Positions 1 through 64,000 of a stretch of DNA of 64,000 bases are shown here, one piece after another (the first letter of the stretch is position 1; every line of letters begins with the position of its first letter). This DNA comes from Streptomonospora litoralis (lineage in GTDB: Bacteria; Actinomycetota; Actinomycetes; Streptosporangiales; Streptosporangiaceae): assembly GCF_004323735.1 (NCBI RefSeq), contig NZ_CP036455.1:5513101-5577100 (forward strand), in the 5' to 3' direction. The notes under the pieces were generated by a model. It was not told where the DNA came from. It was given only the letters and a program-made list of their open reading frames with translations, and did no database searches. The translations under genes were made by a program, and so were the position numbers.

Positions 1-363
1 TACGTCGCGGGCGGCCTGTTCGGCGCCGTCTACATCGCACTGAGCGGACTGCTGCTGCTCTGGGGCACCTACGTCTACTCCGACGCGCCCGCGTTCGGGG
101 TCGGTGCCGCGTTCCTGCTGATCGCCGCCGGGCAAGCCGCCGCATCCCCGGTCATCGGCATGCTCAAGGAGGCGTTCGGCCCGACGGCCGCCTTCGCCGC
201 CGCGGCGGCCCTTGCGGTCGCGGGCGCCGTGCTCGGTCCGCCGCGCAAGGCCCCATCGGGCGGCGGGCTCTCCGGAGGAACGCGGCGACCGGGCGCGGCC
301 TCCACCCGGTGTCCGGCGGGCGATAAGTCGCGCTCCCGCATCCGGGGGCACCGTCGCGGGTAG
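1..363 (+). CDS. MFS transporter, C-terminal fragment (cut by window start)
   Basis: Only the last 120 codons are present; the reading frame is open from the first base. It shows three hydrophobic stretches with short turns (roughly residues 5-25, 32-48 and 60-79) and then a basic, disordered tail rich in Arg, Gly and Ser. The Gly/Ala-rich helices with little charge between them fit the last helices of a major facilitator superfamily exporter, but no diagnostic motif lies in this part. The next gene starts 57 bases downstream, so co-transcription is possible. It could instead be another polytopic membrane protein. Confidence 0.55.
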   Translation, partial: YVAGGLFGAVYIALSGLLLLWGTYVYSDAPAFGVGAAFLLIAAGQAAASPVIGMLKEAFGPTAAFAAAAALAVAGAVLGPPRKAPSGGGLSGGTRRPGAASTRCPAGDKSRSRIRGHRRG

Positions 364-419
364 CAGTGACGAACCGCGGCACCTGGTCCACAGCCGTGTG
401 GAGGAAAGGGGGAGGCGCC

Positions 420-704
420 GTGTCCGAGCCGCTCGGCCATGAGCCGGAAGAGACGCGTGACCGCGAGTTCGCGCCCGTGCTGCGGGAGGACGAGGAGGCC
501 CTCAGCCGGGAGGAGGCCGCCGAGCAGGGCCGCAAGGTGACCGGTACCGGGGTCGCGACGTCGGTGCCCGCCGAACGGGACCCGCAAGAGAGCGCCGACC
601 GCGACGCCACGGAGACCCGCTCGGAGCTGGAGGCGCCGGAGGTGAACGAGGAGTCCGAGCACCTCACCGACGCCCATGAGCGGCGCGGCGGCGACCGGAG
701 CTGA
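420..704 (+). CDS. Small acidic hydrophilic protein of unknown function
   Basis: A 94-residue protein beginning with GTG, chosen because a purine-rich ribosome site (GGAAAGGGGGAGG) lies just upstream; an in-frame GTG at 366 lacks one. The protein is dominated by Glu, Asp and Arg, has no Cys, no hydrophobic segment and no motif I recognise, and is probably largely disordered. Two short repeats of Glu-Glu-Ala type occur around residues 25-35. Codon use matches neighbouring genes, which supports coding. Function cannot be assigned. Confidence 0.6.
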   Translation: MSEPLGHEPEETRDREFAPVLREDEEALSREEAAEQGRKVTGTGVATSVPAERDPQESADRDATETRSELEAPEVNEESEHLTDAHERRGGDRS

Positions 705-771
705 TCGGACGCGGGCGTCCGCCGGTTCTATACCGGCCTGCCGCAGACCCGCCGCACTCGTTCCGGCGCCT

Positions 772-1650
772 TCAACCGCCTGTCGCCCGGTCGTCGCGGG
801 CAGTGCGCCGGTCCGCCCGGTGCCCGTAGTGCCGACCGGAACCGCCGTCCCGCAGCAGCCAGAGGGTGTCGCGGCCGAAGGACCACACCAGCAACCCCAG
901 AGCCGCAGCCACGGCCGCCGTGGCGACGGGAACGGGCAGCAGGGTCGACGCCGCGGCGGTCAGCGCGATCCCCTGCAGCGCGGCCACGAACCTGCGCGCG
1001 TCGGACGGGGGCAGCGGCGCGCGCAGCCGCGGAACGAAACGCCCCGCCGCAGCGAACACGTAGCGCATCGCCCCGATCGCCACCGCCCACCAGCCCAGCG
1101 CTGCGCCCACGTGCAGGCTGAGGACCAGGATGAGCAGCGCGTCGGCCTCCATGTCGAGCCGCGCGCCCAATTCCGAAGCCGTGCCGGTGCGACGCGCCAC
1201 CGCGCCGTCCACCGCATCCAGCACCAAGGCGAGTACCGCCAAGACCACCAGGATGCCGCTGGACACCGGCTCGCCGGCGGTCAGCCCCTCGGCCACCAGC
1301 GCAGCAACGGAGGCGATCAGCGCCGCGCGCGCCAGCGTCACCGCGTCAGCCGGCCGCACCGGGCTCTGCCCCCGGCGCCCCCGCGCAGCGGTGTAGGCCG
1401 TCCAGGTGCCCGCGACGCAGACCGCACCGGTCGTCCACCCCGCCGCGCCCAGTCCGGCGGCCGGAGTAAGGGCGGCGAGCAGGGCCAGCGCTCCCAGCGC
1501 GGCGGGCGTCTGTGCGTCCCGCAGCGCGGCGCGTGCCGCGGCGGCCGCAGGGGGCCGACTCACCGTGGTGCTCCCGCGGCAGCGCGAAGGGCGCACCGCA
1601 CCGAGGCCGTCCCGGTCCCCGCCGCCTCCGGTATCCCCCGCAGTCCCCAT
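772..1650 (-). CDS. CDP-alcohol phosphatidyltransferase family membrane protein
   Basis: A 292-residue polytopic membrane protein that joins a CDP-linked alcohol (such as CDP-diacylglycerol) to a second alcohol. The family signature D-G-x2-A-R-x8-G-x3-D-x3-D is complete: DGAVAR, then G and LDMEAD. These Asp residues bind the catalytic metal ions. Six or so hydrophobic helices surround it. I chose the ATG at 1650, preceded by GGGAG; an upstream start at 1830 would overlap the divergent dehydrogenase gene. The tail after the last helix is basic and polar. It faces away from the dehydrogenase and may share a promoter region with it. The substrate alcohol is unknown; myo-inositol phosphate or a glycosylated alcohol are possibilities. 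Confidence 0.85.
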   Translation of the reverse strand: MGTAGDTGGGGDRDGLGAVRPSRCRGSTTVSRPPAAAAARAALRDAQTPAALGALALLAALTPAAGLGAAGWTTGAVCVAGTWTAYTAARGRRGQSPVRPADAVTLARAALIASVAALVAEGLTAGEPVSSGILVVLAVLALVLDAVDGAVARRTGTASELGARLDMEADALLILVLSLHVGAALGWWAVAIGAMRYVFAAAGRFVPRLRAPLPPSDARRFVAALQGIALTAAASTLLPVPVATAAVAAALGLLVWSFGRDTLWLLRDGGSGRHYGHRADRRTARDDRATGG

Positions 1651-1754
1651 CAGCGCAGCTCCCGCTTCATCGCCGGGCCCCGCGCCGCCACCGGAGCGGG
1701 GCACCGCGCACCGGGTATCGTACCCCGCGTCGCCGACGCCACAGGAGAGGCAAC

Positions 1755-2735
1755 GTGCCCCGTTCCGCATCCGCCTTCTGGATCCGTGAGCCGGGCGCCG
1801 GCGAGATCCGGCCGGCCGAGCCGGCGGCACCCGGGCCCGACGACGTGCTGGTGCGCACCCGCTACTCCGCGGTCAGCCGCGGCACCGAGGCCCTGGTCTT
1901 CCGCGGCGGTGTGCCCGAGAGCCAGTCCGAGGTCATGCGGGCCCCCTTCCAGGAGGGCCGGTTCCCGGGGCCGGTGAAGTACGGCTACCTCAACGTCGGA
2001 CGCGTCGAGGAGGGCCCGCGGCACCTGCTCGGGCGGACGGTGTTCTGCCTCTACCCGCACCAGACGCACTACACGGTGCCGGCCCGCGCTGTCGTCCCGG
2101 TGCCCGACACCGTCCCCGCGGAGCGGGCGGTGCTCGCGGGAACGCTGGAGACCGCCGTGAACGCCGTCTGGGACGCCGAGCCGCTGATCGGCGACCGGAT
2201 CGCGGTGGTGGGCGGCGGCATGGTCGGCTGCGCGGTGGCCGGGGTGCTGGCCGGACTGCCCGGTGCGCGAGTGCAGCTGGTCGACACCGCCGCCGAACGC
2301 GCGGAGACCGCGGCCGCGCTCGGCGCCGGGTTCGCCCCGCCAGAGGAGGCCGCGGCCGACTGCGACGTCGTGGTGCACGCGAGCGCGACGGAGGCCGGAT
2401 TGGCGCGGTCGCTGGAACTGGCGGCGCCGGAGGGCACGGTGGTCGAGCTGAGCTGGTACGGCGACCACCGCGTCAGCCTGCCGCTGGGCGAGCACTTCCA
2501 CTCCCGGCGGTTGAGCGTGCGGGCGAGCCAGGTGGGGACGGTCTCCCCCGCGACGCGCGGCCGGCGGGGACACGCCGAGCGGATGGAGCTGGCGCTGCGC
2601 CTGCTCGCCGACGCCCGCTTCGACGCCCTCATCACCGGCGAAAGCGCCTTCGCGGACCTGCCGGAGGTGCTACCGCGGCTGGCCTCCGGCGACCTTCCGG
2701 CCTTGTGCCGCCGCATCACCTACCCCGCGGACTAG
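1755..2735 (+). CDS. Zinc-type medium-chain alcohol dehydrogenase-like oxidoreductase
   Basis: A 326-residue protein starting at GTG with AGGAGAGG upstream. The N-terminal half has the GroES-like features of the medium-chain dehydrogenase family (RTRYSAVSRGTE, residues about 35-46). The second half has a Rossmann nucleotide site, VVGGGMVGCAVAG, around residues 155-167. The usual Cys cluster for structural zinc and the GHE catalytic motif are missing, so it belongs to the shortened branch often annotated as zinc-binding alcohol dehydrogenase. It probably oxidises or reduces a sugar or alcohol intermediate of the adjacent glycosyltransferase/CDP-alcohol cluster. Its TAG stop lies inside the CTAG that borders the repeat element immediately downstream. 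Confidence 0.85.
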   Translation: MPRSASAFWIREPGAGEIRPAEPAAPGPDDVLVRTRYSAVSRGTEALVFRGGVPESQSEVMRAPFQEGRFPGPVKYGYLNVGRVEEGPRHLLGRTVFCLYPHQTHYTVPARAVVPVPDTVPAERAVLAGTLETAVNAVWDAEPLIGDRIAVVGGGMVGCAVAGVLAGLPGARVQLVDTAAERAETAAALGAGFAPPEEAAADCDVVVHASATEAGLARSLELAAPEGTVVELSWYGDHRVSLPLGEHFHSRRLSVRASQVGTVSPATRGRRGHAERMELALRLLADARFDALITGESAFADLPEVLPRLASGDLPALCRRITYPAD

Positions 2736-2757
2736 GCCGTGTTCAAGAACGCCGGTC

Positions 2758-2885
2758 TGCTGTGCGGCCTTGTTGGTCTGTCGGGTGGACGGGTGATCGT
2801 AGGGAAAAGCGGCGCCGAGGACGGCGGAAGGCCGGGCCCGCGCCCAACGGGCCGGGTGCTCGCCGGTGGCGCGCGCGACGAAGGG
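2758..2885 (+). repeat. Dispersed repeat module A, copy 1
   Basis: First of at least eight copies of a roughly 130-bp GC-rich module. Shared landmarks are CTGTGCGGCCTTGTTGGTCT at the start, a central GAAAAGCGGCG, and CCCGCGCCCAACGGGCCGGG near the end. This copy sits next to the left terminal inverted repeat of the 2736-3112 element. No reading frame is preserved between copies with a start codon and ribosome site, so it is treated as non-coding. Confidence 0.7.
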
Positions 2886-2979
2886 TCGTGCGGGCACCCG
2901 CACCCCGCCCGGCCGTGCGGCCCCCTGCCGGGGCGGTCCCGGTCAAAACACGGCGGCACCCAGCCGGCCCACCGGCGCC

Positions 2980-3090
2980 GGTATCTCCGGTATGCCGGTC
3001 CATCCGGCGATGATCGCGAACTAATGGCCGCGGAATACGCTTTCCTGCGACCATAAGTTCACGATAGACGGGCCAAGCCGCGCCGAGGGC
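2980..3090 (+). repeat. Dispersed repeat module B with internal hairpin, copy 1
   Basis: About 110 bases nearly identical (roughly 95%) to 26475-26587. Inside is an inverted repeat in which GAACTAATGG pairs with CCATAAGTTC across about 18 bases. In the other copy the arm is GAACTTATGG, which makes it a perfect 10-bp stem. The outer parts differ between copies, so it is a separate unit from module A. Its role is unknown; a structured RNA or a transposase-binding end are both possible. Confidence 0.65.
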
Positions 3091-3232
3091 CGCACAGTGC
3101 CTTAAACACGGCTTAGCCGGGTACTTCGTCGAGCGTCCGGCCGCGGGCGGTGGCGCGCCCCCGGGCGCTCCGGTGGCGCCCGGCCGCGCGCGGTCGTCTA
3201 TCGGGCGCCGCCGGCGACCGGCCACTGCCCCA

Positions 3233-3619
3233 CTACCGGAGATCCCCGCTGACCACCCACAGGTGTCCGAAGGGGTCCTGCACCCTGCCCTGCCGCTTGC
3301 CGTACGGGCGGTTCTCGACGGGAATCACGAGCCGGGCGCCCAGCCGTACCATGCGATCCGCGGTCGCATCCGGGTCGGGCACGACGGCCGTCATGAGGAC
3401 GGGGGTGCCGCCCAGCGACGCGGGATCGTGCCATCCCCACTCCGCGACGCTCTGCGCCAATGCGAACACGGCCGATCCCAGCGTGAGTTCGGCGTGGTTC
3501 ACGACGTCGTCGTCATCGGCCGCCCGGAAGGTCAGCGCGGCCCCCAGCGCCTCGGTGTAGAAGTCGATCGCCGCGTCGGCGTCCGACACGAGCAGCTTCG
3601 GGTAAAACTCAATGTCCAT
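3233..3619 (-). CDS. VOC-superfamily (glyoxalase/bleomycin-resistance-like) protein
   Basis: A 128-residue single-domain protein of the vicinal-oxygen-chelate fold. It begins MDIEFYPKLLVSDADAAIDF and ends with VQDPFGHLWVVSG; the paired beta-alpha-beta-beta-beta pattern and the DPFGH-W motif are typical of the PhnB/YnjB-like branch. Metal-ligand positions are only partly conserved, so the reaction or ligand is unknown. It starts 10 bases after the AraC-type gene on the same strand, so the two are probably one transcript. The likely role is binding or modifying a small toxic compound sensed by that regulator. Confidence 0.85.
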   Translation of the reverse strand: MDIEFYPKLLVSDADAAIDFYTEALGAALTFRAADDDDVVNHAELTLGSAVFALAQSVAEWGWHDPASLGGTPVLMTAVVPDPDATADRMVRLGARLVIPVENRPYGKRQGRVQDPFGHLWVVSGDLR

Positions 3620-3629
3620 GACTCGATGA

Positions 3630-4430
3630 TCACGGGGCAGGGGGCCGTCGGCCTTGTAGATTTCGGCCCTCTTCCGCGAGCCATCCGGTCGGCGTCGTCT
3701 GCATGAGGTCGGTGAAGTCGTGCACGAGGTGGCTCTGGTCGTGATAGGCGCAGTCGGCCGCGACCCGGGCCCACGAGTCGGCCCCTTCGCGGACCCGATC
3801 GGCGGCGGCCGCCAGGCGCGCGACACGCGACGCCAGCTTCGGAGTGATCCCCAGGGAACTGCGCATGGTGTGCCGCAGGCGGCGCGGGCTCAGGTGGGCG
3901 CGCCGGGCCACTTCCTCGACCGGAACCTGCCCGCCACCGGCCCCGATGATCCGCAGCGCTTCGAGAGCGTCCTCGGGCCCGTCGGCCGGGCCCGAGCATT
4001 GCAGGCGCTCCAGGAGGCGGACCCGCATCAGCGGCTCCCGGACGCCCGCGGGGGTGCCGGCCAGCTCCTCGCTCAACCGAGTGACCCACGGCAGCAGCGC
4101 GTCGGCACTGACACCGCCCGCGTCCACCTCGCGGGGCGGCACCCCGGTGAGGCGCTGCAAGGCCGAGAGAGACATGTCGACGTACACAACCGGCTGTTGC
4201 GAACGCAGAATGAGTGTCGGAGTCGCCACCGCGGGCCGCATCAGCCCCGCAACCACGGCTTGCTCGTGTCGGGCCCGCCCGTCGTATCGGAGTTCGAGGG
4301 GCGTACCCAGGCTGACGACCAGTCGCGCGGACAATGCCGGGAGGGCCCTGTGCACGCGTGGCCGGCCGACGTGCTCGCTGGCGGCGACGACACCGATGCC
4401 TTCCGCACGACATGCCCGGCGCAGATCCAC
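3630..4430 (-). CDS. AraC-family transcriptional regulator
   Basis: About 266 residues. The C-terminal 95 residues carry the two helix-turn-helix units of the AraC family: [19 protein letters not shown] as the first, and [20 protein letters not shown] followed by TPTGWL as the second. The N-terminal half has the beta-rich pattern of a small-molecule sensing domain. The start is uncertain: the frame stays open upstream into the divergent QueD-like gene, so I chose the GTG at 4430, which ends just before that gene's promoter region. It directly precedes the VOC protein and probably controls it. Together the two genes sit inside an otherwise one-purpose cluster. Confidence 0.8.
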
Positions 4431-4484
4431 AACCTCATTGTCGCAGCGCGACGGGCCCGGCCTCGACGACCTGGGAGCTCGAAC

Positions 4485-4883
4485 ATGTTCAGCGTCACCG
4501 TCCGCGACCACATCATGGTCGCCCACAGCTTCCGCGGCGCGGTCTTCGGACCGGCGCAGCGCCTGCACGGTGCCACCTTCACCGTGGACGCCGCCTTCTA
4601 CCGCGCCGAACTCGACGCCGACAACATCGTGGTCGACATCGCCCTGGCAACCCGCGAACTCGGCGACGTGCTCGGCGGGCTGAACCACCGCAACCTCGAC
4701 GCCGAGCCCGCCTTCGCCGGCGCGAACACCACCACCGAGTTCCTGGCCGGGTTCGTCGCCGACCGGCTCGCCGACCGAGTCGCCGCCGGCGGGCTCGGCG
4801 AGGGCGCCCGCGGGCTGGAACGCCTTGCGGTCACCCTGCACGAGTCGCACGTCGCATGGGCGACCTACGAGCGGGCGCTGTGA
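4485..4883 (+). CDS. QueD/6-pyruvoyl-tetrahydropterin-synthase-like protein lacking catalytic Cys
   Basis: A 132-residue T-fold protein of the 6-carboxy/6-pyruvoyl tetrahydropterin synthase family. Family landmarks are VAHSF (His14), RLHGATF (His28), NTTTEFLA (QueD: NPTSEVLA) and LHES near the C terminus. Two key residues are absent: the catalytic Cys is Ala (A24 in PAQRLHG), and the third zinc-ligand His of the CxxxHGH motif is Ala30. Zinc binding and normal catalysis are therefore doubtful. Its stop overlaps the glycosyltransferase start (GTGA), giving translational coupling. It may be a repurposed pterin- or nucleotide-binding protein in the adjacent pathway. Confidence 0.85.
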
Positions 4884-5992
4884 GCGCCGTCCCCGTCGGC
4901 GGCCCCGAGCCGCCCGCGGTCCACGTCGTCCTGCCGGGCGGGATCGACGAAGCCGGATCGCCCAGCGGCGGCAACGTCTACGACCGGCGCATGTGCCGCT
5001 CGCTCACCGAAGCGGGCCGTCCCGTTGCCGAGATCGCCGTCGCCGGGGAATGGCCCAGCCCGGGTCCCGCCGCCCGCGCCGACCTGGATGCGCAGCTGGC
5101 GCGACTGCCCTACGGGACCCTGGTGCTCGCCGACGGCCTGGTGTGCTGCGGCGTCCCCGAGATCGTCGTCCCGCACGCCCGCCGCCTCCGGCTGGCCGTG
5201 CTGGTCCACCTGCCGCTGGCCGCCGAAACGGGCCTGTCCCCGCCCGACGCCGCCGACCTCGACGCCCGTGAAGGCGCCACCCTGCGGGCGGCGGCCGCGG
5301 TCGTCGCGACCAGCCCCGGGGCGGCGCGGCGGCTCGTCGAGCGGCACGGCTTGGACCCTGCGCGCACCGGCACCGTGGAACCGGGGGTCGACCCCGCGCC
5401 GCTCGCGTCCGGCACAGACGGGGCCGCACGGCTGCTGTGCGTAGCCTCCCTGACCCCCCGCAAGGGCCACGACGTGCTCGTCGACGCGCTGGCCGGGCTC
5501 GCCGACCGCGACTGGACGTGCGTGTGCGCCGGCCCTTCGGCACGGAGTCCCGACCACGTCGCCGCAATCCGGGGTTCGATCGCGAGCCGCGGCATGGCCG
5601 ACCGCGTCCAGCTGGCCGGGCCGCTCCGCGGGGCGGCGCTGGCGGCGGCCTACGCCGCGGCCGACCTGTTCGTCCTGCCGTCACGCGACGAGACCTACGG
5701 CATGGCGGTCGCCGAAGCTCTGGCGCGCGGCATCCCCGTCATGGCGAGCGACGCCGGGGCACTGCCGCAGACCGTGGGCACCCTGCCCGACGGCGCCGTA
5801 CCGGGGGTGGTGGTACCCGCCGACGACGCGTCGGCGCTCGCGGCGGCACTGCGGGACTGGTTCGACGATCCCGCACTGCGCGAACGGCTGCGCGGTGCCG
5901 CCCGGCGCCGCCGCCGGGAACTGCGGCCCTGGAGTGCGGCGGCAGCACGGATGGACGCCGTGCTGCGCGACCTGGCGCGAGTGCCGCGATGA
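4880..5992 (+). CDS. Glycosyltransferase family 4 (GT-B) protein
   Basis: A 370-residue retaining glycosyltransferase of the GT4 type. The C-terminal nucleotide-sugar domain is clear: [20 protein letters not shown], about residues 190-210, followed by [20 protein letters not shown] with the EX7E element. An N-terminal Gly-rich loop ([15 protein letters not shown]) matches the acceptor-side start of the fold. It starts with GTG overlapping the QueD-like stop and ends overlapping the methyltransferase ATG, so the three genes form one translationally coupled operon. It is cytosolic or membrane-associated. The likely acceptor is the lipid or alcohol handled by the CDP-alcohol transferase of this cluster, but this is inference. 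Confidence 0.9.
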
Positions 5993-6846
5993 GCGGGCCG
6001 GAGGGAGAGGCGTCGTTCACGCCCGACTGGCTCGCGCTGCGGGAAGGCGCCGACGCCGCCGCGCGGTCGACGCGGTTGCTCACACCGCTGCGTGCGGCGC
6101 TGCCGCGCGGCCGGAACCCGGGCGGACCACCACTCGTCGTGCACGACCTCGGCTGCGGAACGGGATCGATGGGCCGCTGGCTCGTGCCGCGCCTGCCGGG
6201 GCCCCAGCACTGGGTGCTGCACGACCGGGACCCCGCACTGCTCGCCCGCGCCCGCGCCGGTCTGCCCGCCCGGTCGGCGGACGGCGGCCGTGTCACCGCC
6301 GAGACGCGCACGGGCGACCTCGTCCGGCTGCGCGCAGCCGATGTGAGGGGAGCAGACCTGGTCACCGCCTCCGCTCTGCTGGACCTGCTGACCGCTCCGG
6401 AGGCCGTCGGCCTCGCGCAGATGTGCGCGGCCGCCGGGTGCCCGGCACTGCTGACGTTGTCGGTGGCGGGCCGGGTGGAGCCCGCGCCCGCCCGCTCCCT
6501 CGACGGCGCGCTGGGCGCCGCCTTCGACGCCCACCAGCGGCGCCCTGTCGGCGGTCGGCGCCTACTCGGCCCGGACGCGCCCGGCACCGCCGCCGACGCC
6601 TTCCGGCGCTGTCGCGCACGCGTGCACGAGGCCCCCTCCCCGTGGAGCTTGGGGCCCGCCGACGCCGCGCTGGCAGCCGAGTGGCTGCGCGGGTGGGTCG
6701 CCGCCGCCGTCGAGCAGCGCCCCGAACTCGCCGCCGAAGCGGAGGCCTACCTGCACGAACGCCTGGCCCAATGCGCCGCGGGCCGTTTCCGCGTCCTCGT
6801 GGACCACCGCGATCTGCTCGCGGTACCGCCGAGCCGGGGACGGTAG
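5989..6846 (+). CDS. Class I SAM-dependent methyltransferase
   Basis: A 285-residue protein with a Rossmann methyltransferase core. Motif I is VHDLGCGTGSMGRWLVPRL (about residues 49-67); the acidic end of the second strand is WVLHDRD, and ADLVTASALLDLL forms motif IV. The C-terminal third (EAPSPWSLGPADAALAAEWL) is a helical substrate cap. The ATG overlaps the TGA of the glycosyltransferase, so it is co-translated and likely modifies the same product. The target atom is not predictable. A 248-base gap without a recognisable gene follows before the flippase-like gene. Confidence 0.85.
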   Translation: MSGPEGEASFTPDWLALREGADAAARSTRLLTPLRAALPRGRNPGGPPLVVHDLGCGTGSMGRWLVPRLPGPQHWVLHDRDPALLARARAGLPARSADGGRVTAETRTGDLVRLRAADVRGADLVTASALLDLLTAPEAVGLAQMCAAAGCPALLTLSVAGRVEPAPARSLDGALGAAFDAHQRRPVGGRRLLGPDAPGTAADAFRRCRARVHEAPSPWSLGPADAALAAEWLRGWVAAAVEQRPELAAEAEAYLHERLAQCAAGRFRVLVDHRDLLAVPPSRGR

Positions 6847-7094
6847 GCCATAGTCGGGGGAGGCGGGCCGACGAGCCGCGGTGCCGTCGCGGCGAGGCGG
6901 TCGCCGACCCCGACGTCCAAGCCGAGGCGCGCCCGACCACCGAACGAAGTCCTTCGAGCGGCGCCTCCACACACCTCGGTCGCGGTGGTGGGCAGGCGTA
7001 CACGGGGCGGGTAGAAGGGGGGCAGGCATACCCGCGGCCCGCTGCTGCAGAGCGGCCGGGCGATCGCCGCGGGTGCTCGTAGGGGGGGAGTGGG

Positions 7095-8246
7095 ATGCGC
7101 GCGTTCCGGCCATGGCTGCGGGCACTGCTGGGTGCGGCGGTGCTGGTGCTGCTGGCGCGGACCCTGGGTGCCGAGGCGTTCGTGCGCGGGGTGGCGGAGA
7201 TCGACGCCGCCGCGCTGCTCGCGGCTTTGGGCATCGGCATGGCCACGACCATCGCCACGGCCTGGCGCTGGGCCGTCGTGGCACGCGGGCTCGGCCTGCG
7301 GCTGGGGCTGCCGCGCGCCGTCGCCGACTACTATCGCGCGCTCCTGCTCAACGCGGTGCTGCCGGCCGGTGTCCTCGGCGACGTGCACCGGGCGTTCGCC
7401 CACCGGCGCCGGGCCGCGGCCGACGGCTGCGCCGCGGCGGGCGGCCGGGCCGTGCGCGCTGTCGTCCTGGAGCGCGCAGCCGGGCAGACGGTGCTGATAT
7501 CGAGCGCGATACTCGTGCTCGCCGCCCGGCCGGAACTCGTCACCGCGACGGGGCGGTTGTTCCCCTCGCCTTCTGCAGCGGCGGCGACCGGCGCCGGAGT
7601 TGTGGTCCTCGGCGGCGCGGCGGCGCTATGGCTGCTGGGCTCACACAGTGGGCGGCGCCGGAGGGCCCGGGCGCGGGCCTGGGCGGCGGAGGCGCGCTCG
7701 GCCGTGCTCGCCCGCGGCCGGTGGGCTGCGGTCGGGGCGTTGTCGGCAGCCGGGCTGGCCGGGCACCTGGCGTTGTTCGTCGTCGCCGCGCGGGTGGCGG
7801 ACGTCGAAGCGCCGACGGCGGACCTGCTTCCTCCGATGCTGGTGGCCCTACTGGCGATGAGCGTGCCGGTGGGGGTAGGCGGGTGGGGACCGCGCGAGTC
7901 GGCGGCCGCGCTGGGGTTCGCCGCCGTCGGGCTCGGCGCCGAGGCCGGGCTGGGCACCGCTGTGGTGTACGGCGTGCTGGCACTGGTGTCGAGTCTGCCT
8001 GGTGCGCTCGTGCTGTGGCCGCTGCGCCGGGCCGCCCGGCGCCCTGGGGCACCTTCGGGCGGCCGGGTCGCTGCGGCGGACCGCACCACGTCCGTCTCCG
8101 AGGAGCAGCCCGCCACGGACATGCCGCCCCCGCCACAGGGTCAGATCCGGCGGATGCGGGCCAGCCAGGCGGCCTGGTCCACGGTCGCTCCCGGCTCGAC
8201 ACCCACCAGCGCTGCGTCCTCCTCGCCGCGGACGACGCAGCGGTAG
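7095..8246 (+). CDS. UPF0104/lysylphosphatidylglycerol-synthase-TM-like flippase
   Basis: A 383-residue polytopic membrane protein with about eight helices, related to the membrane part of MprF and the YbhN/AglD proteins that move lipid-linked glycosides across membranes. Typical features are the early RWAVVARGLGLRLGL loop, the YYRALLLNAVLPAGVLGDVHRA segment (family: G-x-xN-x-LPA/LPG-x-GGDxxR) and a late VGVGGWGPRESAAALGF motif. It begins after GTAGGGGGGAGTGGG. The last 60 residues are polar and overlap the convergent methyltransferase by 106 bases. It probably exports the product of the upstream glycosyltransferase operon. Confidence 0.85.
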   Translation: MRAFRPWLRALLGAAVLVLLARTLGAEAFVRGVAEIDAAALLAALGIGMATTIATAWRWAVVARGLGLRLGLPRAVADYYRALLLNAVLPAGVLGDVHRAFAHRRRAAADGCAAAGGRAVRAVVLERAAGQTVLISSAILVLAARPELVTATGRLFPSPSAAAATGAGVVVLGGAAALWLLGSHSGRRRRARARAWAAEARSAVLARGRWAAVGALSAAGLAGHLALFVVAARVADVEAPTADLLPPMLVALLAMSVPVGVGGWGPRESAAALGFAAVGLGAEAGLGTAVVYGVLALVSSLPGALVLWPLRRAARRPGAPSGGRVAAADRTTSVSEEQPATDMPPPPQGQIRRMRASQAAWSTVAPGSTPTSAASSSPRTTQR

Positions 8247-8773
8247 CGGGCGGGGCGGAGGTTCTCCAGGCGCCAGCCCGCGCCGAACGCGTCGCGAATG
8301 GCGGTGTCGCTGATGCGCGGCCCGAAACCGGGTTCGGCGTCGGATAGGGCGAGCACGTGCACCAGGCCGCCGGGGCGGGAGACCTCGTGCAAGGACGCGA
8401 CGTAGGCGCTCCGGTCAGCGCCCTCGAAGATGTGGAACAGGGCGCTGTCGACGACGGTGTCGTAGCTCCGCCCGCCCTGCGCCAGGTCGAACGCGTCCGC
8501 CACCGCGAAATGCGCCTCCACACCGTGCTCGGCGGCGTTGGCGCGCGCAAGTCCGACCGCGCGCTCCGAATAGTCGATGCCCACCACGTCATAGCCCGAG
8601 CGAGCGAGGTGGATGGTGTGCTCTCCGGTGCCGCACCCGGGGTCGAGTACCGCCCCGGTGATCCAGCCGTCCCTCTCCAGGGCCGCCACCTCCGGCTGGG
8701 GTTCGCCGATAACCCAGGGAGCGGTGTTGTTCTCGTATGCGGCATCGAAGACGGATTCCGACGGTGTGGTCAT
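8141..8773 (-). CDS. Class I SAM-dependent methyltransferase (thiopurine methyltransferase-like)
   Basis: A 210-residue methyltransferase. Motif I is VLDPGCGTGEHTIHLARSG (residues about 42-60), followed by VVGIDYSERAVGLARANA, and a proline-containing motif at SRPGGLVHVLAL. The start at 8773 follows AAGGAG at a good distance; an earlier in-frame Met at 8878 has no such site. The early PWVIGEPQPE segment resembles small-molecule methyltransferases that act on thiols, tellurite or chloride. Its 3' end overlaps the tail of the convergent flippase-like gene by 106 bases, so antisense effects are possible. The substrate is unknown. Confidence 0.88.
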   Translation of the reverse strand: MTTPSESVFDAAYENNTAPWVIGEPQPEVAALERDGWITGAVLDPGCGTGEHTIHLARSGYDVVGIDYSERAVGLARANAAEHGVEAHFAVADAFDLAQGGRSYDTVVDSALFHIFEGADRSAYVASLHEVSRPGGLVHVLALSDAEPGFGPRISDTAIRDAFGAGWRLENLRPARYRCVVRGEEDAALVGVEPGATVDQAAWLARIRRI

Positions 8774-8989
8774 CGCCTGCTCCTTCGAAAGCTCTGCGGC
8801 CCGATCGGCCGACCCGCGGGGCCGGCGCACCGTCTCACTCTCCTCCATGAAGCACGGTTGAGGTCCACCGAAATCCATCGCGCTGCGCTTCCCGCCTACA
8901 CCGGCCGGGTGCCGACCGGTCCGCTTGTGTCGACACGGCGTTTCGCGGCGGGAGGCGGCGCGGCGAAAGGCGCTCCGCGCGATACGAAC

Positions 8990-9283
8990 CTAGGTGCCGC
9001 GCTCGCCTTCGGCTTCGAGGAGGTGGGGAGCGTGGGTGCGGACGGCGGCCACGACCTCGTCGGGGTGCGGGTTGACCATGGCGGCGGGGCCGACGAAGAC
9101 GGTGGGGACGGTCTCGTCGCCGCCGGTGGTGGCGCGTACGCGGGCGGCGGCTTCGGGGTCCTGCCAGATGTTCGTCTCCGTCAGCGGGATGCCGCGCCTA
9201 CGCAGGCGGATGCGGAGCATGAAGCAGAACATGCAGCCCGGACGCCAGTGGAACTCGACGCCGGTGCGCTCGCGCTCGCTCAT
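8990..9283 (-). CDS. Mycoredoxin/glutaredoxin-like protein
   Basis: A 97-residue thioredoxin-fold protein. The redox motif CMFC lies at residues 17-20, preceded by FHWRPG. The cis-Pro loop is TVPTVFVG and the C-terminal segment NPHPDEVVAAV matches the mycoredoxin family, which reduces mycothiol mixed disulfides in actinobacteria. The ATG at 9283 is preceded by GAGGAGA at nine bases; an in-frame GTG at 9301 would include the ribosome site itself. It is a stand-alone cytosolic protein between a methyltransferase and a methionine aminopeptidase, both on the same strand. Confidence 0.85.
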   Translation of the reverse strand: MSERERTGVEFHWRPGCMFCFMLRIRLRRRGIPLTETNIWQDPEAAARVRATTGGDETVPTVFVGPAAMVNPHPDEVVAAVRTHAPHLLEAEGERGT

Positions 9284-9440
9284 GGGGACAGGTCTCCTCA
9301 CCGGTTCGGTTTCGGCGGCCGCCGACGTGTGCGGCCCGCCCGCACCGGTTCCCGTACCCCGAGGACGCGCGTCCGATCATCGAGCGGCCTGCCGGTTCCG
9401 GACACCGGGAACCCGTATCGCCGAGAGGGCGAATGCTCGT

Positions 9441-10208
9441 TCACGGCAGCGTGAGTATCCGGGGACCCGCGCTGGTGATGGCGACCGTGTGCTCGAAGTG
9501 GACCGCGCGGGTGCCGTCGGCGGTGTGCACCGTCCACCCGTCGCCGGAGGTGACGTGCTCGTCGTCGCCGCCCGCCGCGAGCATCGGTTCCAGCGCCAGC
9601 ACGAGGCCCGGCCGCAGCCGATAGCCGCGCCCCGGGCGGCCGGCGTTGGGGACGTCCGGGGCCTCGTGCATGCTGCGGCCGATCCCGTGGCCGCCGAGGC
9701 CCTCGGGTATGCCGCAACCGGAACCGCGCACGCTTTTCTCGATGGCGTCGGAGATGTCGCCGATTCGGTTTCCTTCGACAGCGGCTGCGATACCGGATTC
9801 CAATGCCCGGCGGCCGGCATCCAGCAGGTCGAGATCGGCAGGGCGAACGTTGCCCACGGGGAAGGTCACGGCGGCGTCGCCGGTCCACCCGTCGACCTCC
9901 GCGCCGCAGTCGACGCCGACCAGGTCGCCGTCGCGCAGCCGGTAGTCCGTGGGGATGCCGTGCACCACCGCGTCGTTGACCGATGTGCAGATCACGCCGG
10001 GGAAGGGCCGCGGAGCCCAGGCGGGCTGGTAGTCCAGGAACGGTGAACCCGCGCCCGCCCCGTCCAGGACTGCACGGGCGGCGTCGTCCAGTTCACGCAG
10101 GCTGACGCCGACCGCCGCCGCACGCTGTACCGCCGCCAGCGCCTCGGCCACCACCCGGCCCGCCTTGCGCATGGCCTCCACATCTTTGTCGCTCTTGAGT
10201 TCGACCAA
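9441..10208 (-). CDS. map: Type I methionine aminopeptidase
   Basis: A 255-residue cytosolic metallopeptidase that removes the initiator Met from nascent proteins. All five metal ligands are visible: Asp100, Asp111, His174 (GGHGIGR), Glu207 (ALEPML) and Glu239 (HFEHTVAIT), with substrate His83 in VVHGIP. The TTG start is preferred because GAGGAGAG lies five bases upstream; the first ATG would remove part of the N-terminal helix. It is divergent from a small HTH regulator with a perfect palindrome between them. It is probably an accessory copy rather than the ribosomal-operon one, but that cannot be checked here. Confidence 0.95.
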   Translation of the reverse strand: MVELKSDKDVEAMRKAGRVVAEALAAVQRAAAVGVSLRELDDAARAVLDGAGAGSPFLDYQPAWAPRPFPGVICTSVNDAVVHGIPTDYRLRDGDLVGVDCGAEVDGWTGDAAVTFPVGNVRPADLDLLDAGRRALESGIAAAVEGNRIGDISDAIEKSVRGSGCGIPEGLGGHGIGRSMHEAPDVPNAGRPGRGYRLRPGLVLALEPMLAAGGDDEHVTSGDGWTVHTADGTRAVHFEHTVAITSAGPRILTLP

Positions 10209-10236
10209 GATGCTCTCCTCACCTTGCAGCCAATTA

Positions 10237-10250
10237 TAATACCGGTATTA
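10237..10250. promoter_or_regulatory. Perfect 14-bp palindrome between map and the HTH gene
   Basis: The sequence TAATACCGGTATTA lies midway in the 53-base divergent promoter region. TATAAT (10235-10240) overlaps its left arm and would serve as a -10 box for the HTH gene. The A+T content is far above the surroundings. Position and symmetry suggest the operator at which the neighbouring HTH protein represses both itself and map. Confidence 0.65.
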
Positions 10251-10261
10251 CAATAGCAGTC

Positions 10262-10537
10262 ATGGTCAGAACACCGTTGACGCCCTGGGAGCGCAAGCGC
10301 GGAGAGCGGTTCGGCACCTTACTGCGCCGCGCGCGGGGCGAGCGCAGCATGGTGGAGGTCGCCGCGGCGGCCGGGGTCTCGGTGGAGACTCTGCGCAAGA
10401 TCGAGTCCGGGAGGGCGCCGACGCCCGCCTTCTTCACAGTGGCGGCACTCGCCGCGGAGCTCGGGATCTCCCTGGACGAGCTCGCCGCGGCATCGGCCCC
10501 CGATGCGGCGGCCCCGGAGTCGGCGCTGACCGCCTAG
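10262..10537 (+). CDS. Small XRE-type helix-turn-helix regulator
   Basis: A 91-residue protein with one Cro/C1-type DNA-binding domain: FGTLLRRARGERSMVEVAAA, then GVSVETLRKIESGRAPTPAFFTVAALAAELGI (residues about 18-72). The Ala/Pro-rich tail has no effector domain. Its ATG is only about 20 bases from the putative -10 box, so the transcript has a very short leader and perhaps little ribosome site. It is divergent from methionine aminopeptidase and probably autoregulates through the palindrome between them. The TAG stop lies in the CTAG that opens the inverted-repeat element beginning at 10534. Confidence 0.88.
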   Translation: MVRTPLTPWERKRGERFGTLLRRARGERSMVEVAAAAGVSVETLRKIESGRAPTPAFFTVAALAAELGISLDELAAASAPDAAAPESALTA

Positions 10538-10613
10538 TAGATGAGTGACTCCGATGTCTGAGCAGGTTGCCCAGACGGTCGGCTCGGTACCGCTTGGGAG
10601 CGCCTCGGGTCTG

Positions 10614-10735
10614 CTGTGCGGCCTTGGCACCGGGCGGGTGTCGGGCTGCCTGAACTGAAAAGCGGCGACGGCGGCGGACGGCCGGGCCCGCGCCCACCGG
10701 TGCCGGTGGGCGCCGGTGGTGCGCCCGACGACGGA
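10614..10735 (+). repeat. Dispersed repeat module A, copy 2
   Basis: Left arm copy within the 10534-11029 element. It starts CTGCTGTGCGGCCTTGG, has TGAAAAGCGGCGACGGCGG in the middle and GGGCCCGCGCCCACCGG near the end. It is inverted relative to copy 3 in the right arm. Confidence 0.6.
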
Positions 10736-10869
10736 ACAGGTGTCGGAATGTGGGTTATGCCGGTTTCCGTTGCATCGAGCACGCAGCGATCCTCACCGAG
10801 TCTTGCTTTAGGGACACTTTCGGCGCCGAGACTGTCCCTGGAGCCAGGCTCGGCGCGCCGCCGCCCCCG

Positions 10870-10985
10870 GTCACCGGCGGGCACCCGGTCCGCTGGGCGC
10901 GGGCCCCCCCTGCCGCCGTCGCCGCCGCTTTTCCTCCAGGCCGCCCGCCGCCCGGCAGACCCGCAAGGCCGCCCAGCGGACCTGA
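10870..10985 (-). repeat. Dispersed repeat module A, copy 3 (inverted)
   Basis: Right arm copy within the 10534-11029 element, read on the minus strand: GCTGGGCGGCCTTGCGGGTC at the start, GGAAAAGCGGCGGCGACGG in the middle, and CCCGCGCCCAGCGGACCGGG at the end. With copy 2 it gives the element an extended imperfect dyad symmetry. Confidence 0.6.
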
Positions 10986-11128
10986 GCCGCCTCCGGCGAC
11001 CGAAGACATCGGACTCACTCATCTACTAGCGCCCGATGGCGCTCCCTCTCCGCTGGAGCAGGTCGCCTTGAGCACAAGTCGACATGTGGGCCATCGCTGC
11101 TGCGCGGCCGCTCCGGCGGCGCCGGGGA

Positions 11129-11455
11129 TCACTCGGCCTCGGTTTCGGCCACGGTCACCCCCGCTCCGGCGGCGATGTCGCGTAGGGCTTGCACGTGGCG
11201 CTCGAATGCTTCGCGCCCCTCGGGGGTCAGGGAGAGATAGGTCCGGGGCCGTCGGCCGACGAAGGTCTTGCGGACCTTCACGTACCCGGCGTTCTCCAGG
11301 ACGGCGATCTGTTTGGAGAGGGCGGAGTCGCTGACCTCGACCGTGTCGCGGACGAACTTGAAGTCGGCCTGGTCCGCAGCGGCCAGTGCCGCGGCGATCG
11401 AGAATCGCACCGGCGCGTGGATGGCGTCGTCGAGCTGGGAACGGGGATGCTTCAT
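11129..11455 (-). CDS. Winged-helix transcriptional regulator (HTH_34/MarR-like)
   Basis: A 108-residue DNA-binding protein. It starts MKHPRSQLDDAIHAPVRFSI, contains the recognition region VSDSALSKQIAVLENAGYVK (about residues 42-61) and the wing VGRRPRTYLSLTPEGREAF, ending in a short helix. This is the pattern of the small PadR/MarR-related repressors that pair with a membrane protein. Its ATG overlaps the TGA of the upstream membrane gene, so both are made from one mRNA starting near 11900. It probably regulates its own operon; the ligand is unknown. Confidence 0.88.
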   Translation of the reverse strand: MKHPRSQLDDAIHAPVRFSIAAALAAADQADFKFVRDTVEVSDSALSKQIAVLENAGYVKVRKTFVGRRPRTYLSLTPEGREAFERHVQALRDIAAGAGVTVAETEAE

Positions 11456-11880
11456 GCCCGCGGCTCCTCGGAGTGCGCACGGGCGTAGACCGCGGCGGTC
11501 AGCGGAGGCACGGCGCACAGCAGCGCCATGGCCGCCCACCACCACAGCACGTCCTTGAACGCTGTCATGCCCACGACCATGGTGATCGAATGCAACACCC
11601 CCCAGCAGGCGATCATCCCGACGTGCAGTCGGCCGTAGCGATAAGGCGCCATGGGCTGGCGGTAGGCGTAGACGGACAGCCCGAGGATCGCGGCGAGCAC
11701 GAGCGGCATGCCGACCGCCACGGTGGCTGGCGCGGGTGCGAGCCCCAGCGCCAGGGGGAAGGAGAAGGCGACTCCCGCGAACCCCGACGCGTAGACGGCG
11801 TACCAGCGACCGCGGCTGCGCACCCGCGAGGTGATGTCCTGCGCGGCGACCAACGCTTCCAGCGCTTCCTCACGCTGCAT
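11452..11880 (-). CDS. Four-helix integral membrane protein, unknown function
   Basis: A 142-residue protein with a polar N terminus (MQREEALEALVAAQDITSRV) and four hydrophobic helices at about residues 27-45, 48-65, 85-105 and 111-130. The start follows TGGAGG at a good distance. It is translationally coupled to a small winged-helix repressor, a pairing common in actinobacteria, where the membrane partner is of unknown function. No transport or enzyme motif is visible. Confidence 0.8.
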   Translation of the reverse strand: MQREEALEALVAAQDITSRVRSRGRWYAVYASGFAGVAFSFPLALGLAPAPATVAVGMPLVLAAILGLSVYAYRQPMAPYRYGRLHVGMIACWGVLHSITMVVGMTAFKDVLWWWAAMALLCAVPPLTAAVYARAHSEEPRA

Positions 11881-12065
11881 GGGACCTCCAGCAGGTCGAG
11901 CGGATCGCTTTCCAGATTCGCATGCACTTTCCTGTTTTGCAAGTACTTTCCAAGGGGACAAACAAGGCAGTGGATACACTGCCGCGCAACCGGGCAGCGG
12001 CGTCGGACGGAACCCGGACCGCGCACGCAGTGCACGCAACCGCAGACCGATCACCGAGGAGACCC

Positions 12066-12899
12066 ATGAGCGACGCGCCCACCGTCTTCATCACCGGCGC
12101 CACCGACGGCCTCGGCCGGGCGCTGGCCCACCGGCTAGCGCAGGACGGCTACCGCCTGATCCTGCACGGACGCGATCCCGAGCGGCTCGCGCGCATCGCT
12201 GACGAAGCCTCCTCCGCCGGGACCCCCGACGCCCCCGTCACGGCGACCGCCGACCTCGCCGACCTCGCCCAGGTGAGTCGGCTGGCCGAGCAGGTACGCG
12301 AGGGCACGGACCGCCTCGACGTCTTCGTCAGCAACGCCGGGATCGGCGCCGGCGAGCCCGACGGCCGCGACCGGCGCACCAGCGCCGACGGCTACGAACT
12401 GCGCTTCGCCGTCAACCACCTCGCCGGTTTCGCGCTGACGCTCGACCTGCTGCCGCTGCTGCGCGCCGGTGCACCGGCCCGCGTCGTCTACGTCGCCTCG
12501 CTGGGCATGCACCCGCTCGACTTCGACGACCTGATGCTGCAGCACGGCTACGACGGTTGGCGGGCCTACGGCCAGAGCAAGCTCGCGCAGATCATGGCGG
12601 GTCTCGAACTCGCCGAACGGCTCCCCGCCGCGGAGGTGACCGTGAACAGCCTGCACCCGGGCACCTTCATGCCGACCAAGATGGTGCTCGCCGAACGGGG
12701 CACGCACACCGACAGCTTGGAGACCGGCGTAGAAGCCACGCACCGGATGGTCGCCTCGCCCGAACTCACCGGCGTGACGGGCGCCTTCTTCGACCGGACC
12801 AGCCCGGCTCTCGCCGAAGCCCAGGCCTACGATCGCGCCGCGCGAGCACAGCTGTGGCGGCGCAGCCTGGAGCTCGTCGGACGACCCGACATCGATTGA
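12066..12899 (+). CDS. Short-chain dehydrogenase/reductase (SDR)
   Basis: A 277-residue NAD(P)-dependent oxidoreductase. The cofactor loop is TGATDGLGRALA (residues 10-21), the NNAG-equivalent is SNAGIG, and the catalytic Tyr168 and Lys172 lie in AYGQSKLAQ, with the family serine in VYVASLG. LHPGTFMPTKM follows as the substrate/cofactor loop. The start follows GAGGAGACCC. It belongs to the extended NADP-preferring branch often called retinol- or protochlorophyllide-reductase-like. It is transcribed alone; the divergent regulator/membrane pair ends 185 bases away. Substrate unknown. Confidence 0.9.
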   Translation: MSDAPTVFITGATDGLGRALAHRLAQDGYRLILHGRDPERLARIADEASSAGTPDAPVTATADLADLAQVSRLAEQVREGTDRLDVFVSNAGIGAGEPDGRDRRTSADGYELRFAVNHLAGFALTLDLLPLLRAGAPARVVYVASLGMHPLDFDDLMLQHGYDGWRAYGQSKLAQIMAGLELAERLPAAEVTVNSLHPGTFMPTKMVLAERGTHTDSLETGVEATHRMVASPELTGVTGAFFDRTSPALAEAQAYDRAARAQLWRRSLELVGRPDID

Positions 12900-12967
12900 C
12901 GCGCAGGGCCGCGACCGCCTCCCGGCGGGAGCGGGCGAGGGCTGCGGGTGCTCCCCTGGCGGATTCA

Positions 12968-12983
12968 TACCTACCAGTCGGTA
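12968..12983. promoter_or_regulatory. TetR-type operator candidate upstream of acyl-CoA ligase
   Basis: TACCTACCAGTCGGTA is a near-perfect dyad (half-sites TACCTAC and, inverted, TACCGAC). It sits about 60 bases before the ligase start, where a promoter is expected. Its form resembles operators of TetR-family regulators of fatty-acid genes. No TetR gene is in the window, so the regulator would act in trans. Confidence 0.45.
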
Positions 12984-13041
12984 TTCTTCTCTGCGAATAT
13001 GGCATCGGACACACCCGTGCCCCGCCCCAAGGAGGACCCCC

Positions 13042-14583
13042 TTGCTCAACCTGGCGATCGTGCTGGAGGACAGCGCAGAGAAGACCCCCGACCGCACGGC
13101 ACTGGTCTACGGCGACATCCGCATGACCTACGCCATGGTCGACGGCCTCGCCAACCAGGTGGCCGGACTGCTCGCGGCGCGCGGCATCCGCCCCGGCGAC
13201 AAGGTGGCCCTGGCCTGCCCCAACCTCCCCTACTTCCCCTTCGTCTACTTCGGCGCACTGAAGGCCGGGGCGGTGGTGGTGCCGCTGAACGTGCTCTCCG
13301 CGTCCCGCGAGATCGCCTACTACCTGGAGGACTCCGACGCCAAGGCGCTCTTCTGCTTCGAGGGCACCCCGGAACTGCCGCTGGGCGAACGCGGCAAAGC
13401 GGCCTTCGACGCGGCCCCCGGCACCGAGCACTTCATCGTCCTGCCCGCCCAACCGCTGGCCACCGAGTCCTCCATCGAGGGCGCCGAAACACTGTGGGGC
13501 GCGCTGGACGGCGTCTCCGACCGGTTCGAGTCGGTGCAGACCGCCGCCGACGACACGGCCGTCATCCTCTACACCAGCGGCACCACCGGCCACCCCAAGG
13601 GCGCCGAGCTGAGCCACCAGAACATGCTGATGAACGCGGTCGTCTCCGACGAGATGGTGCCCCGCTACGACGGCGAGGACTCCACCATGGCGGTGCTGCC
13701 GCTGTTCCACTCCTTCGGCCAGTCCTCGGTGATGAACGCCGGCCTGCGCCGGGGCGCGAAGCTGGTGCTGATGCCCCGGTTCGAGCCGGCCGAGGCGCTG
13801 TCCCTGATGCGCAGCGAGAGCGTCACCCTGTTCGCCGGCGTGCCGACCATGTACTGGGCACTGCTGGCGACGATCCGCGCCGGCGGCGCCCAGCCGCCCG
13901 AGACCCTGCGGTCGGCCGTCTCGGGCGGTTCGGCCCTGCCGCTGGAGGTGCTCCGAGAGTTCCACGAGACCTTCGGCGTGCAGATCCTGGAGGGCTACGG
14001 CCTTTCCGAGACCGCGCCCACGGCCAGCTTCAACCAGCTGCACCGCCCGACCAAGCCCGGCTCGATCGGTTTCCCCATCTGGGGCGTGCAGATGAAGCTG
14101 GTGGACCCCGACTGGAACACGATCGAGGGCGAAGGCCCCGGCGAGATCGCCATCCGCGGCCACAACGTCATGAAGGGCTACTACAACCGCCCCGAGGCCA
14201 CCGCCGAGGTCATGCGTGACGGCTGGTTCCGGACCGGCGACATCGCCCGCCGCGACGAGGACGGCTACTACTTCATCGTCGACCGCGCCAAGGACCTGAT
14301 CATCCGCGGCGGCTTCAACGTCTACCCGCGGGAGGTCGAGGAGGTGCTGATGACCCACAAGGCGGTGTCGCTGGCCGCCGTGGTCGGCGTCCCCCACCAG
14401 ACCCACGGCGAAGAGGTCAAGGCGTTCGTCGTGGCCGAGGCGGGCACCGAGCCCACCGAGGAGGAGCTGGTCGAGTGGTGTCGCGAGCGCCTGGCCTCGT
14501 TCAAGTACCCGCGTTCGGTGGAGCTGCGCGAGACGCTGCCGATGAACGCCACCGGCAAGATCCTCAAGCGCGAACTGCGGTAG
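13042..14583 (+). CDS. fadD: Long-chain-fatty-acid--CoA ligase (AMP-forming)
   Basis: A 513-residue ANL-superfamily enzyme that activates a carboxylic acid with ATP and joins it to CoA. The P-loop-like motif is ILYTSGTTGHPKGAELSH (about residues 175-192); the adenine motif is GYGLSETAP; then GWFRTGDIARRDEDGYYFIVDR and the hinge KDLIIRGGFNVYPREVEE, ending in the catalytic Lys of NATGKILKREL. Length is typical. The TTG start is supported by AAGGAGG. A TetR-like site lies upstream. It is probably a medium/long-chain acyl-CoA synthetase; chain length cannot be told from sequence. Confidence 0.93.
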   Translation: MLNLAIVLEDSAEKTPDRTALVYGDIRMTYAMVDGLANQVAGLLAARGIRPGDKVALACPNLPYFPFVYFGALKAGAVVVPLNVLSASREIAYYLEDSDAKALFCFEGTPELPLGERGKAAFDAAPGTEHFIVLPAQPLATESSIEGAETLWGALDGVSDRFESVQTAADDTAVILYTSGTTGHPKGAELSHQNMLMNAVVSDEMVPRYDGEDSTMAVLPLFHSFGQSSVMNAGLRRGAKLVLMPRFEPAEALSLMRSESVTLFAGVPTMYWALLATIRAGGAQPPETLRSAVSGGSALPLEVLREFHETFGVQILEGYGLSETAPTASFNQLHRPTKPGSIGFPIWGVQMKLVDPDWNTIEGEGPGEIAIRGHNVMKGYYNRPEATAEVMRDGWFRTGDIARRDEDGYYFIVDRAKDLIIRGGFNVYPREVEEVLMTHKAVSLAAVVGVPHQTHGEEVKAFVVAEAGTEPTEEELVEWCRERLASFKYPRSVELRETLPMNATGKILKRELR

Positions 14584-15050
14584 GCGCAGTCGCCGGGCAC
14601 CCCTCCGGCGCCGGATCCGGCAGCATTCAACCGCCCCTGGGGCACGGTGCACGAGAACCGGTCCCGGACCACCGCGGTCCGGGACCGGCCACGAGACCGG
14701 AGTGCGGCACGCTCTCCCCTCATCAGCGGCCGGTGGCTCCGGTCCGTCCAACTCCCCGTCGTTGCGGCTCCGGCCGAGCGGGAGCGGGCGGCCGGAGCGA
14801 CGTCGCAGCAAAGTTCATATTCGCGGCCGCGGATGTGTCAAGGCCCCGAAGCACCGCGGCGTACCGCCGTCGCGCATCTCTGCGCTGGAGCGGGAATCAC
14901 CGCGATGGCGGAAACCGTGCGCACCGCGCGCCGACGAGCCGGGTGGCTTCGGGACGAACTTGACAATCCGCCCCGCGTTCGCGAATGCTCACGGATCACA
15001 CGACGCCGCGAGGAACGGCCCGCTCCCCGCTTCCCCCATCGGAGGTCCCT
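14584..15050. other. Intergenic region with a terminator hairpin
   Basis: A 467-base gap after the acyl-CoA ligase. It holds a perfect 13-bp inverted repeat at 14658-14688 and otherwise no coding signal with a ribosome site. The next gene's ribosome site GGAGG lies at its right edge. Confidence 0.6.
14658..14688 (+). terminator. Hairpin terminator after acyl-CoA ligase
   Basis: CCGGTCCCGGACC and its exact inverse are separated by five bases, 75 bases after the ligase stop codon. No T-run follows, as is common for actinobacterial terminators. Confidence 0.6.
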
Positions 15051-15884
15051 GTGTACGACATGCTGTTCGTCCTGACGGGCGCAGCCATAAGCCTGGTGAC
15101 CAGCGTTGTGGTGACCTGGGTCCAGTCCCGCCACGTCCGCAAGAGCGAGATCCGCGTCGCCACGCGAGAGTCGACGCGCCAGCTCACCGGCCTGTTCATC
15201 GCCGAGCGCGAGGGCGCGCTGGACGCCCAGGACGCCGAACCGACCGCCGCCCTCGCCGAGGCCGAGATGATGTCGGTCGCGATCTCCGACCGCCGCACGC
15301 GCGAGCGGATGCGGGCGGTCATCCGGCTGCTGCGCGAACTCCGGTTGCCCGAGCTGCAGGAGCTCAGCGGCGCGAAGCCGGCCGTCATGCGCCCCCTGCT
15401 GTGCGACCACGCCCTGGAGGTGCTGGGCGCCCACTTCCGCAACGAGCGGCTGCCCGCGCTGCCGCAGCACGTGCAGAAGATGCTCGACGTCGAGGACGAG
15501 GCGCTGAGCATCCACGCCGGGGGCGCTCCCCGCAACGCCGCGTCCGCGATCAAGACCTCGGCCGCGGCCGAGGCGTCGGCGCCGTCGGGTTCGGCCTCCC
15601 GCTCGTCGGGCTCCTCCTCGGGCTCGGGCTCGGGCTCGTCGTCGGGCTCGAAGCCGACGGCCAAGTCCGGCTCCGCCGCCTCCGGCTCGGGTGCCGGTTC
15701 CGCATCCGACTCCTCGTCGAGTGAGGCGCCGGCACCGCGCGGGCGCATCCGCCGCAAGCAGCAGGACACGGCGGAGGATTCGGCCAAGTCCGCGCGCCGC
15801 ACCAAGGCGGGCAAGGGCGCCGGCGGCAAGGACGACGACGCCGACGACGAGGTGCACAGCGCCTTCTGGAACGACGACGCCTGA
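15051..15884 (+). CDS. Membrane-anchored protein with Ser-rich tail, unknown function
   Basis: A 277-residue protein starting at GTG after GGAGG. Residues 3-22 (MLFVLTGAAISLVTSVVVTW) form one membrane anchor. A helical Arg/Glu-rich domain (about 23-145) follows with LTGLFIAEREGALDAQ and RERMRAVIRLLRELRLPELQ. From about 150 the protein is low-complexity Ser/Gly/Ala, then a Lys/Asp tail ending HSAFWNDDA. The orientation is probably cytoplasmic, as the basic HVRKSEIRVATRES follows the anchor. I do not recognise the family. It ends near a hairpin shared with the convergent protease gene. Confidence 0.7.
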   Translation: MYDMLFVLTGAAISLVTSVVVTWVQSRHVRKSEIRVATRESTRQLTGLFIAEREGALDAQDAEPTAALAEAEMMSVAISDRRTRERMRAVIRLLRELRLPELQELSGAKPAVMRPLLCDHALEVLGAHFRNERLPALPQHVQKMLDVEDEALSIHAGGAPRNAASAIKTSAAAEASAPSGSASRSSGSSSGSGSGSSSGSKPTAKSGSAASGSGAGSASDSSSSEAPAPRGRIRRKQQDTAEDSAKSARRTKAGKGAGGKDDDADDEVHSAFWNDDA

Positions 15885-15905
15885 GGCGATTCCGGCCGAG
15901 ACATG

Positions 15906-15943
15906 GGGCGGCCCCGGCGCAGGCAGGTGCACCGGGGCCGCCC
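15906..15943. terminator. Bidirectional terminator hairpin
   Basis: GGGCGGCCCCGG and its exact inverse enclose 14 bases between two convergent genes (stops at 15884 and 15983). It can end transcription from both sides. Confidence 0.75.
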
Positions 15944-15982
15944 GTTCATCTTTCGGGGACAGAGTGGGAAGGGTGGGGGGGG

Positions 15983-17104
15983 TCAGGCCAGCGTCAGGCC
16001 CCACCGCTGCAGGATCGGGTTGACCTCCTGGTAGTAGGTGGTGCCGCCCCAGCTGCAGTTGCCGGAGCCGCCGGAGGTGACGCCCTGGGCCTGGTTGCCG
16101 CTGACCCAGGAGCCGCCGGAGTCGCCCGGCTCGGCGCAGACGTTGGTCCGCGTGAGCCCGTACACCGTGCCCTGCGGGTAGCGGACCGTCTGGTTGCGGG
16201 CCTGGATGGTGCCGCAGTGCCAGCCGGTGGTCGACCCCGAACGGCAGATGGACGAGCCGATGGGGGCCCGCGCGGACCCGGCGACGTTGACCGTGCCTCC
16301 GGAGTAGTCGTTCACCCGCGGGGTCGGGTTCCATCCGGCGTTGGCCCGCACGTAGCCCATGTCCCGGCTGGGGAACACGGAGCCGGCGAACGATCCGCTG
16401 CCGCCGTTCGCGCCGGAGACGGAGTCTCCCGCGCCGCCGCAGTGGCCGGCGGTGACGAACCCGGTGGTGACCGCGAAGCCCACGGAGCACCGCGAACTGC
16501 CGTTGATGTAGTAGGCGTCGCCGCCGACGATGTCGGCGAAGGTCTCGGGCTGCTCGGTGCTTTCCTCGACCTTGACGGCGCCCTTGGCGACGCCCGCCTC
16601 GGCGACCAGCTTCCTGCCGGCCTTCGCGGCGCCCTGCTCGACCGTCATGACCACGGTGTCGGCCTCGACGTCGGCGTACCAGCCGGTCACACCGGAGGCG
16701 GCCTCCTCGGAACTGGCGTTGAGGTCGGCCACGACCTTGTCGAGGGCCTTCCGGCCGTAGGTGACGACCTCCGCATCGGCGCCGGCGTCTTCGACCGTGT
16801 CGGCCGCGTCGGCGTCGGTGACCGAGACCGTCAGCTCACCGGTCTCGGTGTCGAACACGGCTCCGCCGAAGTCGGAGCCGAGGTCGGCGCGCAGCTCGTC
16901 CTGGAGGGAACGGGCCCGGCTCTCCTGCTGGATCAGTTGCTTCGCCTCGGACTCGGTCAGCCCGAGGTCGCGCTGCATGGCATCGAGCTGTTCGGGCGCC
17001 GCCGTCGGTGCGGGGTCTGCCGCCGCGGCGGTGGTAGCCGCCGCCATCAGTCCCATGGACAGGACGACGCCGCCGAGTGCCATGAATCGGGGGGATTTTC
17101 GCAC
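15983..17104 (-). CDS. Secreted streptogrisin-type serine protease (S1, alpha-lytic-protease family)
   Basis: A 373-residue preproprotease. Residues 1-28 are a secretion signal (MALGGVVLSMGLMAAATTAAAA). About 29-190 is an alpha-lytic-protease pro-region that would fold the enzyme. The mature chymotrypsin-fold domain starts near DIVGGDAYYING. The catalytic triad is complete: His221 (TAGHC), Asp248 (SRDMGYV) and Ser329 (GDSGGSW). Cys pairs 206/222, 287/297 and 323/350 fit family disulfides. It is exported and self-processing. Expression may be controlled at the 24-bp palindrome about 110 bases upstream. Specificity is not certain; the Ser/Gly around the pocket suggests hydrophobic P1. Confidence 0.93.
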   Translation of the reverse strand: MRKSPRFMALGGVVLSMGLMAAATTAAAADPAPTAAPEQLDAMQRDLGLTESEAKQLIQQESRARSLQDELRADLGSDFGGAVFDTETGELTVSVTDADAADTVEDAGADAEVVTYGRKALDKVVADLNASSEEAASGVTGWYADVEADTVVMTVEQGAAKAGRKLVAEAGVAKGAVKVEESTEQPETFADIVGGDAYYINGSSRCSVGFAVTTGFVTAGHCGGAGDSVSGANGGSGSFAGSVFPSRDMGYVRANAGWNPTPRVNDYSGGTVNVAGSARAPIGSSICRSGSTTGWHCGTIQARNQTVRYPQGTVYGLTRTNVCAEPGDSGGSWVSGNQAQGVTSGGSGNCSWGGTTYYQEVNPILQRWGLTLA

Positions 17105-17738
17105 GTGCCTTACTCCTTGAGCGGGGGTGGAAAAGGACAGCTACGCCCGGTGTCGGGACCGGACGCGAATCCCCGGCGGGGTGGACCTTGTGGGCCCGGT
17201 GCCCGCCGCATTCACCGAACGTTCGGTGAATGGGTTGAAACGATAAGTGAAGTTCACGGCGAGCAACAGACCCGACACGGAACGGGATACCGGACCACTC
17301 GGGACCGATGCCGCGAGTCACCTCTAGACCGGCGACCTCAGCAGGCCCGCCTGACGTCGGATTTCACGAACACGAAACAACGCTCGACCGACTCGCGATT
17401 GGCGACACAAGGGATGATCTTGGCCAGATGCGGCCAATTTATCCACAACTCCTAAGACGGAAGAGGACGTACAAGCGCACCAACGAGACGGTTACGCACC
17501 GAACAGGCCGAAGAACCAGACAGAAAGAGACTTGCGCACGTGCACGCCGCAGCCCCTCCACTGCCGCGCCACCGCCGCCTGGCAAGCCGTCGACGCACGT
17601 CGCAGTGGGCCCGGCGGCCCCTTCGGCCGTGCCCGGCGCCGGGTCCGCTCCGTATATCGCGGGCGGGCAGCGTGCATCGGGTACCGCATCCGGGAAACAA
17701 CTATCTGTGACGGACTACCGATTCGGAGGGGGACCGTC
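17105..17738. other. Intergenic region upstream of protease and GlsB genes
   Basis: A 634-base divergent gap with lower G+C in the middle (17350-17520). It holds a 24-bp palindrome at 17209-17232 and a short dyad TTGGCC-N6-GGCCAA at 17420-17437. The only open frames are short and without ribosome sites. Confidence 0.5.
17209..17232. promoter_or_regulatory. Perfect 24-bp palindrome upstream of protease gene
   Basis: CATTCACCGAAC followed directly by its exact reverse complement, 105 bases before the protease ATG. The ACCGAACGTTCGGT core has the form of a TetR-family operator. Such a site fits controlled expression of the secreted protease, but no regulator gene adjoins it. Confidence 0.6.
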
Positions 17739-18011
17739 ATGGAGATCGTCTTCAGCATCATCTCCGCGCTGATCATCGGACTCGTCATCGGTGTCCTGGC
17801 GCGGATCATCCTGCCCGGCAAGCAGAACATCTCCATCTGGATGACGATCGCCGTGGGCGCCGTCGCGGCCCTGATCGGCACGGCGATCGCGGGCTTCGCC
17901 GGATACGCCGACACCCCGGGCATCGACTGGTGGGAGCTGATCACCCAGCTGGCACTGGCCGTGGTCGGTGTCGGGCTCGTCTCGGGCATGGGCGGGCGCG
18001 AGCGCGACTGA
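17739..18011 (+). CDS. GlsB/YeaQ/YmgE-family stress-response membrane protein
   Basis: A 90-residue protein with three membrane helices: residues 3-24 (VFSIISALIIGLVIGVLARII), 34-54 and about 68-85. The order, the LARIILPG loop and the Gly-rich end GVGLVSGMGG match the transglycosylase-associated (GlsB/YeaQ) family, small inner-membrane proteins induced by stress in many bacteria. The start follows GGAGGGGGACC. The middle loop with DTPGIDWWEL is longer than in E. coli. It appears to be transcribed alone. Confidence 0.88.
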   Translation: MEIVFSIISALIIGLVIGVLARIILPGKQNISIWMTIAVGAVAALIGTAIAGFAGYADTPGIDWWELITQLALAVVGVGLVSGMGGRERD

Positions 18012-18448
18012 TCGCCGGCAGCCGGCGCTGCGAACCGCGGCGCACCGGGACGCTGCGAGGGCCTTCTAGGTGACTTCTAGGCGGCCTTCCGCGACCGCGG
18101 AGCCGACCAGACTGCCGTCCCGGTAGCGGACCGACCGGTTCACGGACCGACCGCAGCCCGGGCGCCCTACCGCCGCCCGGGTTTCGGTCATGCTTATTCG
18201 GGGGAATGATCAGCCGGAAATTGCCCGCCACAGATCGGGGCACAGGCGACAAACCCCCGCGAGTCGCCCGCGCGTCCGTGGAATCGATCTCGTAGGATCG
18301 CCCTGCATCGCCGGAGTCGGCCCGCCACGGGCCGTCGCGGCCGCACGCCGCACCCGCCGCTCCGCCCGCTCCCCTGTCGCGGCCCGGCGCATCCACCTCA
18401 GCGCGCCTGCTCCCGACCGCTCCCGCCCCCTGCATGAAGAGACTCCGT
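18012..18448. other. Intergenic region without recognised gene
   Basis: A 437-base gap between the GlsB and LCP genes. A short direct repeat (TTCTAGGTGACTTCTAGG) is at about 18065. Nothing else identifiable is present; it should contain the LCP promoter. Confidence 0.4.
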
Positions 18449-20080
18449 ATGCCCGACGACGCTCGCGGCGCCGACTCCGGTTCCGCCGACCCCAACCGCC
18501 CGCAAGCCCCCGAGCAGACCCGCGAGTCCGGCGCATCGGCGGCCCGGGAGGTCGGCGGCGCCTCCACCGAGTCCGAGGCGGAGGGCGGAGCGCGCCGAGG
18601 CGAGAGCGGGACTGTCGGCGACCAGGCGGAGTCCGCCGCGAAGGAGGACCGGCCAGATCCCGCGACCGGCGAGCCCGGCGCCCAGGAGTCCGGAGGTAGC
18701 GAGGCGGCCGGCGCCGCGGGGCGCCCCGGCGTGTCCGCCGAGTCGGCCGCCTCCACGGGCAGGGCACGGAACGAGGAGCGGACGGAGACCGCGGAGAACG
18801 GGGACGCCGCCGACGACTCCCATTCCCGCAAGCCGACCGCCACCGCCCCGCGGTCCGCGAAGCGCCGCCGACTGCCGCGCCTGGCCGCATGGACGGCGGC
18901 GCTCGCCGCGGTCGTACTGGTCGCAGCTGCCGGGACCGCCTACGGCTACTACCACTCCCTGCAGAACGACATCGTCCGCCACGATCTGGACGCCGCCCTG
19001 GACGAGGAGGACCGGCCGGAGAAGATCGGCGACGACGTCAACATCCTCTTCATCGGCTCCGACGGCAGGGAAGGCGGCAACGCCGCCTACGGCGGGCGCG
19101 ACTTCGTCGGCGAGCGCTCCGACGCGCTGATGCTCGCCCACATCTCCCCCGACGGCCGCGCCACAGTCGTCAACTTCCCGCGCGACTCGCTCGTCCAGCT
19201 GCCCGAATGCGCCCCCTACGGCGAGACCGAGGGGACCGCCGGATACCACGGCATGATCAACGCCGCGCTGTTCCACGGCGGCCCTCCGTGCGTGGTGAAG
19301 ACCGTCGAGTCGCTCACCGACATCCGCATCGACCACTTCGCCCACCTGAGCTTCGTCGGCTTCCGGGAGATGATCGATGCGATCGGCGGCGTGCGGATGT
19401 GCATTCCGCAGCCCATGCACGACGAGCGCGCCCAGCTCGACCTGGAGGCGGGCGATCAGCGGCTCAGCGGTGAGGAGGCGCTGTCCTTCGTCCGGGCCCG
19501 CTACGAGATCGGCAACGGCGGCGACATCGGGCGCATCGACCGCCAGCAGATGTTCCTCGGAGCACTCGCCGACGAGGTGACCGACAGCGACCTGCTCACC
19601 CGCCCCGGCCAGGCCACCGGAATGCTGCGCGCCGTCACCGAGCACACCGGGACCGACGACGAGTTCACCCTGCCGACGATGGTCTCCATCGCCTCGACGC
19701 TCGCCGGAACCGACCTCTCCGACATCGCCTTCTACACGGTGCCGTGGAACCGCGCGCCCCTCGACCCCAACCGGGTGGTCTGGGACGAGGCCGCCGCGTC
19801 CCGCCTGTTCTCCGCCGTCCGGCACGACCGGCCGGTGGAGGACCGGCTGCTCGTCACCGGCGAGGAGGACACCGGCGGCTCCGGTTCCGACGATCCGGCC
19901 GCGTCGGACGACGCCGGGGGCGGATCGGACGCCGCCGCCACCCCGGAGCCGAGCGCCGACGACCCGAGCGCCGGACCCACCGCGTCCGCCGCACCCATCG
20001 AGGGCCGCGACGCGACGTCCAATCCGTGCGCCAACGGCCTCGGCCGCGGCACGGAGAGCGCCGAGGAGTCGCGGATGTGA
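18449..20080 (+). CDS. LytR-CpsA-Psr family cell-wall glycopolymer ligase
   Basis: About 543 residues. A long disordered acidic cytoplasmic tail (residues 1-135) precedes a basic stretch and one membrane helix (LAAWTAALAAVVLVAAAGTAYGYY). The extracytoplasmic LCP domain follows: NILFIGSDGR, GERSDALMLAHI, VVNFPRDSLV, GGVRMCIPQPMHDE and VRARYEIGNGGDIGRIDRQQ. The Arg and Asp residues that bind the lipid-pyrophosphate substrate are in these motifs. It attaches wall teichoic acid or other polymers to peptidoglycan. The C-terminal 80 residues are Asp/Ser/Ala-rich. I prefer ATG 18449, which has AAGAGA upstream, over ATG 18434, which has nothing. Confidence 0.92.
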   Translation: MPDDARGADSGSADPNRPQAPEQTRESGASAAREVGGASTESEAEGGARRGESGTVGDQAESAAKEDRPDPATGEPGAQESGGSEAAGAAGRPGVSAESAASTGRARNEERTETAENGDAADDSHSRKPTATAPRSAKRRRLPRLAAWTAALAAVVLVAAAGTAYGYYHSLQNDIVRHDLDAALDEEDRPEKIGDDVNILFIGSDGREGGNAAYGGRDFVGERSDALMLAHISPDGRATVVNFPRDSLVQLPECAPYGETEGTAGYHGMINAALFHGGPPCVVKTVESLTDIRIDHFAHLSFVGFREMIDAIGGVRMCIPQPMHDERAQLDLEAGDQRLSGEEALSFVRARYEIGNGGDIGRIDRQQMFLGALADEVTDSDLLTRPGQATGMLRAVTEHTGTDDEFTLPTMVSIASTLAGTDLSDIAFYTVPWNRAPLDPNRVVWDEAAASRLFSAVRHDRPVEDRLLVTGEEDTGGSGSDDPAASDDAGGGSDAAATPEPSADDPSAGPTASAAPIEGRDATSNPCANGLGRGTESAEESRM

Positions 20081-20342
20081 CCGATCCCCGCAGCAGCGCC
20101 GGCTCCCATCGAAGGCCCATCGCCACCCCCGGGCCACTGCTGGTAGTTGCGCGAGTACTTTGCGAGTAATTCTGCGTTTTGTGCGAACCGATCCCCCCGG
20201 TTCGCGCGTCCGACCTATCGGGTATCACCGTCCCCGCACCACACAGTGGCCGACAAGCCTCCGCCGCCGAGTCGCGGTGGCACCACCTCCCCGCCACATC
20301 CGGGACCGTGCCCGCAAACCGACGACCTGGAGGACCCCCGAA

Positions 20343-21656
20343 GTGACATCCCGCTTTCCACGCCGGCGCACGGCCGCGCTGTGCATCGCGAGTGCCGCGG
20401 TCATGGTCGCGGCCTCCGCATGCAGTACCGCCCCCAGCGAAGGCGACCTGGCCAACGAGGAGCCCACCGTCGCCAAAGCCCAAGTGACGATCACCCCTGA
20501 GGACGGCGGCACCGAGGTCCGACCCGATTCCCCGATCGTCGTCAGCGCGGACAACGGCACGATCACCGACGTGCAGGTCGAGCAGTCGCTGTCCGAGGGC
20601 GAAACCGGCCAGAGTGAGGCCGCCCAGGATGAGGCCGCCCAGGGCGAGACCGACGAGAGCATGACCGGCGCCTACAACGACGACAAGACCGAATGGGTCA
20701 GCGAATGGACGCTGCACCCCGGTAGCGACGTCACGGTGACGGCGGTGGCCGAGAACAAGGAAGGCACGAGCACCGAGGTCATCAGCGAGTTCTCGACGGT
20801 CCCGCCGGTCGAGGGACAGCGGCTGGAGATCAAGAGCATCAACGTCGAACCCGACAGCACCGTCGGCGTCGGCATGCCGGTGATCGTGGACTTCGACATG
20901 CCTGTGCAGAACAAGGCGCAGGTCGAGGCCGCCATGGAGGTCTCCTCCGAGAAGCCCGCGCAGGGCGCCTGGAACTGGTTCGGCGACAAGCGGGCCGTGT
21001 TCCGGCCCGAGGAGTACTGGGAGCCGCACCAGAAGGTCACCGTGAACCTGAACCTCGCCGGTGTGGCGGCCTCCGAGGGTGTGTGGGGCATCGAGAACCG
21101 CGAATTCGAGTTCGAGGTCGGGCGCTCCCAGATCACCACGATCGACGAGAACGCCCACCACATGACCGTCGAACGCGACGGCCAGACCATCAAGGAGTTC
21201 CCGGTCAGCCTGGGCAAGGCCAACGTCCGGAAGTACACCACCACCTCCGGTACGCACCTGACCATGGCGTTCCACACCGACTACCGGATGAGCAACGACA
21301 CCCTGGGCGTCTCCAAGGACGACCCCGAGTACTACGAGGAGTACGTGGACTACGCGGTCCGCATCTCCAACTCGGGCGAGTTCCTGCACACCGCCGACTG
21401 GAACTACCAGCTCGGCGAGGCCAACACCAGCCACGGCTGCATCAACATGAGCGTCGCCGACTCCCGCTGGTTCTACGAGGAGAGCCTGCGCGGCGACCCC
21501 GTCGACATCACCGGCACCGACCGCGAACTGCCGGTCGACAACGGCTGGGGCTTCTGGCAGCGCTCCGCCCAGGAGTGGATCTCCCAGAGCGCGACCGGCG
21601 AGGCCGACGACACGACCGAGCCCGGCACCCCGGGCTCGCCGCACCACCAGCAGTGA
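20343..21656 (+). CDS. L,D-transpeptidase lipoprotein (YkuD with Ig-like domains)
   Basis: A 437-residue envelope enzyme that forms 3-3 peptidoglycan cross-links. The GTG start follows GGAGG. The N terminus has twin arginines (FPRRRTAALC), a hydrophobic segment and a lipobox ending AASAC, so it is a lipoprotein. Two Ig-like domains (about 45-265) contain an acidic Gln/Glu/Ala insert near residue 85-105. The YkuD domain follows, with the active site SHGCINMSVADS (His about 364, Cys about 366). This architecture matches mycobacterial LdtMt2-like enzymes. A very strong terminator lies 80 bases downstream. Confidence 0.93.
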   Translation: MTSRFPRRRTAALCIASAAVMVAASACSTAPSEGDLANEEPTVAKAQVTITPEDGGTEVRPDSPIVVSADNGTITDVQVEQSLSEGETGQSEAAQDEAAQGETDESMTGAYNDDKTEWVSEWTLHPGSDVTVTAVAENKEGTSTEVISEFSTVPPVEGQRLEIKSINVEPDSTVGVGMPVIVDFDMPVQNKAQVEAAMEVSSEKPAQGAWNWFGDKRAVFRPEEYWEPHQKVTVNLNLAGVAASEGVWGIENREFEFEVGRSQITTIDENAHHMTVERDGQTIKEFPVSLGKANVRKYTTTSGTHLTMAFHTDYRMSNDTLGVSKDDPEYYEEYVDYAVRISNSGEFLHTADWNYQLGEANTSHGCINMSVADSRWFYEESLRGDPVDITGTDRELPVDNGWGFWQRSAQEWISQSATGEADDTTEPGTPGSPHHQQ

Positions 21657-21738
21657 TCGGCACCGTCCGCCGGAGCGAGGCCGACCCGCGGACGTGATGC
21701 GCCCGGCCGGTCCGGACCGGCCGTGAGGCCGGCATGAG

Positions 21739-21783
21739 AACGGGGCCCGTCCCACCCGCCGAAGCGGTGGGACGGGCCCCGTT
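21739..21783 (+). terminator. Strong rho-independent-like terminator
   Basis: An 18-bp perfect stem (AACGGGGCCCGTCCCACC and its inverse) with a nine-base loop, ending in GTTT. It lies 82 bases after the L,D-transpeptidase stop codon. Confidence 0.85.
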
Positions 21784-22293
21784 TCGTGTCGGAGCGGGGC
21801 CCGCGGCGCGGCTCGGCCACGGGTCCCCGCCGGGCGGGTGCCGCAGTCGGCCCCTTGAACGCCGCCGCACCGGCGCCCGGCTCCGAGCGGACGGCGGCCG
21901 CCTCCGGAACGTCCCCAAGGCCCCCGCCTTCATGGGGGTGTCCCGTGGGGCGACCGCCGGACCACCCGTCACCGGTCCGGGCTACCCCCTGCCGCGAATG
22001 CGACTGCCCGAATACCGGTTGGCCTCACGTTCGAAAGTCCTTCGGGTGGATCGGACCACTGCCCGATTCGATACCGCGCGCCCCTTGCCGGCGATGGTTT
22101 CCGCCGCGGTGGCGCAAGGGCCCCGAGCGCCGGGGCCGGACCGGGAATCCGCCCTGGGAACCCCCACAGTTCCCAGGGCGTCGCGTCCGGCCGACCGCCG
22201 AGCGCCCGGGGCCGGTGTGCGCCGCGCCCCGGACGGGTCGGGCAGCGCACGATCGGGACGGCTCGTGCCCGAGCCGATCAGGCGAAGGCGCGA
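21784..22293. other. Non-coding gap between terminator and convergent gene
   Basis: A 510-base stretch with no supported gene. It holds a 12-bp perfect hairpin at 22150-22180, placed to end transcription of the minus-strand repeat-protein gene. Long open frames across it have no start context and reflect high G+C. Confidence 0.5.
22150..22180 (-). terminator. Hairpin terminator after the repeat-protein gene
   Basis: CGCCCTGGGAAC and its exact inverse around a seven-base loop, about 115 bases downstream of the minus-strand stop at 22294. Confidence 0.55.
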
Positions 22294-23673
22294 TCAGAGC
22301 GCGGGCGTGCCCACACCCTGGACGACGTCGACGACGCCGGTCGCCCCTGCGCCACCGGCCGCGGCCTCGGCGACGTCACCCGCGGCCTCGCCGGTGTCGA
22401 CCTGCTCGGTCACCTCGTCCAGCGAGGGGGCCTCCTGCTTCACAGTGTCCGCGTCCGCGGCACCGCCGACTTGCTCGGCGCCGGGAACGGCGGACTCCAC
22501 GGCCTCGGTGTCGGCGCCCTCCACCGAGATCGGGGCCTCGGGCAGCTGCTCCTCGACGCTCCCGGTGGAGGGCGCGGGCAGCTCGCCGGCGAGGCGGCCG
22601 GTCTCCTCGGTGGTGTTGGGCAGGACCGCGCCGGCGGACTGCTCGACCGCGGTGCCCACGGCCTCACCGGCGATCTCCGAGGGGCTGCCCTCGACGGACG
22701 CGGGGGTCGGCAGCTCGTTGCGCAGCGGCAGCGTCTCGGTGGCACCGCCGGGCATGCCGGGCAGCAGGCCGCCGCCACCGAGCAGGTCGGTCACCCCGCT
22801 GGTGGGCAGCATGCCGGCGGGACCGCCCTGGCTGGGCACGACGCCCTGCGCGGGCAGGGTGGTCCCCACGCCGTCCACGGGAGCCGCCTGCGGGACGGTG
22901 CCCTCACGCAGCGGCAGGGTCTGGCCGCCGCCCAGCAGGTTCGTCAGCTGCCCCAGCGGCAGCGCCTCCGTGCTCGGCATCCCCGCGGGCAGAGTGGTCC
23001 CCACACCGTCCACCGGAGCCGCCTGCGGGACGGTGCCCTCACGCAGCGGCAGGGTCTGGCCGCCGCCCAGCAGGTTCGTCAGCTGCCCCAGCGGCAGCGC
23101 CTCCGTGCTCGGCATCCCCGCGGGCAGAGTGGTCCCCACACCGTCCACCGGAGCCGCCTGCGGGACGGTGCCCTCACGCAGCGGCAGGGTCTGGCCGCCG
23201 CCCAGCAGGTTCGTCAGCTGCCCCAGCGGCAGCGCCTCCGTGCTCGGCATCCCCGCGGGCAGAGTGGTCCCCACACCGTCCACCGGAGCCGCCTGCGGCA
23301 CCACGCCGCTGCCCAGACCCACGGTGTGCCGGGCCCGGTCGAGCGCGTCGTGGACGGTGTCGAGCTGGGCTTGGGCCTGCGGGCCCACGGGGGACATGTC
23401 GCCGGCCGGGGTGCCCAGGTTCACGGTGCTCGGCGCGGGCTGGGCGTTGCGCAGGTCGGCCTCCTTCGCCTTGGCGACCAGCGACGAGGCGCCACCGCCC
23501 AGCCCCGCGGGCAGGCTGGTCTGGACGGGGGACGACTGCGGCGCCAGGGAGTCAGTTGCGCTCAGCGCGCCGAGGTCGTCGGCTCCGGCGGATCCCGCGC
23601 CGAGAGCGGCGACGCCTGCGGCACCGGCCGCCACGAGAACGGCCTTGGCGGACTGGCGAGCGAACTGGAACAT
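22294..23673 (-). CDS. Secreted protein with three 45-residue repeats
   Basis: A 459-residue exported protein of unknown function. Residues 1-31 are a signal peptide (VLVAAGAAGVAALGAGSAGA). After an Ala-rich region come three consecutive 45-residue repeats (about 124-258) and a partial fourth. Each contains VPQAAPVDGVGTTLPAGMPS and LGQLTNLLGGGQTLPLREG, and the DNA copies are almost identical. Residues 300-459 are acidic, Ala/Glu/Val-rich and probably disordered. There are no Cys and no sortase motif. The start follows a GGAAGGACGTTCC context. It is likely a surface or matrix protein. The near-identity of the repeat DNA suggests recent expansion or copy-number variation. Confidence 0.8.
   Translation of the reverse strand: MFQFARQSAKAVLVAAGAAGVAALGAGSAGADDLGALSATDSLAPQSSPVQTSLPAGLGGGASSLVAKAKEADLRNAQPAPSTVNLGTPAGDMSPVGPQAQAQLDTVHDALDRARHTVGLGSGVVPQAAPVDGVGTTLPAGMPSTEALPLGQLTNLLGGGQTLPLREGTVPQAAPVDGVGTTLPAGMPSTEALPLGQLTNLLGGGQTLPLREGTVPQAAPVDGVGTTLPAGMPSTEALPLGQLTNLLGGGQTLPLREGTVPQAAPVDGVGTTLPAQGVVPSQGGPAGMLPTSGVTDLLGGGGLLPGMPGGATETLPLRNELPTPASVEGSPSEIAGEAVGTAVEQSAGAVLPNTTEETGRLAGELPAPSTGSVEEQLPEAPISVEGADTEAVESAVPGAEQVGGAADADTVKQEAPSLDEVTEQVDTGEAAGDVAEAAAGGAGATGVVDVVQGVGTPAL
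22852..23304 (-). repeat. 135-bp coding tandem repeat, 3.3 copies
   Basis: Three copies of a 135-base unit, almost identical, plus the first 48 bases of a fourth at the 3' side of the gene. All are in frame (45 codons). Slippage or recombination here would change protein length by 45 residues. Confidence 0.9.
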
Positions 23674-24056
23674 GGAACGTCCTTCCGGATCGTAGGAGTG
23701 TCGATTGCAGTTGGGGATGGACTCGGATGCGGTCCGTTTCCGCGGTGACGCCCTGGCCGGGGGCGCCGACCGCGGTCTTCTGGGATGACTTCGGGAATTC
23801 CTCCCGGCGGCTCCGCGTCCGCGCGTGGCTGGCGCGGACGGTGGATGCCGGGATCAACCTGAGGATCTGGCGGACCTCGGGCTGACGTGAGCCTCGTGCC
23901 GGAGACGCGTGGAGTCGCTTCCGATCACGGGCACGGGGCTCACGTCAGCCCCCAGTGGACGGATTCGCCGCTGGACCGCGGGCCGGGTGCCAGAAGAGGT
24001 GCACGCTGCCGCCGAGCCGGAGAAGGCGGCGGTCGGCGCGTCCCAGGCGGAGGGTC
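23674..24056. other. Intergenic region between two secreted-protein genes
   Basis: A 383-base gap between two minus-strand genes. It contains a long imperfect inverted repeat at 23879-23951 and the promoter of the downstream repeat-protein gene. No gene is seen. Confidence 0.5.
23879..23951 (-). terminator. Long inverted repeat, likely terminator
   Basis: GGGCTGACGTGAGCC at 23879-23893 pairs with 23937-23951, and the match continues inward with few mismatches (21 of 23). It lies 100 bases beyond the stop of the minus-strand gene at 24057. Confidence 0.5.
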
Positions 24057-25265
24057 CTAGTCGGGAGAGAAGGTGGGCTGCTCGCCGAGGTCCTGCGGAA
24101 CGTCGGCGAGCGCCGGGCGGGGGCACTGGAGCGAGCCCGCCGCCGGGACGGTGGAGGTCCCTGCGGGGATGTATCCGGCGCACGTGCCGCCGCCGGACTG
24201 AGATGTGTTCACCGCGGATCCCACGGCAGCCGCGTCGGGGCGGTCGGCACCGGAGGAGCGCGGTTCCGCGGCGTCGTCACCGGTGGTGTCGGCAGCGGCG
24301 CCGGGCGCGGCGGGGCCGTCGTATTCGGCGAAGGCCGCCGCTGTACCGGCGTGCACGGGCACCTGAGCGCCGGTCGTGGACGGAGTGCGGGTTTCGGCCG
24401 GAGCCGATCGGGCGCCGGAGGGCGGCGCGTTCTCCGCGTCGGCGGAGGGACCGGCCGAACGGCCGAAGTCGAAGGGGGGATCGAATGCGGGCAGCGTGAC
24501 CGCGCCGCGCATGCCGGCGGGGCCGAACCCGTCCATGCCGAGGCCCGGGAGGCCGTCGGGGCTGCTACCGGTTACGGCTGCCTCGGACACGGCCGCGGCG
24601 GCGTCGGACGCGCTCGCGGCGGAGATGGAGATGGGCACGGTGTGCCCGGCACCGCGACCGACTTCCCGGACGGCCGCCACGGTGCCGCCGATCCCCTCGG
24701 AGGCGGCGGAGCCACGCTGCTGCGACCCGGCCTCGGGAGCGTCCCCGCCCGAGCTGCCGGTGACGGCGGAAGTCGCGGAGCCGATCGGCTCGCCTGCGGC
24801 TTCACCGACCGTGTCCTGGAAGTTACTGGAATCGGAGTCGTTGGTGGAACCGCCGCCGTCGTCGGTCGCAACGCCGGAGGCGCCGCCTTCCGCCGCAGCC
24901 GAGGCGCCGTCGGCCGACTCGGTGGCTGTGGCGGCCGGCGTGCCCTTGGTGGAGCCGGCGACGGCGCCGAGGTCGGCGGTCGAACCTCCGCTGGTGACGC
25001 CGAGGTCCTCCGCGTCCTGCTGGGGCTCCCGTCCCTCCCGGTTCTCCCAGACGACGGCGGAACCGGTGATCGCGGAGCCGGACGCGGAGACGTCCGGGGA
25101 CTCCTCCGCCGCGGCACCCGCGGCGCCGACGAACCAGGCCCCCGAGAGCAATCCCGCCACGACCAGCCACCGACGAGCCGACGGGCGCGCCGTCCAGGAC
25201 CGCTGCAGCGCACACACACCGGCGGCGACGCGTGCTCCGCGTCCCGAACGGTGTATGCGCGGCAT
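24057..25265 (-). CDS. Secreted Ser/Ala/Gly-rich low-complexity protein
   Basis: A 402-residue protein with a long signal sequence: basic start (MPRIHRSGRGARV), twin-Arg-like RRW, hydrophobic core LVVAGLLSGAWFVGAAGA and cleavage near AAAEE. The rest is low complexity (Ala, Gly, Ser, Thr, Asp) with no repeats and two Cys near the C terminus (GGGTCAGY and SLQCPRP) that could form a disulfide. The start follows GGAAGGG. Like the next gene downstream it is an exported, probably disordered surface protein. I do not recognise the family. Confidence 0.7.
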   Translation of the reverse strand: MPRIHRSGRGARVAAGVCALQRSWTARPSARRWLVVAGLLSGAWFVGAAGAAAEESPDVSASGSAITGSAVVWENREGREPQQDAEDLGVTSGGSTADLGAVAGSTKGTPAATATESADGASAAAEGGASGVATDDGGGSTNDSDSSNFQDTVGEAAGEPIGSATSAVTGSSGGDAPEAGSQQRGSAASEGIGGTVAAVREVGRGAGHTVPISISAASASDAAAAVSEAAVTGSSPDGLPGLGMDGFGPAGMRGAVTLPAFDPPFDFGRSAGPSADAENAPPSGARSAPAETRTPSTTGAQVPVHAGTAAAFAEYDGPAAPGAAADTTGDDAAEPRSSGADRPDAAAVGSAVNTSQSGGGTCAGYIPAGTSTVPAAGSLQCPRPALADVPQDLGEQPTFSPD

Positions 25266-25557
25266 GGGTTCCCTTCCAGGGCGGTGCGCTGCCGAAGCCT
25301 GCAAAAGACCGCAGGAGTCGGCGAAGTCCAAAGGGGAGGTGCGGCGCAGCTCGATCGCTTCCGCAATTACGGACGCAACAGAGAACGCCAGACGGATGTC
25401 CGAATCCGGGCTCGATCCCGACAGTACGTGACCGTAGCACGATCACTACGCCGCGCAACCGACTAACGGCAGAATTGCCGGCGGGGATGCCGTGTATGGG
25501 CGTGGGTGAGTGCTTTCTCCTCCTGCTCGTCGCGGCAATCGAATGCTGAACTACGAC

Positions 25558-25597
25558 CGGCGGGATCCGGCGGGATCCGGCGGGATCCGGCGGGAGG
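25558..25597 (+). repeat. 10-bp tandem repeat
   Basis: Four consecutive copies of CCGGCGGGAT, the last ending GGGAGG. They are non-coding and lie 300 bases upstream of the secreted Ser/Ala-rich gene. Confidence 0.85.
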
Positions 25598-25740
25598 CAT
25601 CCCCGTGAGGTAGGAGAGCGGCGACCTGGCAATGGCCGGCGTGTTGCCCCACGGGCGGCCTTCGGGGATGGGGTTGGGAGCGGGGTTCGGGGGCGGGCGG
25701 AATCTGGGCCCGAGGAGTCTGCGCCGGGCGGCTCGGGTGT

Positions 25741-25870
25741 GCTGTGCGGCCCTCTCGGTCTGCCGGGCGGCAGGTGGACTTGGCTGAAAAGCGGCGGCGA
25801 CAGTGGCGGATGGCCCAGCCCGCGCCCAACGGACCGGGTGCCCGACGGTGGCGGCGGCCGACGAGGCGGC
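25741..25870 (+). repeat. Dispersed repeat module A, copy 4
   Basis: Starts TGCTGTGCGGCCCTCTCGG, then GCTGAAAAGCGGCGGCGACA and CCCGCGCCCAACGGACCGGG, ending at CGGCCGACGA. First of three direct copies in this region. Confidence 0.7.
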
Positions 25871-25951
25871 GACGACGGCGAAGGGCTGGGCCCGTGCCCA
25901 ACGGGCAGGGTGCTCGCCGGTTGAGCATGCGGCGGGGCGGCTCGGCTTCGC

Positions 25952-26080
25952 TGTGCGGCCTTGTTGGTCTGCCGGGAAGCGGACGACCTCATAGGAAGGC
26001 GGCAGCGAGGACGGCGGACGGTCGGGCCTGCGCCCATCGGGTCGGGTGCCCGCCGGTGGCGGCGACCGACGAAAGCGGCC
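25952..26080 (+). repeat. Dispersed repeat module A, copy 5
   Basis: Starts CTGTGCGGCCTTGTTGGTCT and ends GGTGGCGGCGACCGACGA. It is preceded by GGGGCGGCTCGG, as is copy 7 at 63.4 kb. A short fragment of the module end (CCCGTGCCCAACGGGCAGGG, 25889-25908) lies before it. Confidence 0.7.
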
Positions 26081-26084
26081 CCGG

Positions 26085-26205
26085 TCCGCTGGGCGGCCTT
26101 GCCGGCCTGCCGGGAAACGGGCAACCTGACGGAGAACGACGGCGGCGACGGGGGCGGATGGCCCAGCCCCTGCCCAACGGACCGGGTGCCCGACGGTAGC
26201 GGCGG
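26085..26205 (+). repeat. Dispersed repeat module A, copy 6
   Basis: Starts CCGCTGGGCGGCCTTGCCGG, with CCTGACGGAGAACGACGGCG in the middle and CCCAACGGACCGGGTGCCCG near the end. Closest relative is the inverted copy at 63640-63786, which shares the CTGACGGAGAACG stretch. Confidence 0.7.
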
Positions 26206-26474
26206 CCGACGAGTACGGCGACGAGCCGGCGGGGCCGGGCCCGCGGTGGTCGGCGGCAATCACCGCCCCTGGCCGCGGTTGGTTGAGCCCCGGGAGCCGC
26301 GGCCAGGTTGCCAGTCAGGGCCCGACACGGGGCAGTCGGCGGCGGCCATGCAGCCCGATCGGGGTCACGAGTTGCACGTGTGTGCGGCGGCAACCGCCTC
26401 GGCGCCACCCTCACACCACCATTCCGCGATACGGAACAACGCGTTGTTTTGCCCACGGATACCCGAGCACCGGC

Positions 26475-26587
26475 GCCGGTAGGTCCCCTATGCCGGTCCA
26501 TCCGGCGATGATCGCGAACTTATGGCCGCGGGATGCGCTTTCCTGCGACCATAAGTTCACGATAGACGGGTCAAGCCGCGCCGAGTC
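26475..26587 (+). repeat. Dispersed repeat module B, copy 2
   Basis: Near-identical to 2980-3090. Here the hairpin arms GAACTTATGG and CCATAAGTTC pair perfectly over ten bases. It follows module A copies, as in the first element, but no terminal inverted repeat is visible. Confidence 0.7.
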
Positions 26588-26933
26588 TACGGCGGCCCAA
26601 CGCCGCCCCCGCCCGGCGCGCCACCGGCGAGCACCCGGCCCGACCCGCCAAGATCCGCCAACACCGCACGGCCAACCGAAACCGCGCCGCCGACGACCGT
26701 GATCGCCCTCATACCGGTGATTCCCCAATCGGTTCGGCGGCACATGATTCTCCGGTGCGCGTGCCGTATCCTGCCGAGGACCGGGCTTCCGCTCCCCCCG
26801 CTGGACCGGCATTGCGGTCGATCGCCTCCGCCCGGTTGCGGTGACTGGGCCTGCCCCTCTGGCCCGTATCCGCTCATTCCGGCAACGACGATCGCGCTCC
26901 GCGATAACGTATGCACCCGGAGGTGTGCATCCG

Positions 26934-28658
26934 ATGTCTGACATCCCGGAACGCTCGCTGCTCCCCAAGATGCGACTCGACGAGCTCATCTCCGAGCTCC
27001 ACGTGCGGCTCGAATCGGCGCTCTCCACTCGCGACCGCGTGCACTCGCTGCTTGAGGCGGTGCTGTCCATCGGCAGCGACCTGGACCTCGCCACCGTGCT
27101 GCGCCGGCTGACCGAGGCGGCCGCGACCCTGGTCGACGCCCGCTACGCGGGGTTGGGCGTACTTGACGACGACGGCCGCTTCGCCGAGTTCATCCCGGTC
27201 GGGCTCAGCTCCGAACAGGCCGAGGGGATGCACGTGTTCCCCTTCGGCAAGGGCATTCTCGCCGTCCCCACGCGCGACCGCGCCGCGCTGCGGCTGCGCG
27301 ACCTGGCCGATCACCCCGACTTCCACGGGTTCCCCGAGGGCCACCCGCATATGCACTCCTTCCTCGGTGTGCCCGTCCAGGTGCGCGAGGAGGTCTTCGG
27401 CAACCTCTACCTCACCGAGAAGCGCAACGGCGGGGAGTTCGACGAGGAGGACGAGGCGATCGTCACCGCGCTGGCCACCGCCGCCGGTGTGGCCATCGAG
27501 AACGCCCGGCTGTACGAGGAGACCCGGCTGCGTGAGCGCTGGTTGGCCGCCTCCACCGAGATCACCACGCGGCTGCTCTCCGGCGCCGACAGCGACGAGG
27601 TGCTCGGCTACCTCGCCCAGCAGTCGCGCGAGATGTCCGACGCCGACGTCGCGGTGGTGCTCCTGCCCGAGCCGCGCGAGCGCGACCTCATCGCCGAGAT
27701 CGCCGACGGCCCCGTAGCCGACCAGATCATCGGCAGCCCCGTCACCATGTCCGACACCAAGTGCGGCTGGGTCTACCGCAACGGCGCACCCGCCACCATC
27801 GACGACCTGCGCCAGGCCAAATGCCCGATGCTGACCCACCGCGGGTTCGGCCCGGGACTGCTCGTCCCCATCGGCACCCCCGACCACACCCGCGGGGTGC
27901 TGCTGCTGGGCAAGATGAGCCCGCGCTCCCCCTTCAACGAAGCCACGCGGCGGATGATCGACGCGTTCTCCGCGCAGGCCGCCGTGGCGCTGGAATTGGC
28001 CGAAGCGCGCCGGGACGCCGAGCGGCTGGTGGTGCTGGAGGAGCGCGACCGCATCGCCAAGGATCTGCACGACGTCGTCATCCAGCGGCTGTTCGCGTCG
28101 GCCATGACGCTGATGAGCACGGTGCGGCTGATCGGCGACGGCGAGGCGGGCGGACGAGTCCAGCGGACCATCGACGACCTCGACGAGACCATCCGCGAGA
28201 TCCGCTCCACCGTCTTCGCGCTGCAACTGCCCTCCCAACCACAGCAGTCGTCGCTGCGCGACCGCATCCTGACCGCCGCCGAGAGCGCCGCACGGTCACT
28301 TGGCTGCCAGCCCGGCGTACGGCTGGAGGGATCCATCGACACATCGGTGCCCGAGGAGGTCGGCGAACAGCTGCTCGCGGTGCTGGGCGAGGCGCTGTCC
28401 AACGTCGCCCGGCACGCCGACGCCTCCGAGGTGCACGTGTCGGTGCAGGCGGACGACCGGCTGACACTGCACGTCGACGACAACGGCCGCGGCATCCCCG
28501 AGAACGGGCGCCGCAGCGGCCTGCGCAACCTGGCCGAGCGGGCGTCCTCCCTGGGCGGCGAGTTCAGCGTCGACGCGCCTCCCGCCGGCGGGACCGGACT
28601 GCGTTGGAGCGTGCCGCTGCGCAGCCGCCGCGAGGGCGCGGCACGCGTGCCCGCCTGA
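26934..28658 (+). CDS. DevS/DosS-like GAF sensor histidine kinase
   Basis: A 574-residue cytosolic sensor kinase. Two GAF domains (about 40-205 and 220-365) precede a HisKA_3 dimerisation domain with the phospho-accepting His379 in ERDRIAKDLHDVVIQRLF, and an ATPase domain with GEALSNVARHADAS and VDDNGRGIPENG. The layout equals mycobacterial DosS/DevS, which sense oxygen or redox state through heme in the first GAF; the heme His is not certain here. The start follows CGGAGG. It is convergent with a NarL-type regulator that is its likely partner. Confidence 0.92.
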   Translation: MSDIPERSLLPKMRLDELISELHVRLESALSTRDRVHSLLEAVLSIGSDLDLATVLRRLTEAAATLVDARYAGLGVLDDDGRFAEFIPVGLSSEQAEGMHVFPFGKGILAVPTRDRAALRLRDLADHPDFHGFPEGHPHMHSFLGVPVQVREEVFGNLYLTEKRNGGEFDEEDEAIVTALATAAGVAIENARLYEETRLRERWLAASTEITTRLLSGADSDEVLGYLAQQSREMSDADVAVVLLPEPRERDLIAEIADGPVADQIIGSPVTMSDTKCGWVYRNGAPATIDDLRQAKCPMLTHRGFGPGLLVPIGTPDHTRGVLLLGKMSPRSPFNEATRRMIDAFSAQAAVALELAEARRDAERLVVLEERDRIAKDLHDVVIQRLFASAMTLMSTVRLIGDGEAGGRVQRTIDDLDETIREIRSTVFALQLPSQPQQSSLRDRILTAAESAARSLGCQPGVRLEGSIDTSVPEEVGEQLLAVLGEALSNVARHADASEVHVSVQADDRLTLHVDDNGRGIPENGRRSGLRNLAERASSLGGEFSVDAPPAGGTGLRWSVPLRSRREGAARVPA

Positions 28659-28698
28659 GGCTGCCCGCCCTCGCCCCGCAGGAAGCGCCTCGGCGGCG

Positions 28699-29379
28699 TC
28701 AGCGGCGCTTGTTGCGCAGCTCCGCGACTAGGATCGCCGCCTGGGTGCGGCGCTTGAGGTCCAGCTTGGACAGCAGGCTGGACACGTAGTTCTTCACGGT
28801 CTTCTCCGCCAGGTACAGCCGCTCGCCGATCTGCCGGTTCGTCAGCCCTTCCCCGATCAGGTCGAGGATTTGGCGCTCCTGGGGGCTGAGTTCGGCCAGC
28901 GGGTCGGGGTCGGGCGGCCCCTCGCGCAGCCGGTCGAGCATCCGCCCGGCGCTGGCGGGGTCGAGCAGGGACCCGCCCGCGGCGACGGTGCGCACCGCGC
29001 CGACCAGGTCGGCTCCGTGGATCTGCTTCAGCACGTAGCCCGCTGCGCCCGCCATGACCGCGTCGTATAGGGCGTCGTCGTCGGCGAAGGAGGTCAGCAT
29101 CAGGCAGGCGATGCCGGGGTGGTCCGAGCGGATCTCGCGGCACACGCTCACGCCCGAGCCGCCGGGCAGCCGCACGTCGAGCACCGCCACGTCGGGCGAG
29201 GCCAGCGGGATGCGGGAGAGCGCCTGCTCGGCGGTACCGGCCTCGCCGACGACGCGCATGTCCGGCTCGCCCTCCAGCATCGCGGCCACACCCCGCCGGA
29301 CCACCTCGTGGTCGTCGACCAGGAAGACGCGGATGGAGTCGGACCCGGGCTCCGCGCCCGGCTCGCCTGCCGCCGTCAT
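28699..29379 (-). CDS. DevR/NarL-family response regulator
   Basis: A 226-residue two-domain regulator. The receiver domain has VDDHEVVRRG, phospho-acceptor Asp68 in VAVLDVRLPGG, the switch Thr in MLTSFADDDALYDA and Lys in YVLKQIHG. A LuxR-type DNA-binding domain follows: LSPQERQILDLIGEGLTNRQ and AEKTVKNYVSSLLSKLDLKR, as in DosR. It is tail-to-tail with the DevS-like kinase, 40 bases apart, so it has its own promoter. It probably controls a dormancy or low-oxygen regulon; no target is identifiable in the window. Confidence 0.93.
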   Translation of the reverse strand: MTAAGEPGAEPGSDSIRVFLVDDHEVVRRGVAAMLEGEPDMRVVGEAGTAEQALSRIPLASPDVAVLDVRLPGGSGVSVCREIRSDHPGIACLMLTSFADDDALYDAVMAGAAGYVLKQIHGADLVGAVRTVAAGGSLLDPASAGRMLDRLREGPPDPDPLAELSPQERQILDLIGEGLTNRQIGERLYLAEKTVKNYVSSLLSKLDLKRRTQAAILVAELRNKRR

Positions 29380-29587
29380 CGACGCCTCGTTTCGCTCGCC
29401 ATACCTGCCCGGCTACGACGTTAGCCGCCCGCGGCCGCACAAGCACCGTCGAAAGCCACGAATCGCGCGGGACGAAGGTCCCGACGTGCGTGCGGCGCGC
29501 GCGGAACCCGGGCGGCGAGCCGCTGCGGCGTGCGCCGCCCGGGTCGGTGCGCGCGCCGCCTCGTGGACGTCCGCGCACGAGCGCTCC

Positions 29588-31090
29588 TCAGGGGCGCGCG
29601 TGCTCCCACGGGCGGGCGGTCTCGAACGCGTGGCAGGCCGCCATCACCAGCGCGTCGCCGTGGCGCGGCCCCACGACCTGCAGGCCGACCGGCAGGCCCG
29701 CGTCGGTGAACCCGCAGGGGACGCTGGCGGCGGGCTGCTGGGTCATGTTGAAGGGGTAGCTGAACCCCGCATACGCGGTCCAGCGCCGGTCGGCGGAGTC
29801 GGCCGGCGCCTCCAGACCGGCGTCGAAGGCGGTGATGGGCATGGCGGGGGTCAGCAGCATGTCGTAGTCCCGGTGGAAGCGCCCCATCGCCTCCCCCATC
29901 GCCATGCGGGTGGACATGGCGGTCAGGTAGTCCTGCGCGGAGTAGGTCAAACCCTCCTCGATGATCTCGCGCAGGCCGGGGTCGAGCAGTTCGCGCTGGG
30001 TTCCGGTGAGCTTGTCGGTCGCCTTGGCGGCGCCCGTGTACCAGAGGATCTGGAAGTGTTCCCGCGATTCCGGAATCGGCGGGTCCGTCTCCTCGACCAC
30101 GGCGCCCATCTCCTCGAAGGCCGTGACCGCATCGGCGACGATGCGGGCCACCTCCGGGTCGACCGACAGGTGGCCCAGCGCCGGGCTGTAGGCGATCCGC
30201 AGCCCGCGCATCGGCGTGTCCAGCGACTCGGCGAAGGACACCGCGGGCTGGGCCAGCCGCGCCCAGTCGCGGGCGTCGGGCCCGGTGATGACGTCGAGCA
30301 TGAGCGCCGCGTCGGCGACCGTGCGCGTCATCGGACCGGAGTGCGCGAGGCTGCCGAACGCGCTGGCCGGGTAGTGCGGCACGAGCCCCCACGTGGGCTT
30401 GATGGCGAAGACGCCGGTGAAGCTGGCGGGGATGCGCACCGACCCGCCGCCGTCGGTGCCGGTGGCCAGCGGGCCCATGCCGGACGCGAGGGCGGCCGCC
30501 GCGCCGCCGCTGGAGCCGCCCGGCGTCTTGGCGAGGTCCCAGGGGTTGCGGGTGATTCCGGTCAGCGGGCTGTCGGTGACGCCCTTCCAGGCGATCTCGG
30601 GCGTAGTGGTCTTGCCGACGAACACCGCCCCGTCCTCGCGCAGGCGCGCAACCACCGGGGAGTCCTCCGCCCAGGTCTGGTTCTGGTCGGTGGTGAGCGA
30701 GCCGCGCAGCGTGGGCCAGCCGCGGGTGAACATGATGTCCTTGATCGACGTGGGCACGCCGTCGAGCCGGCCGATCGGCTCGCCGCGCCGCCAGCGCTCT
30801 TGCGACTCACGCGCCGCGGCGCGTGCCTCGTCCGGCTTGACCAGGCAGAAAGCGTTCAGCGCGGGGTTGTCGCGGTCGATGCGCTCCAGCACGGCGTCGG
30901 TGGCCTCGACCGGGGAGAGTTCGCCGCGGGCGTAGCGGTCGAGCAGCTCGGTGGCCGAGAGCCGCGCCGGGGAGTCGGCCGGCTCCGCGCTCGCGGGGGC
31001 CGCGCTCGCGGGGGTCTCTTCGCCCCGCGGCGCCTCCGCCTCCGGGTCGCCCTGCGAACCCTGGTTCAGCCCCTCGAACCTGGTAGTCAA
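29588..31090 (-). CDS. Amidase-signature family enzyme
   Basis: A 500-residue amide hydrolase. The Ser-cisSer-Lys triad is visible: Lys117 in VPTSIKDIM, Ser193/194 in TPGGSSGGAAAA, and nucleophile Ser217 in TGTDGGGSVRIPASF. The TTG start is chosen because AGGAAGG lies eight bases upstream; the frame continues open far upstream without one. Residues 1-45 are acidic and variable. It follows the D-2-hydroxyacid dehydrogenase on the same strand (102-base gap), so it probably shares that gene's GntR-controlled promoter. It would release an amine or ammonia from an amide in the catabolic pathway. Confidence 0.92.
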   Translation of the reverse strand: MTTRFEGLNQGSQGDPEAEAPRGEETPASAAPASAEPADSPARLSATELLDRYARGELSPVEATDAVLERIDRDNPALNAFCLVKPDEARAAARESQERWRRGEPIGRLDGVPTSIKDIMFTRGWPTLRGSLTTDQNQTWAEDSPVVARLREDGAVFVGKTTTPEIAWKGVTDSPLTGITRNPWDLAKTPGGSSGGAAAALASGMGPLATGTDGGGSVRIPASFTGVFAIKPTWGLVPHYPASAFGSLAHSGPMTRTVADAALMLDVITGPDARDWARLAQPAVSFAESLDTPMRGLRIAYSPALGHLSVDPEVARIVADAVTAFEEMGAVVEETDPPIPESREHFQILWYTGAAKATDKLTGTQRELLDPGLREIIEEGLTYSAQDYLTAMSTRMAMGEAMGRFHRDYDMLLTPAMPITAFDAGLEAPADSADRRWTAYAGFSYPFNMTQQPAASVPCGFTDAGLPVGLQVVGPRHGDALVMAACHAFETARPWEHARP

Positions 31091-31191
31091 TCTAGCGTCC
31101 TTCCTGTGCGTTGCGCGTGGGTGGGCGGAGCGCGGATCTCCCCGGTCGCCGCGCCCGCCGACGGGGGCGGAGGCGGGGGCCGGGGCGGGTG

Positions 31192-32208
31192 TCAGGGGCC
31201 GGAGACGTAGCCGCGGGTCTTGTCGACGACGTTGAGCAGCGGCCCCTCGTTCAGGAAGCGGTCGAGGTTGTCGGCGAACAGGTCGACCAGCTCGTCGCGC
31301 CAGCCGACCACGTCGCCGGACATGTGCGGGGAGACGACGACTCCGGGCATGTCCCACAGTGGGGAGTCGGCGGGCAGGGGCTCGGTGACGGCCACGTCGA
31401 GCGCCGCGCCGCGCAGCTCCTGCGCGCGCAACGCCGGCACCAGCGCGTCCTCGTCGACCAGCCGGCCGCGGCCGACGTTGATCAGCCGGGCGGTGTCGCG
31501 CATGTGCGCGAAGAACGCGGCGTCGGCGAGGTTGCGGGTGGCTGCGGTGAGCGGGGCGGCCAGCACGACGTAGTCGGCGCGCGGCAGCGCCTCGGCCAGT
31601 CCGGGTGCCGCGGTGTCCAGGGACGCCTCGACCACGGTGCCGAAGTCGGGGTCCTCGGGGCGCGCGGTGCGGCCCGCGCCCTCGACGCTCATGCCGACGG
31701 CCCGCAGCTGGCGGGCGATGGCGCGTCCGATGGGCCCGGTGCCGATCACCAGGGCGTGCCTGCCGCCGACGCGCTCGGTCTCGCGGTGGTGCCATTCGCG
31801 GCGGCGCTGGAGGTCGAGGGTGGTGGGCAGGTCTTTAGCGAAGGAGATCACGAGGCCGAGGACGTACTCGGCCATCGGCTGGTCGAATACGCCGCGGGAG
31901 TTGGTTACTACGACGTCGCCGCCGACCATCGCGTCGAACATGAGGTTGTCGACCCCGGCGGTGGCGGCGTGCACCCAGCGCAGGCTGTCGGCCTTGGGCC
32001 AGGCGGCCTTAAGCGCCTCGGAGAAGAGGTCCCAGACGAAGAGCGCCTGCGCCCCGGGCAGGACCTCGCCGAGGGTGTCGGCGGTGGCGTGGCGCACCGA
32101 GGCCAGCCGCGGGTCGGCGTCGAAGCGCTCACCGCCGGGCGGCAGGTCGTCGCCGTGCAGGACGACCAGGTTGACCGGGTCGGTGTGCGGCGGGTTTGCG
32201 GATGTCAC
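31192..32208 (-). CDS. D-2-hydroxyacid dehydrogenase
   Basis: About 338 residues, NAD(P)-dependent. The cofactor loop is ALVIGTGPIGRAIARQL, the substrate Arg is in INVGRGRLVDEDAL, the Glu in DVAVTEPLPADSPLW and the catalytic His in VVVSPHMSGD. The start is uncertain: GTG 32208 has GGGAG upstream at a longish distance, whereas a GTG at 32277 lacks one. It is transcribed away from the DUF3830 gene, with a GntR-type site at 32416. With the amidase it forms the minus-strand arm of the catabolic locus. It likely interconverts a 2-oxo and a 2-hydroxy acid of that pathway. Confidence 0.9.
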   Translation of the reverse strand: MTSANPPHTDPVNLVVLHGDDLPPGGERFDADPRLASVRHATADTLGEVLPGAQALFVWDLFSEALKAAWPKADSLRWVHAATAGVDNLMFDAMVGGDVVVTNSRGVFDQPMAEYVLGLVISFAKDLPTTLDLQRRREWHHRETERVGGRHALVIGTGPIGRAIARQLRAVGMSVEGAGRTARPEDPDFGTVVEASLDTAAPGLAEALPRADYVVLAAPLTAATRNLADAAFFAHMRDTARLINVGRGRLVDEDALVPALRAQELRGAALDVAVTEPLPADSPLWDMPGVVVSPHMSGDVVGWRDELVDLFADNLDRFLNEGPLLNVVDKTRGYVSGP

Positions 32209-32415
32209 TGCGGGCGGCTCCCGGTTCACAGACGTGGGCGGCCTGATGGTGTCGTTGCTCTGTCTACCCTCGATCACTGCCGTCGTCGCGGTTGTCGGCC
32301 GCCGCGTCGCGATCCTCGGCCGCCGCGACCGGCGACCGCCGCACGCGCGGCCGGTCGGCCCGGGAACAGGCGCCGTCGTTGCGAAGCGGTTGAAACGCTA
32401 GGGAGCCTCCGTAGG

Positions 32416-32427
32416 ATTGTCAACAAT
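32416..32427. promoter_or_regulatory. GntR-type operator, copy 1
   Basis: ATTGTCAACAAT, preceded by GTAGG. It lies about 210 bases upstream of the D-2-hydroxyacid dehydrogenase start. The same extended site, inverted, occurs before the aminotransferase at 40161. Confidence 0.65.
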
Positions 32428-32635
32428 ATCCGGCGAAGTCGGCGATGCAGCTTGATCGGGCCGGATCGGCACGGCGGCGGCGCGGGGGCGCCGTGGGCGA
32501 TGCCGGCGCGCCTTGCCGACCGACAACCGCCGCCGGGTTCCCCGTGGCGGCCGCCGCGTCGGCGAGCGACATGTCACGAATAAATAACACGTCGCTGCCC
32601 TCCTGCGTTGCCGCACCCGGCACTGAACTTGTATG

Positions 32636-32647
32636 ATTGTCGACAAT
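32636..32647. promoter_or_regulatory. GntR-type operator, copy 2
   Basis: ATTGTCGACAAT, a perfect palindrome extended by one base on each side to 14 bp. It lies about 305 bases before the DUF3830 start. Form and size fit FCD-type GntR regulators. Confidence 0.65.
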
Positions 32648-32951
32648 CAGCACCGTCGAGCCTGCTGTTCCGCTCCGCCCCCGCGGCGCTGGACACCGCG
32701 GTGCTGAGCGTTGACAAGTCGACAGGGCTCACGGACCGGCGGCGCCCGAGCGGGGCGGCTGCGACAACAGCCCGTTACCGCACCTCCTGCACGCCACGTC
32801 CCGCCATCGGCCGAACCGACTCTTGCGGGGAGACCTCGCCCCGGATCGGCGTCGGCCGCCCCGTCACACGTCCCACTCCCGCCCGGAGACGACCGATCCG
32901 TGTCCGCGGCGGCGCATCACGGTGCCCGCATTAGAAAGGCCCAACACGACG

Positions 32952-33446
32952 ATGCCCAGGTACATGACCATCAGCCTGGAGAAGCGCGGCGTCTCCTGTG
33001 TGGCCGAGCTGCTCGACGAGGACGCTCCCCGCACCTGCGACGCCGTCTGGGAGGCCCTCCCCCAGGGCGGCGACGTTTACCACGCCAAGTACGCCCGCAA
33101 CGAGGTCTACGCGATGTTGCCCCGGTTCGCCGCCGAGGAGCCCGGCCAGGAGAACCCGACGGTCACCCCCATCCCCGGTGACGTCGTCTACTTCTCCTTT
33201 CCCGGGGGCATGCTCGACCGCCGCTTCAAAGAGGAGAAGGGCATCGACCACCTGCCGGGCGTCATCGACCTGGCGATCTTCTACGGCCGCAACAACCTGC
33301 TGCTCAACGGCGACGTCGGCTGGGTGCCGGGCAACGTCTACGCCTCGATCGTGGAGGGGCTGGCCCCCATGGCCGAGGCGTGCAACGACGTCTGGCGCGC
33401 CGGCGCCGTCGGCGAGCGCCTCGTCTACCAGCGGCTCGAAGGCTAG
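32952..33446 (+). CDS. DUF3830 family protein
   Basis: A 164-residue protein. It begins MPRYMTISLEKRGVSCVAEL; the fold resembles cyclophilin-like DUF3830 proteins (ELLDEDAPRTCDAVWEALP is a typical early motif, and VAYFS/VVYFSFPG a later one). No enzyme activity is established for the family; it is often encoded beside amidases and Asp/Glu-racemase-like proteins, as here. The ribosome site is weak (GAAAGG at a distance). It is the first gene of a plus-strand operon of four, under a GntR-type operator. A ligand-binding or chaperone-like role in the pathway is possible. Confidence 0.85.
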   Translation: MPRYMTISLEKRGVSCVAELLDEDAPRTCDAVWEALPQGGDVYHAKYARNEVYAMLPRFAAEEPGQENPTVTPIPGDVVYFSFPGGMLDRRFKEEKGIDHLPGVIDLAIFYGRNNLLLNGDVGWVPGNVYASIVEGLAPMAEACNDVWRAGAVGERLVYQRLEG

Positions 33447-33523
33447 CGCCCGCAATCCACCGAGGGCCGCACTTCCCGCGGCCCGCCAACCCGAGAACAC
33501 GAAGAGAAGGAGGTGAGTGACCA

Positions 33524-34420
33524 ATGCGGACCGATCGAACCGAGACCGACGGAGCACCGGCGAACGGCGGCGAGAAGGAGGAGCGGGTCCTCCTGGAACA
33601 CCCCGGCGCGGCGCGCGCCACCGGCGCGGCCGGCCCGGAGGAGTCCCCCTCGGCGTCCGCCGGCGTGGTGGAGCTCTCCGCTCTGGCCGAGACTCCGTGG
33701 CAGTCGGGGGTGGGCATCGTCGCGCCCTACGACTTCGCGCTGGACCGCGAGCTGTGGCGCTGGGCGCCCGACGACGTCTCGCTCTACGTCACCCGGCTGC
33801 CGTTCGTCCCCGTGCCGGTGACCGTCGACCAGGCTTCCGCGCTGAGCGACGGCGACAACGTCGCACGGGCCACGCGCGACCTGCTGGCTCCCGAACCCCT
33901 CGTGGTGGGCTACGCATGCGCATCGGGCAGCTTCGTGCACGGCGCCGACGGCCAGCGCATGCTCCGCCAGTCGATCCTCGACGCCGGCGCCCCCGCGGCG
34001 GTCACCACCTCCGGGGCGCTGATCCAGGCGCTGCAGGCCCTCGACGCGCGCCGCATCGCCGTCGTCACGCCCTACGTCGACAGCGTCACCGACCGGCTGC
34101 TGGACTACCTGGGCGAGCACGGCGTGGAGGCCACCTCCAGCGTCGGCCTGGGGCTGCTCGGCCACATCTGGAAGACGACCTACTCCGAGGTCGTCCAGGC
34201 CGTGCGCGACGCCGACCGGCCCGAGGCCGAGGCCGTGTTCATCAGCTGCACCAACGTGCTCACCTACGACATCATCGCGCCGCTGGAGCGCATGCTCGGC
34301 AAGCCGGTGATCGCCGCCAACCAGGTGACCATGTGGTCCGCACTGCAGGCCATGGGGCGCCGGGCCGTCGCCCACGGCCAGTACCTCGTCGACGCCACGG
34401 CGCAGAGCACCGCGGCATGA
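33524..34420 (+). CDS. Asp/Glu racemase-superfamily protein, maleate-isomerase/EutA-like
   Basis: A 298-residue protein of the maleate cis-trans isomerase/arylmalonate decarboxylase branch. Residues 1-50 are a non-conserved acidic extension. Both catalytic cysteines are present: Cys132 in VGYACASGSFVHG and Cys242 in FISCTNVLTYD. The start follows AAGGAGGTGA. It probably moves a proton or double bond in a 2-substituted dicarboxylate or similar acid, with the two Cys acting from opposite faces. The next gene encodes a shorter homologue that lacks the second Cys. Together they could be a heteromer or two steps. Confidence 0.88.
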   Translation: MRTDRTETDGAPANGGEKEERVLLEHPGAARATGAAGPEESPSASAGVVELSALAETPWQSGVGIVAPYDFALDRELWRWAPDDVSLYVTRLPFVPVPVTVDQASALSDGDNVARATRDLLAPEPLVVGYACASGSFVHGADGQRMLRQSILDAGAPAAVTTSGALIQALQALDARRIAVVTPYVDSVTDRLLDYLGEHGVEATSSVGLGLLGHIWKTTYSEVVQAVRDADRPEAEAVFISCTNVLTYDIIAPLERMLGKPVIAANQVTMWSALQAMGRRAVAHGQYLVDATAQSTAA

Positions 34421-34541
34421 CCCCCACGAAGGACATGACCGACTCTTTCGGCACGGTCGGTCCGGCCGGCAGGGCCAGGACAGCCAGGACTGCCACCGGA
34501 CCGAACGGCCCCCGAACTCCCAGAAGGGGTGGTACGCGCAC

Positions 34542-35285
34542 ATGACCAGCGTCGGATTCCTTTACCCGGGCTACAGCGCCGAGGACGACTACCCGGTGTT
34601 CGAGCGGATGCTGGGCGGCGACGTCCGGCTGCACCTGGTGCACACGCTGATGCGCGAGGACGCGCACCGCATCGACGCGCTGCTCGACGTGGGCGGCTCG
34701 GACGTGCTGGGCGAAGGTGCCCGGGAGCTGCGCGCCCGCGGGGTCGACGCCGCGGTGTGGGCATGCACCAGCGGCAGCTTCGTCTTCGGCTGGGAGGGTG
34801 CCCGCACCCAGGCCGACGCGGTGGCCGAGGAGGTCGGCGCGCCGGCGTCCAGCACGTCGTTCGCCTTCGTCAACGCCGTGCGGGCGCTGGGGATCGGCCG
34901 GGTCGCGATCGCCGCCAGCTATCCCGACGACGTCGCCGAGCGCTTCGTGGAGTTCCTCGGCGCGGCCGGGACCGAGGTGGTCGCGTGGGCGGGCCGCGGC
35001 ATCGTCACGGCCGCCGAGGTCGGCACCCTGCAACCCGCCGATGTGCTGGACTGGGTGGCGGCCGGAGACGACCCCGGGGCGGAGGCGGTGCTGGTGCCCG
35101 ACACCGCCCTGCACAGCGCCGCCGTACTGGAGGACCTGGAGGCGCGGCTGGGCAAGACCGTGCTGACCGCCAACCAGGTCAGCATCTGGGAGGGGCTGCG
35201 CCTGGCCGGGGTCACCGCCCCCCGCGAAGGATTGGGCAGTCTCTTCCGGGCAGGGGCACAGGCGGCGGCCGCAGCCGAGGCTTGA
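34542..35285 (+). CDS. Asp/Glu racemase-superfamily protein lacking second catalytic Cys
   Basis: A 247-residue homologue of the preceding gene product. The first catalytic Cys is kept (Cys75 in VWACTSGSFVFG), but the position of the second, SCTN in the paralogue, reads VPDTAL, placing Asp187 there. Arylmalonate decarboxylase also works with a single Cys, so a decarboxylase-like reaction is possible. The start follows AGAAGGGG at about nine bases. It lies between the first racemase and the GntR gene in one operon. The paired, diverged arrangement suggests an old duplication. Confidence 0.85.
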   Translation: MTSVGFLYPGYSAEDDYPVFERMLGGDVRLHLVHTLMREDAHRIDALLDVGGSDVLGEGARELRARGVDAAVWACTSGSFVFGWEGARTQADAVAEEVGAPASSTSFAFVNAVRALGIGRVAIAASYPDDVAERFVEFLGAAGTEVVAWAGRGIVTAAEVGTLQPADVLDWVAAGDDPGAEAVLVPDTALHSAAVLEDLEARLGKTVLTANQVSIWEGLRLAGVTAPREGLGSLFRAGAQAAAAAEA

Positions 35286-35376
35286 GCCCGCGTGCGCGTC
35301 CCCGGCGCAGCGCCGCGCCGGGGACGCGTCGGAGCGGGGCACGTGTGTGCAGCAGAAAGAGAGGAGAACGGATGCT

Positions 35377-36075
35377 ATGAACTCCCACGGCGGACTCGAA
35401 CCGGTGCCGCGGAGATCCACGGCCGCGCTGATCGCCGACCAGCTGCGCTCGGCGATCATGTACGGCCACCTGGCACCGGGCGACCAGCTGGGCGAAACCG
35501 ACCTCGCGGCACAGCTGGGGGTCAGCCGCGGCCCCTTGCGCGAAGCCATGCAGCGGCTGGTCCAGGAAGGGCTGCTGCGCAGTGAACGGCACCGCGGCCT
35601 GTTCGTCCGCGAACTCGAAGCCGAGGACGTCCGCGACATCTACGTGGCGCGGCTGGCGGTCGAGCGCGCCTCCTGTGAGCTGGTCATGCGCGGCAACCGG
35701 GGAGAGGCGCTGGCGCGCCTGACGGCCTCGCTGGAGGAACTCGTCCAAGCGGCCGAGACCGGCGACCGCACCGCCATGAGCGACGCCGACCAGGCGTTCC
35801 ACCAGACCCTGGTGAGCTGCTCGGGCAACCGGCGGCTGGAACGCATGGCGCAGACGCTGCTGGTGGAGACCCGGATGTGCCTGACCGTGATGCAGGACGT
35901 CTACCCCGAGGCCGCCGAGCTCGTCGACGAGCACCGCAAGCTGCTCGACGCCATAACCGAGGGCGACGAGAAGCAGCTGCTGAACCTCATCGAATCCCAC
36001 ATGCTGGACACTGTGGACCGCATCAACACCACCGGCCCCGCGGCGATCCGGCGTTCGACAAGCGCGCAGAACTGA
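35377..36075 (+). CDS. GntR-family (FCD domain) transcriptional regulator
   Basis: A 232-residue regulator. The winged HTH spans about residues 10-75 (ALIADQLRSAIMYGHLAPGD, ETDLAAQLGVSRGPLREAMQRL). The all-helical FCD ligand domain follows, with metal/ligand residues in DQAFHQTLVSCSGNRRL and VDEHRKLLDAI (two His) and a final SHMLDTVDRI His. It ends the DUF3830 operon; a hairpin terminator follows at 36118. It most likely binds the three ATTGT-N2-ACAAT sites in this locus and responds to a carboxylate intermediate. Confidence 0.93.
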   Translation: MNSHGGLEPVPRRSTAALIADQLRSAIMYGHLAPGDQLGETDLAAQLGVSRGPLREAMQRLVQEGLLRSERHRGLFVRELEAEDVRDIYVARLAVERASCELVMRGNRGEALARLTASLEELVQAAETGDRTAMSDADQAFHQTLVSCSGNRRLERMAQTLLVETRMCLTVMQDVYPEAAELVDEHRKLLDAITEGDEKQLLNLIESHMLDTVDRINTTGPAAIRRSTSAQN

Positions 36076-36117
36076 GCGGGCGCGGCGCGGCCTGCGGCGC
36101 TCCGCCGAGGGGTCGCC

Positions 36118-36147
36118 GGGGTCGATCCCGACGCCAGGATCGACCCC
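36118..36147 (+). terminator. Terminator of the DUF3830-GntR operon
   Basis: GGGGTCGATCC and its exact inverse around an eight-base loop, 43 bases after the GntR stop codon. Confidence 0.7.
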
Positions 36148-36216
36148 AGGGACACTCGGCGCTCTTACGGGCACCACCCGCGAGTGGACCGGTTTGGTGT
36201 GCCGATCCGACCGGCG

Positions 36217-36441
36217 TCAGCGGACGGCGGCCGGGTGGGCACAGGGGACACCGACACCGACACCGACATAGGGACGCACCCGCGGCGCTCCGGCTCCCGC
36301 TCCCCACCGACGGCGCCGCATGGTCCTGCCCGGCAGCGGCGGAAGCCGCCACTGCTCCGAGAACGGGTATCCGCAGTAACCGCACAGCGCCGCGAGGTTG
36401 GGGCGCGTGCACAGGCGGCAGCGCCAAAGGGCGGGGCTCAC
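36217..36441 (-). CDS. Small zinc-ribbon protein
   Basis: A 74-residue protein starting with GTG overlapping the preceding stop (GTGA). It contains WRCRLCTRPNLAALCGYCGY, giving C-x2-C-x8-C-x2-C, a zinc ribbon, followed by a basic, Val/Gly-rich tail. It is the last of four small overlapping minus-strand genes. Function unknown; such ribbons bind nucleic acid or protein partners. Its short length and overlap position make it easy to miss. Confidence 0.6.
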   Translation of the reverse strand: MSPALWRCRLCTRPNLAALCGYCGYPFSEQWRLPPLPGRTMRRRRWGAGAGAPRVRPYVGVGVGVPCAHPAAVR

Positions 36442-36758
36442 GGTGTCCCCCTTCCGTTGAACGGGAGCGATAGCGGCGAGTCGAGCGCGTAGACGCTGGG
36501 CTCCCACCGGTCCATGACCGTCCGGAACAGCACGCGCTGGGCCGAGCGGCGCGGCAGCCGGTTCCCGGCGCTGGAGCAGCGGGGCAAGCCGACTTCGCGG
36601 ACATTGGTCTGTAGTTCCTGGTAGCCGACGGGGTACCACTCGAAGAGGAGCCTGGTTCCGTGCCCGTCGCACCGGAACACGACGCCGGACTCGGGTATCT
36701 GCGTCCAGGAGCGCAGTGGATCGATCACGGGTGTGTCACCGGGCGTAATGGCGCTCAT
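36438..36758 (-). CDS. Small conserved-looking protein, unknown function
   Basis: A 106-residue protein. It contains an Arg- and Trp-containing middle and a compact C-terminal segment VLFRTVMDRWEPSVYALDSP. There is no membrane segment and no Cys cluster (Cys only at FRCDGHG and PRCSSAG). The ATG overlaps the stop of the gene before it, and its stop overlaps the zinc-ribbon start, so all four small genes are translationally coupled. I do not recognise the family. Confidence 0.6.
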   Translation of the reverse strand: MSAITPGDTPVIDPLRSWTQIPESGVVFRCDGHGTRLLFEWYPVGYQELQTNVREVGLPRCSSAGNRLPRRSAQRVLFRTVMDRWEPSVYALDSPLSLPFNGRGTP

Positions 36759-37009
36759 GTGTCGTATCCCAGGTGTCCGCGGGCGAGCGAAGCGATCGCC
36801 CGGTCTATCCAGTCATCCGAGATGCCGTTCAGCGACAGCCACGCTCGCAGGGTGCGTTCGTCGGCCTCGAAGCGCCGTCCGGGCTCCAGGAGGCGGCCGG
36901 CCGTGTAGGCGCGCTCCGGTGGGGCGGCGGGGTCGTAGGAGACCTCCACGGCGTCGCGCAGGGCGATGTCGGTGCGCGTTCCGAGGGCGGAGAGCCGGGC
37001 GAGGATCAT
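36755..37009 (-). CDS. Small helical protein, unknown function
   Basis: An 84-residue protein (MILARLSALGTRTDIALRDA at the N terminus, ending SLARGHLGYDT). The middle reads RAYTAGRLLEPGRRF and the C-terminal half is helical with WLSLNGISDDWIDRAI. Both ends overlap neighbours by four bases (ATGA). No function can be assigned. Codon use is slightly less GC-biased than the large genes nearby. Confidence 0.6.
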   Translation of the reverse strand: MILARLSALGTRTDIALRDAVEVSYDPAAPPERAYTAGRLLEPGRRFEADERTLRAWLSLNGISDDWIDRAIASLARGHLGYDT

Positions 37010-37215
37010 GCGGCGGCCCTCCCCCGTGCGAAGCGACGCGCGTAGTCGTCGAGGTAGTGCACCGAAGCGAGCGGTTTCCGCTGCTGCTCGGGTGCGGGGG
37101 CAACGGGTCGGTCGGCGGCGACGACCCATCGGGGTGCGGCGTGCAACCCGCGCGCGGGACGCACCAATCGGACAATCAGTGCCAGTGGAGCGAGTAGGGC
37201 AACTATGATCGGCAT
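37006..37215 (-). CDS. Small membrane-anchored protein, first gene of a four-gene operon
   Basis: A 69-residue protein with an N-terminal hydrophobic segment (MPIIVALLAPLALIVRLV), then a basic linker and a C-terminal helix ASVHYLDDYARRFARGRAAA. The start follows AGGAGC. It leads the overlapping set of four small genes and is divergent from the XRE regulator gene. Unknown function; the block looks like accessory or integrated-element cargo. Confidence 0.6.
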   Translation of the reverse strand: MPIIVALLAPLALIVRLVRPARGLHAAPRWVVAADRPVAPAPEQQRKPLASVHYLDDYARRFARGRAAA

Positions 37216-37396
37216 CGTTCGCAGCTCCTATTTAGCTGTGGGCCGTGCCCCCGGACGCCCGGCAGCGTCGCGGGGGTCTTTCTATGCGCCCCAGCATGAC
37301 CGCTGACTTATCACCCGTCCATGGATACCGCTGAAGAGGTCAATCTTTAGATAAGAAGTGATTGCCAGCGGTAGAGTAGCGGTAGATACTGATTAC

Positions 37397-38218
37397 ATGG
37401 TGAAGACTAAAAACCCTGCCTACCGGAGTTTTGGTCAAGCAGTCCGCCGTTGGCGCGAAGCCGCAGGCATGACGCAAATCGAGCTTGCCAAGGCGGCACA
37501 GACGTCCCAATCTCAGGTGAGCTCGATTGAAACCGGAGAAAAGGGCACAAGTGCGGATCATATTCGGCGCATCGACAACGCCCTTACCGCCGGTGGAGCA
37601 CTGGTGCGGAGATGGGACGAACTCGACGACCACAGCCGTGGTCTTGCGTCGTGGTTCCTGGATGTCGTCACGGTCGAGCGCGAATCATCTGAGATCAGGG
37701 TCTACCAGCCACTAAGCATTCCCGGGCTGCTCCAGACACAGAAGTATGCGCGGGCAATCACCCAGCACGGACATCCTGAGCTAACGCGATCTCAGCTCGA
37801 TGAGCGCGTGTCAGCACGCGCCGACCGGCAAGCCATCCTCGACGATCCAGACGGCCCCATGGTGCGCGTCGTACTGGAGGAACACGTACTTCGTCGCCCC
37901 GTTGGAAGCTATGAGATCATGCGCGAACAGCTTGTGCGCCTGACGGACGTGTCTCGGTCGTCTCGACTGTCCCTCCAAGTGGTGCCCATGACCACGGCTC
38001 AACATCCCGGATCGGATGGGGCTTTCCACATATTCACGGTGCCGGGTAAGGCGCCCATGGCCTACACAGAGACACGACGCCATGGGAACGCCGACGAAGA
38101 CCCGGAAGCGGTCGAGGACTACATGGCCGTCTTCGCCGAGCTTCGAGGTGTGGCGCTCCCCCCGCACGCGTCAAGAGACCTGATGTACAAGATCCAACAG
38201 GAGTTCAGCCATGAGTGA
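37397..38218 (+). CDS. XRE-family regulator with DUF5753 domain
   Basis: A 273-residue regulator of the type found in multiple copies in filamentous actinomycetes. The HTH is at about residues 9-65 (SFGQAVRRWREAAGMTQIEL, SQSQVSSIETGEKGTSADHI). The C-terminal DUF5753 domain includes YQPLSIPGLLQTQKYARAI and DRQAILDDPDGPMVRVVLEE. Its stop overlaps the DUF397 start by eight bases. Such pairs regulate development or behave like antitoxin/toxin modules (for example the Scr1/Scr2 pair described in Streptomyces, from memory). G+C is about 60%, well below the window mean, which suggests recent acquisition. Confidence 0.92.
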   Translation: MVKTKNPAYRSFGQAVRRWREAAGMTQIELAKAAQTSQSQVSSIETGEKGTSADHIRRIDNALTAGGALVRRWDELDDHSRGLASWFLDVVTVERESSEIRVYQPLSIPGLLQTQKYARAITQHGHPELTRSQLDERVSARADRQAILDDPDGPMVRVVLEEHVLRRPVGSYEIMREQLVRLTDVSRSSRLSLQVVPMTTAQHPGSDGAFHIFTVPGKAPMAYTETRRHGNADEDPEAVEDYMAVFAELRGVALPPHASRDLMYKIQQEFSHE

Positions 38219-38390
38219 ATCGAGAGTCTGGCACAAGAGCAGCTACAGCAGCGGGGGAGCAGATAACTGCGTCGAAGTCGCGGCAGGCGCCCAGACCCTC
38301 ATGCGCGACACGCAGCACCGCGAGCACGGCCACCTCAGCTTCCCCTCAGCAGAGTGGTCGGCGTTCCTGTCGGACCTGGAGGCGCTCTAA
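38211..38390 (+). CDS. DUF397 protein
   Basis: A 59-residue protein starting at the ATG that overlaps the XRE stop. It reads SRVWHKSSYSSGGADNCVEV, then RDTQH, and LSFPSAEWSAFLSDLEAL, the standard DUF397 pattern (W-x-KSS-x-S-x-CVEVA, RDS, L-x-F-x4-W-x-AF). It is the usual partner of an XRE/DUF5753 regulator. It is short and easily overlooked. A 23-bp perfect hairpin follows 35 bases after the stop. Confidence 0.93.
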   Translation: MSESRVWHKSSYSSGGADNCVEVAAGAQTLMRDTQHREHGHLSFPSAEWSAFLSDLEAL

Positions 38391-38424
38391 CCCCGCCTCC
38401 CACCTGAGACGTCCTGGGACCAGA

Positions 38425-38473
38425 CATAGGCGGCCCCCGACCGCTTGCGGCAAGCGGTCGGGGGCCGCCTATG
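38425..38473. terminator. Bidirectional terminator, 23-bp stem
   Basis: A perfect 23-bp stem with a three-base loop (CGG), starting CATAGGCGGCCCCCGACCGC. It lies between the DUF397 gene and the convergent dehydrogenase and can serve both. Confidence 0.85.
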
Positions 38474-38486
38474 CCTCCTTACCGGG

Positions 38487-39956
38487 TCACACTCCCCCGA
38501 TACCCACGTACTTCGTCTCCAGGAACTCGTCGATACCGACGCGGCCGCCCTCACGACCCAGTCCCGAGTGCTTGATGCCGCCGAACGGCGCGGCGGGGTT
38601 GGAGACGATGCCCTGGTTCAGGCCGACCATGCCCGCCTCCAGCGCCTCGGACACGCGGAGCCCGCGGTTCAGATCCCTCGTGTAGAGGTAACTGACCAGG
38701 CCGTATTCGGTGTCGTTGGCCGCGGCCAGCGCCTCCTCCTCGGTGTCGAAGGGGATGATGGGCGCGACCGGGCCGAAGATCTCCGTCGTCGAGAGTTCGC
38801 TGGACTGCGGCACGTCGGCGAGCACGGTGGGCTGGTAGAAGTAGCCGTCGCCGGCGCCCGAGGCGCCGCCCACGAGTACGCGGGCGCCGCGGTTCACGGC
38901 GTCGTCCACCAGGCTCTGCACCTTCTCCCGCGCCTTGGCGTCGATGAGCGGGCCCACCTGGACGCCGTCCTCGGTGCCGCGGCCGAGCTTGAGGGCGCCC
39001 ATGCGCTCACTGAGCTTGCGGGCGAACTCGGTGGCGATGCCCGACTGCACGTAGAGGCGGTTGGCGGCCGTGCACGCCTCGCCGATGTTGCGCATCTTGG
39101 CCTGCATGGCGCCTTCGACGGCGGCGTCGAGGTCGGCGTCGTCGAAGACCAGGAAGGGCGCGTTGCCGCCCAGTTCCATGGAGGTACGCAGTACCTGCTC
39201 GGAGCTCTGCTCCAGCAGCTTGCGGCCGACACCGGTGGAGCCGGTGAACGAGACCTTGCGGATGCGGCCGTCGCGCAGCAGCGGCTCGGTGACGCCGCCG
39301 GCGTCGGAGGTGGGCAGCAGGCTCAGCACACCTTCGGGCAGTCCGGCCTCGCGCAGGATGTCGGCCAGCGCCAGGGCGGACAGCGGAGTCTGCTGCGCGG
39401 GCTTGAGGATCATGGTGCAGCCGGCGGCGATGGCGGGGCCGATCTTGCGCGTGCCCATGGCCATGGGGAAGTTCCACGGCGTGATGAGCATGGACGGGCC
39501 AACCGGCTGGCGCATGATCAAAAAGCGCGCCGAACCGTTGGGCGCGATCGAGTAGCCGCCCTCGATGCGCACCGCCTCCTCGGAGAACCAGCGCAGGAAG
39601 TCGGCGGCGTAGGCGATCTCGCCCTTGGCCTCGGCGAAGGGCTTGCCCATCTCCAGCGTCATCAGCAGCGCGAGGTCGTCCTGCCGCTCCATCAGCAGCT
39701 CGAAGGAGCGTCGCAGGATCTCGGCACGCTCGCGCGGCGGGGTCTTGCCCCACGACGGCTGGGCGGCGGCCGCCGCATCGAGGGCGGCGAGGCCGTCGTC
39801 GGTTCCGGCGTCGGAGATCTCGCACAGCGCCGACCCGGTCGAGGGGTCCTCGACCTTGAACGTCGCGCCACTGCGCGCGTCGCGCCACGCGCCGCCGATG
39901 AAGAGCTGCTTCGGCACGCGCTCGACGACCTTCGTCTCCCATTCGGCCAAGGTCAT
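38487..39956 (-). CDS. gabD: NAD(P)-dependent succinate-semialdehyde dehydrogenase
   Basis: A 489-residue aldehyde dehydrogenase. Catalytic Cys295 lies in NIGEACTAANR, Glu261 in SMELGGNAPF and Asn162 in ITPWNFPMA; the cofactor loop is FTGSTGVGRKLL. Length and motifs fit the GabD branch that oxidises succinate semialdehyde to succinate, though other semialdehydes are possible. It is divergent from a class III aminotransferase, the classical GABA-pathway partner. No operator copy is visible in its own immediate upstream bases, so it may be controlled by the site at 40161 in the shared 237-base region. Confidence 0.92.
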   Translation of the reverse strand: MTLAEWETKVVERVPKQLFIGGAWRDARSGATFKVEDPSTGSALCEISDAGTDDGLAALDAAAAAQPSWGKTPPRERAEILRRSFELLMERQDDLALLMTLEMGKPFAEAKGEIAYAADFLRWFSEEAVRIEGGYSIAPNGSARFLIMRQPVGPSMLITPWNFPMAMGTRKIGPAIAAGCTMILKPAQQTPLSALALADILREAGLPEGVLSLLPTSDAGGVTEPLLRDGRIRKVSFTGSTGVGRKLLEQSSEQVLRTSMELGGNAPFLVFDDADLDAAVEGAMQAKMRNIGEACTAANRLYVQSGIATEFARKLSERMGALKLGRGTEDGVQVGPLIDAKAREKVQSLVDDAVNRGARVLVGGASGAGDGYFYQPTVLADVPQSSELSTTEIFGPVAPIIPFDTEEEALAAANDTEYGLVSYLYTRDLNRGLRVSEALEAGMVGLNQGIVSNPAAPFGGIKHSGLGREGGRVGIDEFLETKYVGIGGV

Positions 39957-40160
39957 TGCGGTACATCCCCTTCTGGGCTGGTGGGTAACGGTGCGTCCGC
40001 CAAAGGTGCGAAGGCGCCTCGACGGGTACGCCTTCCCAGCACCGCGCGCGGCCTAACCGCCGCCGGCCGGGTGTTCACGCAGCGGCGATGCCCGGATCCA
40101 TGCGGGGGTAGGCATGGACCTGGACACCGCCTCATGCGGGATGATTGCATAGCTCTGTCG

Positions 40161-40172
40161 ATTGTCAACAAT
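40161..40172. promoter_or_regulatory. GntR-type operator, copy 3
   Basis: ATTGTCAACAAT followed by CCTAC, the mirror of GTAGG in copy 1. It lies 22 bases before the aminotransferase start, where binding would block transcription or initiation. Confidence 0.65.
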
Positions 40173-40193
40173 CCTACGGAAGAGGGTCAGAGA

Positions 40194-41459
40194 ATGGCTG
40201 AGCAGTCGGCCGCGCTTTCCCCCTTGCTCAAGCAGGCGACACCGGTGCTCGCTGCGCGGGGCGAAGGCGTCTACATCTACGACGAGGACGACCGCCGCTA
40301 TCTCGACTTCACCGCCGGCATCGGGGTCACCAGCACCGGCCACTGCCACCCCCGCGTCGTCGAGGCTGCGCAGCGCCAGGTGGCCACGCTCGTGCACGGC
40401 CAGTACACCACGGTCATGCACCGGCCCCTCCTCAGGCTCACTGAACGCCTCGGCAGCGTGCTGCCCGAGGGCATCGACCGGCTCTTCTACGTCAACTCCG
40501 GCAGCGAGGCCGTGGAGGCGGCGCTGCGGCTCGCGCGGCAGGCGACCGGGCGGCAGAACGCGATCGTCTTCCAGGGCGGCTTCCACGGGCGCACGATGGC
40601 GGCGGCGTCGCTGACCACGTCGGGCACCAAGATCCGCGCGGGTATCGGGCCGCTGATGCCCGGCGTGGTGGTCTCCCCGTTCCCCTACGCCTACCGGCTG
40701 GGCATGAGCGAGGAGGAGGCCACCGAGCACGCGCTGCGGGAGCTGGACTACCAGCTGGCCACGGTCAGTTCGCCCAAGGACACCGCGGCGATCTTCATCG
40801 AGCCGGTCTTGGGAGAGGGCGGGTACATCCCGGCGCCGCCGGCGTTCCTGCGCGGCCTGCGCGAGCGCGCCGACGAGCACGGCATCCTGCTGGTGGCCGA
40901 CGAGGTGCAGACCGGGTTCGGGCGCACCGGCGAGTTCTGGGGTCACGACCACGCGGGCGTACGGCCCGACATCGTCATCACGGCCAAGGGGTTGGCCAGC
41001 GGGTTCCCGCTGTCGGCGATCGCGGCGCCCGACTCCCTCATGGAGAAGGCGTGGCCGGGCTCCCAGGGCGGCACCTACGGCGGCAACGCGGTCTCGTGTG
41101 CCGCGGCCCTGGCCACCCTGGACGTCATCGAGGACGAAGGGCTGGTCGCCAACGCCGCCCGGATGGGCGAGCGCCTCCGGGAGGGCCTGGCGGGCGTGGC
41201 GGCCGACCACCCGGTGATCGGCGACGTGCGCGGCCTGGGCCTGATGATCGGCAACGAGTTCACCGCACCCGACGGCTCCCCCGACACCGCCACCGCCACC
41301 CGGGCGCACAAGGCGGCCGCCGACAAGGGTCTCCTCCTGCTCACCTGCGGCCCGCACGGCAACGTCGTCCGGATGATCCCCCCGCTCATCGTCACCGCCG
41401 ACCAGGTCGACGAGGCGGTCACCCTGTGGTCCGCAGCCATGAAGGAGGCCACGGCCTGA
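40194..41459 (+). CDS. gabT: Class III aminotransferase (4-aminobutyrate-type)
   Basis: A 421-residue PLP enzyme. The PLP lysine is Lys265 in VITAKGLASGFP; the cofactor Asp is in LVADEVQTGFGRTGEFWG, and the phosphate loop is YVNSGSEAVEAALRLARQ. Sequence order and partner gene (succinate-semialdehyde dehydrogenase) fit 4-aminobutyrate or a similar omega-amino acid:2-oxoglutarate aminotransferase. The start follows GGAAGAGGG. A GntR-type site covers its promoter, tying it to the amidase/DUF3830 part of the locus. The exact amino donor is not certain, as beta-alanine and others use the same family. Confidence 0.9.
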   Translation: MAEQSAALSPLLKQATPVLAARGEGVYIYDEDDRRYLDFTAGIGVTSTGHCHPRVVEAAQRQVATLVHGQYTTVMHRPLLRLTERLGSVLPEGIDRLFYVNSGSEAVEAALRLARQATGRQNAIVFQGGFHGRTMAAASLTTSGTKIRAGIGPLMPGVVVSPFPYAYRLGMSEEEATEHALRELDYQLATVSSPKDTAAIFIEPVLGEGGYIPAPPAFLRGLRERADEHGILLVADEVQTGFGRTGEFWGHDHAGVRPDIVITAKGLASGFPLSAIAAPDSLMEKAWPGSQGGTYGGNAVSCAAALATLDVIEDEGLVANAARMGERLREGLAGVAADHPVIGDVRGLGLMIGNEFTAPDGSPDTATATRAHKAAADKGLLLLTCGPHGNVVRMIPPLIVTADQVDEAVTLWSAAMKEATA

Positions 41460-41475
41460 CAGCCTGACCAGGCCC

Positions 41476-41518
41476 GACAGGCGCCTCCCGGCCACACGAG
41501 CACCCGGGGGCGCCTGTC
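41476..41518 (+). terminator. Terminator after the aminotransferase gene
   Basis: GACAGGCGCC pairs with its exact inverse, with further inner pairing (CCCGG/CCGGG), starting 17 bases after the stop. Confidence 0.65.
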
Positions 41519-41660
41519 ACCTCCATCACATCCCGCCGCCACCCCCCGGATAATCCGTCGGAACCGCTCCGTCGCCCGTGGTAGAGTCATACACGTCTTC
41601 CGCAGGGACACCGAGCCACCGCCGCTCGGCGGACCATACGGAAGATGCACAACCGAACCA

Positions 41661-41733
41661 GCGCTCGTAGCTCAATGGATAGAGCATCTGACTACGGATC
41701 AGAAGGTTGGGGGTTCGAATCCTCCCGAGCGCG
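41661..41733 (+). tRNA. tRNA-Arg (anticodon ACG)
   Basis: A 73-base cloverleaf. Acceptor arms GCGCTCG and CGAGCGC pair over seven bases; the D arm is GCTC/GAGC; the anticodon stem TCTGA/TCAGA encloses CTACGGA, so the anticodon is ACG and reads CGT (and CGC with inosine). The T arm has the TTCGAAT loop. CCA is not encoded. A hairpin follows at 41755. Confidence 0.95.
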
Positions 41734-41754
41734 CTGCTCCGACGAGCATCGTTG

Positions 41755-41789
41755 AGGCCCTGAGCTGGTGAAAGTCAGCTGCAGGGCCT
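41755..41789 (+). terminator. Hairpin terminator after tRNA-Arg
   Basis: AGGCCCTGAGCTG pairs with CAGCT-G-CAGGGCCT around an eight-base loop, 21 bases after the tRNA. Confidence 0.6.
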
Positions 41790-41879
41790 TACTTGTGCGT
41801 CCGGCCGCCGACGGCTGTGTCCGGGCGGTGGCGGACCGAAGCGGCCCCAACGCCATCGAGGTCAGCGTAACCTCAATGC

Positions 41880-41960
41880 TGCTCACGCATGGGCGAGGCG
41901 AGCAGGGCCCACTCGGCATCGGTGAGTTCGAACGACCGAACACGAGCACCGAGTGTGCCT
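41880..41960 (-). pseudogene. IS5-type transposase N-terminal remnant
   Basis: On the minus strand one frame reads RSFELTDAEWALLA, the typical start of actinobacterial IS5-family transposases. It is not preceded by a good start, and the sequence diverges after about 20 codons. No terminal repeats or remaining domain are present. It suggests an old insertion next to the tRNA gene. Confidence 0.5.
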
Positions 41961-41989
41961 GGGCGGGCCCTGCCTCACTTGCGATTCCA

Positions 41990-42210
41990 GAGAACAGACC
42001 CTAAGCGGAGCCACCGCCTAGCGCTGTGCGTGTGCGGCGGCGCCGGTCGGATCGACCGCCGAACGACGGTTCCACCCGGGGGTCCGCCGAGACCCTGCTT
42101 TCGCAGGGCGACGCTCCGGAATCGACCCACGCCGCCGCATCCTGTCGTGTTGGGAGGCACGCAATGTCGCCGCCGGCGACGAATCGGCCCCCGCAGTCCG
42201 ACGCTGCCTG
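41990..42210. other. Gap between transposase remnant and GH62 gene
   Basis: With the preceding remnant, 477 bases separate the tRNA from the GH62 gene. No gene or clear repeat is seen in this part. Confidence 0.4.
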
Positions 42211-43710
42211 TCAGCGCTGCAGTGTCAGCAGACCCGGCCGGTACGGCAGGAGACCGTAGTCGCCGCCGGACTCGGGGGAGCGCCCCTGGTAGAGGAACTG
42301 CATGTTGCAGGGATCGACGGTCATGGTCTGATCGGGGTCGGTGCGGATCAGCTCGCCGTGGCTGATGTCGTCGGTCCAGGTAGCGCCGCTGTTGGCCTGG
42401 CCGGCGAAGGGGTTGCTTTCGGTAGTGGCCTGCGGTGTCCACGTGCCGTCCAGGCTGTCGGCTGTGAACGAGCGGAAGTAGCGGTCTCCTTGCGCGCCGA
42501 TCGCTTCGACGATCATGAGGTATTGGTCCTGGCCCTCGACGTTGTAGACCTGGACCGCTTCAAACAGGTCGTTGGTGCTTTCGGACATGATGGTCGTCGA
42601 GGTCGAACCGAAGCTGCCAGGGAAGTCGCCGATAGGCATACTGTCCCGGTAGATCCTGCCGTTGTCTCCGGCGAAGAACAGGTACATGTCCGTGCTGTCG
42701 CCGATGAGCGCCTGATCGATGGGCCCTGTGGAGGAGTCGGCGATGCTGCCGTCGAAGAGGGTCTGCGCCTGCGACCAGCTGTTCACGTCGGCGGGATCGG
42801 TTGATGTCCGGTAGGAGAAGGCGGGTCCGGCCCACTGGTAGGCGAGCACCCAGACGTCCCCGGGGGCGAAGTAGAAGAGGGTCGGCGCGACGGCGGCGAA
42901 GGGCATCGGGTTCTGGCCGGCCGAGTCCATGCCGGACCAGTCGTTGAAGAGGTCGAAGTTCATCGAGCCCCATGTCGATCCGGTGTCGTGGTTCGTCGCA
43001 TAGACGAGATGCTGGCCGTTGTAGGGGGCGTGGGTGAAGTCCTTGAGCGAAACCCATCCCTGACTCGGCTGCGCCAGCGGGCCGGTCGAAGTCCAGTCGT
43101 ACGTCGAGGGAAGAGCGCACGTGTCGTCCGCCCCCTCGCCGTCGACCCGGACGAGTCGCCACTGCTGGTGGTCGCCACCCGAGTCGTCGGCCTGCACGAT
43201 GTCGGCACCGTCCGCGTGCGAGGCGCCCTGTACCTCTAAGGCCTTACCGCTGTGCCGGTTGATCAACCGGACGTAGCCGCCGGGTGAGTCTTCCAACCGG
43301 AACTGTTGGTTGGCCTGGTTGTAGTCGGTCCACTGGACGATGTCGGCACCGTTCGCGGTCGACCAGTTGTAGACGTCAAGCACCTTGTCCGAGATCCGTG
43401 ATTGCAAGCGGTAGTAACCGTCGCCGGAGTCGACGAACCGCCACTGCTGCTGGTGCTGGTCGTTCCGGGTCCACTGGGTGATCCGCGCCCCGTTGTCGGT
43501 GGCCCGGTTGTACACATCCAACGCTTTGCCGCTCTCGCGGTTCACCAGGACGTATGACGCGTTCGTGTCGACTGTCGCGGCCGCGGCGGGTGCCGGTTCG
43601 ACCACGGTGCCGGCACTGGCGACCACCATGACCATCACGCCGGCGATGATGGCTCGCAGGCCCCCTCGCTGTCGCAAGGGCGCGATCGGAAACCTAGTCA
43701 ACGTAGACAT
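42211..43710 (-). CDS. Secreted GH62 alpha-L-arabinofuranosidase with ricin-type CBM13
   Basis: A 499-residue exported enzyme that removes arabinose side chains from arabinoxylan. Residues 1-46 are a signal peptide ending PAAAA. A ricin/CBM13 trefoil (about 50-190) has three QxW repeats (QQQW, NQQF, HQQW). The GH62 five-bladed propeller follows: [33 protein letters not shown] (base Asp), [20 protein letters not shown] (Asp332) and [16 protein letters not shown] (acid Glu). The start follows AGGAAGG. Two LacI-type sites upstream fit induction by plant polysaccharide sugars. Confidence 0.93.
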
Positions 43711-43786
43711 GGTCCTTCCTCTCGGGGCCTGGAGGTGCACGATTTCCCCGGAGGGGCCAGCGCGAACCCAGGCCAGCGCTCGTAAT

Positions 43787-43800
43787 TGTTAGCGCTAACA
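43787..43800. promoter_or_regulatory. LacI-family operator (perfect palindrome)
   Basis: TGTTAGCGCTAACA, 77 bases upstream of the GH62 start. The central CG and the form match LacI-family sites that control glycoside hydrolases in actinomycetes. Confidence 0.75.
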
Positions 43801-43892
43801 TTTCGCCGGGCGGCCTGGCGCATGCCTGGACGTGACTCCGATGCGACAGACCCACCCGGAAGGTCGGGGGCATCGCTGCCCTTACCACTGAA

Positions 43893-43908
43893 TGTGAGCG
43901 ATAACGCA
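43893..43908. promoter_or_regulatory. Second LacI-like site
   Basis: TGTGAGCGATAACGCA, an imperfect copy of the palindrome at 43787, about 100 bases further upstream. It may serve as an auxiliary operator. Confidence 0.45.
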
Positions 43909-44391
43909 CTCGACGTCAAGCAACATTCGGAAACATTCCGGAATACCGCGAGTCGAGACATCACATCGGTCGGCGATGCTGCCGCGTCACCCCGGAGAGG
44001 AAGAGGTGAGCCCCGGCCCGACCAGGGGTGATTCAAATTCATTGATCGTCTCAGGTCTCGCTGGTCAGGCGAATCCGATGAGATCGAGGCCGTGACCTGC
44101 TTCATCGCTCTCACCAGACGACTTTGAATCAGCCGTGGGTCGCGACCACCTTCGCCGAGGACCATGTCCACCTGGCTTGTTTCGTCCAGCCGGAGCGCGA
44201 TAACGAGTCCCGCGTGCTGGGCACCTGCACCCACTGTCGGCCCGCATAGCGCTCGGGGCCGTGAACTCCGACGCTCCGGCCGAGCGCATCGGGTGGTCGT
44301 CACGCCCGGACCAGGCTTTTCGCGCTCATGAGAACAACGGCCCGCCCCTTCATCCCCGACGGCGCAGCCTCACGAAAGATCGGAGCCAACC
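43909..44391. other. Non-coding stretch between LacI sites and the low-G+C gene
   Basis: About 480 bases without a supported gene. Short open frames (for example around 44060-44250 on the minus strand) lack ribosome sites. The G+C content drops toward the right edge. Confidence 0.4.
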
Positions 44392-44985
44392 TCAGATAAC
44401 ACCAAGAGATTGGACGAATATCAACGAAAAACAAGTATAGATCGCCATTGCGGTCCATATATTTAAATGCAAACTTCTTTGCACACCACCTCGATCCACC
44501 CCATGCTCGGACCTCCAAAATTTTTCTATCACCTCTTTGGCTCGCCTGTTCGATTTGTTTCCGAAAAGATCGCCGACGACGGAAGATCCAAGGTTGAAGC
44601 AATAATACTCTGCTTGACTGGTACGGAAACAGAGGTCCCGGGGAGGCCCAATACTCTTTAAGTCAACATAGGGAATGTGATACTTGACGAATACCCCCTT
44701 CAAAACGATCTTGTTTTTGCGCACTTCGACGTTCGTGAATAACCCAACCTTGAGAGTAAACCAAAGAAATATGGTGCATAACCCCGCGAAAAGCAGCCTG
44801 TTCAGGACTGGAGAGTCCGCTGTACTAGGCACCCGTCCCGCTGTAACAGCAAGCGGTGTCTGCAAGACAGCTATAGCAACTGAAAAAGTTGCCGTATACC
44901 AATTTCGGACAACATAGATCGGCCTGGCGCCCATAGACTCTACACCCAGAACTCTTCCGCGCTCCGTTTTTCCACTGACAGACAC
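44392..44985 (-). CDS. Low-G+C membrane protein with PH-like C-terminal domain
   Basis: A 197-residue protein. Two hydrophobic helices (about 31-52 and 65-84) precede a beta-rich domain with VEVRKNKIVLKGVFVKYHIP and YVDLKSIGPPRDLCFRTS, the pattern of bacterial PH-like domains, and a C-terminal hydrophobic stretch (IWTAMAIYTCFSLIFVQSL). G+C is near 45%, far below the window, and codon use includes A/T-ending codons rarely seen nearby, so it was probably acquired recently. The start is the first ATG; the ribosome site is weak. Function unknown. Confidence 0.65.
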   Translation of the reverse strand: MSVSGKTERGRVLGVESMGARPIYVVRNWYTATFSVAIAVLQTPLAVTAGRVPSTADSPVLNRLLFAGLCTIFLWFTLKVGLFTNVEVRKNKIVLKGVFVKYHIPYVDLKSIGPPRDLCFRTSQAEYYCFNLGSSVVGDLFGNKSNRRAKEVIEKFWRSEHGVDRGGVQRSLHLNIWTAMAIYTCFSLIFVQSLGVI

Positions 44986-45259
44986 CCGCAGAACCCATTT
45001 CCAAAATTTCCATTATAGCATCCGGAGAAGCTTTAAAAACATTTTGTAGAATAATCCGCGAAATACAACGATTGGCGAGCCGCATTGCCGCGTCCTACGG
45101 GTTAGACCGGGTGGCGCGGGGACCGTCCCCAAAGACGGCCCAGCCATGGAGGCCCTCGCTCGAACACCCGGCCTGCGCCGCAGGGTCTCGGGACTGCGGT
45201 GCCACCGCGCCCCGGTCTCGCGGCGTTTGCCCTCGGGCCCGGAGGGCAGCAGGTGCCCA

Positions 45260-46333
45260 GTGAACCACGCAGACCACCTGGGCACGGCGGTCACCGCGCC
45301 ACAAGAGTCTCCCGCGCCCGCGGCGCCGGCCGATGAGCCGAACCACGCGGCGGAACACCGGCTGGAGGTCGCCGCCGCGCTCGTGCGCGAGGTCGGCGAA
45401 GGGCGCCTCGACCTGCCGCTTCCCGGGAGCGGTGATACGTGGCGGCGCTGGGCGGCGCTGCGCGACCTGGCCCGCCGTGACCTGTCGCTGGCACGGTTGG
45501 CCGAGGGGCATTGCGACGCCGTGGCGATCCTCGCCGAACTCGGCGGTCCCGCGCCCGAACCGCACACTGTGTGGGGCGTCTGGGCCGCCCACCCGCCGGG
45601 CCCGGACCTGGATGCCCAGCCGGACAGCGGCGGCGAGTGGCGGCTGAGCGGCACCAAGCGGTTCTGCTCCGGCGCCCGCGTGTGCACCCACGGGCTCGTC
45701 AGCGCGCGTATCGGCGACGACCAACGGCGCCTGTTCGCCGTTGCCACCGCCACGGCCCAGGCCGAGCGCGGCAGTTGGGCCGCGGCCGGGATGACGGCCA
45801 GCGACACGCTCACACTCACCTTCGACGACGTCGCGGCCACCCCCGTGGGCCCTGCCGGCGCCTACACCGCGCGCCCGGGCTTCCACCACGGCGGCATCGG
45901 CGTCGCGGCCTGCTGGTACGGCGGCGCGCTCGCCATCGCCGCGCCGCTGGCCGAACGGGTGGCCGCCGACCGAGCCGATGCGCACGCGCGCGCCTACTTC
46001 GGCGGCCTCGACCGGGACCTGCACGCCGCCGAAGCGGTACTCATCGCCGCAGCCCGCGAGGTCGACGCCGACCCGGGCGACCGGCTCGGCGGCGCGCGCC
46101 TGCGGGCGATGCGGGCGCGCGCCGTCGTCGCCGAGACCTGCGCGAACGTGCTGCGCGGTACGCGCGAAGCGCTCGGCGCCGGGCCGCTGGCCGCCGACAT
46201 CAGCTACGCCCGCGCGAGCGAGGACCTGGCCGCCTACCTCCACCAGCATCACGGCGACCGCGACCTGGCCGAACTCGGAACCAGCGCGGCCCCGCACACC
46301 CCACACGTCGAGGACGGCCATGGCCCAAGCTAA
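45260..46333 (+). CDS. Acyl-CoA dehydrogenase-like flavoprotein
   Basis: About 357 residues, shorter than a standard acyl-CoA dehydrogenase. Family landmarks are LARLAEGHCDAVAILAELG, the central KRFCSGARVCTHGLVSA beta domain and the C-terminal four-helix bundle (ARAYFGGLDRDLHAAEAVLI, CANVLRGTREALGAGPLAAD). The usual catalytic Glu region is not obvious. The start is uncertain; GTG 45260 has CAGGTG upstream. It overlaps the PIG-L gene by 14 bases and leads a four-gene coupled operon. A desaturase or oxidase role on a carrier-bound or sugar-linked substrate is possible. Confidence 0.82.
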   Translation: MNHADHLGTAVTAPQESPAPAAPADEPNHAAEHRLEVAAALVREVGEGRLDLPLPGSGDTWRRWAALRDLARRDLSLARLAEGHCDAVAILAELGGPAPEPHTVWGVWAAHPPGPDLDAQPDSGGEWRLSGTKRFCSGARVCTHGLVSARIGDDQRRLFAVATATAQAERGSWAAAGMTASDTLTLTFDDVAATPVGPAGAYTARPGFHHGGIGVAACWYGGALAIAAPLAERVAADRADAHARAYFGGLDRDLHAAEAVLIAAAREVDADPGDRLGGARLRAMRARAVVAETCANVLRGTREALGAGPLAADISYARASEDLAAYLHQHHGDRDLAELGTSAAPHTPHVEDGHGPS

Positions 46334-47081
46334 TGAAAGCGCCGCCACCCACCCCATCGACACCGAGGGCACCGCAGAGGCCACCTGGCGGGCGTGGGAC
46401 GGCCTCGAACGTGCCGCTCCCCTCGATGTGTCCGGTATCTCCAGCGCCGTGGTCGTCGCACCACACCCCGACGACGAGGTGCTGGGCGTCGGCGGGGCGC
46501 TGGCCCTGCTCGCCCAGCAGGGGGCCCGGCTGCGGATCGTCGCCGTCACCGACGGCGAGGGCTCCCACCCGAACAGTCCCACCCTGTCGCCGCCACTGCT
46601 GGCCGAGCGTCGCCGAGACGAGCGGGCACAGGCGCTGCGGCGTCTAGGAGCCGAAAGCGCGGAGGTGGTGCGGCTGGGCGTGGGTGACGGTGACAGTACC
46701 CGCGCCCGGGACGAGCTGACCGAGCGGTTGAGCGGTCTGTGCTCGGCGTTCGACGTGTGCGCAGCCCCGTGGCCGGGAGATCTGCACCCCGACCACGAAG
46801 CGGCGGGTGCCGCCGCCCTGGCGGCCGTGGCGAACGGGACGCGGCCGCTGCTCTATCCCGTGTGGATGTGGCACTGGGCCCGTCCCGACCATCCCGACGT
46901 GCCCTGGCCGGCCGCGCGCCGCCTCGAACTGCCCCCGTGGGCACAGCGCCGCAAAGCCGCCGCCCTGGACTGCTTCACCACCCAGACCGCGCCGCTGAGC
47001 ACCGACCCGGCCGACGCCGCCGTGCTCAAGCCGGAAATGCTCGCCCACTTCAGCCGGGACTGCGAAGTGGTGTTCGGATGA
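46320..47081 (+). CDS. PIG-L family deacetylase
   Basis: A 253-residue zinc-dependent N-deacetylase. The metal motif APHPDDEVLG is at residues 48-57, and the third ligand is in GDLHPDHEAAG. Such enzymes remove acetyl groups from N-acetylglucosamine-type sugars (MshB, PIG-L). It overlaps the genes on both sides by 14 and 4 bases, so it is made with the acyl-CoA dehydrogenase-like protein and the methyltransferase. A likely substrate is an N-acetylated sugar on the glycosyltransferase product of this operon. Confidence 0.92.
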   Translation: MAQANESAATHPIDTEGTAEATWRAWDGLERAAPLDVSGISSAVVVAPHPDDEVLGVGGALALLAQQGARLRIVAVTDGEGSHPNSPTLSPPLLAERRRDERAQALRRLGAESAEVVRLGVGDGDSTRARDELTERLSGLCSAFDVCAAPWPGDLHPDHEAAGAAALAAVANGTRPLLYPVWMWHWARPDHPDVPWPAARRLELPPWAQRRKAAALDCFTTQTAPLSTDPADAAVLKPEMLAHFSRDCEVVFG

Positions 47082-47686
47082 GTGTCGAGGACGCCTACTT
47101 CGAGGCGGTGTACGCCGAATCGACGGATCCGTGGGGGTTTCGCACGCGCTGGTACGAGCGCCGGAAACGCGCACTGACCCTCGCCTCGTTGCCCCACGAA
47201 CGCTACGAGCGGGCCTTCGAACCGGGTTGCGCGATCGGTGCGCTGACCCGGGAACTCGCTGTGCGCTGTGACGCGCTGCTGGCCTGGGAACGGGTCGCCT
47301 CCACGGCGCAGCAGGCGGAACGCGACCTGACCGGCTTCGCCCACGTGCGGGTCGGCCGGGCCGGCGTCCCCTGGCAGTGGCCGCGGGGCACCTTCGATCT
47401 GATCGTGCTCTCGGAACTGCTGTACTACTTCGGCGACGCCGACCTCGGCGATCTCCTCGAACTGACGGCCGCGTCGCTGCGCCCCGGCGGGACCGTCGTA
47501 GCGGTGCACTGGCGCCACCCGGCCCCCGACCACGCCCGCCTCGGCGACGATGCGCACGAGGTGCTCGCCGCGCACGACGGATTCGCGCCGCTGTCCTGCC
47601 ACGCAGAGGCGGACTTCCGCATCGACGTCCACACACGCGGTCCCGCGGCCTCATCCTCCGTCGCCCGGCGGGAAGGCCTGGTGTGA
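47078..47686 (+). CDS. NodS-like SAM-dependent methyltransferase
   Basis: A 202-residue methyltransferase. It begins SVEDAYFEAVYAESTDPWGF, a start shared with NodS-type N-methyltransferases; motif I is FEPGCAIGALTRELA and motif IV DLIVLSELLYYFGDADL. NodS methylates the amino group of a deacetylated glucosamine; the preceding PIG-L deacetylase makes such a group available. The ATG overlaps the PIG-L stop, and the GTG of the next gene overlaps its own. This order supports an amino-sugar modification pathway. Confidence 0.9.
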   Translation: MSVEDAYFEAVYAESTDPWGFRTRWYERRKRALTLASLPHERYERAFEPGCAIGALTRELAVRCDALLAWERVASTAQQAERDLTGFAHVRVGRAGVPWQWPRGTFDLIVLSELLYYFGDADLGDLLELTAASLRPGGTVVAVHWRHPAPDHARLGDDAHEVLAAHDGFAPLSCHAEADFRIDVHTRGPAASSSVARREGLV

Positions 47687-48372
47687 TCCGCGCCGCGGCC
47701 GTGGTCATCCCCGCCAACGACGAGGCCGCCACGATCGAGGCGTGCGTGCACGCCGCCGCCGCGTCGTCGGCGGCGTGCGGCATCCCCGCTGCGCGGCGGC
47801 ATCTGATCGTGGTCGCCGACGCTTGCGCCGACGCCACGGCCGCTCTCGCTCGCCGCGCGGGCGCGCTCGTCGTGGAAACCGGCCACCGCAGCGCGGGAGC
47901 GGCGCGGGCCGCCGGGATGCGTCTGGCATTGCACCGCACACGCGCGCACCCGGCCCACAAGGTGTGGCTGGCCACGACCGATGCCGACAGCACCGTCCCG
48001 CTGCGTTGGCTCGCCGAGCAACTCCGTTATGCCGAGGCCGGATGGGACGCGGTGGCGGGCACGATCACCGTCCAGGACTGGTCTCAGCGCCCGCCCGGGT
48101 TAGCGGCCGCGTTTACCGACACCTACCGCTTCGCCGACGGCGAGCACCCCCACGTCCACGGCGCCAACCTCGGCGTGCGCGCCTCGGCCTACCTCGACTC
48201 GGGCGGCTTCTGCGCGCTGGCTCGTGCCGAGGACCACGCCCTGGTCACCGCCCTGCGCACCCGCGGTCACCGCATCCGGCGCCCCGCCGACCTGCCGGTG
48301 GCCACCTCGGCCCGCCCGGATCCGCGCGCCCCAGGAGGCTTCGGCGACCGGCTGACGGCGCTGGAAGACTGA
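47683..48372 (+). CDS. Glycosyltransferase family 2 protein
   Basis: A 229-residue GT-A enzyme starting at GTG overlapping the methyltransferase stop. The nucleotide-sugar region is AVVIPANDEAATIEACVHAA, and the metal-binding DXD-like motif is ATTDADSTVPLRWL. A later GANLGVRASAYLDSGGF and RAEDHALV(ED) complete the fold. It is soluble, without membrane helices. It ends the four-gene operon; no terminator hairpin is evident. The sugar donor is unknown. Confidence 0.9.
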   Translation: MIRAAAVVIPANDEAATIEACVHAAAASSAACGIPAARRHLIVVADACADATAALARRAGALVVETGHRSAGAARAAGMRLALHRTRAHPAHKVWLATTDADSTVPLRWLAEQLRYAEAGWDAVAGTITVQDWSQRPPGLAAAFTDTYRFADGEHPHVHGANLGVRASAYLDSGGFCALARAEDHALVTALRTRGHRIRRPADLPVATSARPDPRAPGGFGDRLTALED

Positions 48373-48663
48373 CGTCAGGCCGCATGTATCCGGCTTCCCG
48401 CGTCGTACCCTCGCGCAACCGGGCCACCGTATCGGGGGGCCGAGCACTGTGAGCACGGTCGGCAGCAGCGCGGCAGTTGAGCACTGCCCCGCAGCGGCCT
48501 CCAGGCGCCTGCGCCCACCCGCGGAGGAGGACGGCGCATCCGAGAAAGCGCGGGTTCATACGCCGCCGCCGTCATCGTCGGCGACTGCGGCCCGCACTTG
48601 CTCGACGCCTGCGGACCGCTCTCCGCACGGACGGGGCCGCCACCGCCCGTGCGGAGGTGTCCC

Positions 48664-49386
48664 TCACGCTTGTCCATCCGCCCTGGGCGGAATTCCCGAA
48701 TCCGGCAACACACCTGTATAGACCAGTTCCTGGGCAAGATCGCGGAGCTTGGTGTTGAGATCTTGAGATGCCTTGGAGAGCAGCATGAACGCCTGCCGGT
48801 CATCCACCTTGAACCGTTCCATCAGAATCCCCGTGGCCTCACCGATACGCTGACGCGTGTGCATCCCCTGCTGCAGATCCCACACTTTCCGAGCGCTGAA
48901 CAACGCGATCGCAGCATGATCGGCCAGCACATCGCCCATATCCCGCGACTGCGTGTCGAAAGCACCGGCCTTTTTCGCATACAGGTTCAACCCGCCGAGC
49001 GTGCCGCGGGGCGTGGCCAGCTGGAACGACACCATGCTCTCCACACCCAGTCCGCGCACCTTCCCCACGAACTCGGGCCAACGCTGCTCATGCGCCATGT
49101 CGTCGATGGCGAATATGCCCCGCTCCCAGATCGCATCCACACACGGCCCCTGCCGCGTTGCGTACTGGATGTCGTCGATTTCCCGGACCAGCGGGGCCGT
49201 GGCCGCCTCCGTGGTGAACCTGCCGCCCTTGTGCAAGAGCGATACACCCGCAAAGTCCGTCCCGGCGATCTCTCGCGCGGCACTGGCCGTAATTCCCTCC
49301 AACGTTTCCTCAACCGAGGGCTTCTGCACCAGTTCCCCAGCCAGTCGGGCAAAGGTCCGGGCGAGCTGTATCGGCTCGTTCTCCAT
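48664..49386 (-). CDS. GAF and ANTAR domain antitermination regulator
   Basis: A 240-residue RNA-binding regulator. A GAF sensor domain (about 20-155) contains VSLLHKGGRFTTEAATAPLV and AYDVAATRQGPC-like YATRQGPCVDAIW. The ANTAR domain (about 165-225) has the three-helix pattern with RQRIGEATGILMERFKVDDR and AFMLLSKASQDLNTKLRDLA. ANTAR proteins bind paired hexaloop RNA hairpins and prevent transcription termination. The start follows AGGAAAACTCC. It stands alone; its RNA targets are not obvious within the window. Confidence 0.93.
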   Translation of the reverse strand: MENEPIQLARTFARLAGELVQKPSVEETLEGITASAAREIAGTDFAGVSLLHKGGRFTTEAATAPLVREIDDIQYATRQGPCVDAIWERGIFAIDDMAHEQRWPEFVGKVRGLGVESMVSFQLATPRGTLGGLNLYAKKAGAFDTQSRDMGDVLADHAAIALFSARKVWDLQQGMHTRQRIGEATGILMERFKVDDRQAFMLLSKASQDLNTKLRDLAQELVYTGVLPDSGIPPRADGQA

Positions 49387-49776
49387 AGGAGTTTTCCTAG
49401 TCGGGCACCGGCCTAGTTTCCCAGCCTCCGCCCCGAAGTCGACTGCCATCAGTCTTACCAGTACCTACCGGGCGCCGTGTCAGTCCCCGGTCCCCTGCTT
49501 CGTCGCGGCTGCGTTGCACGCGCGTCGATAGCGCGGGCTGTCGCGCGTCGCCGTGCAGCCGAAGGAGACGGAGGCAGGGCGAGCCGGGAGGGTCCGACCG
49601 GGCCGACCGGTGTCCCCGCTGCGGCCGCCACCGCATCGGCCGCGGGGTCGCCGTCGTCCGGGCCCCGCCGGAGAAGCCGAAAAAATCCCGGCGCCGATGT
49701 CGAGAACCCGTGGCCGGCTCCGTCCCCGCTGTGAAAGCGACCAGAATGGGTCGCACCGGCACTGAGGGGAAACACG
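49387..49776. other. Divergent promoter region with ECF42-type promoter
   Basis: A 390-base gap between the ANTAR gene and the DGPF gene. The only recognisable feature is the TGTCGA/CGTC pair at 49698-49724. Confidence 0.5.
49698..49724 (+). promoter_or_regulatory. Candidate ECF42 sigma-factor promoter
   Basis: TGTCGA and CGTC separated by 17 bases, about 50 bases before the DGPF gene. From memory, ECF42 promoters have a TGTCGA -35 element with a CG-rich -10, so the sigma factor at 50192 probably drives its own operon here. Confidence 0.5.
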
Positions 49777-50184
49777 ATGGCCAAGTACTTGCTGCTCAAG
49801 CACTACCGCGGCGCTCCGGCTCCGGTGAACGACGTTCCCATGGACCGGTGGGCGCCGGAGGAGGTCTCGGCGCATGTGCAGTACATGGAGGACTTCGCGG
49901 CCCGGCTGGAGCAGACCGGCGAGTTCGTCGACAGCCAGGCGCTCGCCCCGGAGGGGACGTTCGTCCGCTACGACGGCGAGGGGCGCCCACCGGTCACCGA
50001 CGGGCCGTTCGCCGAGACGAAGGACCTCATCGCGGGATGGATGGTGATCGACGTCGACAGCTACGAGCGCGCCGTCGAACTGGCCGGGGAGCTGTCGGCC
50101 GCCCCCGGGGCGGGCGGGCGGCCGATCCACGAATGGCTGGAGGTGCGTCCGTTCCTGGCCTCGCCGCCCACCATCACGGAGTGA
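49777..50184 (+). CDS. YCII-related DGPF-domain protein
   Basis: A 135-residue protein of the DGPF/YciI family. The name motif appears as PPVTDGPFAETKDLIAGWMV (about residues 70-89); the start MAKYLLLKHYRG is typical. It binds or converts a small molecule; the conserved pair of Asp and His residues suggests a possible acid-base role. It lies seven bases before an ECF42 sigma factor, the standard partner, and probably serves as its output or signal-related enzyme. The start follows GAGGGG. Confidence 0.93.
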   Translation: MAKYLLLKHYRGAPAPVNDVPMDRWAPEEVSAHVQYMEDFAARLEQTGEFVDSQALAPEGTFVRYDGEGRPPVTDGPFAETKDLIAGWMVIDVDSYERAVELAGELSAAPGAGGRPIHEWLEVRPFLASPPTITE

Positions 50185-50191
50185 TCCTGCG

Positions 50192-51334
50192 ATGAACGAA
50201 GCCCTGCTGCGAGGGCTTGCGCCGAGTGTGCTCGCGATCCTCGTCCGCCGCGGAGCCGATTTCGCGGCGGCCGAGGACGCCGTACAGGACGCGCTGGTCG
50301 AGGCGGTCCGCGCCTGGCCGCGCGATCCCCCGCGCGATGCCAAGGGCTGGCTGGTCACGGTGGCCTGGCGCCGGTACCTCGACGCCACCCGGGCCGAGGC
50401 GGCCCGCCGCCGGCGTGAGGACCTCGCCGACGAAGAGCCGGCGCCCGGACCGGCGCCTGCGGAGGACGACACGCTCCAGCTGTACTTCCTGTGCGCCCAC
50501 CCGTCGTTGACACCGTCGTCGGCGGTCGCGCTCACGCTGCGCGCCGTCGGCGGGCTGACCACCCGCCAGATCGCCCAGGCTTACCTGGTGCCCGAGGCGA
50601 CCATGGCCCAGCGCATCAGCCGGGCCAAGCGCACCGTATCCGGCGTGCGCTTCGACCGGCCCGGCGACGTCGCCACCGTCCTGCGCACCCTCTACCTGGT
50701 CTTCAACGAGGGCTACTCCGGCGACGTCGATCTCGCCGCCGAGGCCATCCGCCTCACCCGCCGGCTCGCGGCCGCGATCGACCACCCCGAGGCGGCAGGG
50801 CTGCTCGCCCTCATGCTGCTCCACCACGCCCGACGCAGCGCCCGGACCGCGCCCGACGGCAGCTTGGTACCGCTCGCCGAGCAGGACCGCACCCGGTGGG
50901 ACACCGACGCGATCGCCGAAGGCGTCCGCATTCTGCAGGCGGCCCTGGCCCGTGACCGGTTGGGTGAGTTCCAGGCCCAGGCCGCCGTCGCGGCACTGCA
51001 CGCCGATGCGCCCACCGCCGAGGAGACCGACTGGGTGCAGATCGTCGAGTGGTACGACGAGCTCGCGCGCCTGACCGACAGCCCGATCGTCCGCCTCAAC
51101 CGCGCCGTGGCCGTCGGTGAAGCCGACGGACCCCGCGCCGGCCTGGCGGCGCTCGCGGAGGTGGACGCGACACTCCCCCGCCACACGGCGGTTGCGGCCC
51201 ACCTGCACGAGCGGGGCGGCGACCCGGCGACCGCGGCGCAGCTCTACGCCGAGGCGGCCCGCAAGGCATCCACCCTCGCCGAGCGCGACCACCTGGTGCG
51301 CCAGGCCGCCCGCCTCAACTCCCGCAGCCACTGA
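50192..51334 (+). CDS. ECF42-type RNA polymerase sigma factor with C-terminal TPR-like domain
   Basis: A 380-residue sigma factor. Sigma region 2 is at about 8-75 (LVRRGADFAAAEDAVQDALV, GWLVTVAWRRYLDATRAEAA). Region 4 is at about 108-160 (LTLRAVGGLTTRQIAQAYLV, MAQRISRAKRTVSG). A 200-residue helical extension follows (LVFNEGYSGDVDLAAEAIRL, LNRAVAVGEADGPRAGLAAL), which the ECF42 group uses in place of an anti-sigma factor. It is in one transcript with the DGPF protein, and a matching promoter lies upstream, so autoregulation is likely. Confidence 0.95.
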   Translation: MNEALLRGLAPSVLAILVRRGADFAAAEDAVQDALVEAVRAWPRDPPRDAKGWLVTVAWRRYLDATRAEAARRRREDLADEEPAPGPAPAEDDTLQLYFLCAHPSLTPSSAVALTLRAVGGLTTRQIAQAYLVPEATMAQRISRAKRTVSGVRFDRPGDVATVLRTLYLVFNEGYSGDVDLAAEAIRLTRRLAAAIDHPEAAGLLALMLLHHARRSARTAPDGSLVPLAEQDRTRWDTDAIAEGVRILQAALARDRLGEFQAQAAVAALHADAPTAEETDWVQIVEWYDELARLTDSPIVRLNRAVAVGEADGPRAGLAALAEVDATLPRHTAVAAHLHERGGDPATAAQLYAEAARKASTLAERDHLVRQAARLNSRSH

Positions 51335-51358
51335 CGGGCGTGCCAGAACACCTTCGAC

Positions 51359-51676
51359 CTATGCGCTTCCGGGCTGGTAATCGCCCTTGGGCCGCGGTCC
51401 TTGGCCGCCTTCGCTGACAGCGGAGCCGCCGCGGGGCGCTTCCGGAGTCTCGGGATGGAAGGTCTGGTCACCGCCGGTGGGTTCGGCGCCGTTCTCGAGT
51501 TCGCTCAGCCGCGACCTGAGGAGCTCCAGCACATTGGTCCGGTCGGCGTGACTGGACTCGTAGGCGATCAGATCGCGCAACCGATCCTCGGGAAGTGCTC
51601 GGATACGGTGCTGCAGCGATCCGATCGGCAGGCCCTCGTAGCCCGGGATCGGAGGCTCCTTGCCTGCGTCGGACAT
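51359..51676 (-). CDS. Small conserved actinobacterial protein, unknown function
   Basis: A 105-residue protein. It begins MSDAGKEPPIPGYEGLPIGS; the following LQHRIRALPEDRLRDLIAYE and DRTNVLELLRSRLSELENGA form amphipathic helices. The C-terminal third is Gly/Pro-rich and disordered. The same PIPGYDxLPVGSLQHRIR-type start occurs in small proteins across actinobacteria, whose function I do not know. The start follows GGGGGTGG. It is convergent with the sigma-factor gene. Confidence 0.75.
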   Translation of the reverse strand: MSDAGKEPPIPGYEGLPIGSLQHRIRALPEDRLRDLIAYESSHADRTNVLELLRSRLSELENGAEPTGGDQTFHPETPEAPRGGSAVSEGGQGPRPKGDYQPGSA

Positions 51677-51773
51677 GGCGGGCCACCCCCTTCTCCGCGT
51701 GCTTGTCACGATGGCTGCTAACCGCCGGACCTCCGGCGAAACGGCGACGCGAGAGCTCGTTCGCTACTCTCCT

Positions 51774-52991
51774 TCAGCCGTTGAGCGGCGACCGCAGGGC
51801 GCGGCGTGTTCGGGAGGGGCGGCATGGCCGGGGCTCGGGCTCGGGGAGTGCCACGGTGATGACGAGTCCGCCGCCGGGGCGCGGGGAGATGTCGAGTTCG
51901 CCGCCGTGCACGCGGACGATGCGGTCGACGAGGGCCAGTCCCAGGCCGTGCCCGCGTTGGCCGGGCCCCCCGGACCGGTCGGTGGAGACGCGGCCCGCTC
52001 CCCGCAGGAACGGTTCGCGCAGGCGCTGGACGCCGCCGCCGTCGTACACGGCGCCGGTGTTCTCGACGGCGAGGACGACTCGTTCCGCCGCAGCGGCGCG
52101 TCCGGTGGTAACCCGGACCAGCCCCGCTTCCTCAAGGTTGTGTCGGATGGAGTTCTGCACGAGGTTCGCGGCCACTTGCGCCAGCAGAGTGCCGTTCCCG
52201 GTCGTCTGCGCGGGATCGAGGCGGCTCTCCACTGCGATGCCGGCCCGCGCCGCGTCCTCGGCCTTTTCGGCGAGCGCGGCACGCGCGATCTCGGCGAGGT
52301 CGACCGGTTCGGGGTCCGTCACGTGGTCGACCTGCGACAGGTGCAGCAACTCGTCGATGAGGGAGAGTGACCGCTGGTTCGTTTCGGTGAGCCGTTCCAG
52401 CAACCGTGCGTCGGTCTGCTTCCCGGGGTCGTGGGCCGCGACGTCGAGCATGGTCGCCGTCACCGCGAGCGGAGTCCTCAGTTCGTGCGAGGCGTTGGCG
52501 GCGAACCGCTCCCGGACGGCGAAGCTTTCCTGGAGGCGGTCCAGCATCGCGTCGAAGGAGTCCGCGACCTGGCGGAACTCGTCGTTGGGGCCGCGCAGCC
52601 GAATGCGGTGGTCGAGCTTGCCCGCGGCGGCGATCCGCGCGGCCTCGTTGATGTGGCGGAGCGGCCGCAGCACCCGACCGGCCAGTATCCAGCCGCCCAC
52701 CGTCCCGACGAGCGCCAGTGCGCCGAGCAGGTAGCCCGATGCGCTGAGCAGCGAGCCGAGGATCTCGTCGCGGGTGGGGGCGACGGGCCTGTTTCGCGGG
52801 TTGGCCGCGGTCAGCGGGTAGTTGGGCACCTCGTGCAGGACGATGTAGACGCCGACGAGCACGACCCCGCCGGCGGCCACCAGGAACGCGGCGTAGCTGA
52901 GGGCCAGCCGGAGCCGCGCGCTGGACGGCGGCCGCGGCCGATCGCCCCCGGCAGCCCCGACCCCGGCCGAGCGGGGGCGCCACCCGGTCAC
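51774..52991 (-). CDS. VanS/CseC-like sensor histidine kinase
   Basis: A 405-residue membrane kinase. Two membrane helices (about 30-52 and 83-105) flank a short external loop (LHEVPNYPLTAANPRNRPVA). A HAMP domain follows, then the H box RFAANASHELRTPLAVTAT with His169, the N box LVQNSIRHNLEEAG and G boxes GHGLGLALVDRIVRVHGGEL. The GTG start overlaps the regulator's TGA. It is divergent from a VanY-like carboxypeptidase, so it likely senses cell-wall stress or a peptidoglycan-binding antibiotic. Confidence 0.92.
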   Translation of the reverse strand: MTGWRPRSAGVGAAGGDRPRPPSSARLRLALSYAAFLVAAGGVVLVGVYIVLHEVPNYPLTAANPRNRPVAPTRDEILGSLLSASGYLLGALALVGTVGGWILAGRVLRPLRHINEAARIAAAGKLDHRIRLRGPNDEFRQVADSFDAMLDRLQESFAVRERFAANASHELRTPLAVTATMLDVAAHDPGKQTDARLLERLTETNQRSLSLIDELLHLSQVDHVTDPEPVDLAEIARAALAEKAEDAARAGIAVESRLDPAQTTGNGTLLAQVAANLVQNSIRHNLEEAGLVRVTTGRAAAAERVVLAVENTGAVYDGGGVQRLREPFLRGAGRVSTDRSGGPGQRGHGLGLALVDRIVRVHGGELDISPRPGGGLVITVALPEPEPRPCRPSRTRRALRSPLNG

Positions 52992-53653
52992 GGCGCTACC
53001 CGCAGGCGGTACCCGGCGCCCGATACGGTCTCGATCGGGTCGGGCTCGCCGAGGACCTTGCGCAGCGTCGACATGGTCACCCGCGGCGCGCTGGTGAACG
53101 GGTCGGCGTTGTCGTCCCAGGCCTTCTCCAGCAGTGTCTCGGCGCTGACCACTCCGCCTTCGGCCCTCATCAGAACCTCCAGGACCGCGAACTGCTTGCG
53201 GGTGAGGCGCAGGAACCGGCCGTTGCGGTAGGCCTCCCGGCGATAGGGGTCCAACCGCAGGTCGCCTGCCTGTAGGACCGGGGGGACGGTCGCGGTCGGG
53301 CGCCGCGCGAGCGCGCGCAGCCGAACGACGAGCTCGCTCACGGCGAAGGGCTTGGTCAGGTAGTCGTCGGCGCCGAGTTCGAAACCGGTGACCTTGTCGT
53401 CCAGGCGCTTGGCGGCCGTGAGCATGATCACGCGCACCGACGGGTGGTCGCGGGTGATGATGCGGCACACGTCGTCGCCGTGGGTGCCGGGGACGTCGCG
53501 GTCGAGCACCACCGCGTCGTAGTCGTTGACACCGATGCTCTCCAGCGCCGCGTCGCCGTTCAGCGCGAGATCGGCCGCGATCGCTTCGCGCCGCAGCCCC
53601 TCTTGCACCGCCTCGGCGAGATACAGCTCGTCCTCGACGATGAGTACACGCAT
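52988..53653 (-). CDS. VanR/OmpR-family response regulator
   Basis: A 221-residue regulator. The receiver domain has LIVEDELYLAEAVQEGL, phospho-acceptor Asp51 in AVVLDRDVPGTHG, MLTAAKR and the Lys of YLTKPFAVSELV. The winged-helix domain contains LTRKQFAVLEVLMRAEGGVV and PRVTMSTLRKVLGEPDPIET. It is translationally coupled to the sensor kinase. The 179-base region to the divergent VanY-like gene is the likely binding site. Confidence 0.93.
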   Translation of the reverse strand: MRVLIVEDELYLAEAVQEGLRREAIAADLALNGDAALESIGVNDYDAVVLDRDVPGTHGDDVCRIITRDHPSVRVIMLTAAKRLDDKVTGFELGADDYLTKPFAVSELVVRLRALARRPTATVPPVLQAGDLRLDPYRREAYRNGRFLRLTRKQFAVLEVLMRAEGGVVSAETLLEKAWDDNADPFTSAPRVTMSTLRKVLGEPDPIETVSGAGYRLRVAP

Positions 53654-53832
53654 CAGCTCGCCCTCCCGCGTCTGCCTGCGTATTTCCGGTGCCTCCGGCG
53701 CCAGCGTAAGCCTAGGACCTCCGATGTTGCAGATTCGTATGGCGAACGCTTAGCACCGCTGCAACAGCTCGGCCGATGGACTGGCTCCGCACGCGGCACA
53801 GACCGCGCCGTGTGCGGAAGGGGAAGCATCGA

Positions 53833-54396
53833 ATGACACGTCATCGGATCATCGGCTCCGTCCTGGCCGCGAGTGCCGCGCTGGTGGTCCTGGGGTTCGC
53901 GGCGGTCGCCGTCGGCGTCCCGAAGGCCGCCGCCCCGGAGTTCGGGTCCCAAGCCGATCCTGTCACCGCGGCGGACGGCGACCTGTCCGAGCCGGTCTCA
54001 CCGTTCTCCGACGTTCCCGCCGTCAGCGGTCTCGACGCGGATCTGCGCAACGCCCTGCGCCAGGCGGCACGGGATGCGGCGGACGAGAACATCGAAGTCA
54101 CCGTGACCTCGGGATGGCGCAGCGCCGACTACCAGGCGGTGCTCCTGGAGGACGCCGTAGAGAAGTACGGCGGCATGGAGAAGGCCCGCCGGTGGGTGGC
54201 CACCCCCGAGACGTCGGCGCACGTCACCGGGGAGGCAGTGGACGTGGGGCCGACCGACGCCGCCTACTGGATGAGCCGCTACGGCTCCCGCTACGGGTTG
54301 TGCCAGACCTACACGAACGAGATCTGGCACTACGAGTTGGCGACCGAACCGGGAGGGGAGTGTCCACCGCAGCTCGGCGACGCGACCGAGGAGTAG
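53833..54396 (+). CDS. VanY-like D-alanyl-D-alanine carboxypeptidase
   Basis: A 187-residue exported or membrane-anchored peptidase. Residues 1-34 are a signal anchor (IIGSVLAASAALVVLGFAAV). The M15 peptidase motif is complete: VTSGWRS, SAHVTGEAVDVG (His130, Asp137) and TNEIWHYEL (Glu163, His166), which bind zinc and activate water. It removes the last D-Ala from peptidoglycan precursors, lowering glycopeptide targets. The ATG follows GGAAGGGG. Control by the divergent VanR/VanS-like pair is likely; vanHAX genes are absent nearby. Confidence 0.92.
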   Translation: MTRHRIIGSVLAASAALVVLGFAAVAVGVPKAAAPEFGSQADPVTAADGDLSEPVSPFSDVPAVSGLDADLRNALRQAARDAADENIEVTVTSGWRSADYQAVLLEDAVEKYGGMEKARRWVATPETSAHVTGEAVDVGPTDAAYWMSRYGSRYGLCQTYTNEIWHYELATEPGGECPPQLGDATEE

Positions 54397-54691
54397 CAGT
54401 GGACCTCGGCGAGCGCGGTACCCATGCCGCGCGGACGGTGACACGTACGCCGCGCCGCGCCGAGCGGTTGCCAAGGCAGCCCGGACGTCTCCGCCGACGG
54501 CCGGGGCCTCCGGGATTACCGCCGCGAAGGCCGCCGACGAACGGGGCGGCCGCTGGTCCGCGTCGCGCGTTCGCCGTGCACGGCGCTAGGATGCAGGCGG
54601 AAACGTCGAGAACCGCCGTGCACTCCCGGCACGCGTCAGCACCGGTCGCGCCGCCCCTCCGCTGCTCGAACACCCCAGCCGCGCGGGCAAC

Positions 54692-54723
54692 AGGTTGGCG
54701 GATTCGAATCCTTGCGAGCGCGC
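54692..54723 (+). other. tRNA 3'-end remnant (possible attachment site)
   Basis: AGGTTGGCGGATTCGAATCC and TTGCGAGCGCGC repeat the variable loop, T arm and acceptor end of tRNA-Arg at 41661 with a few changes. The 5' two thirds of a tRNA are absent. Such 3' fragments are left when an element inserts into a tRNA gene. A terminator still follows it. Confidence 0.55.
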
Positions 54724-54746
54724 AGCGCTGACACCGCAGAGACAAC

Positions 54747-54777
54747 GCCCGACCTGCACAGACAGGCCGGGCTTTTT
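54747..54777 (+). terminator. Terminator hairpin with T-run after tRNA remnant
   Basis: GCCCGACCTG pairs with CAGGCCGGGC (nine of ten) around a six-base loop and is followed by TTTTT. It is of the kind that ends tRNA transcripts. Confidence 0.75.
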
Positions 54778-54830
54778 CGCTGGTCCGGGGCGGTGGCTGA
54801 CAGGCCTGCAACGCCGGGATGGAGCGCGCT

Positions 54831-56357
54831 ATGGCCGAGCGCAGGGCGCTGGAACTGGATCCGCTGGCAGTCGGCGACCGCTTCCTGCTGTTCAATTTCA
54901 CCCGGCGGGACGACCACGTCGTCTACCTGTGGGTGCTGCGCGCGGTGGACCGGCTGCGGGAGGTGCACCAGGTCCAGGTCGACGCCGAGCAGGTGGCCGG
55001 CGCGCTGGACGAGCTGTCGCGCGAGTACGCCGACGTTCCCGAGCTCGACGGCGGCCTGCGCGACCGGTTGGACCGGCTGCACGACGACGGCGTGCTGCTC
55101 CGCTTCGACGATCCCTCCCGCGCGGGCAGCCTGGTCCGCTACCGCAACCGGCAGTCGGTCTACCAGTTCAGCGAACTCGGCTACTGGGCCTACGTCTCGG
55201 TCGAGGGCGTGCTGGCCGCCCGGGTGCAGGACGCCAACCTCTCCCGGCTGGTCTTCTCCGACATCCTCGAAGACCTGCGCGGGCTGACCGCGGCCAACCG
55301 CGCCGGGGACGGCGAGCAGATCTACCGACGGCTCACCCGGCTGGACTCGGTGCTGGAGGACATGGGCCGCCGCTCGGCACGTTTCCACGTCACTCTCGGC
55401 GAGATCATGCAGACCACCGAAACCTCGCCCGAGGTCTTCCTCCAGCACAAGAACGCGCTGCTGACCCACATGACCGAGTTCACCGCCGAACTCGACCGCT
55501 ATCTCCCGCGGCTCAGCGAGGCCGTGCAGGAGGTCGAGGCGACGGGTCTCGCCACGCTTCTCGACCGCGCCGCCCGGGCCGACGATCGCCCGTTCATCGA
55601 CCATGAGGGCCGGTTGGAGGAGTGGCGCCGGCGCTGGGCGGTGCTGCGCGCCTGGTTCACCCGCGACGACGACGGCCCCTCGCGTGCCGACGAGTTGCGG
55701 TCGGCCACCCGCGTGGCGGTTTCGGCGGTGATCGCGCTGCTGCGCCAGATCACCGAGTTCCAGCGCGGCGGTGTGAACCACGCGAGCCAGCTGCGGCACC
55801 TGGCGCACTGGGTGTGGGACGCCCCCGACGAGGACGCCGCGCACGCCCTGATGGGGGCGGCGTTCAACCTGCGTTCGGCGCGCCACCTCGGTGTCGCGCA
55901 CGACGACGCTGAGGACATCTCGCCCCGCGCCAGCTGGTGGGACGCGCCCGGTGTGGAGGTGTCGGTTCCGCTGTTCCGCAGCGGCAGGCAACCGACGCCC
56001 GGTGTCCCCGCACCGCTGCGGGGCAACCGCGGCGCACAGCACGAGCTGCGCAAGCGGCAGGCCGCCGCGCGGGCGGACGAACGCCGTGCCGCCGGCGATC
56101 TCGCCGAGGACGGCATTCACGGTCGCGTTCTGGACGAGACGCAGACGCGGGTGCTGCTGAAACTGATGACCAAGGCGTTGGAGGGCCGCACCGTGGTCGC
56201 CGGCAGGTTGACCGGCGGGGTGGGCTCCGACGACGCGCTGCTGATCCGCCTGGTGCCCGCCGACGTCGGAAGCACGGTGCGCACCGCGCACGGTACGCTG
56301 CACCTGCCGGGACTCCGTGTGGAAGTGAACCCCCGCACCGGCCGGAGGAAGCCCTGA
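54831..56357 (+). CDS. jetA: Wadjet protein JetA (DUF2397, TIGR02677)
   Basis: A 508-residue kleisin-like (MukF-type) subunit of the Wadjet SMC complex, which recognises and destroys small circular plasmids. The N terminus (LELDPLAVGDRFLLFNFTRR) and the helical middle (HVTLGEIMQTTETSPEVFLQ, ELDRYLPRLSEAVQEVEATG) are typical; the C-terminal part (VLDETQTRVLLKLMTKALEG) is a winged-helix region that would bind the JetC ATPase head. I chose ATG 54831, with GGAG six bases before it, over ATG 54819. Its TGA overlaps the jetB ATG. It is the first gene of the four-gene operon. Confidence 0.9.
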   Translation: MAERRALELDPLAVGDRFLLFNFTRRDDHVVYLWVLRAVDRLREVHQVQVDAEQVAGALDELSREYADVPELDGGLRDRLDRLHDDGVLLRFDDPSRAGSLVRYRNRQSVYQFSELGYWAYVSVEGVLAARVQDANLSRLVFSDILEDLRGLTAANRAGDGEQIYRRLTRLDSVLEDMGRRSARFHVTLGEIMQTTETSPEVFLQHKNALLTHMTEFTAELDRYLPRLSEAVQEVEATGLATLLDRAARADDRPFIDHEGRLEEWRRRWAVLRAWFTRDDDGPSRADELRSATRVAVSAVIALLRQITEFQRGGVNHASQLRHLAHWVWDAPDEDAAHALMGAAFNLRSARHLGVAHDDAEDISPRASWWDAPGVEVSVPLFRSGRQPTPGVPAPLRGNRGAQHELRKRQAAARADERRAAGDLAEDGIHGRVLDETQTRVLLKLMTKALEGRTVVAGRLTGGVGSDDALLIRLVPADVGSTVRTAHGTLHLPGLRVEVNPRTGRRKP

Positions 56358-57772
56358 TGGCGCGCAGGAAGGCGGCTCACGGCGTCGCGCCCGGCGACCT
56401 CGCCGACTACCAGAACGCGGTGCGCCACGTGCTCACCTGCGACTTGATCACGGCCCAGCGTCCGCGGCGCGGCGTGCTGGAGCAGGTGCTGCGCTGGGCC
56501 GACGAGATCAGCGCCGACCTGCGTGAGCTACTGGACTACTCCCTGATCGCCACCACCCACCAGGTGCGCCTGGTCCGCCGCCTCGACCACCTGGACGGCA
56601 CCCAGCGCTCCGTCTTCTCCTACCGGCGACGGCGGTTCGACCGGCGGCGCCTGGCTTACCTGTGCCTGGTGCTGGGCTCGTTCCAGCGCTCGCGCGTGGA
56701 GATCAGCCTGGGCGATTTGATCCGCTCTTTCGCGCCCGCCGCCAACGCCATCGCCGGGCTGGGTTTCGATCCCACCGTCAACACGCACAAGGCCGCGGTG
56801 GTGGACGTGCTGAACTGGCTGGTCGACCGCGGCGCGCTGCGCCTGTCCGACGGTTCGCTGGAGTCGTGGCTGCGCGACAGCGACCGCGGCGACGCCCTGT
56901 TCGACATCGAGCACGACACCTGCGCGCTGCTGTTCAAACCCGCCCGACAGCCCCAGCACCTGACCAGCGCCGCCGGCTTGCTGCACGAACCGCCGGGGCC
57001 GGAGTCGCCGTCCGGGCGCGGCGACGCCGCGCGCCGCGCGCGGCGGCTGCTGGTGGAGCGGCCCGCGGCCTACTACGCCGCCGCGGAACCGGACGTGGCC
57101 GAGGCGCTGCGCGCACCGGAGTTGGCCGAGGACATGGCGCGGCTGACCGGTCTGGTGGTGGAGCGGCGCGCCGAAGGCGTCATGCTCGCCGACCCCGCCG
57201 GCGCGTGCACCGACCGGCCGTTCCCCGGCCGCGACGTCGTGAGCCGCGCCGCCGGCCTCCTGCTGGCCAAGATCGCCGACCTGCTGGAGGAGCACGGCCA
57301 GACCACACCGGGCATGCCGCTGCCCACGCTCGCCGAGGACCACACCGGCCTGCTGGACCGGGCCGACGCAGGGCTGCCGCACGAGGGGGTCGTCACAGAG
57401 CTGGCCTGGACGGCCGCCGAACAGGACCGCGACCCCGGTGAACCACGCGAGCGCGAGCGGGCCGACGCCCCGTTCGTCGCCGAGAGCCGGCTGCGGGTCC
57501 TCATCGACGAACTGTACGAGGAGTTCGGCGCCGCGTCGTTCACGACCGCCTGGCGCAACGACCCGCACGGGCTGCTGGCCGAGGCGCTGGCGTTCCTGGC
57601 CGACCTGATGCTGCTGCGGCATGTCCCCGGCGGGGTGCTCGTCCTCCCGGCGGCCCTGCGCTACCGCAACATCACCGCGGCTCTGCATGCCCAGTCGTCG
57701 CGCGCGCAGCTGTCCCTGGACATCACCGACCCGGCCACCGACGCTGAGGAGAACGATGGCGCCGCCTCCTGA
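56357..57772 (+). CDS. jetB: Wadjet protein JetB (DUF2398, TIGR02678)
   Basis: A 471-residue MukE-like subunit. Landmarks are DLADYQNAVRHVLTCDLITA near the start, the central LAYLCLVLGSFQRSRVEISL and VDVLNWLVDRGALRLSDGSL winged-helix segment, and FGAASFTTAWRNDPHGLLAE near the end. It lacks catalytic motifs and serves as a scaffold between JetA and JetC. The start overlaps jetA's stop (TGATG), and its end overlaps jetC by 17 bases, so stoichiometry is probably set by translational coupling. Confidence 0.9.
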   Translation: MARRKAAHGVAPGDLADYQNAVRHVLTCDLITAQRPRRGVLEQVLRWADEISADLRELLDYSLIATTHQVRLVRRLDHLDGTQRSVFSYRRRRFDRRRLAYLCLVLGSFQRSRVEISLGDLIRSFAPAANAIAGLGFDPTVNTHKAAVVDVLNWLVDRGALRLSDGSLESWLRDSDRGDALFDIEHDTCALLFKPARQPQHLTSAAGLLHEPPGPESPSGRGDAARRARRLLVERPAAYYAAAEPDVAEALRAPELAEDMARLTGLVVERRAEGVMLADPAGACTDRPFPGRDVVSRAAGLLLAKIADLLEEHGQTTPGMPLPTLAEDHTGLLDRADAGLPHEGVVTELAWTAAEQDRDPGEPRERERADAPFVAESRLRVLIDELYEEFGAASFTTAWRNDPHGLLAEALAFLADLMLLRHVPGGVLVLPAALRYRNITAALHAQSSRAQLSLDITDPATDAEENDGAAS

Positions 57773-60700
57773 CCGGTTCCACCCCACCCGGGCCGGCATC
57801 GTCAACATCTGGGACTACTCCGACGAGGAGTTCGTCTTCGCCGACGGCCGACTGGTGCTGCGCGGCCACAACGGGTCCGGCAAGACGAAAGCCCTGGAGG
57901 TGCTGTTCCCCTTCGTCCTCGACGGTTTCCTGGACGCGCGGCGGCTCGACCCCTTCAGCGGCGAGAACCGCACCATGAAGTCCAACCTGCTCTACCGCGG
58001 TCAGGACGCCGAGTACGGATACGTGTGGATGGAGTTCGCCCGCCCCGGCGGCGAGACCGCCACCCTCATCGTCGGGATGCGCGCCCAGAAGAACCTCGAC
58101 GGTGTGCGGCCGTCGTTCTTCGTCACCGACAAGCGCATGGGGGTGGACTTCGGGCTGCTCACCTCCGACTCGCGCCCCTTCACCGAGAAGCAGCTCAGAG
58201 GCGTTCTCGGCGCGGAGGCCGCCTGCGACGGCGCGACGGCCTACCGCGCGGCCGTCGACGCCCGGCTCTTCGGCCTGGGACGCCGGCGCTATACGCAGTT
58301 GCTGGACCTGCTGCTGGCACTGCGCCGACCGCTGCTGGCCAAGGACCTGGACCCGGTGAAGGTGTCCGAGACGCTGACCGCCGGTCTCAGCCCGGTGGAG
58401 GACGATCTGGTCGGCCAGGCCGCCCGGGACTTCGAGAACCTGGCCGCGGTGCAGCGGCGCTTCGACGACGCCACCACCGCCGACGCGGCCGCCCGCGCGT
58501 TCCTCGACGACTACACCCGCTACCTGCGGACGCGCACCAAGGCCAAACTGGACCGGATCGAGCGGGCGCGGGAGACGGCGACGGGGCACCTGACGAACCT
58601 GGCCGAGGCCATGGCGACGCGGGGCCGTGCCGAGGCCGACCACGGCGCCGCGGTCGCGGAGCGGGACCGGCTGGCCGGCGAACTGGCCGATCTGCGCCGG
58701 CGCCTGGACGGGCTCAAGCAGGACGAGAACTATCTCGCCCACGGCGACATCGAGCGCCAGCGCACCTACCTCACGCAGGCGGCCGAGGAGATCGAACAGG
58801 AGCAGCGGCGCCTCCAGCAGACCCGGCGGCACGTCGCGTCGCTGGAGCACGAGGCCCAGCAGCAGGCCGAGCACCTGGAGCGGCTCCGCGAACAGGTGAC
58901 CGGGCATGCCACGGCGCTGGGTGACGCAGCGGAGCGCTCCGGGATCGCCTACGACGGCGACGGCCCGCCCGACACCGGAGACGACCTGCCCACGACCGCC
59001 CGCGCCCGCAGCGCGGCGCGGCGGTCCGACGTCGAACACCTGCGCAGCCACCTCTCGACCGTGGCGGCCGCCGAGAAGGACCGCGGGAAGGCGGAGGCCG
59101 CCCGCGACCGGGCCGATCAGGCCGCCACCACGCGGGAGGAGGAGTGCCGCACCGCCGAGGCGGAGCTGGAGAAGGCCAGGGGCGAAGCCCGCACGCAGCT
59201 TGAGGCGTGGACGGGGCACTGGACCGCGGGTGTGTCCGCGGTCGCCGACGGCGACGACGCGTCGGCGCTGGCCGAGGCGCTGGAACGGCTCGGCGAGGCC
59301 GGCGCGCCCACACCGGCCGAGATCTTCACCGAACGCACCGAGCAGCGCCATCGCCGCGCCGTGCAGGCGGCCGAGCGGTGCCGCGCCCGCGTCGCCGAAC
59401 TGGAGCGCGAGGCGGAGCGGCTGCGGGGCGAGCGCGAAGAGATCGCCGCGGAACGCGACGACGCCCCACCGGCCGACTCCCGGCGACCCGCCGACCGGGA
59501 CGGGCGCCCGGGCGCCCCGCTGTGGCGCCTGGTCCGCTTCGCCGACGGCGTCGACGCCGGCGAGGCGGCCGGTGTCGAAGGCGCGCTGTACGGAGCCGGA
59601 CTGCTCACCGCCTGGCTCCACCCCGCACCCGCGCTCACCCGCGAGGCGATCGCCGCCGCCGAGGCCGACGGCTACCTGCTGGCCTTGGCCGAGGAGGACC
59701 GCCCCGACGGGCGTACCCTCGCCGACGTGCTCGTCCCCGAGGACCAGGACGCGGTACCCGCCGCGGCGATCACCGCGGTCCTGCGGTCGATCGCGGTGCA
59801 CGACGCGCTCGCCGAGGGCGCACCGACGCCTGCGGTCTCGGCCGCGGCCCGGTTCGGCTACGGCGTCCACGCGGGCGCTTTCCCCAAGCCGGAACCGGAG
59901 TACATCGGGGCGACCAACCGGGAGAACCGCCGCAAGGCCCGCCTGGCGGCCTGCGACGAGGCCATCGGCCAGACCCGGCAGCGGCACGAGGGTGCCGCCG
60001 AGGAACTGGCCGTTGCGGACGATCATGTGGACGCCTTCGCCCGCGCCCGCACCGCCCTGCCGCAACCCGGCCCGGTGCTCAAGGCCGGCGAACAGGCCTC
60101 CCACCAGGCCACGCTGCTGGTCCAGGCGCGGATCCACCTCGACGAGCAGCAGCAGACCTACGACACCGCCGTGGCGACCGTCGACACCGAACGCCGGCGG
60201 CTGCGCCAAGCGGGCGCGGAGCGCAGCATGCCCACCGCGGCCGACGGCATCGCCGCGGTCGACCAGGCCGTCACCGAGTTCGCCGAGGCCGCCGAGCACC
60301 TGCACGCCACGCGCGCCCAGGTGGCCACCGTGCACCGCGACGTCGAAGGCCGCCGGGAGACGATCGCCCAACAGCGGGACGGGGCCGAGGAGCGCGCCGA
60401 AGCACTCCAGGCCAAACAGGACTCCACGGCCGCCGAGCGCGCCGAGTTGCAGGCCAGAGAGGAGGCCATGGCGGCTCCGGTGCAGGAGGTGCTCGCCGAG
60501 GTCGGCGAGACCGAGCAGCGGATCCGCGCTCTCAGCGGCGAGCACGAGGGGCGCGAGCGGGCGGCCCACGAGGCGGACCACGCCAAGGTGCGCGCGCAGG
60601 CGGTCATCGACAGCACGGCCGGGCCCCTGGCCGAGTCCTTCGGCGGCTACTTCGAGAACGTCGCCGAGTTCGGCCCCTACGCGCACGGCGACCTGCGGCC

Positions 60701-62006
60701 GCTCACCGGTGTCGGCACCGCCGACCCCTGGCCCCAGGGCGTCGACTGGCCGTCCGCGGAGCAGGCGGCCCGCGCCGCGGCCGACGCGTTGTCGCAGGCG
60801 CCGGAGTCCGCCGAGCCGGCGGCGCTGGTGCGCGCGCAGTTGCCGAGCCGGATCGCGGACCTGCTGGACGTCTACGCCGCCGTCGGAGAGTCGGCGGGAG
60901 CGGGCGAGGCCGCGGTCAAGGAGGCCGACGGCCGGTTGTCGGCGGCGCTGCGCGAGTTCGAGGGCGCCTTGGCCTCGTGCAGCGAGGACTACCGGGTCGA
61001 CCACGAGTCCACCGGCGTAGTCCTGGTGCACGTGAGCGACGAGGCCGGTCGCAACCCTGTTTCCGTCTTCGCGCACCGTATGGCCGATCTGGTCGCCGAG
61101 CAGGGCGCCCTGCTTGAGGACCGGGAGCGCAGCGTGCTGGAGGACGAACTGCTCACCGAACTCGCCCAGCAGATCCACGAACGTGTGCGCACCGCCCGGG
61201 ACCTGGTGCGCGGCATGGACCGCGACACCCGGTCGCGGCCGATGTCCTCGGGCACCAAGGTGGGCATCCGCTGGGTCCGGGCGGACCACCTGGACGAGCG
61301 CCAGGCGCGGGTGGCCGGTGTCCTGGAGCGCGATTCGCGCACGCTCGGGTCGGAAGGGCTGGCCGAGTTGCGCGGGCTGCTGCGGGAGATGATCCGCGAC
61401 TACCGGGCCGACCATGCGCGCGCCACCTACCGGCAGGCGGTCGCGCACGTCGTGGACTACCGCACCTGGTACACGTTCGAGCTGATGCTCGCCGAACCGG
61501 GCGAGAAGGACGTGAAGCTGACCCGCGCCCGGCACACCGTGATGTCGGGCGGGGAGAAGTCGGCGGCGATCCACCTTCCGCTGTTCGCCGCGGCCAACGC
61601 CCTGTACTCCTCGGCCTACCCGACCTGTCCGCGCATGATCGCCCTCGACGAGGCCTTCGCCGGCATCGACGACCGCTACAAGCCGGACCTGCTCGGCCTG
61701 ACGGTCAAATTCGACCTGGACATGTTCATGACCGGCCACGATCTCTGGGTCCACTACGACTCGGTGCCCATGGCCGCCCACTACGACATGCACCACGACA
61801 AGGCGGCGCACGCCGTGTCGGCCATGCTGATGCTCTGGGACGGCGAGCAGACCGTCGACGCCGACGCCGGGTTCTCCGGCAACGACGAACTCGTGGCGAG
61901 CCTGCTCGGCATCGCCCCCAGTCGGCACGCACCCGCGAACACCGAGGGAACCCTGCTGCAGGCGGCCGTCCAGGACGACGACGAGTCCGACGGGGACGGC
62001 GAGTGA
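57756..62006 (+). CDS. jetC: Wadjet SMC-like ATPase JetC (TIGR02680)
   Basis: A 1416-residue SMC/MukB-type ATPase that extrudes DNA loops. Walker A is VLRGHNGSGKTKALEVLFPF (residues about 34-53). Long coiled coils (about 250-580 and 740-1000) flank a hinge-like globular region (PLWRLVRFADGVDAGEAAGV, AARFGYGVHAGAFPKPEPEY). The ABC signature is VMSGGEKSAAIHLPLF (about 1262-1277), and Walker B is PRMIALDEAFAGIDDRYKPD. The start follows GAGGAG. All ATPase residues are intact, so the system looks active. Confidence 0.95.
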   Translation: MAPPPDRFHPTRAGIVNIWDYSDEEFVFADGRLVLRGHNGSGKTKALEVLFPFVLDGFLDARRLDPFSGENRTMKSNLLYRGQDAEYGYVWMEFARPGGETATLIVGMRAQKNLDGVRPSFFVTDKRMGVDFGLLTSDSRPFTEKQLRGVLGAEAACDGATAYRAAVDARLFGLGRRRYTQLLDLLLALRRPLLAKDLDPVKVSETLTAGLSPVEDDLVGQAARDFENLAAVQRRFDDATTADAAARAFLDDYTRYLRTRTKAKLDRIERARETATGHLTNLAEAMATRGRAEADHGAAVAERDRLAGELADLRRRLDGLKQDENYLAHGDIERQRTYLTQAAEEIEQEQRRLQQTRRHVASLEHEAQQQAEHLERLREQVTGHATALGDAAERSGIAYDGDGPPDTGDDLPTTARARSAARRSDVEHLRSHLSTVAAAEKDRGKAEAARDRADQAATTREEECRTAEAELEKARGEARTQLEAWTGHWTAGVSAVADGDDASALAEALERLGEAGAPTPAEIFTERTEQRHRRAVQAAERCRARVAELEREAERLRGEREEIAAERDDAPPADSRRPADRDGRPGAPLWRLVRFADGVDAGEAAGVEGALYGAGLLTAWLHPAPALTREAIAAAEADGYLLALAEEDRPDGRTLADVLVPEDQDAVPAAAITAVLRSIAVHDALAEGAPTPAVSAAARFGYGVHAGAFPKPEPEYIGATNRENRRKARLAACDEAIGQTRQRHEGAAEELAVADDHVDAFARARTALPQPGPVLKAGEQASHQATLLVQARIHLDEQQQTYDTAVATVDTERRRLRQAGAERSMPTAADGIAAVDQAVTEFAEAAEHLHATRAQVATVHRDVEGRRETIAQQRDGAEERAEALQAKQDSTAAERAELQAREEAMAAPVQEVLAEVGETEQRIRALSGEHEGRERAAHEADHAKVRAQAVIDSTAGPLAESFGGYFENVAEFGPYAHGDLRPLTGVGTADPWPQGVDWPSAEQAARAAADALSQAPESAEPAALVRAQLPSRIADLLDVYAAVGESAGAGEAAVKEADGRLSAALREFEGALASCSEDYRVDHESTGVVLVHVSDEAGRNPVSVFAHRMADLVAEQGALLEDRERSVLEDELLTELAQQIHERVRTARDLVRGMDRDTRSRPMSSGTKVGIRWVRADHLDERQARVAGVLERDSRTLGSEGLAELRGLLREMIRDYRADHARATYRQAVAHVVDYRTWYTFELMLAEPGEKDVKLTRARHTVMSGGEKSAAIHLPLFAAANALYSSAYPTCPRMIALDEAFAGIDDRYKPDLLGLTVKFDLDMFMTGHDLWVHYDSVPMAAHYDMHHDKAAHAVSAMLMLWDGEQTVDADAGFSGNDELVASLLGIAPSRHAPANTEGTLLQAAVQDDDESDGDGE

Positions 62007-63274
62007 GTGCGGACGATGTGGAGCGGTTCCGCGGCGCGGAATACCGCCGGCTGCTCACCGCGGCGCGGAGGTCGTTGGAACGCACCGGCGGCGACCTGAG
62101 TCGTTCCGTCGGCGTCAGCGGTCCCGACGAGGCCGAACGCGACGCGATCATCGGCATCACCGGCCGATACCGGGCCCCTGGCGCCAAGCGGATCACCGTC
62201 GCTCTGCGGGAGCTGAACTCCGCGGTGCACAGCTCCTCGGGCCTGTCCCTGACCGAACTGCTGGAGAAGATCGGTCCCCCGCTGGCCAACCGCCCCGACA
62301 CGGCCGCACGCGAGGCCGACGCGCGCAGGCAGGCCCTCGAACCGGCCTACGTGAGCCGCCTGTACACGTCGTCCGCGTGGTACCGCGATTGGCTGAACGG
62401 CATCGAGGGGGACGGAACCCTCACCCGCCTGGTGCGCCGCGGCGACGCCGCCCTCGTCGCCGCGGCGGTACGGACGCTGGAGTTCCTGGAGTCCCGGCCG
62501 GCCGACCGGGCGCCGATCATGCTGCCCGCGTTGGCCGCCGAAGTCGTCCATGACACCAAAGCCCTCAACGAGGGCACACCACTGGCCGGGCTCGTGGTGC
62601 GCGCCCTCGCGCTGCGTGCCGACACGCCTCGGCCCCGCAACGCCCAGGAGCTGCGGGATCTGTGGGACCGCTTCGACGTGGTCGTCGACGACCTCTCCAG
62701 CAGGGTGCTGGTGCTCAACCTGGCCGCGGAGGGGTCCGGGCTCGGGGAGTGGCTCACCGGCGCGGCGAGGACCGGGACTCCCTTCTACGCGACTCTGCAC
62801 CAACTGCTCACGCTGCCTGTCGCCGTCGCCGACCCCATGGTCCACGTATGCGAGAACCCCGCGATCCTGCGCCGCGCGGCCGGCGAGCTCGGACCGGCGT
62901 GCCCGCCGCTGGTGTGCACCGAAGGACGTCCCTCGACGGCGTTCCGCCGCCTCGCCCGCGCCGTCGCCGAGGGCGGGGGGCGGCTGCGCTACCACGGGGA
63001 TTTCGACTGGCCGGGGATCTCCATCGCCGCCGACGTCCTCGCCCGGCACGGCGCCGGGCCCTGGCGCATGTCCACCGCCGACTACCTGGCCGGGCTGCGC
63101 GCCGACGAGGAGCAGGTGGTCCTCGACGGCACGGCGCAACCGACGCCGTGGGACCCCGGCCTGTCGGCCGCTATGCAGCGCCACGGCCGGGCCGTCTATG
63201 AAGAGGCTGTGGGGGCCGCGCTCATCGACGACCTGGCGGGGTGGAGCCCGGCTGCCGACTCGAAGGACGGGTAG
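62003..63274 (+). CDS. jetD: Wadjet nuclease JetD (TOPRIM, DUF2399/TIGR02679)
   Basis: A 423-residue TOPRIM-fold nuclease that cuts the plasmid trapped by the SMC complex. The N-terminal helical part includes RGAEYRRLLTAARRSLERTG. The TOPRIM core has the Glu in VHVCENPAILRRAAGELG (about residue 283) and the DxD motif in LRYHGDFDWPGISIAADVLA (about 332-334), both intact. The GTG start overlaps the jetC stop by four bases. It completes an A-B-C-D operon. Repeat modules A follow directly downstream. Confidence 0.93.
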   Translation: MSADDVERFRGAEYRRLLTAARRSLERTGGDLSRSVGVSGPDEAERDAIIGITGRYRAPGAKRITVALRELNSAVHSSSGLSLTELLEKIGPPLANRPDTAAREADARRQALEPAYVSRLYTSSAWYRDWLNGIEGDGTLTRLVRRGDAALVAAAVRTLEFLESRPADRAPIMLPALAAEVVHDTKALNEGTPLAGLVVRALALRADTPRPRNAQELRDLWDRFDVVVDDLSSRVLVLNLAAEGSGLGEWLTGAARTGTPFYATLHQLLTLPVAVADPMVHVCENPAILRRAAGELGPACPPLVCTEGRPSTAFRRLARAVAEGGGRLRYHGDFDWPGISIAADVLARHGAGPWRMSTADYLAGLRADEEQVVLDGTAQPTPWDPGLSAAMQRHGRAVYEEAVGAALIDDLAGWSPAADSKDG

Positions 63275-63454
63275 CCGCGCCGGCAAGGCAGCCGCCCCCC
63301 TCGCAGGAGGCCGAGACTCCCAGGTCACCCGACCACGGCGACGCGTCCGCAGGCCTCCGCCATACCGGCGACGGGTAGGGCCACGCGGTGCGGGGGCCGT
63401 CACCGAGCGGGACCCGCCGGTGGCGGTGCGCCGGGCCGGGGCGGCTCGGGTTGG

Positions 63455-63525
63455 CTGTGCGGCCTGGTTGGTCTGCCGGGATGCGGGTGGTCGTACGGGA
63501 AAGCGGGGGACGGTCGTGCCCGTAT
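63455..63525 (+). repeat. Dispersed repeat module A, copy 7 (partial)
   Basis: Begins CTGTGCGGCCTGGTTGGTCT after GGGGCGGCTCGG and ends soon after GGGAAAGCGGGGGACGG; the second half of the module is missing. Confidence 0.6.
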
Positions 63526-63639
63526 GACGAAATCCAGCGGCGTTCTTTGGGAATTCGGCCACGATCGCCGCGGCCGGCTCGGGAACGTCGGACATAGCGG
63601 GCGCGGGGGCGGGGAGTGCAGGCCCGGCCCCGCCGGCGT

Positions 63640-63786
63640 CGTCGCCGTCCTCGCCGGCCGCCGCCACCGGCGAGCACTCGGCCCGTTGGGCGCGGGCTGG
63701 GCCATCCGCAACCGTCGCCGCCGCCGTTCTCCGTCAGGCCGCCCGTTTGCCGGCAGACCAACAAGGCCGCCCAGCAGACCGGCGTT
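63640..63786 (-). repeat. Dispersed repeat module A, copy 8 (inverted)
   Basis: On the minus strand it starts GGTCTGCTGGGCGGCCTTGT, then CTGACGGAGAACGGCGGCGG and CCCGCGCCCAACGGGCCGAG. It directly adjoins the GCCGTGTTTAAG end at 63787-63798, in the same arrangement as copy 1 in the 2736-3112 element. Confidence 0.7.
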
Positions 63787-63798
63787 CTTAAACACGGC
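63787..63798 (-). repeat. Terminal inverted repeat of a truncated MITE-like element
   Basis: CTTAAACACGGC, the same as the right end of the element at 3101-3112, followed by CTAA (63799-63802), again a YTAR tetranucleotide. No opposite end was found, so the copy is truncated or rearranged. Confidence 0.6.
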
Positions 63799-63865
63799 CT
63801 AAGGCTTCGACCAGGGTCAGGAAGTCGTCACTGTCCACGCACGGGCTCTACTCTCGGAGTCTTCG

Positions 63866-63916
63866 GTTGCTCACTAGGTTGCTCACTCCCTTCTCGCGAG
63901 CAACCTAGTGAGCAAC
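63866..63916. repeat. Nested direct and inverted repeat
   Basis: A 19-bp perfect inverted repeat (GTTGCTCACTAGGTTGCTC and its inverse) with a 13-base spacer. The left arm itself contains GTTGCTCAC twice, 12 bases apart. It is A+T-richer than its surroundings and lies outside any gene. It could be a complex operator, a recombination site or a hairpin terminator. Confidence 0.7.
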
Positions 63917-64000
63917 TGCGCCTGAAGACGCAAGGCAGGGGATAGCGTCGCCAGATCTCAGCCTCACACCGAATGCCCCCGTCGGCGCGGTAGCGAGGCA

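Follow-up and report, generated by a model that had tools for sequence, protein, structure and literature searches.

Two questions are raised by this locus of Streptomonospora litoralis, namely whether its genes for an amidase, a 2-hydroxyacid dehydrogenase, a DUF3830 protein, two proteins of the arylmalonate decarboxylase/EutA type, a GntR-FCD regulator, an aldehyde dehydrogenase and a class-III aminotransferase form one regulon, and which compound they would consume. The first-pass annotation of the window (the whole stretch of 64,000 nucleotides that was analysed) had assigned all eight genes from the letters, and the profile results agree with that reading (Table 1). We lean towards reading the locus as a catabolic regulon under repression by its GntR-FCD protein, with ectoine, 5-hydroxyectoine or a close relative as the probable substrate.

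Table 1. Genes, operators and predicted promoters of the locus, in window coordinates.
Feature	Positions	Strand	Details
Amidase (AMI), amidase-signature family	29588..31096	-	PF01425, 353 bits; start codon uncertain
D-2-hydroxyacid dehydrogenase (HDH)	31192..32277	-	PF02826, 162 bits; true start maybe further inside
Predicted promoter of HDH-AMI	32395..32423	-	TTGACA (32418-32423, within operator 1), 17-base spacer, TAGCGT (32395-32400)
Operator 1	32416..32427	.	ATTGTCAACAAT; CCGTAGG adjoining at 32409-32415
Predicted promoter of DUF3830 operon	32608..32637	+	TTGCCG (32608-32613), 18-base spacer, TATGAT (32632-32637) overlapping operator 2; by eye
Operator 2	32636..32647	.	ATTGTCGACAAT
DUF3830 protein	32952..33446	+	PF12903, 214 bits
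AMD1, two-cysteine protein of the EutA / maleate isomerase / arylmalonate decarboxylase superfamily	33524..34420	+	PF17645, 89.7 bits
AMD2, AMD1 paralogue, Asp replaces second cysteine	34542..35285	+	PF17645, 89.6 bits
GntR-FCD regulator	35377..36075	+	PF00392, 66.6 bits; PF07729, 83.1 bits; last gene of DUF3830 operon
Aldehyde dehydrogenase (ALDH), succinate-semialdehyde dehydrogenase (SSADH) type	38487..39956	-	PF00171, 544 bits
Operator 3	40161..40172	.	ATTGTCAACAAT; CCTACGG at 40173-40179; in the divergent ALDH/AT gap
Class-III aminotransferase (AT), GABA-transaminase active site	40194..41459	+	PF00202, 423 bits

The claim that ATTGT-N2-ACAAT precedes three arms of the locus was confirmed: ATTGTNNACAAT occurs exactly at the three operators of the window, none of 100 dinucleotide shuffles of the window reached three exact copies, and a one-mismatch scan of the window gave no extra site. 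Operators 1 and 2 share the divergent gap between HDH and the DUF3830 operon, and operator 3 ends 21 bases before the ATG of AT, with the divergent ALDH gene facing it too. The mirror-image GTAGG extension described for two sites is real at operators 1 and 3, as operator 1 reads ATTGT-N2-ACAAT-CCTACGGA toward HDH and operator 3 is the same string toward AT. In the entire genome (5,814,190 bases), only four exact sites exist, three of them in this locus, and the site is thus not common at unrelated promoters there. The fourth, ATTGTGCACAAT, lies between two MarR-type genes, which we take to encode OhrR, with an OsmC/Ohr-type gene downstream, as read from the translations. Tolerating one mismatch added four places in the genome, compared with one for a backwards control pattern. 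In the genome scan for transporters that had been suggested, none had an exact site in front of it.

Across 80 related loci (1.508 Mb), 196 sites were counted, and every one belongs to one of three promoter regions of the gene set. The HDH/DUF3830 gap carries a site in every one of the 78 loci that have both genes, and the 80 loci together have 26 second sites there; AT is preceded by a site in 65 of the 69 loci with AT, the exact site being absent in 4. Extended flanks of the form G...C are conserved at the locus operators, and in distant relatives the gene order is scrambled and the site is retained. ALDH, present in 43 of the 80 loci, belongs to the set less constantly, and for two genes at 36755-38218 no match was found in these loci.

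What the first-pass annotation had missed was a compatible-solute link, which emerged from some relatives, in which the operator precedes osmolyte importers and a DoeA-type hydrolase. We found the operator before, or overlapping, the called start of importers at seven sites in six genomes, the importers being EhuBCDA (G037, G042), ProP-like MFS carriers (G042, G154, G038) and BCCT carriers (G326, G011). In G037, each of the four Ehu subunits exceeds its NCBIfam equivalog cut-off, as do the four in the own genome with curated cut-offs, and in four genomes of one genus (g51) Ehu forms an unbroken block with amidase, HDH, DUF3830, AMD1 and AMD2. In G042, G154 and G038, the operator is followed by an M24 hydrolase; the copy of G042 matches PDB chains of the ectoine hydrolase DoeA at 3.5e-104, with no other matches below 1e-30, and those of G154 and G038 are weaker DoeA-type homologues. 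Since importers of the ectoine type and an enzyme that opens ectoine thus lie downstream of the operator in relatives, the cluster probably serves to consume ectoine or a close relative. The ectoine-pocket residues of EhuB (Glu, three aromatics, Arg, Glu), as listed in an excerpt of PMC6915088, are kept in seven set-linked EhuBs and in the own EhuB, with Trp/Tyr at some aromatic positions, as read by eye from an alignment; among the other aligned proteins, one aromatic position is Ala in L202 and L203, and one or two positions deviate in L283 and L285.

The own genome has ectABCD-ehuBCDA elsewhere, with EctB, EctD and EhuA-D over their cut-offs, EctC identified by PF06339, and EctA by its position and acetyltransferase domain; the 18.5-kb stretch in which ehu adjoins ectABCD contains no TTGTNNACAA, which counts against the ectoine reading. 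Ectoine synthase was detected in 26 of 35 set-bearing genomes searched. As for degradative ectoine enzymes of known type, the DoeA/EutD model TIGR02993 reached at best 32 bits in the own genome (cut-off 613) and exceeded the cut-off in none of 40 genomes, and at the fetched actinobacterial loci no relatives of EutB, EutC, DoeB (each at 1e-25) or EnuR were found. The EutE/DoeB model matched in none of 34 genomes, but control genomes gave no match either. The lack of a known-type ring-opening hydrolase over the cut-off in all 40 genomes, together with the absence of an EhuB over the cut-off from 10 of 35 genomes that carry all or much of the set, would suit a different osmolyte taken up by all three importer types (Ehu, ProP-like, BCCT), for example a proline-betaine-like compound or an N-acetylated diamino acid. 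ProP-like and BCCT carriers also transport other osmolytes, several zwitterions among them. We regard this explanation as unlikely, given the DoeA homologue under the operator of G042.

The end of the pathway is suggested by AT, whose nearest solved chain is E. coli GabT (2e-94) and in which I50, R141, E211, K268 and R398 of GabT are all conserved (E. coli numbering); Arg141, Arg398, Glu211 and Ile50 presumably bind the substrate and Lys268 the PLP. An FHGRT stretch is found in all 70 AT copies counted, including that of the window, and in the AT of G042 Glu211 is replaced by Asp. These GABA-transaminase residues make an omega-amino-acid step plausible. The best models for ALDH are SSADHs, below cut-off. 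The amidase exceeds the NCBIfam PRK06169 amidase cut-off (754 bits versus 506), contains GGSSGG and SIKD stretches, and has among its PDB matches the 6-aminohexanoate-cyclic-dimer hydrolase, which opens cyclic amides. HDH has as nearest solved chains 3hg7, the phenylpyruvate reductase 8hpg, 3evt and the D-2-hydroxyacid dehydrogenase 5mh5. AMD1 and AMD2 are 33% and 32% identical to EutA and stay below the TIGR02990 (EutA) cut-off (AMD1: 110 bits versus 318); both cysteines of AMD1 were retained in 99 of 99 homologues counted, and AMD2 homologues have the N-terminal Cys in 95 and the Asp in 98 of 100. The earlier proposal of amide hydrolysis, isomerisation of the acid and passage of an omega-amino acid to succinate is supported in part: the set includes a hydrolase for amides, two proteins of isomerase type and end enzymes like GabT and GabD.

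Taken literally, that proposal becomes an alternative in which an unrelated amide yields a GABA-like omega-amino acid that is converted to succinate by GabT/GabD-type enzymes, the importers of relatives then carrying a GABA- or betaine-type zwitterion. Every tested GABA-transaminase residue of AT, the SSADH models of ALDH and the broad specificity of ProP-like and BCCT carriers agree with it, but the DoeA-type M24 hydrolase and Ehu under the operator in relatives do not, nor do the ectoine-binding positions kept by the seven set-linked EhuBs (positions from the same excerpt, PMC6915088), and we consider it improbable. We are similarly doubtful of a third possibility, the logic of textbook ectoine breakdown, executed by non-homologous enzymes. 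The textbook route opens the ring, deacetylates the product to 2,4-diaminobutyrate, transaminates this and ends with an oxidation to aspartate; here, the amidase would hydrolyse, and AT and ALDH would replace Atf and Ssd. The steps agree in number and kind, ALDH is 48% identical to Ssd of a canonical eut cluster, and the amidase has its cyclic-dimer hydrolase match. However, Atf and AT disagree at four of five tested positions, the Met of the own EctB is replaced by Arg in AT (for the role of this position, see the excerpt of PMC6915088), and HDH would have no role. The identity of AT to Atf is a mere 30%, and AT lacks the Atf active-site residues, which weighs against the ectoine reading in general.

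As to the regulator, its GntR winged-helix and FCD domains are both over cut-off. Among 18 DUF3830 carriers, a protein search found the GntR orthologue in 13 (E 1e-59 to 5e-50). Twelve of these 13 genomes were examined, and 11 of them carry the operator in the locus, versus none of the five without the orthologue, four of these five being from one genus and hence not independent. The palindrome is thus conserved together with the regulator, with G121 as the one exception, in which the orthologue is present and the stretch has no exact operator. In other genomes, the 12-mer core also occurs beside other genes and other GntR genes, the latter 28-31% identical to the locus GntR, with mostly different flanks. 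That a different FCD-type GntR encoded elsewhere binds the operators, the local one controlling something else, is very unlikely: such genes beside the same core and two further GntR matches in the own genome (E 1e-20 or better) would allow it, but the operator tracks the local orthologue, and the G...C flanks are conserved at the locus sites. The GntR-FCD protein is, on sequence grounds, the likely repressor at all three operators, and the earlier idea of one regulon under its own GntR is strengthened by the rarity of the site in the genome, its footprints in relatives and its co-loss with GntR.

Repression has a likely mode as well. TTGACA-N17-TAGCGT faces HDH in 74 of 78 aligned loci, and the looser TTGACA-N16-18-TANNNT in 76 of 78 (shuffled mean 2.4, maximum 9). 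Since the operator holds the TTGACA of this promoter in 74 of the 78 loci, occlusion of the HDH promoter is likely. In the consensus of the 26 second sites, parts of both predicted boxes of the DUF3830-operon promoter recur, and predicted promoter elements are overlapped by at least two of the three operators.

In our model of an ectoine-consuming regulon, GntR-FCD would sit without inducer on the three ATTGTCRACAAT operators and shut off HDH-amidase, DUF3830-AMD1-AMD2-gntR and the divergent AT and ALDH, until an acid of the pathway relieves repression. The ectoine-type substrate would be self-made (ectABCD) or imported via Ehu, BCCT or ProP-type systems; amidase, DUF3830 protein and the AMD1/AMD2 pair may cleave the ring or amide and correct stereochemistry; HDH may act on a 2-keto/2-hydroxy acid; and AT would convert a four-carbon omega-amino acid to a semialdehyde, which ALDH would oxidize to a C4 dicarboxylate that enters central metabolism. 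A more specific version is offered very tentatively, namely a (hydroxy)ectoine route of Actinomycetota that avoids EutDE, ends in malate and has the DUF3830 protein and AMD1/AMD2 as new enzymes. Ring opening would give gamma-acetyl-diaminobutyrate; the alpha-amino group would be lost (in relatives through an operator-linked glutamate-dehydrogenase-like enzyme or class-I aminotransferase); HDH would reduce the product to the 2-hydroxy acid; the amidase would deacetylate it to 4-amino-2-hydroxybutyrate; and AT would form malate semialdehyde, to be oxidized to malate.

Proteobacterial eut/doe clusters (Sinorhizobium, Ruegeria, Halomonas; EnuR-controlled) resemble the locus in their class-III aminotransferase with SSADH-type dehydrogenase, GntR-superfamily regulator and, perhaps, EutA-superfamily protein, and, for some relatives of the locus, in Ehu importer and DoeA-type hydrolase; some also include a hydroxyacid dehydrogenase (hdhD) of undefined role, according to an excerpt of a 2018 review, which restricts ectoine consumers to Proteobacteria (PMC5924519). 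Unlike them, the set at the fetched loci has no EutB, EutC, DoeB, EnuR or AsnC relative and an FCD-type instead of a MocR-type regulator, and it adds the amidase, DUF3830, a second EutA-like protein and a GABA-type transaminase active site. Putative Bacillota clusters (pucR-eutBCD-atf, abgB-thrA-adh) have likewise been proposed to degrade ectoine in Gram-positive bacteria, with importers of the Ehu, BCCT or MFS type, and are called tentative in the 2026 article (PMC13188858); as described there, they were found via EutD plus EutB and are PucR-linked, whereas our set is without EutB, mostly without EutD, and has a GntR-FCD operator. The GabT/GabD pair of the GABA shunt shares the aminotransferase active-site residues and the SSADH-type dehydrogenase, but here the operator ties these to genes for an amidase, a 2-hydroxyacid dehydrogenase, DUF3830 and EutA-like proteins. 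From FCD-type GntR proteins (FadR subfamily), the domains, the short palindromic operator and a regulator gene inside the regulated operon are familiar; in literature pairing a GntR/FCD domain with ectoine, we did not meet this orthologue group with the extended site CCGTAGGATTGTCRACAATCCTACGG. The cluster is probably an undescribed enzyme set for the consumption of ectoine or a close relative. Many actinobacteria make ectoine, and the regulon, if our reading is right, would explain how they re-use or eat ectoines, and would give a pathway context to DUF3830 and the Cys-to-Asp EutA-like paralogue. The DUF3830 protein matches the uncharacterised PDB entry 3kop at 8e-63, and an alignment of 22 sequences has 46 invariant columns.

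Homologues of the amidase also occur on plasmids. Of eight plasmid regions with such homologues (from 125 records), four are without Ehu, three have it and one is unannotated; two regions with AMD2 homologues are without ectoine genes as well, and both results speak against the ectoine reading. In favour of it, two Mesorhizobium plasmid clusters combine Ehu, M24, M20, an Asp/Glu racemase and an oxidoreductase with a 49-50% amidase homologue.

By Pfam and NCBIfam names, the locus encodes an amidase-signature amidase, a D-2-hydroxyacid dehydrogenase (HDH), a DUF3830 protein, two EutA/arylmalonate-decarboxylase-type proteins (AMD1 and AMD2), a GntR-FCD regulator, an SSADH-type aldehyde dehydrogenase (ALDH) and a class-III aminotransferase (AT), and it is probably an FCD-controlled catabolic regulon of the ectoine type, with an enzyme set that differs from that of the known clusters. 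The operator ATTGTNNACAAT is present in three exact copies within the window, and at least three exact copies were reached in none of 100 dinucleotide-preserving shuffles of the window. The whole 5.81-Mb genome has four exact places, three of them in the locus, and allowing one mismatch adds four places, versus one for a backwards control pattern. Two MarR-type genes flank the fourth exact place, and an OsmC/Ohr-type gene (as judged from translations) lies downstream; with these neighbours it is most simply an OhrR site, and it was rejected as a regulon member. The extension that the first-pass annotation had described at two sites is real: sites 1 and 3 share CCTACGGA, on the side towards HDH and AT, respectively. 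The genome scan for a transporter that it proposed yielded none under an exact site, and this candidate was rejected for this genome.

Operators and further genes in the window
Feature	Position	Remark
Operator 1	32416	exact copy
Operator 2	32636	exact copy
Operator 3	40161	exact copy
GAF-GAF histidine kinase (+) and LuxR-type response regulator (-)	26841-29379	adjoin amidase
Short hypothetical gene and HTH_31/DUF5753 (helix-turn-helix) gene	36755-38218	between gntR and ALDH, interrupting the set
Glycosyl hydrolase family 62 protein with ricin-type lectin domain	42211-43740	probable secreted arabinofuranosidase

A DUF3830 search found 567 relatives, and the 80 best loci were taken further; these are close kin and hence non-independent, and several of the near sampled genomes coincide with those that some of the loci come from. 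The amidase, HDH, DUF3830, AMD1, AMD2 and GntR occur together in 77 of the 80 loci, these six with AT in 67, and with ALDH as well in 42; ALDH is present in only 43 loci overall, and some loci are truncated at contig ends. All 196 exact sites in these loci (1.508 Mb) fall within three promoter places, and none was found elsewhere: the HDH–DUF3830 gap (105 sites, with at least one in all 78 loci carrying both genes), the region before AT (65 of 69 loci) and the AMD1–AMD2 interval (26 sites across the 80 loci), where each class counts any site between the named genes and a far site in locus L015 is assigned to the HDH–DUF3830 gap. Gene calling in the relatives used a G+C-position script and tblastn rather than a full gene finder, so that starts are uncertain; overlap between the site and the called start occurs in L161 and L271. 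A chance origin of the sites was rejected on the basis of the shuffles, the genome-wide rarity and this confinement to promoter regions. Combining the two sides yields the extended palindrome CCGTAGGATTGTCRACAATCCTACGG; at HDH and at AT, its outer part is conserved mainly on a single side. The gene pair interrupting the set looks like a recent insert, as it is unmatched in the 80 related loci; the response regulator next to the amidase has a close homologue in 27 of them.

On the HDH-facing strand, 74 of 78 loci have TTGACA inside the operator and TAGCGT beyond a 17-base spacer, and the wider pattern TTGACA-N16-18-TANNNT is found in 76 of 78, versus a mean of 2.4 and a maximum of 9 when the downstream part is shuffled. 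On the DUF3830 side in the window, TTGCCG-N18-TATGAT was recognized by eye, its TATGAT overlapping operator 2, and no clear promoter was found for AT. We infer repression by an operator-bound protein, which would block the polymerase at these promoter-overlapping operators.

Of 396 genomes sampled from the phylum (G numbers; L numbers are fetched stretches), 43 carry DUF3830, and 20 stretches were read, most of them from more distant genomes. Much of the set is seen in 19 of these, mostly at 42–71% identity and in scrambled gene order, with the nearest AT or ALDH in several only 31–38% identical or not seen; nothing of the set was seen in L166, beside a short-form DUF3830. The exact operator is present in 14 of the 20. 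A protein search of 20 genomes recovered a GntR orthologue in 13 of the 18 with DUF3830 (E 1e-59 to 5e-50), the five without it being G184, G217, G227, G390 and G261. The operator stands at the locus in 11 of the 12 orthologue genomes checked (exception G121; G219 left out), and at the set's locus in none of the five genomes without the orthologue, four of which belong to one genus. This co-loss is the best computed support for the local GntR as the putative reader of the operator. Further exact sites were found in G017 (three), G008 (two, L275) and G184 (one, with none at the set's locus). One site within a very long open frame of G448 (L273), one in G002 (L262), and those that adjoin other GntR genes (L274, L279, L280) were not counted as regulon. 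As it lies beside other GntR genes in the latter three, the 12-mer core seems to be common to several regulators of the family, with the flanks perhaps carrying specificity. In three same-genus genomes (L261, L263, L264), a gene that we take from its sequence to be PrpF-like is preceded by ATTGTCAACAAT or the complementary sequence within different flanks, and no PrpF-linked exact site exists in the Streptomonospora genome. G038 has a second copy of the arrangement (L272:5220-8186), with a ProP-like carrier, a second GntR, an AMD1 paralogue and two operators.

The probable ectoine link comes from importers and a hydrolase. The operator stands before EhuBCDA in two distant relatives (G037, G042), before ProP-like carriers (G042, G154, G038) whose scores stay below the model cut-offs, and before BCCT carriers in G326 and G011, in total seven sites in six genomes; all four Ehu subunits of G037 exceed the NCBIfam equivalog cut-offs. 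Four genomes of genus g51 that lack the GntR orthologue have Ehu in one contiguous block with amidase, HDH, DUF3830, AMD1 and AMD2. An M24 hydrolase follows the operator in G042 (core ATTGTAAACAAT), G154 and G038. In the PDB, the hydrolase of G042 hits solved chains of DoeA (3.5e-104) and nothing else below 1e-30. Seven aligned set-linked EhuBs keep the Glu, aromatic, Arg and Glu ectoine-binding residues of a list in PMC6915088, and four of the other proteins in the alignment deviate at one or two pocket positions. Elsewhere, the Streptomonospora genome carries ectABCD followed by ehuBCDA: EctB (626 bits versus a cut-off of 552), EctD (434 versus 336.5) and each of EhuA-D exceed their cut-offs, EctC was identified through PF06339, and EctA through its acetyltransferase domain and its position. 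Besides this EctC, the same genome encodes another homologue of ectoine synthase at G000:C1:3660290-3660643, which is more divergent (PF06339, 128 bits). Among 35 genomes that carry all or much of the set (parts unseen in G037, G039 and G040), 25 have an EhuB over cut-off and 26 an ectoine synthase; among 25 comparison genomes, 9 have the former and 9 the latter. Both comparisons are kinship-confounded and weigh little, and the comparison genomes were picked because their GntR match is weak or DUF3830 is absent, not for lacking every set gene, G057 and G302 carrying parts of the set.

Against an ectoine-type substrate stand the 10 of 35 genomes missing an EhuB over cut-off, the occurrence of ALDH in no more than 43 of the 80 loci, and the stretch around the own ehu operon, which contains no operator. 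No EutD/DoeA exceeds the cut-off in 40 genomes, with 32 bits for the best match in the Streptomonospora genome, and ring opening here would therefore need another enzyme. Relatives of EutB, EutC, DoeB, EnuR and AsnC were not found at the fetched loci. A genome-wide search for EutE gave no match in any of 34 genomes, nor in any control genome. According to a 2018 review, ectoine consumers are confined to Proteobacteria (PMC5924519), and EutD/EutB-based Gram-positive clusters were proposed in 2026 (PMC13188858), in a paper whose main text gave no hit to the word amidase and whose abstract, section 8 and further passages mention neither DUF3830 nor an FCD regulator. Our literature search returned no paper for DUF3830, for GntR and FCD domain paired with ectoine, or for a gene cluster of maleate isomerase, D-2-hydroxyacid dehydrogenase and amidase.

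Plasmids carry related clusters. An amidase homologue occurs in 125 plasmid records, from which eight regions were viewed; Ehu is absent from four, and one further region is unannotated. Two Mesorhizobium clusters combine Ehu, M24, M20, an Asp/Glu racemase and an oxidoreductase with a 49–50% amidase homologue. On a S. mexicanum plasmid, Ehu, M20 and M24 lie close to the amidase (48%). In stretch L283, the racemase shares 32–34% identity with AMD1 and AMD2, and the oxidoreductase shares 32% with HDH. Two of four AMD2-homologue regions are ectoine clusters, the second of which was chosen for its eutA annotation, and two are not. The window's DUF3830 has no match at 1e-5 in plasmid records, and a relative's DUF3830 gave weak matches only. 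A related palindrome, GGATTGTCTACAATCC, precedes an unnamed gene in an Ehu region of a Sinorhizobium plasmid (L285:14312), and the product of this gene matches no Pfam family.

The nearest solved chain to AT is E. coli GabT, with I50, R141, E211, K268 and R398 kept and FHGRT present in 70 of 70 AT copies; the R141 position is Met in the own EctB and Ser in Atf of a canonical cluster. These active-site residues, differing from EctB and Atf, favour as the predicted substrate an omega-amino acid that, unlike diaminobutyrate, has no alpha-amino group. In relatives, a remote glutamate-dehydrogenase-type enzyme follows the operator (G154, G326, G038), or a class-I aminotransferase follows DoeA (G042). 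Either would remove the alpha-amino group and deliver a 2-keto acid to HDH, and these operator-linked enzyme kinds suggest a malate-semialdehyde route. Both superfamily cysteines are present in 99 of 99 AMD1 homologues; AMD2 homologues have the first cysteine in 95 of 100 and Asp in place of the second in 98 of 100 (matches below 150 residues dropped, overlapping ones assigned to the better paralogue). The DUF3830 alignment, counted without L130, is strongly conserved around HAKYARNE, TPIPGD and FYGRNNLL, and the protein has one strong PDB match, to an uncharacterised protein.
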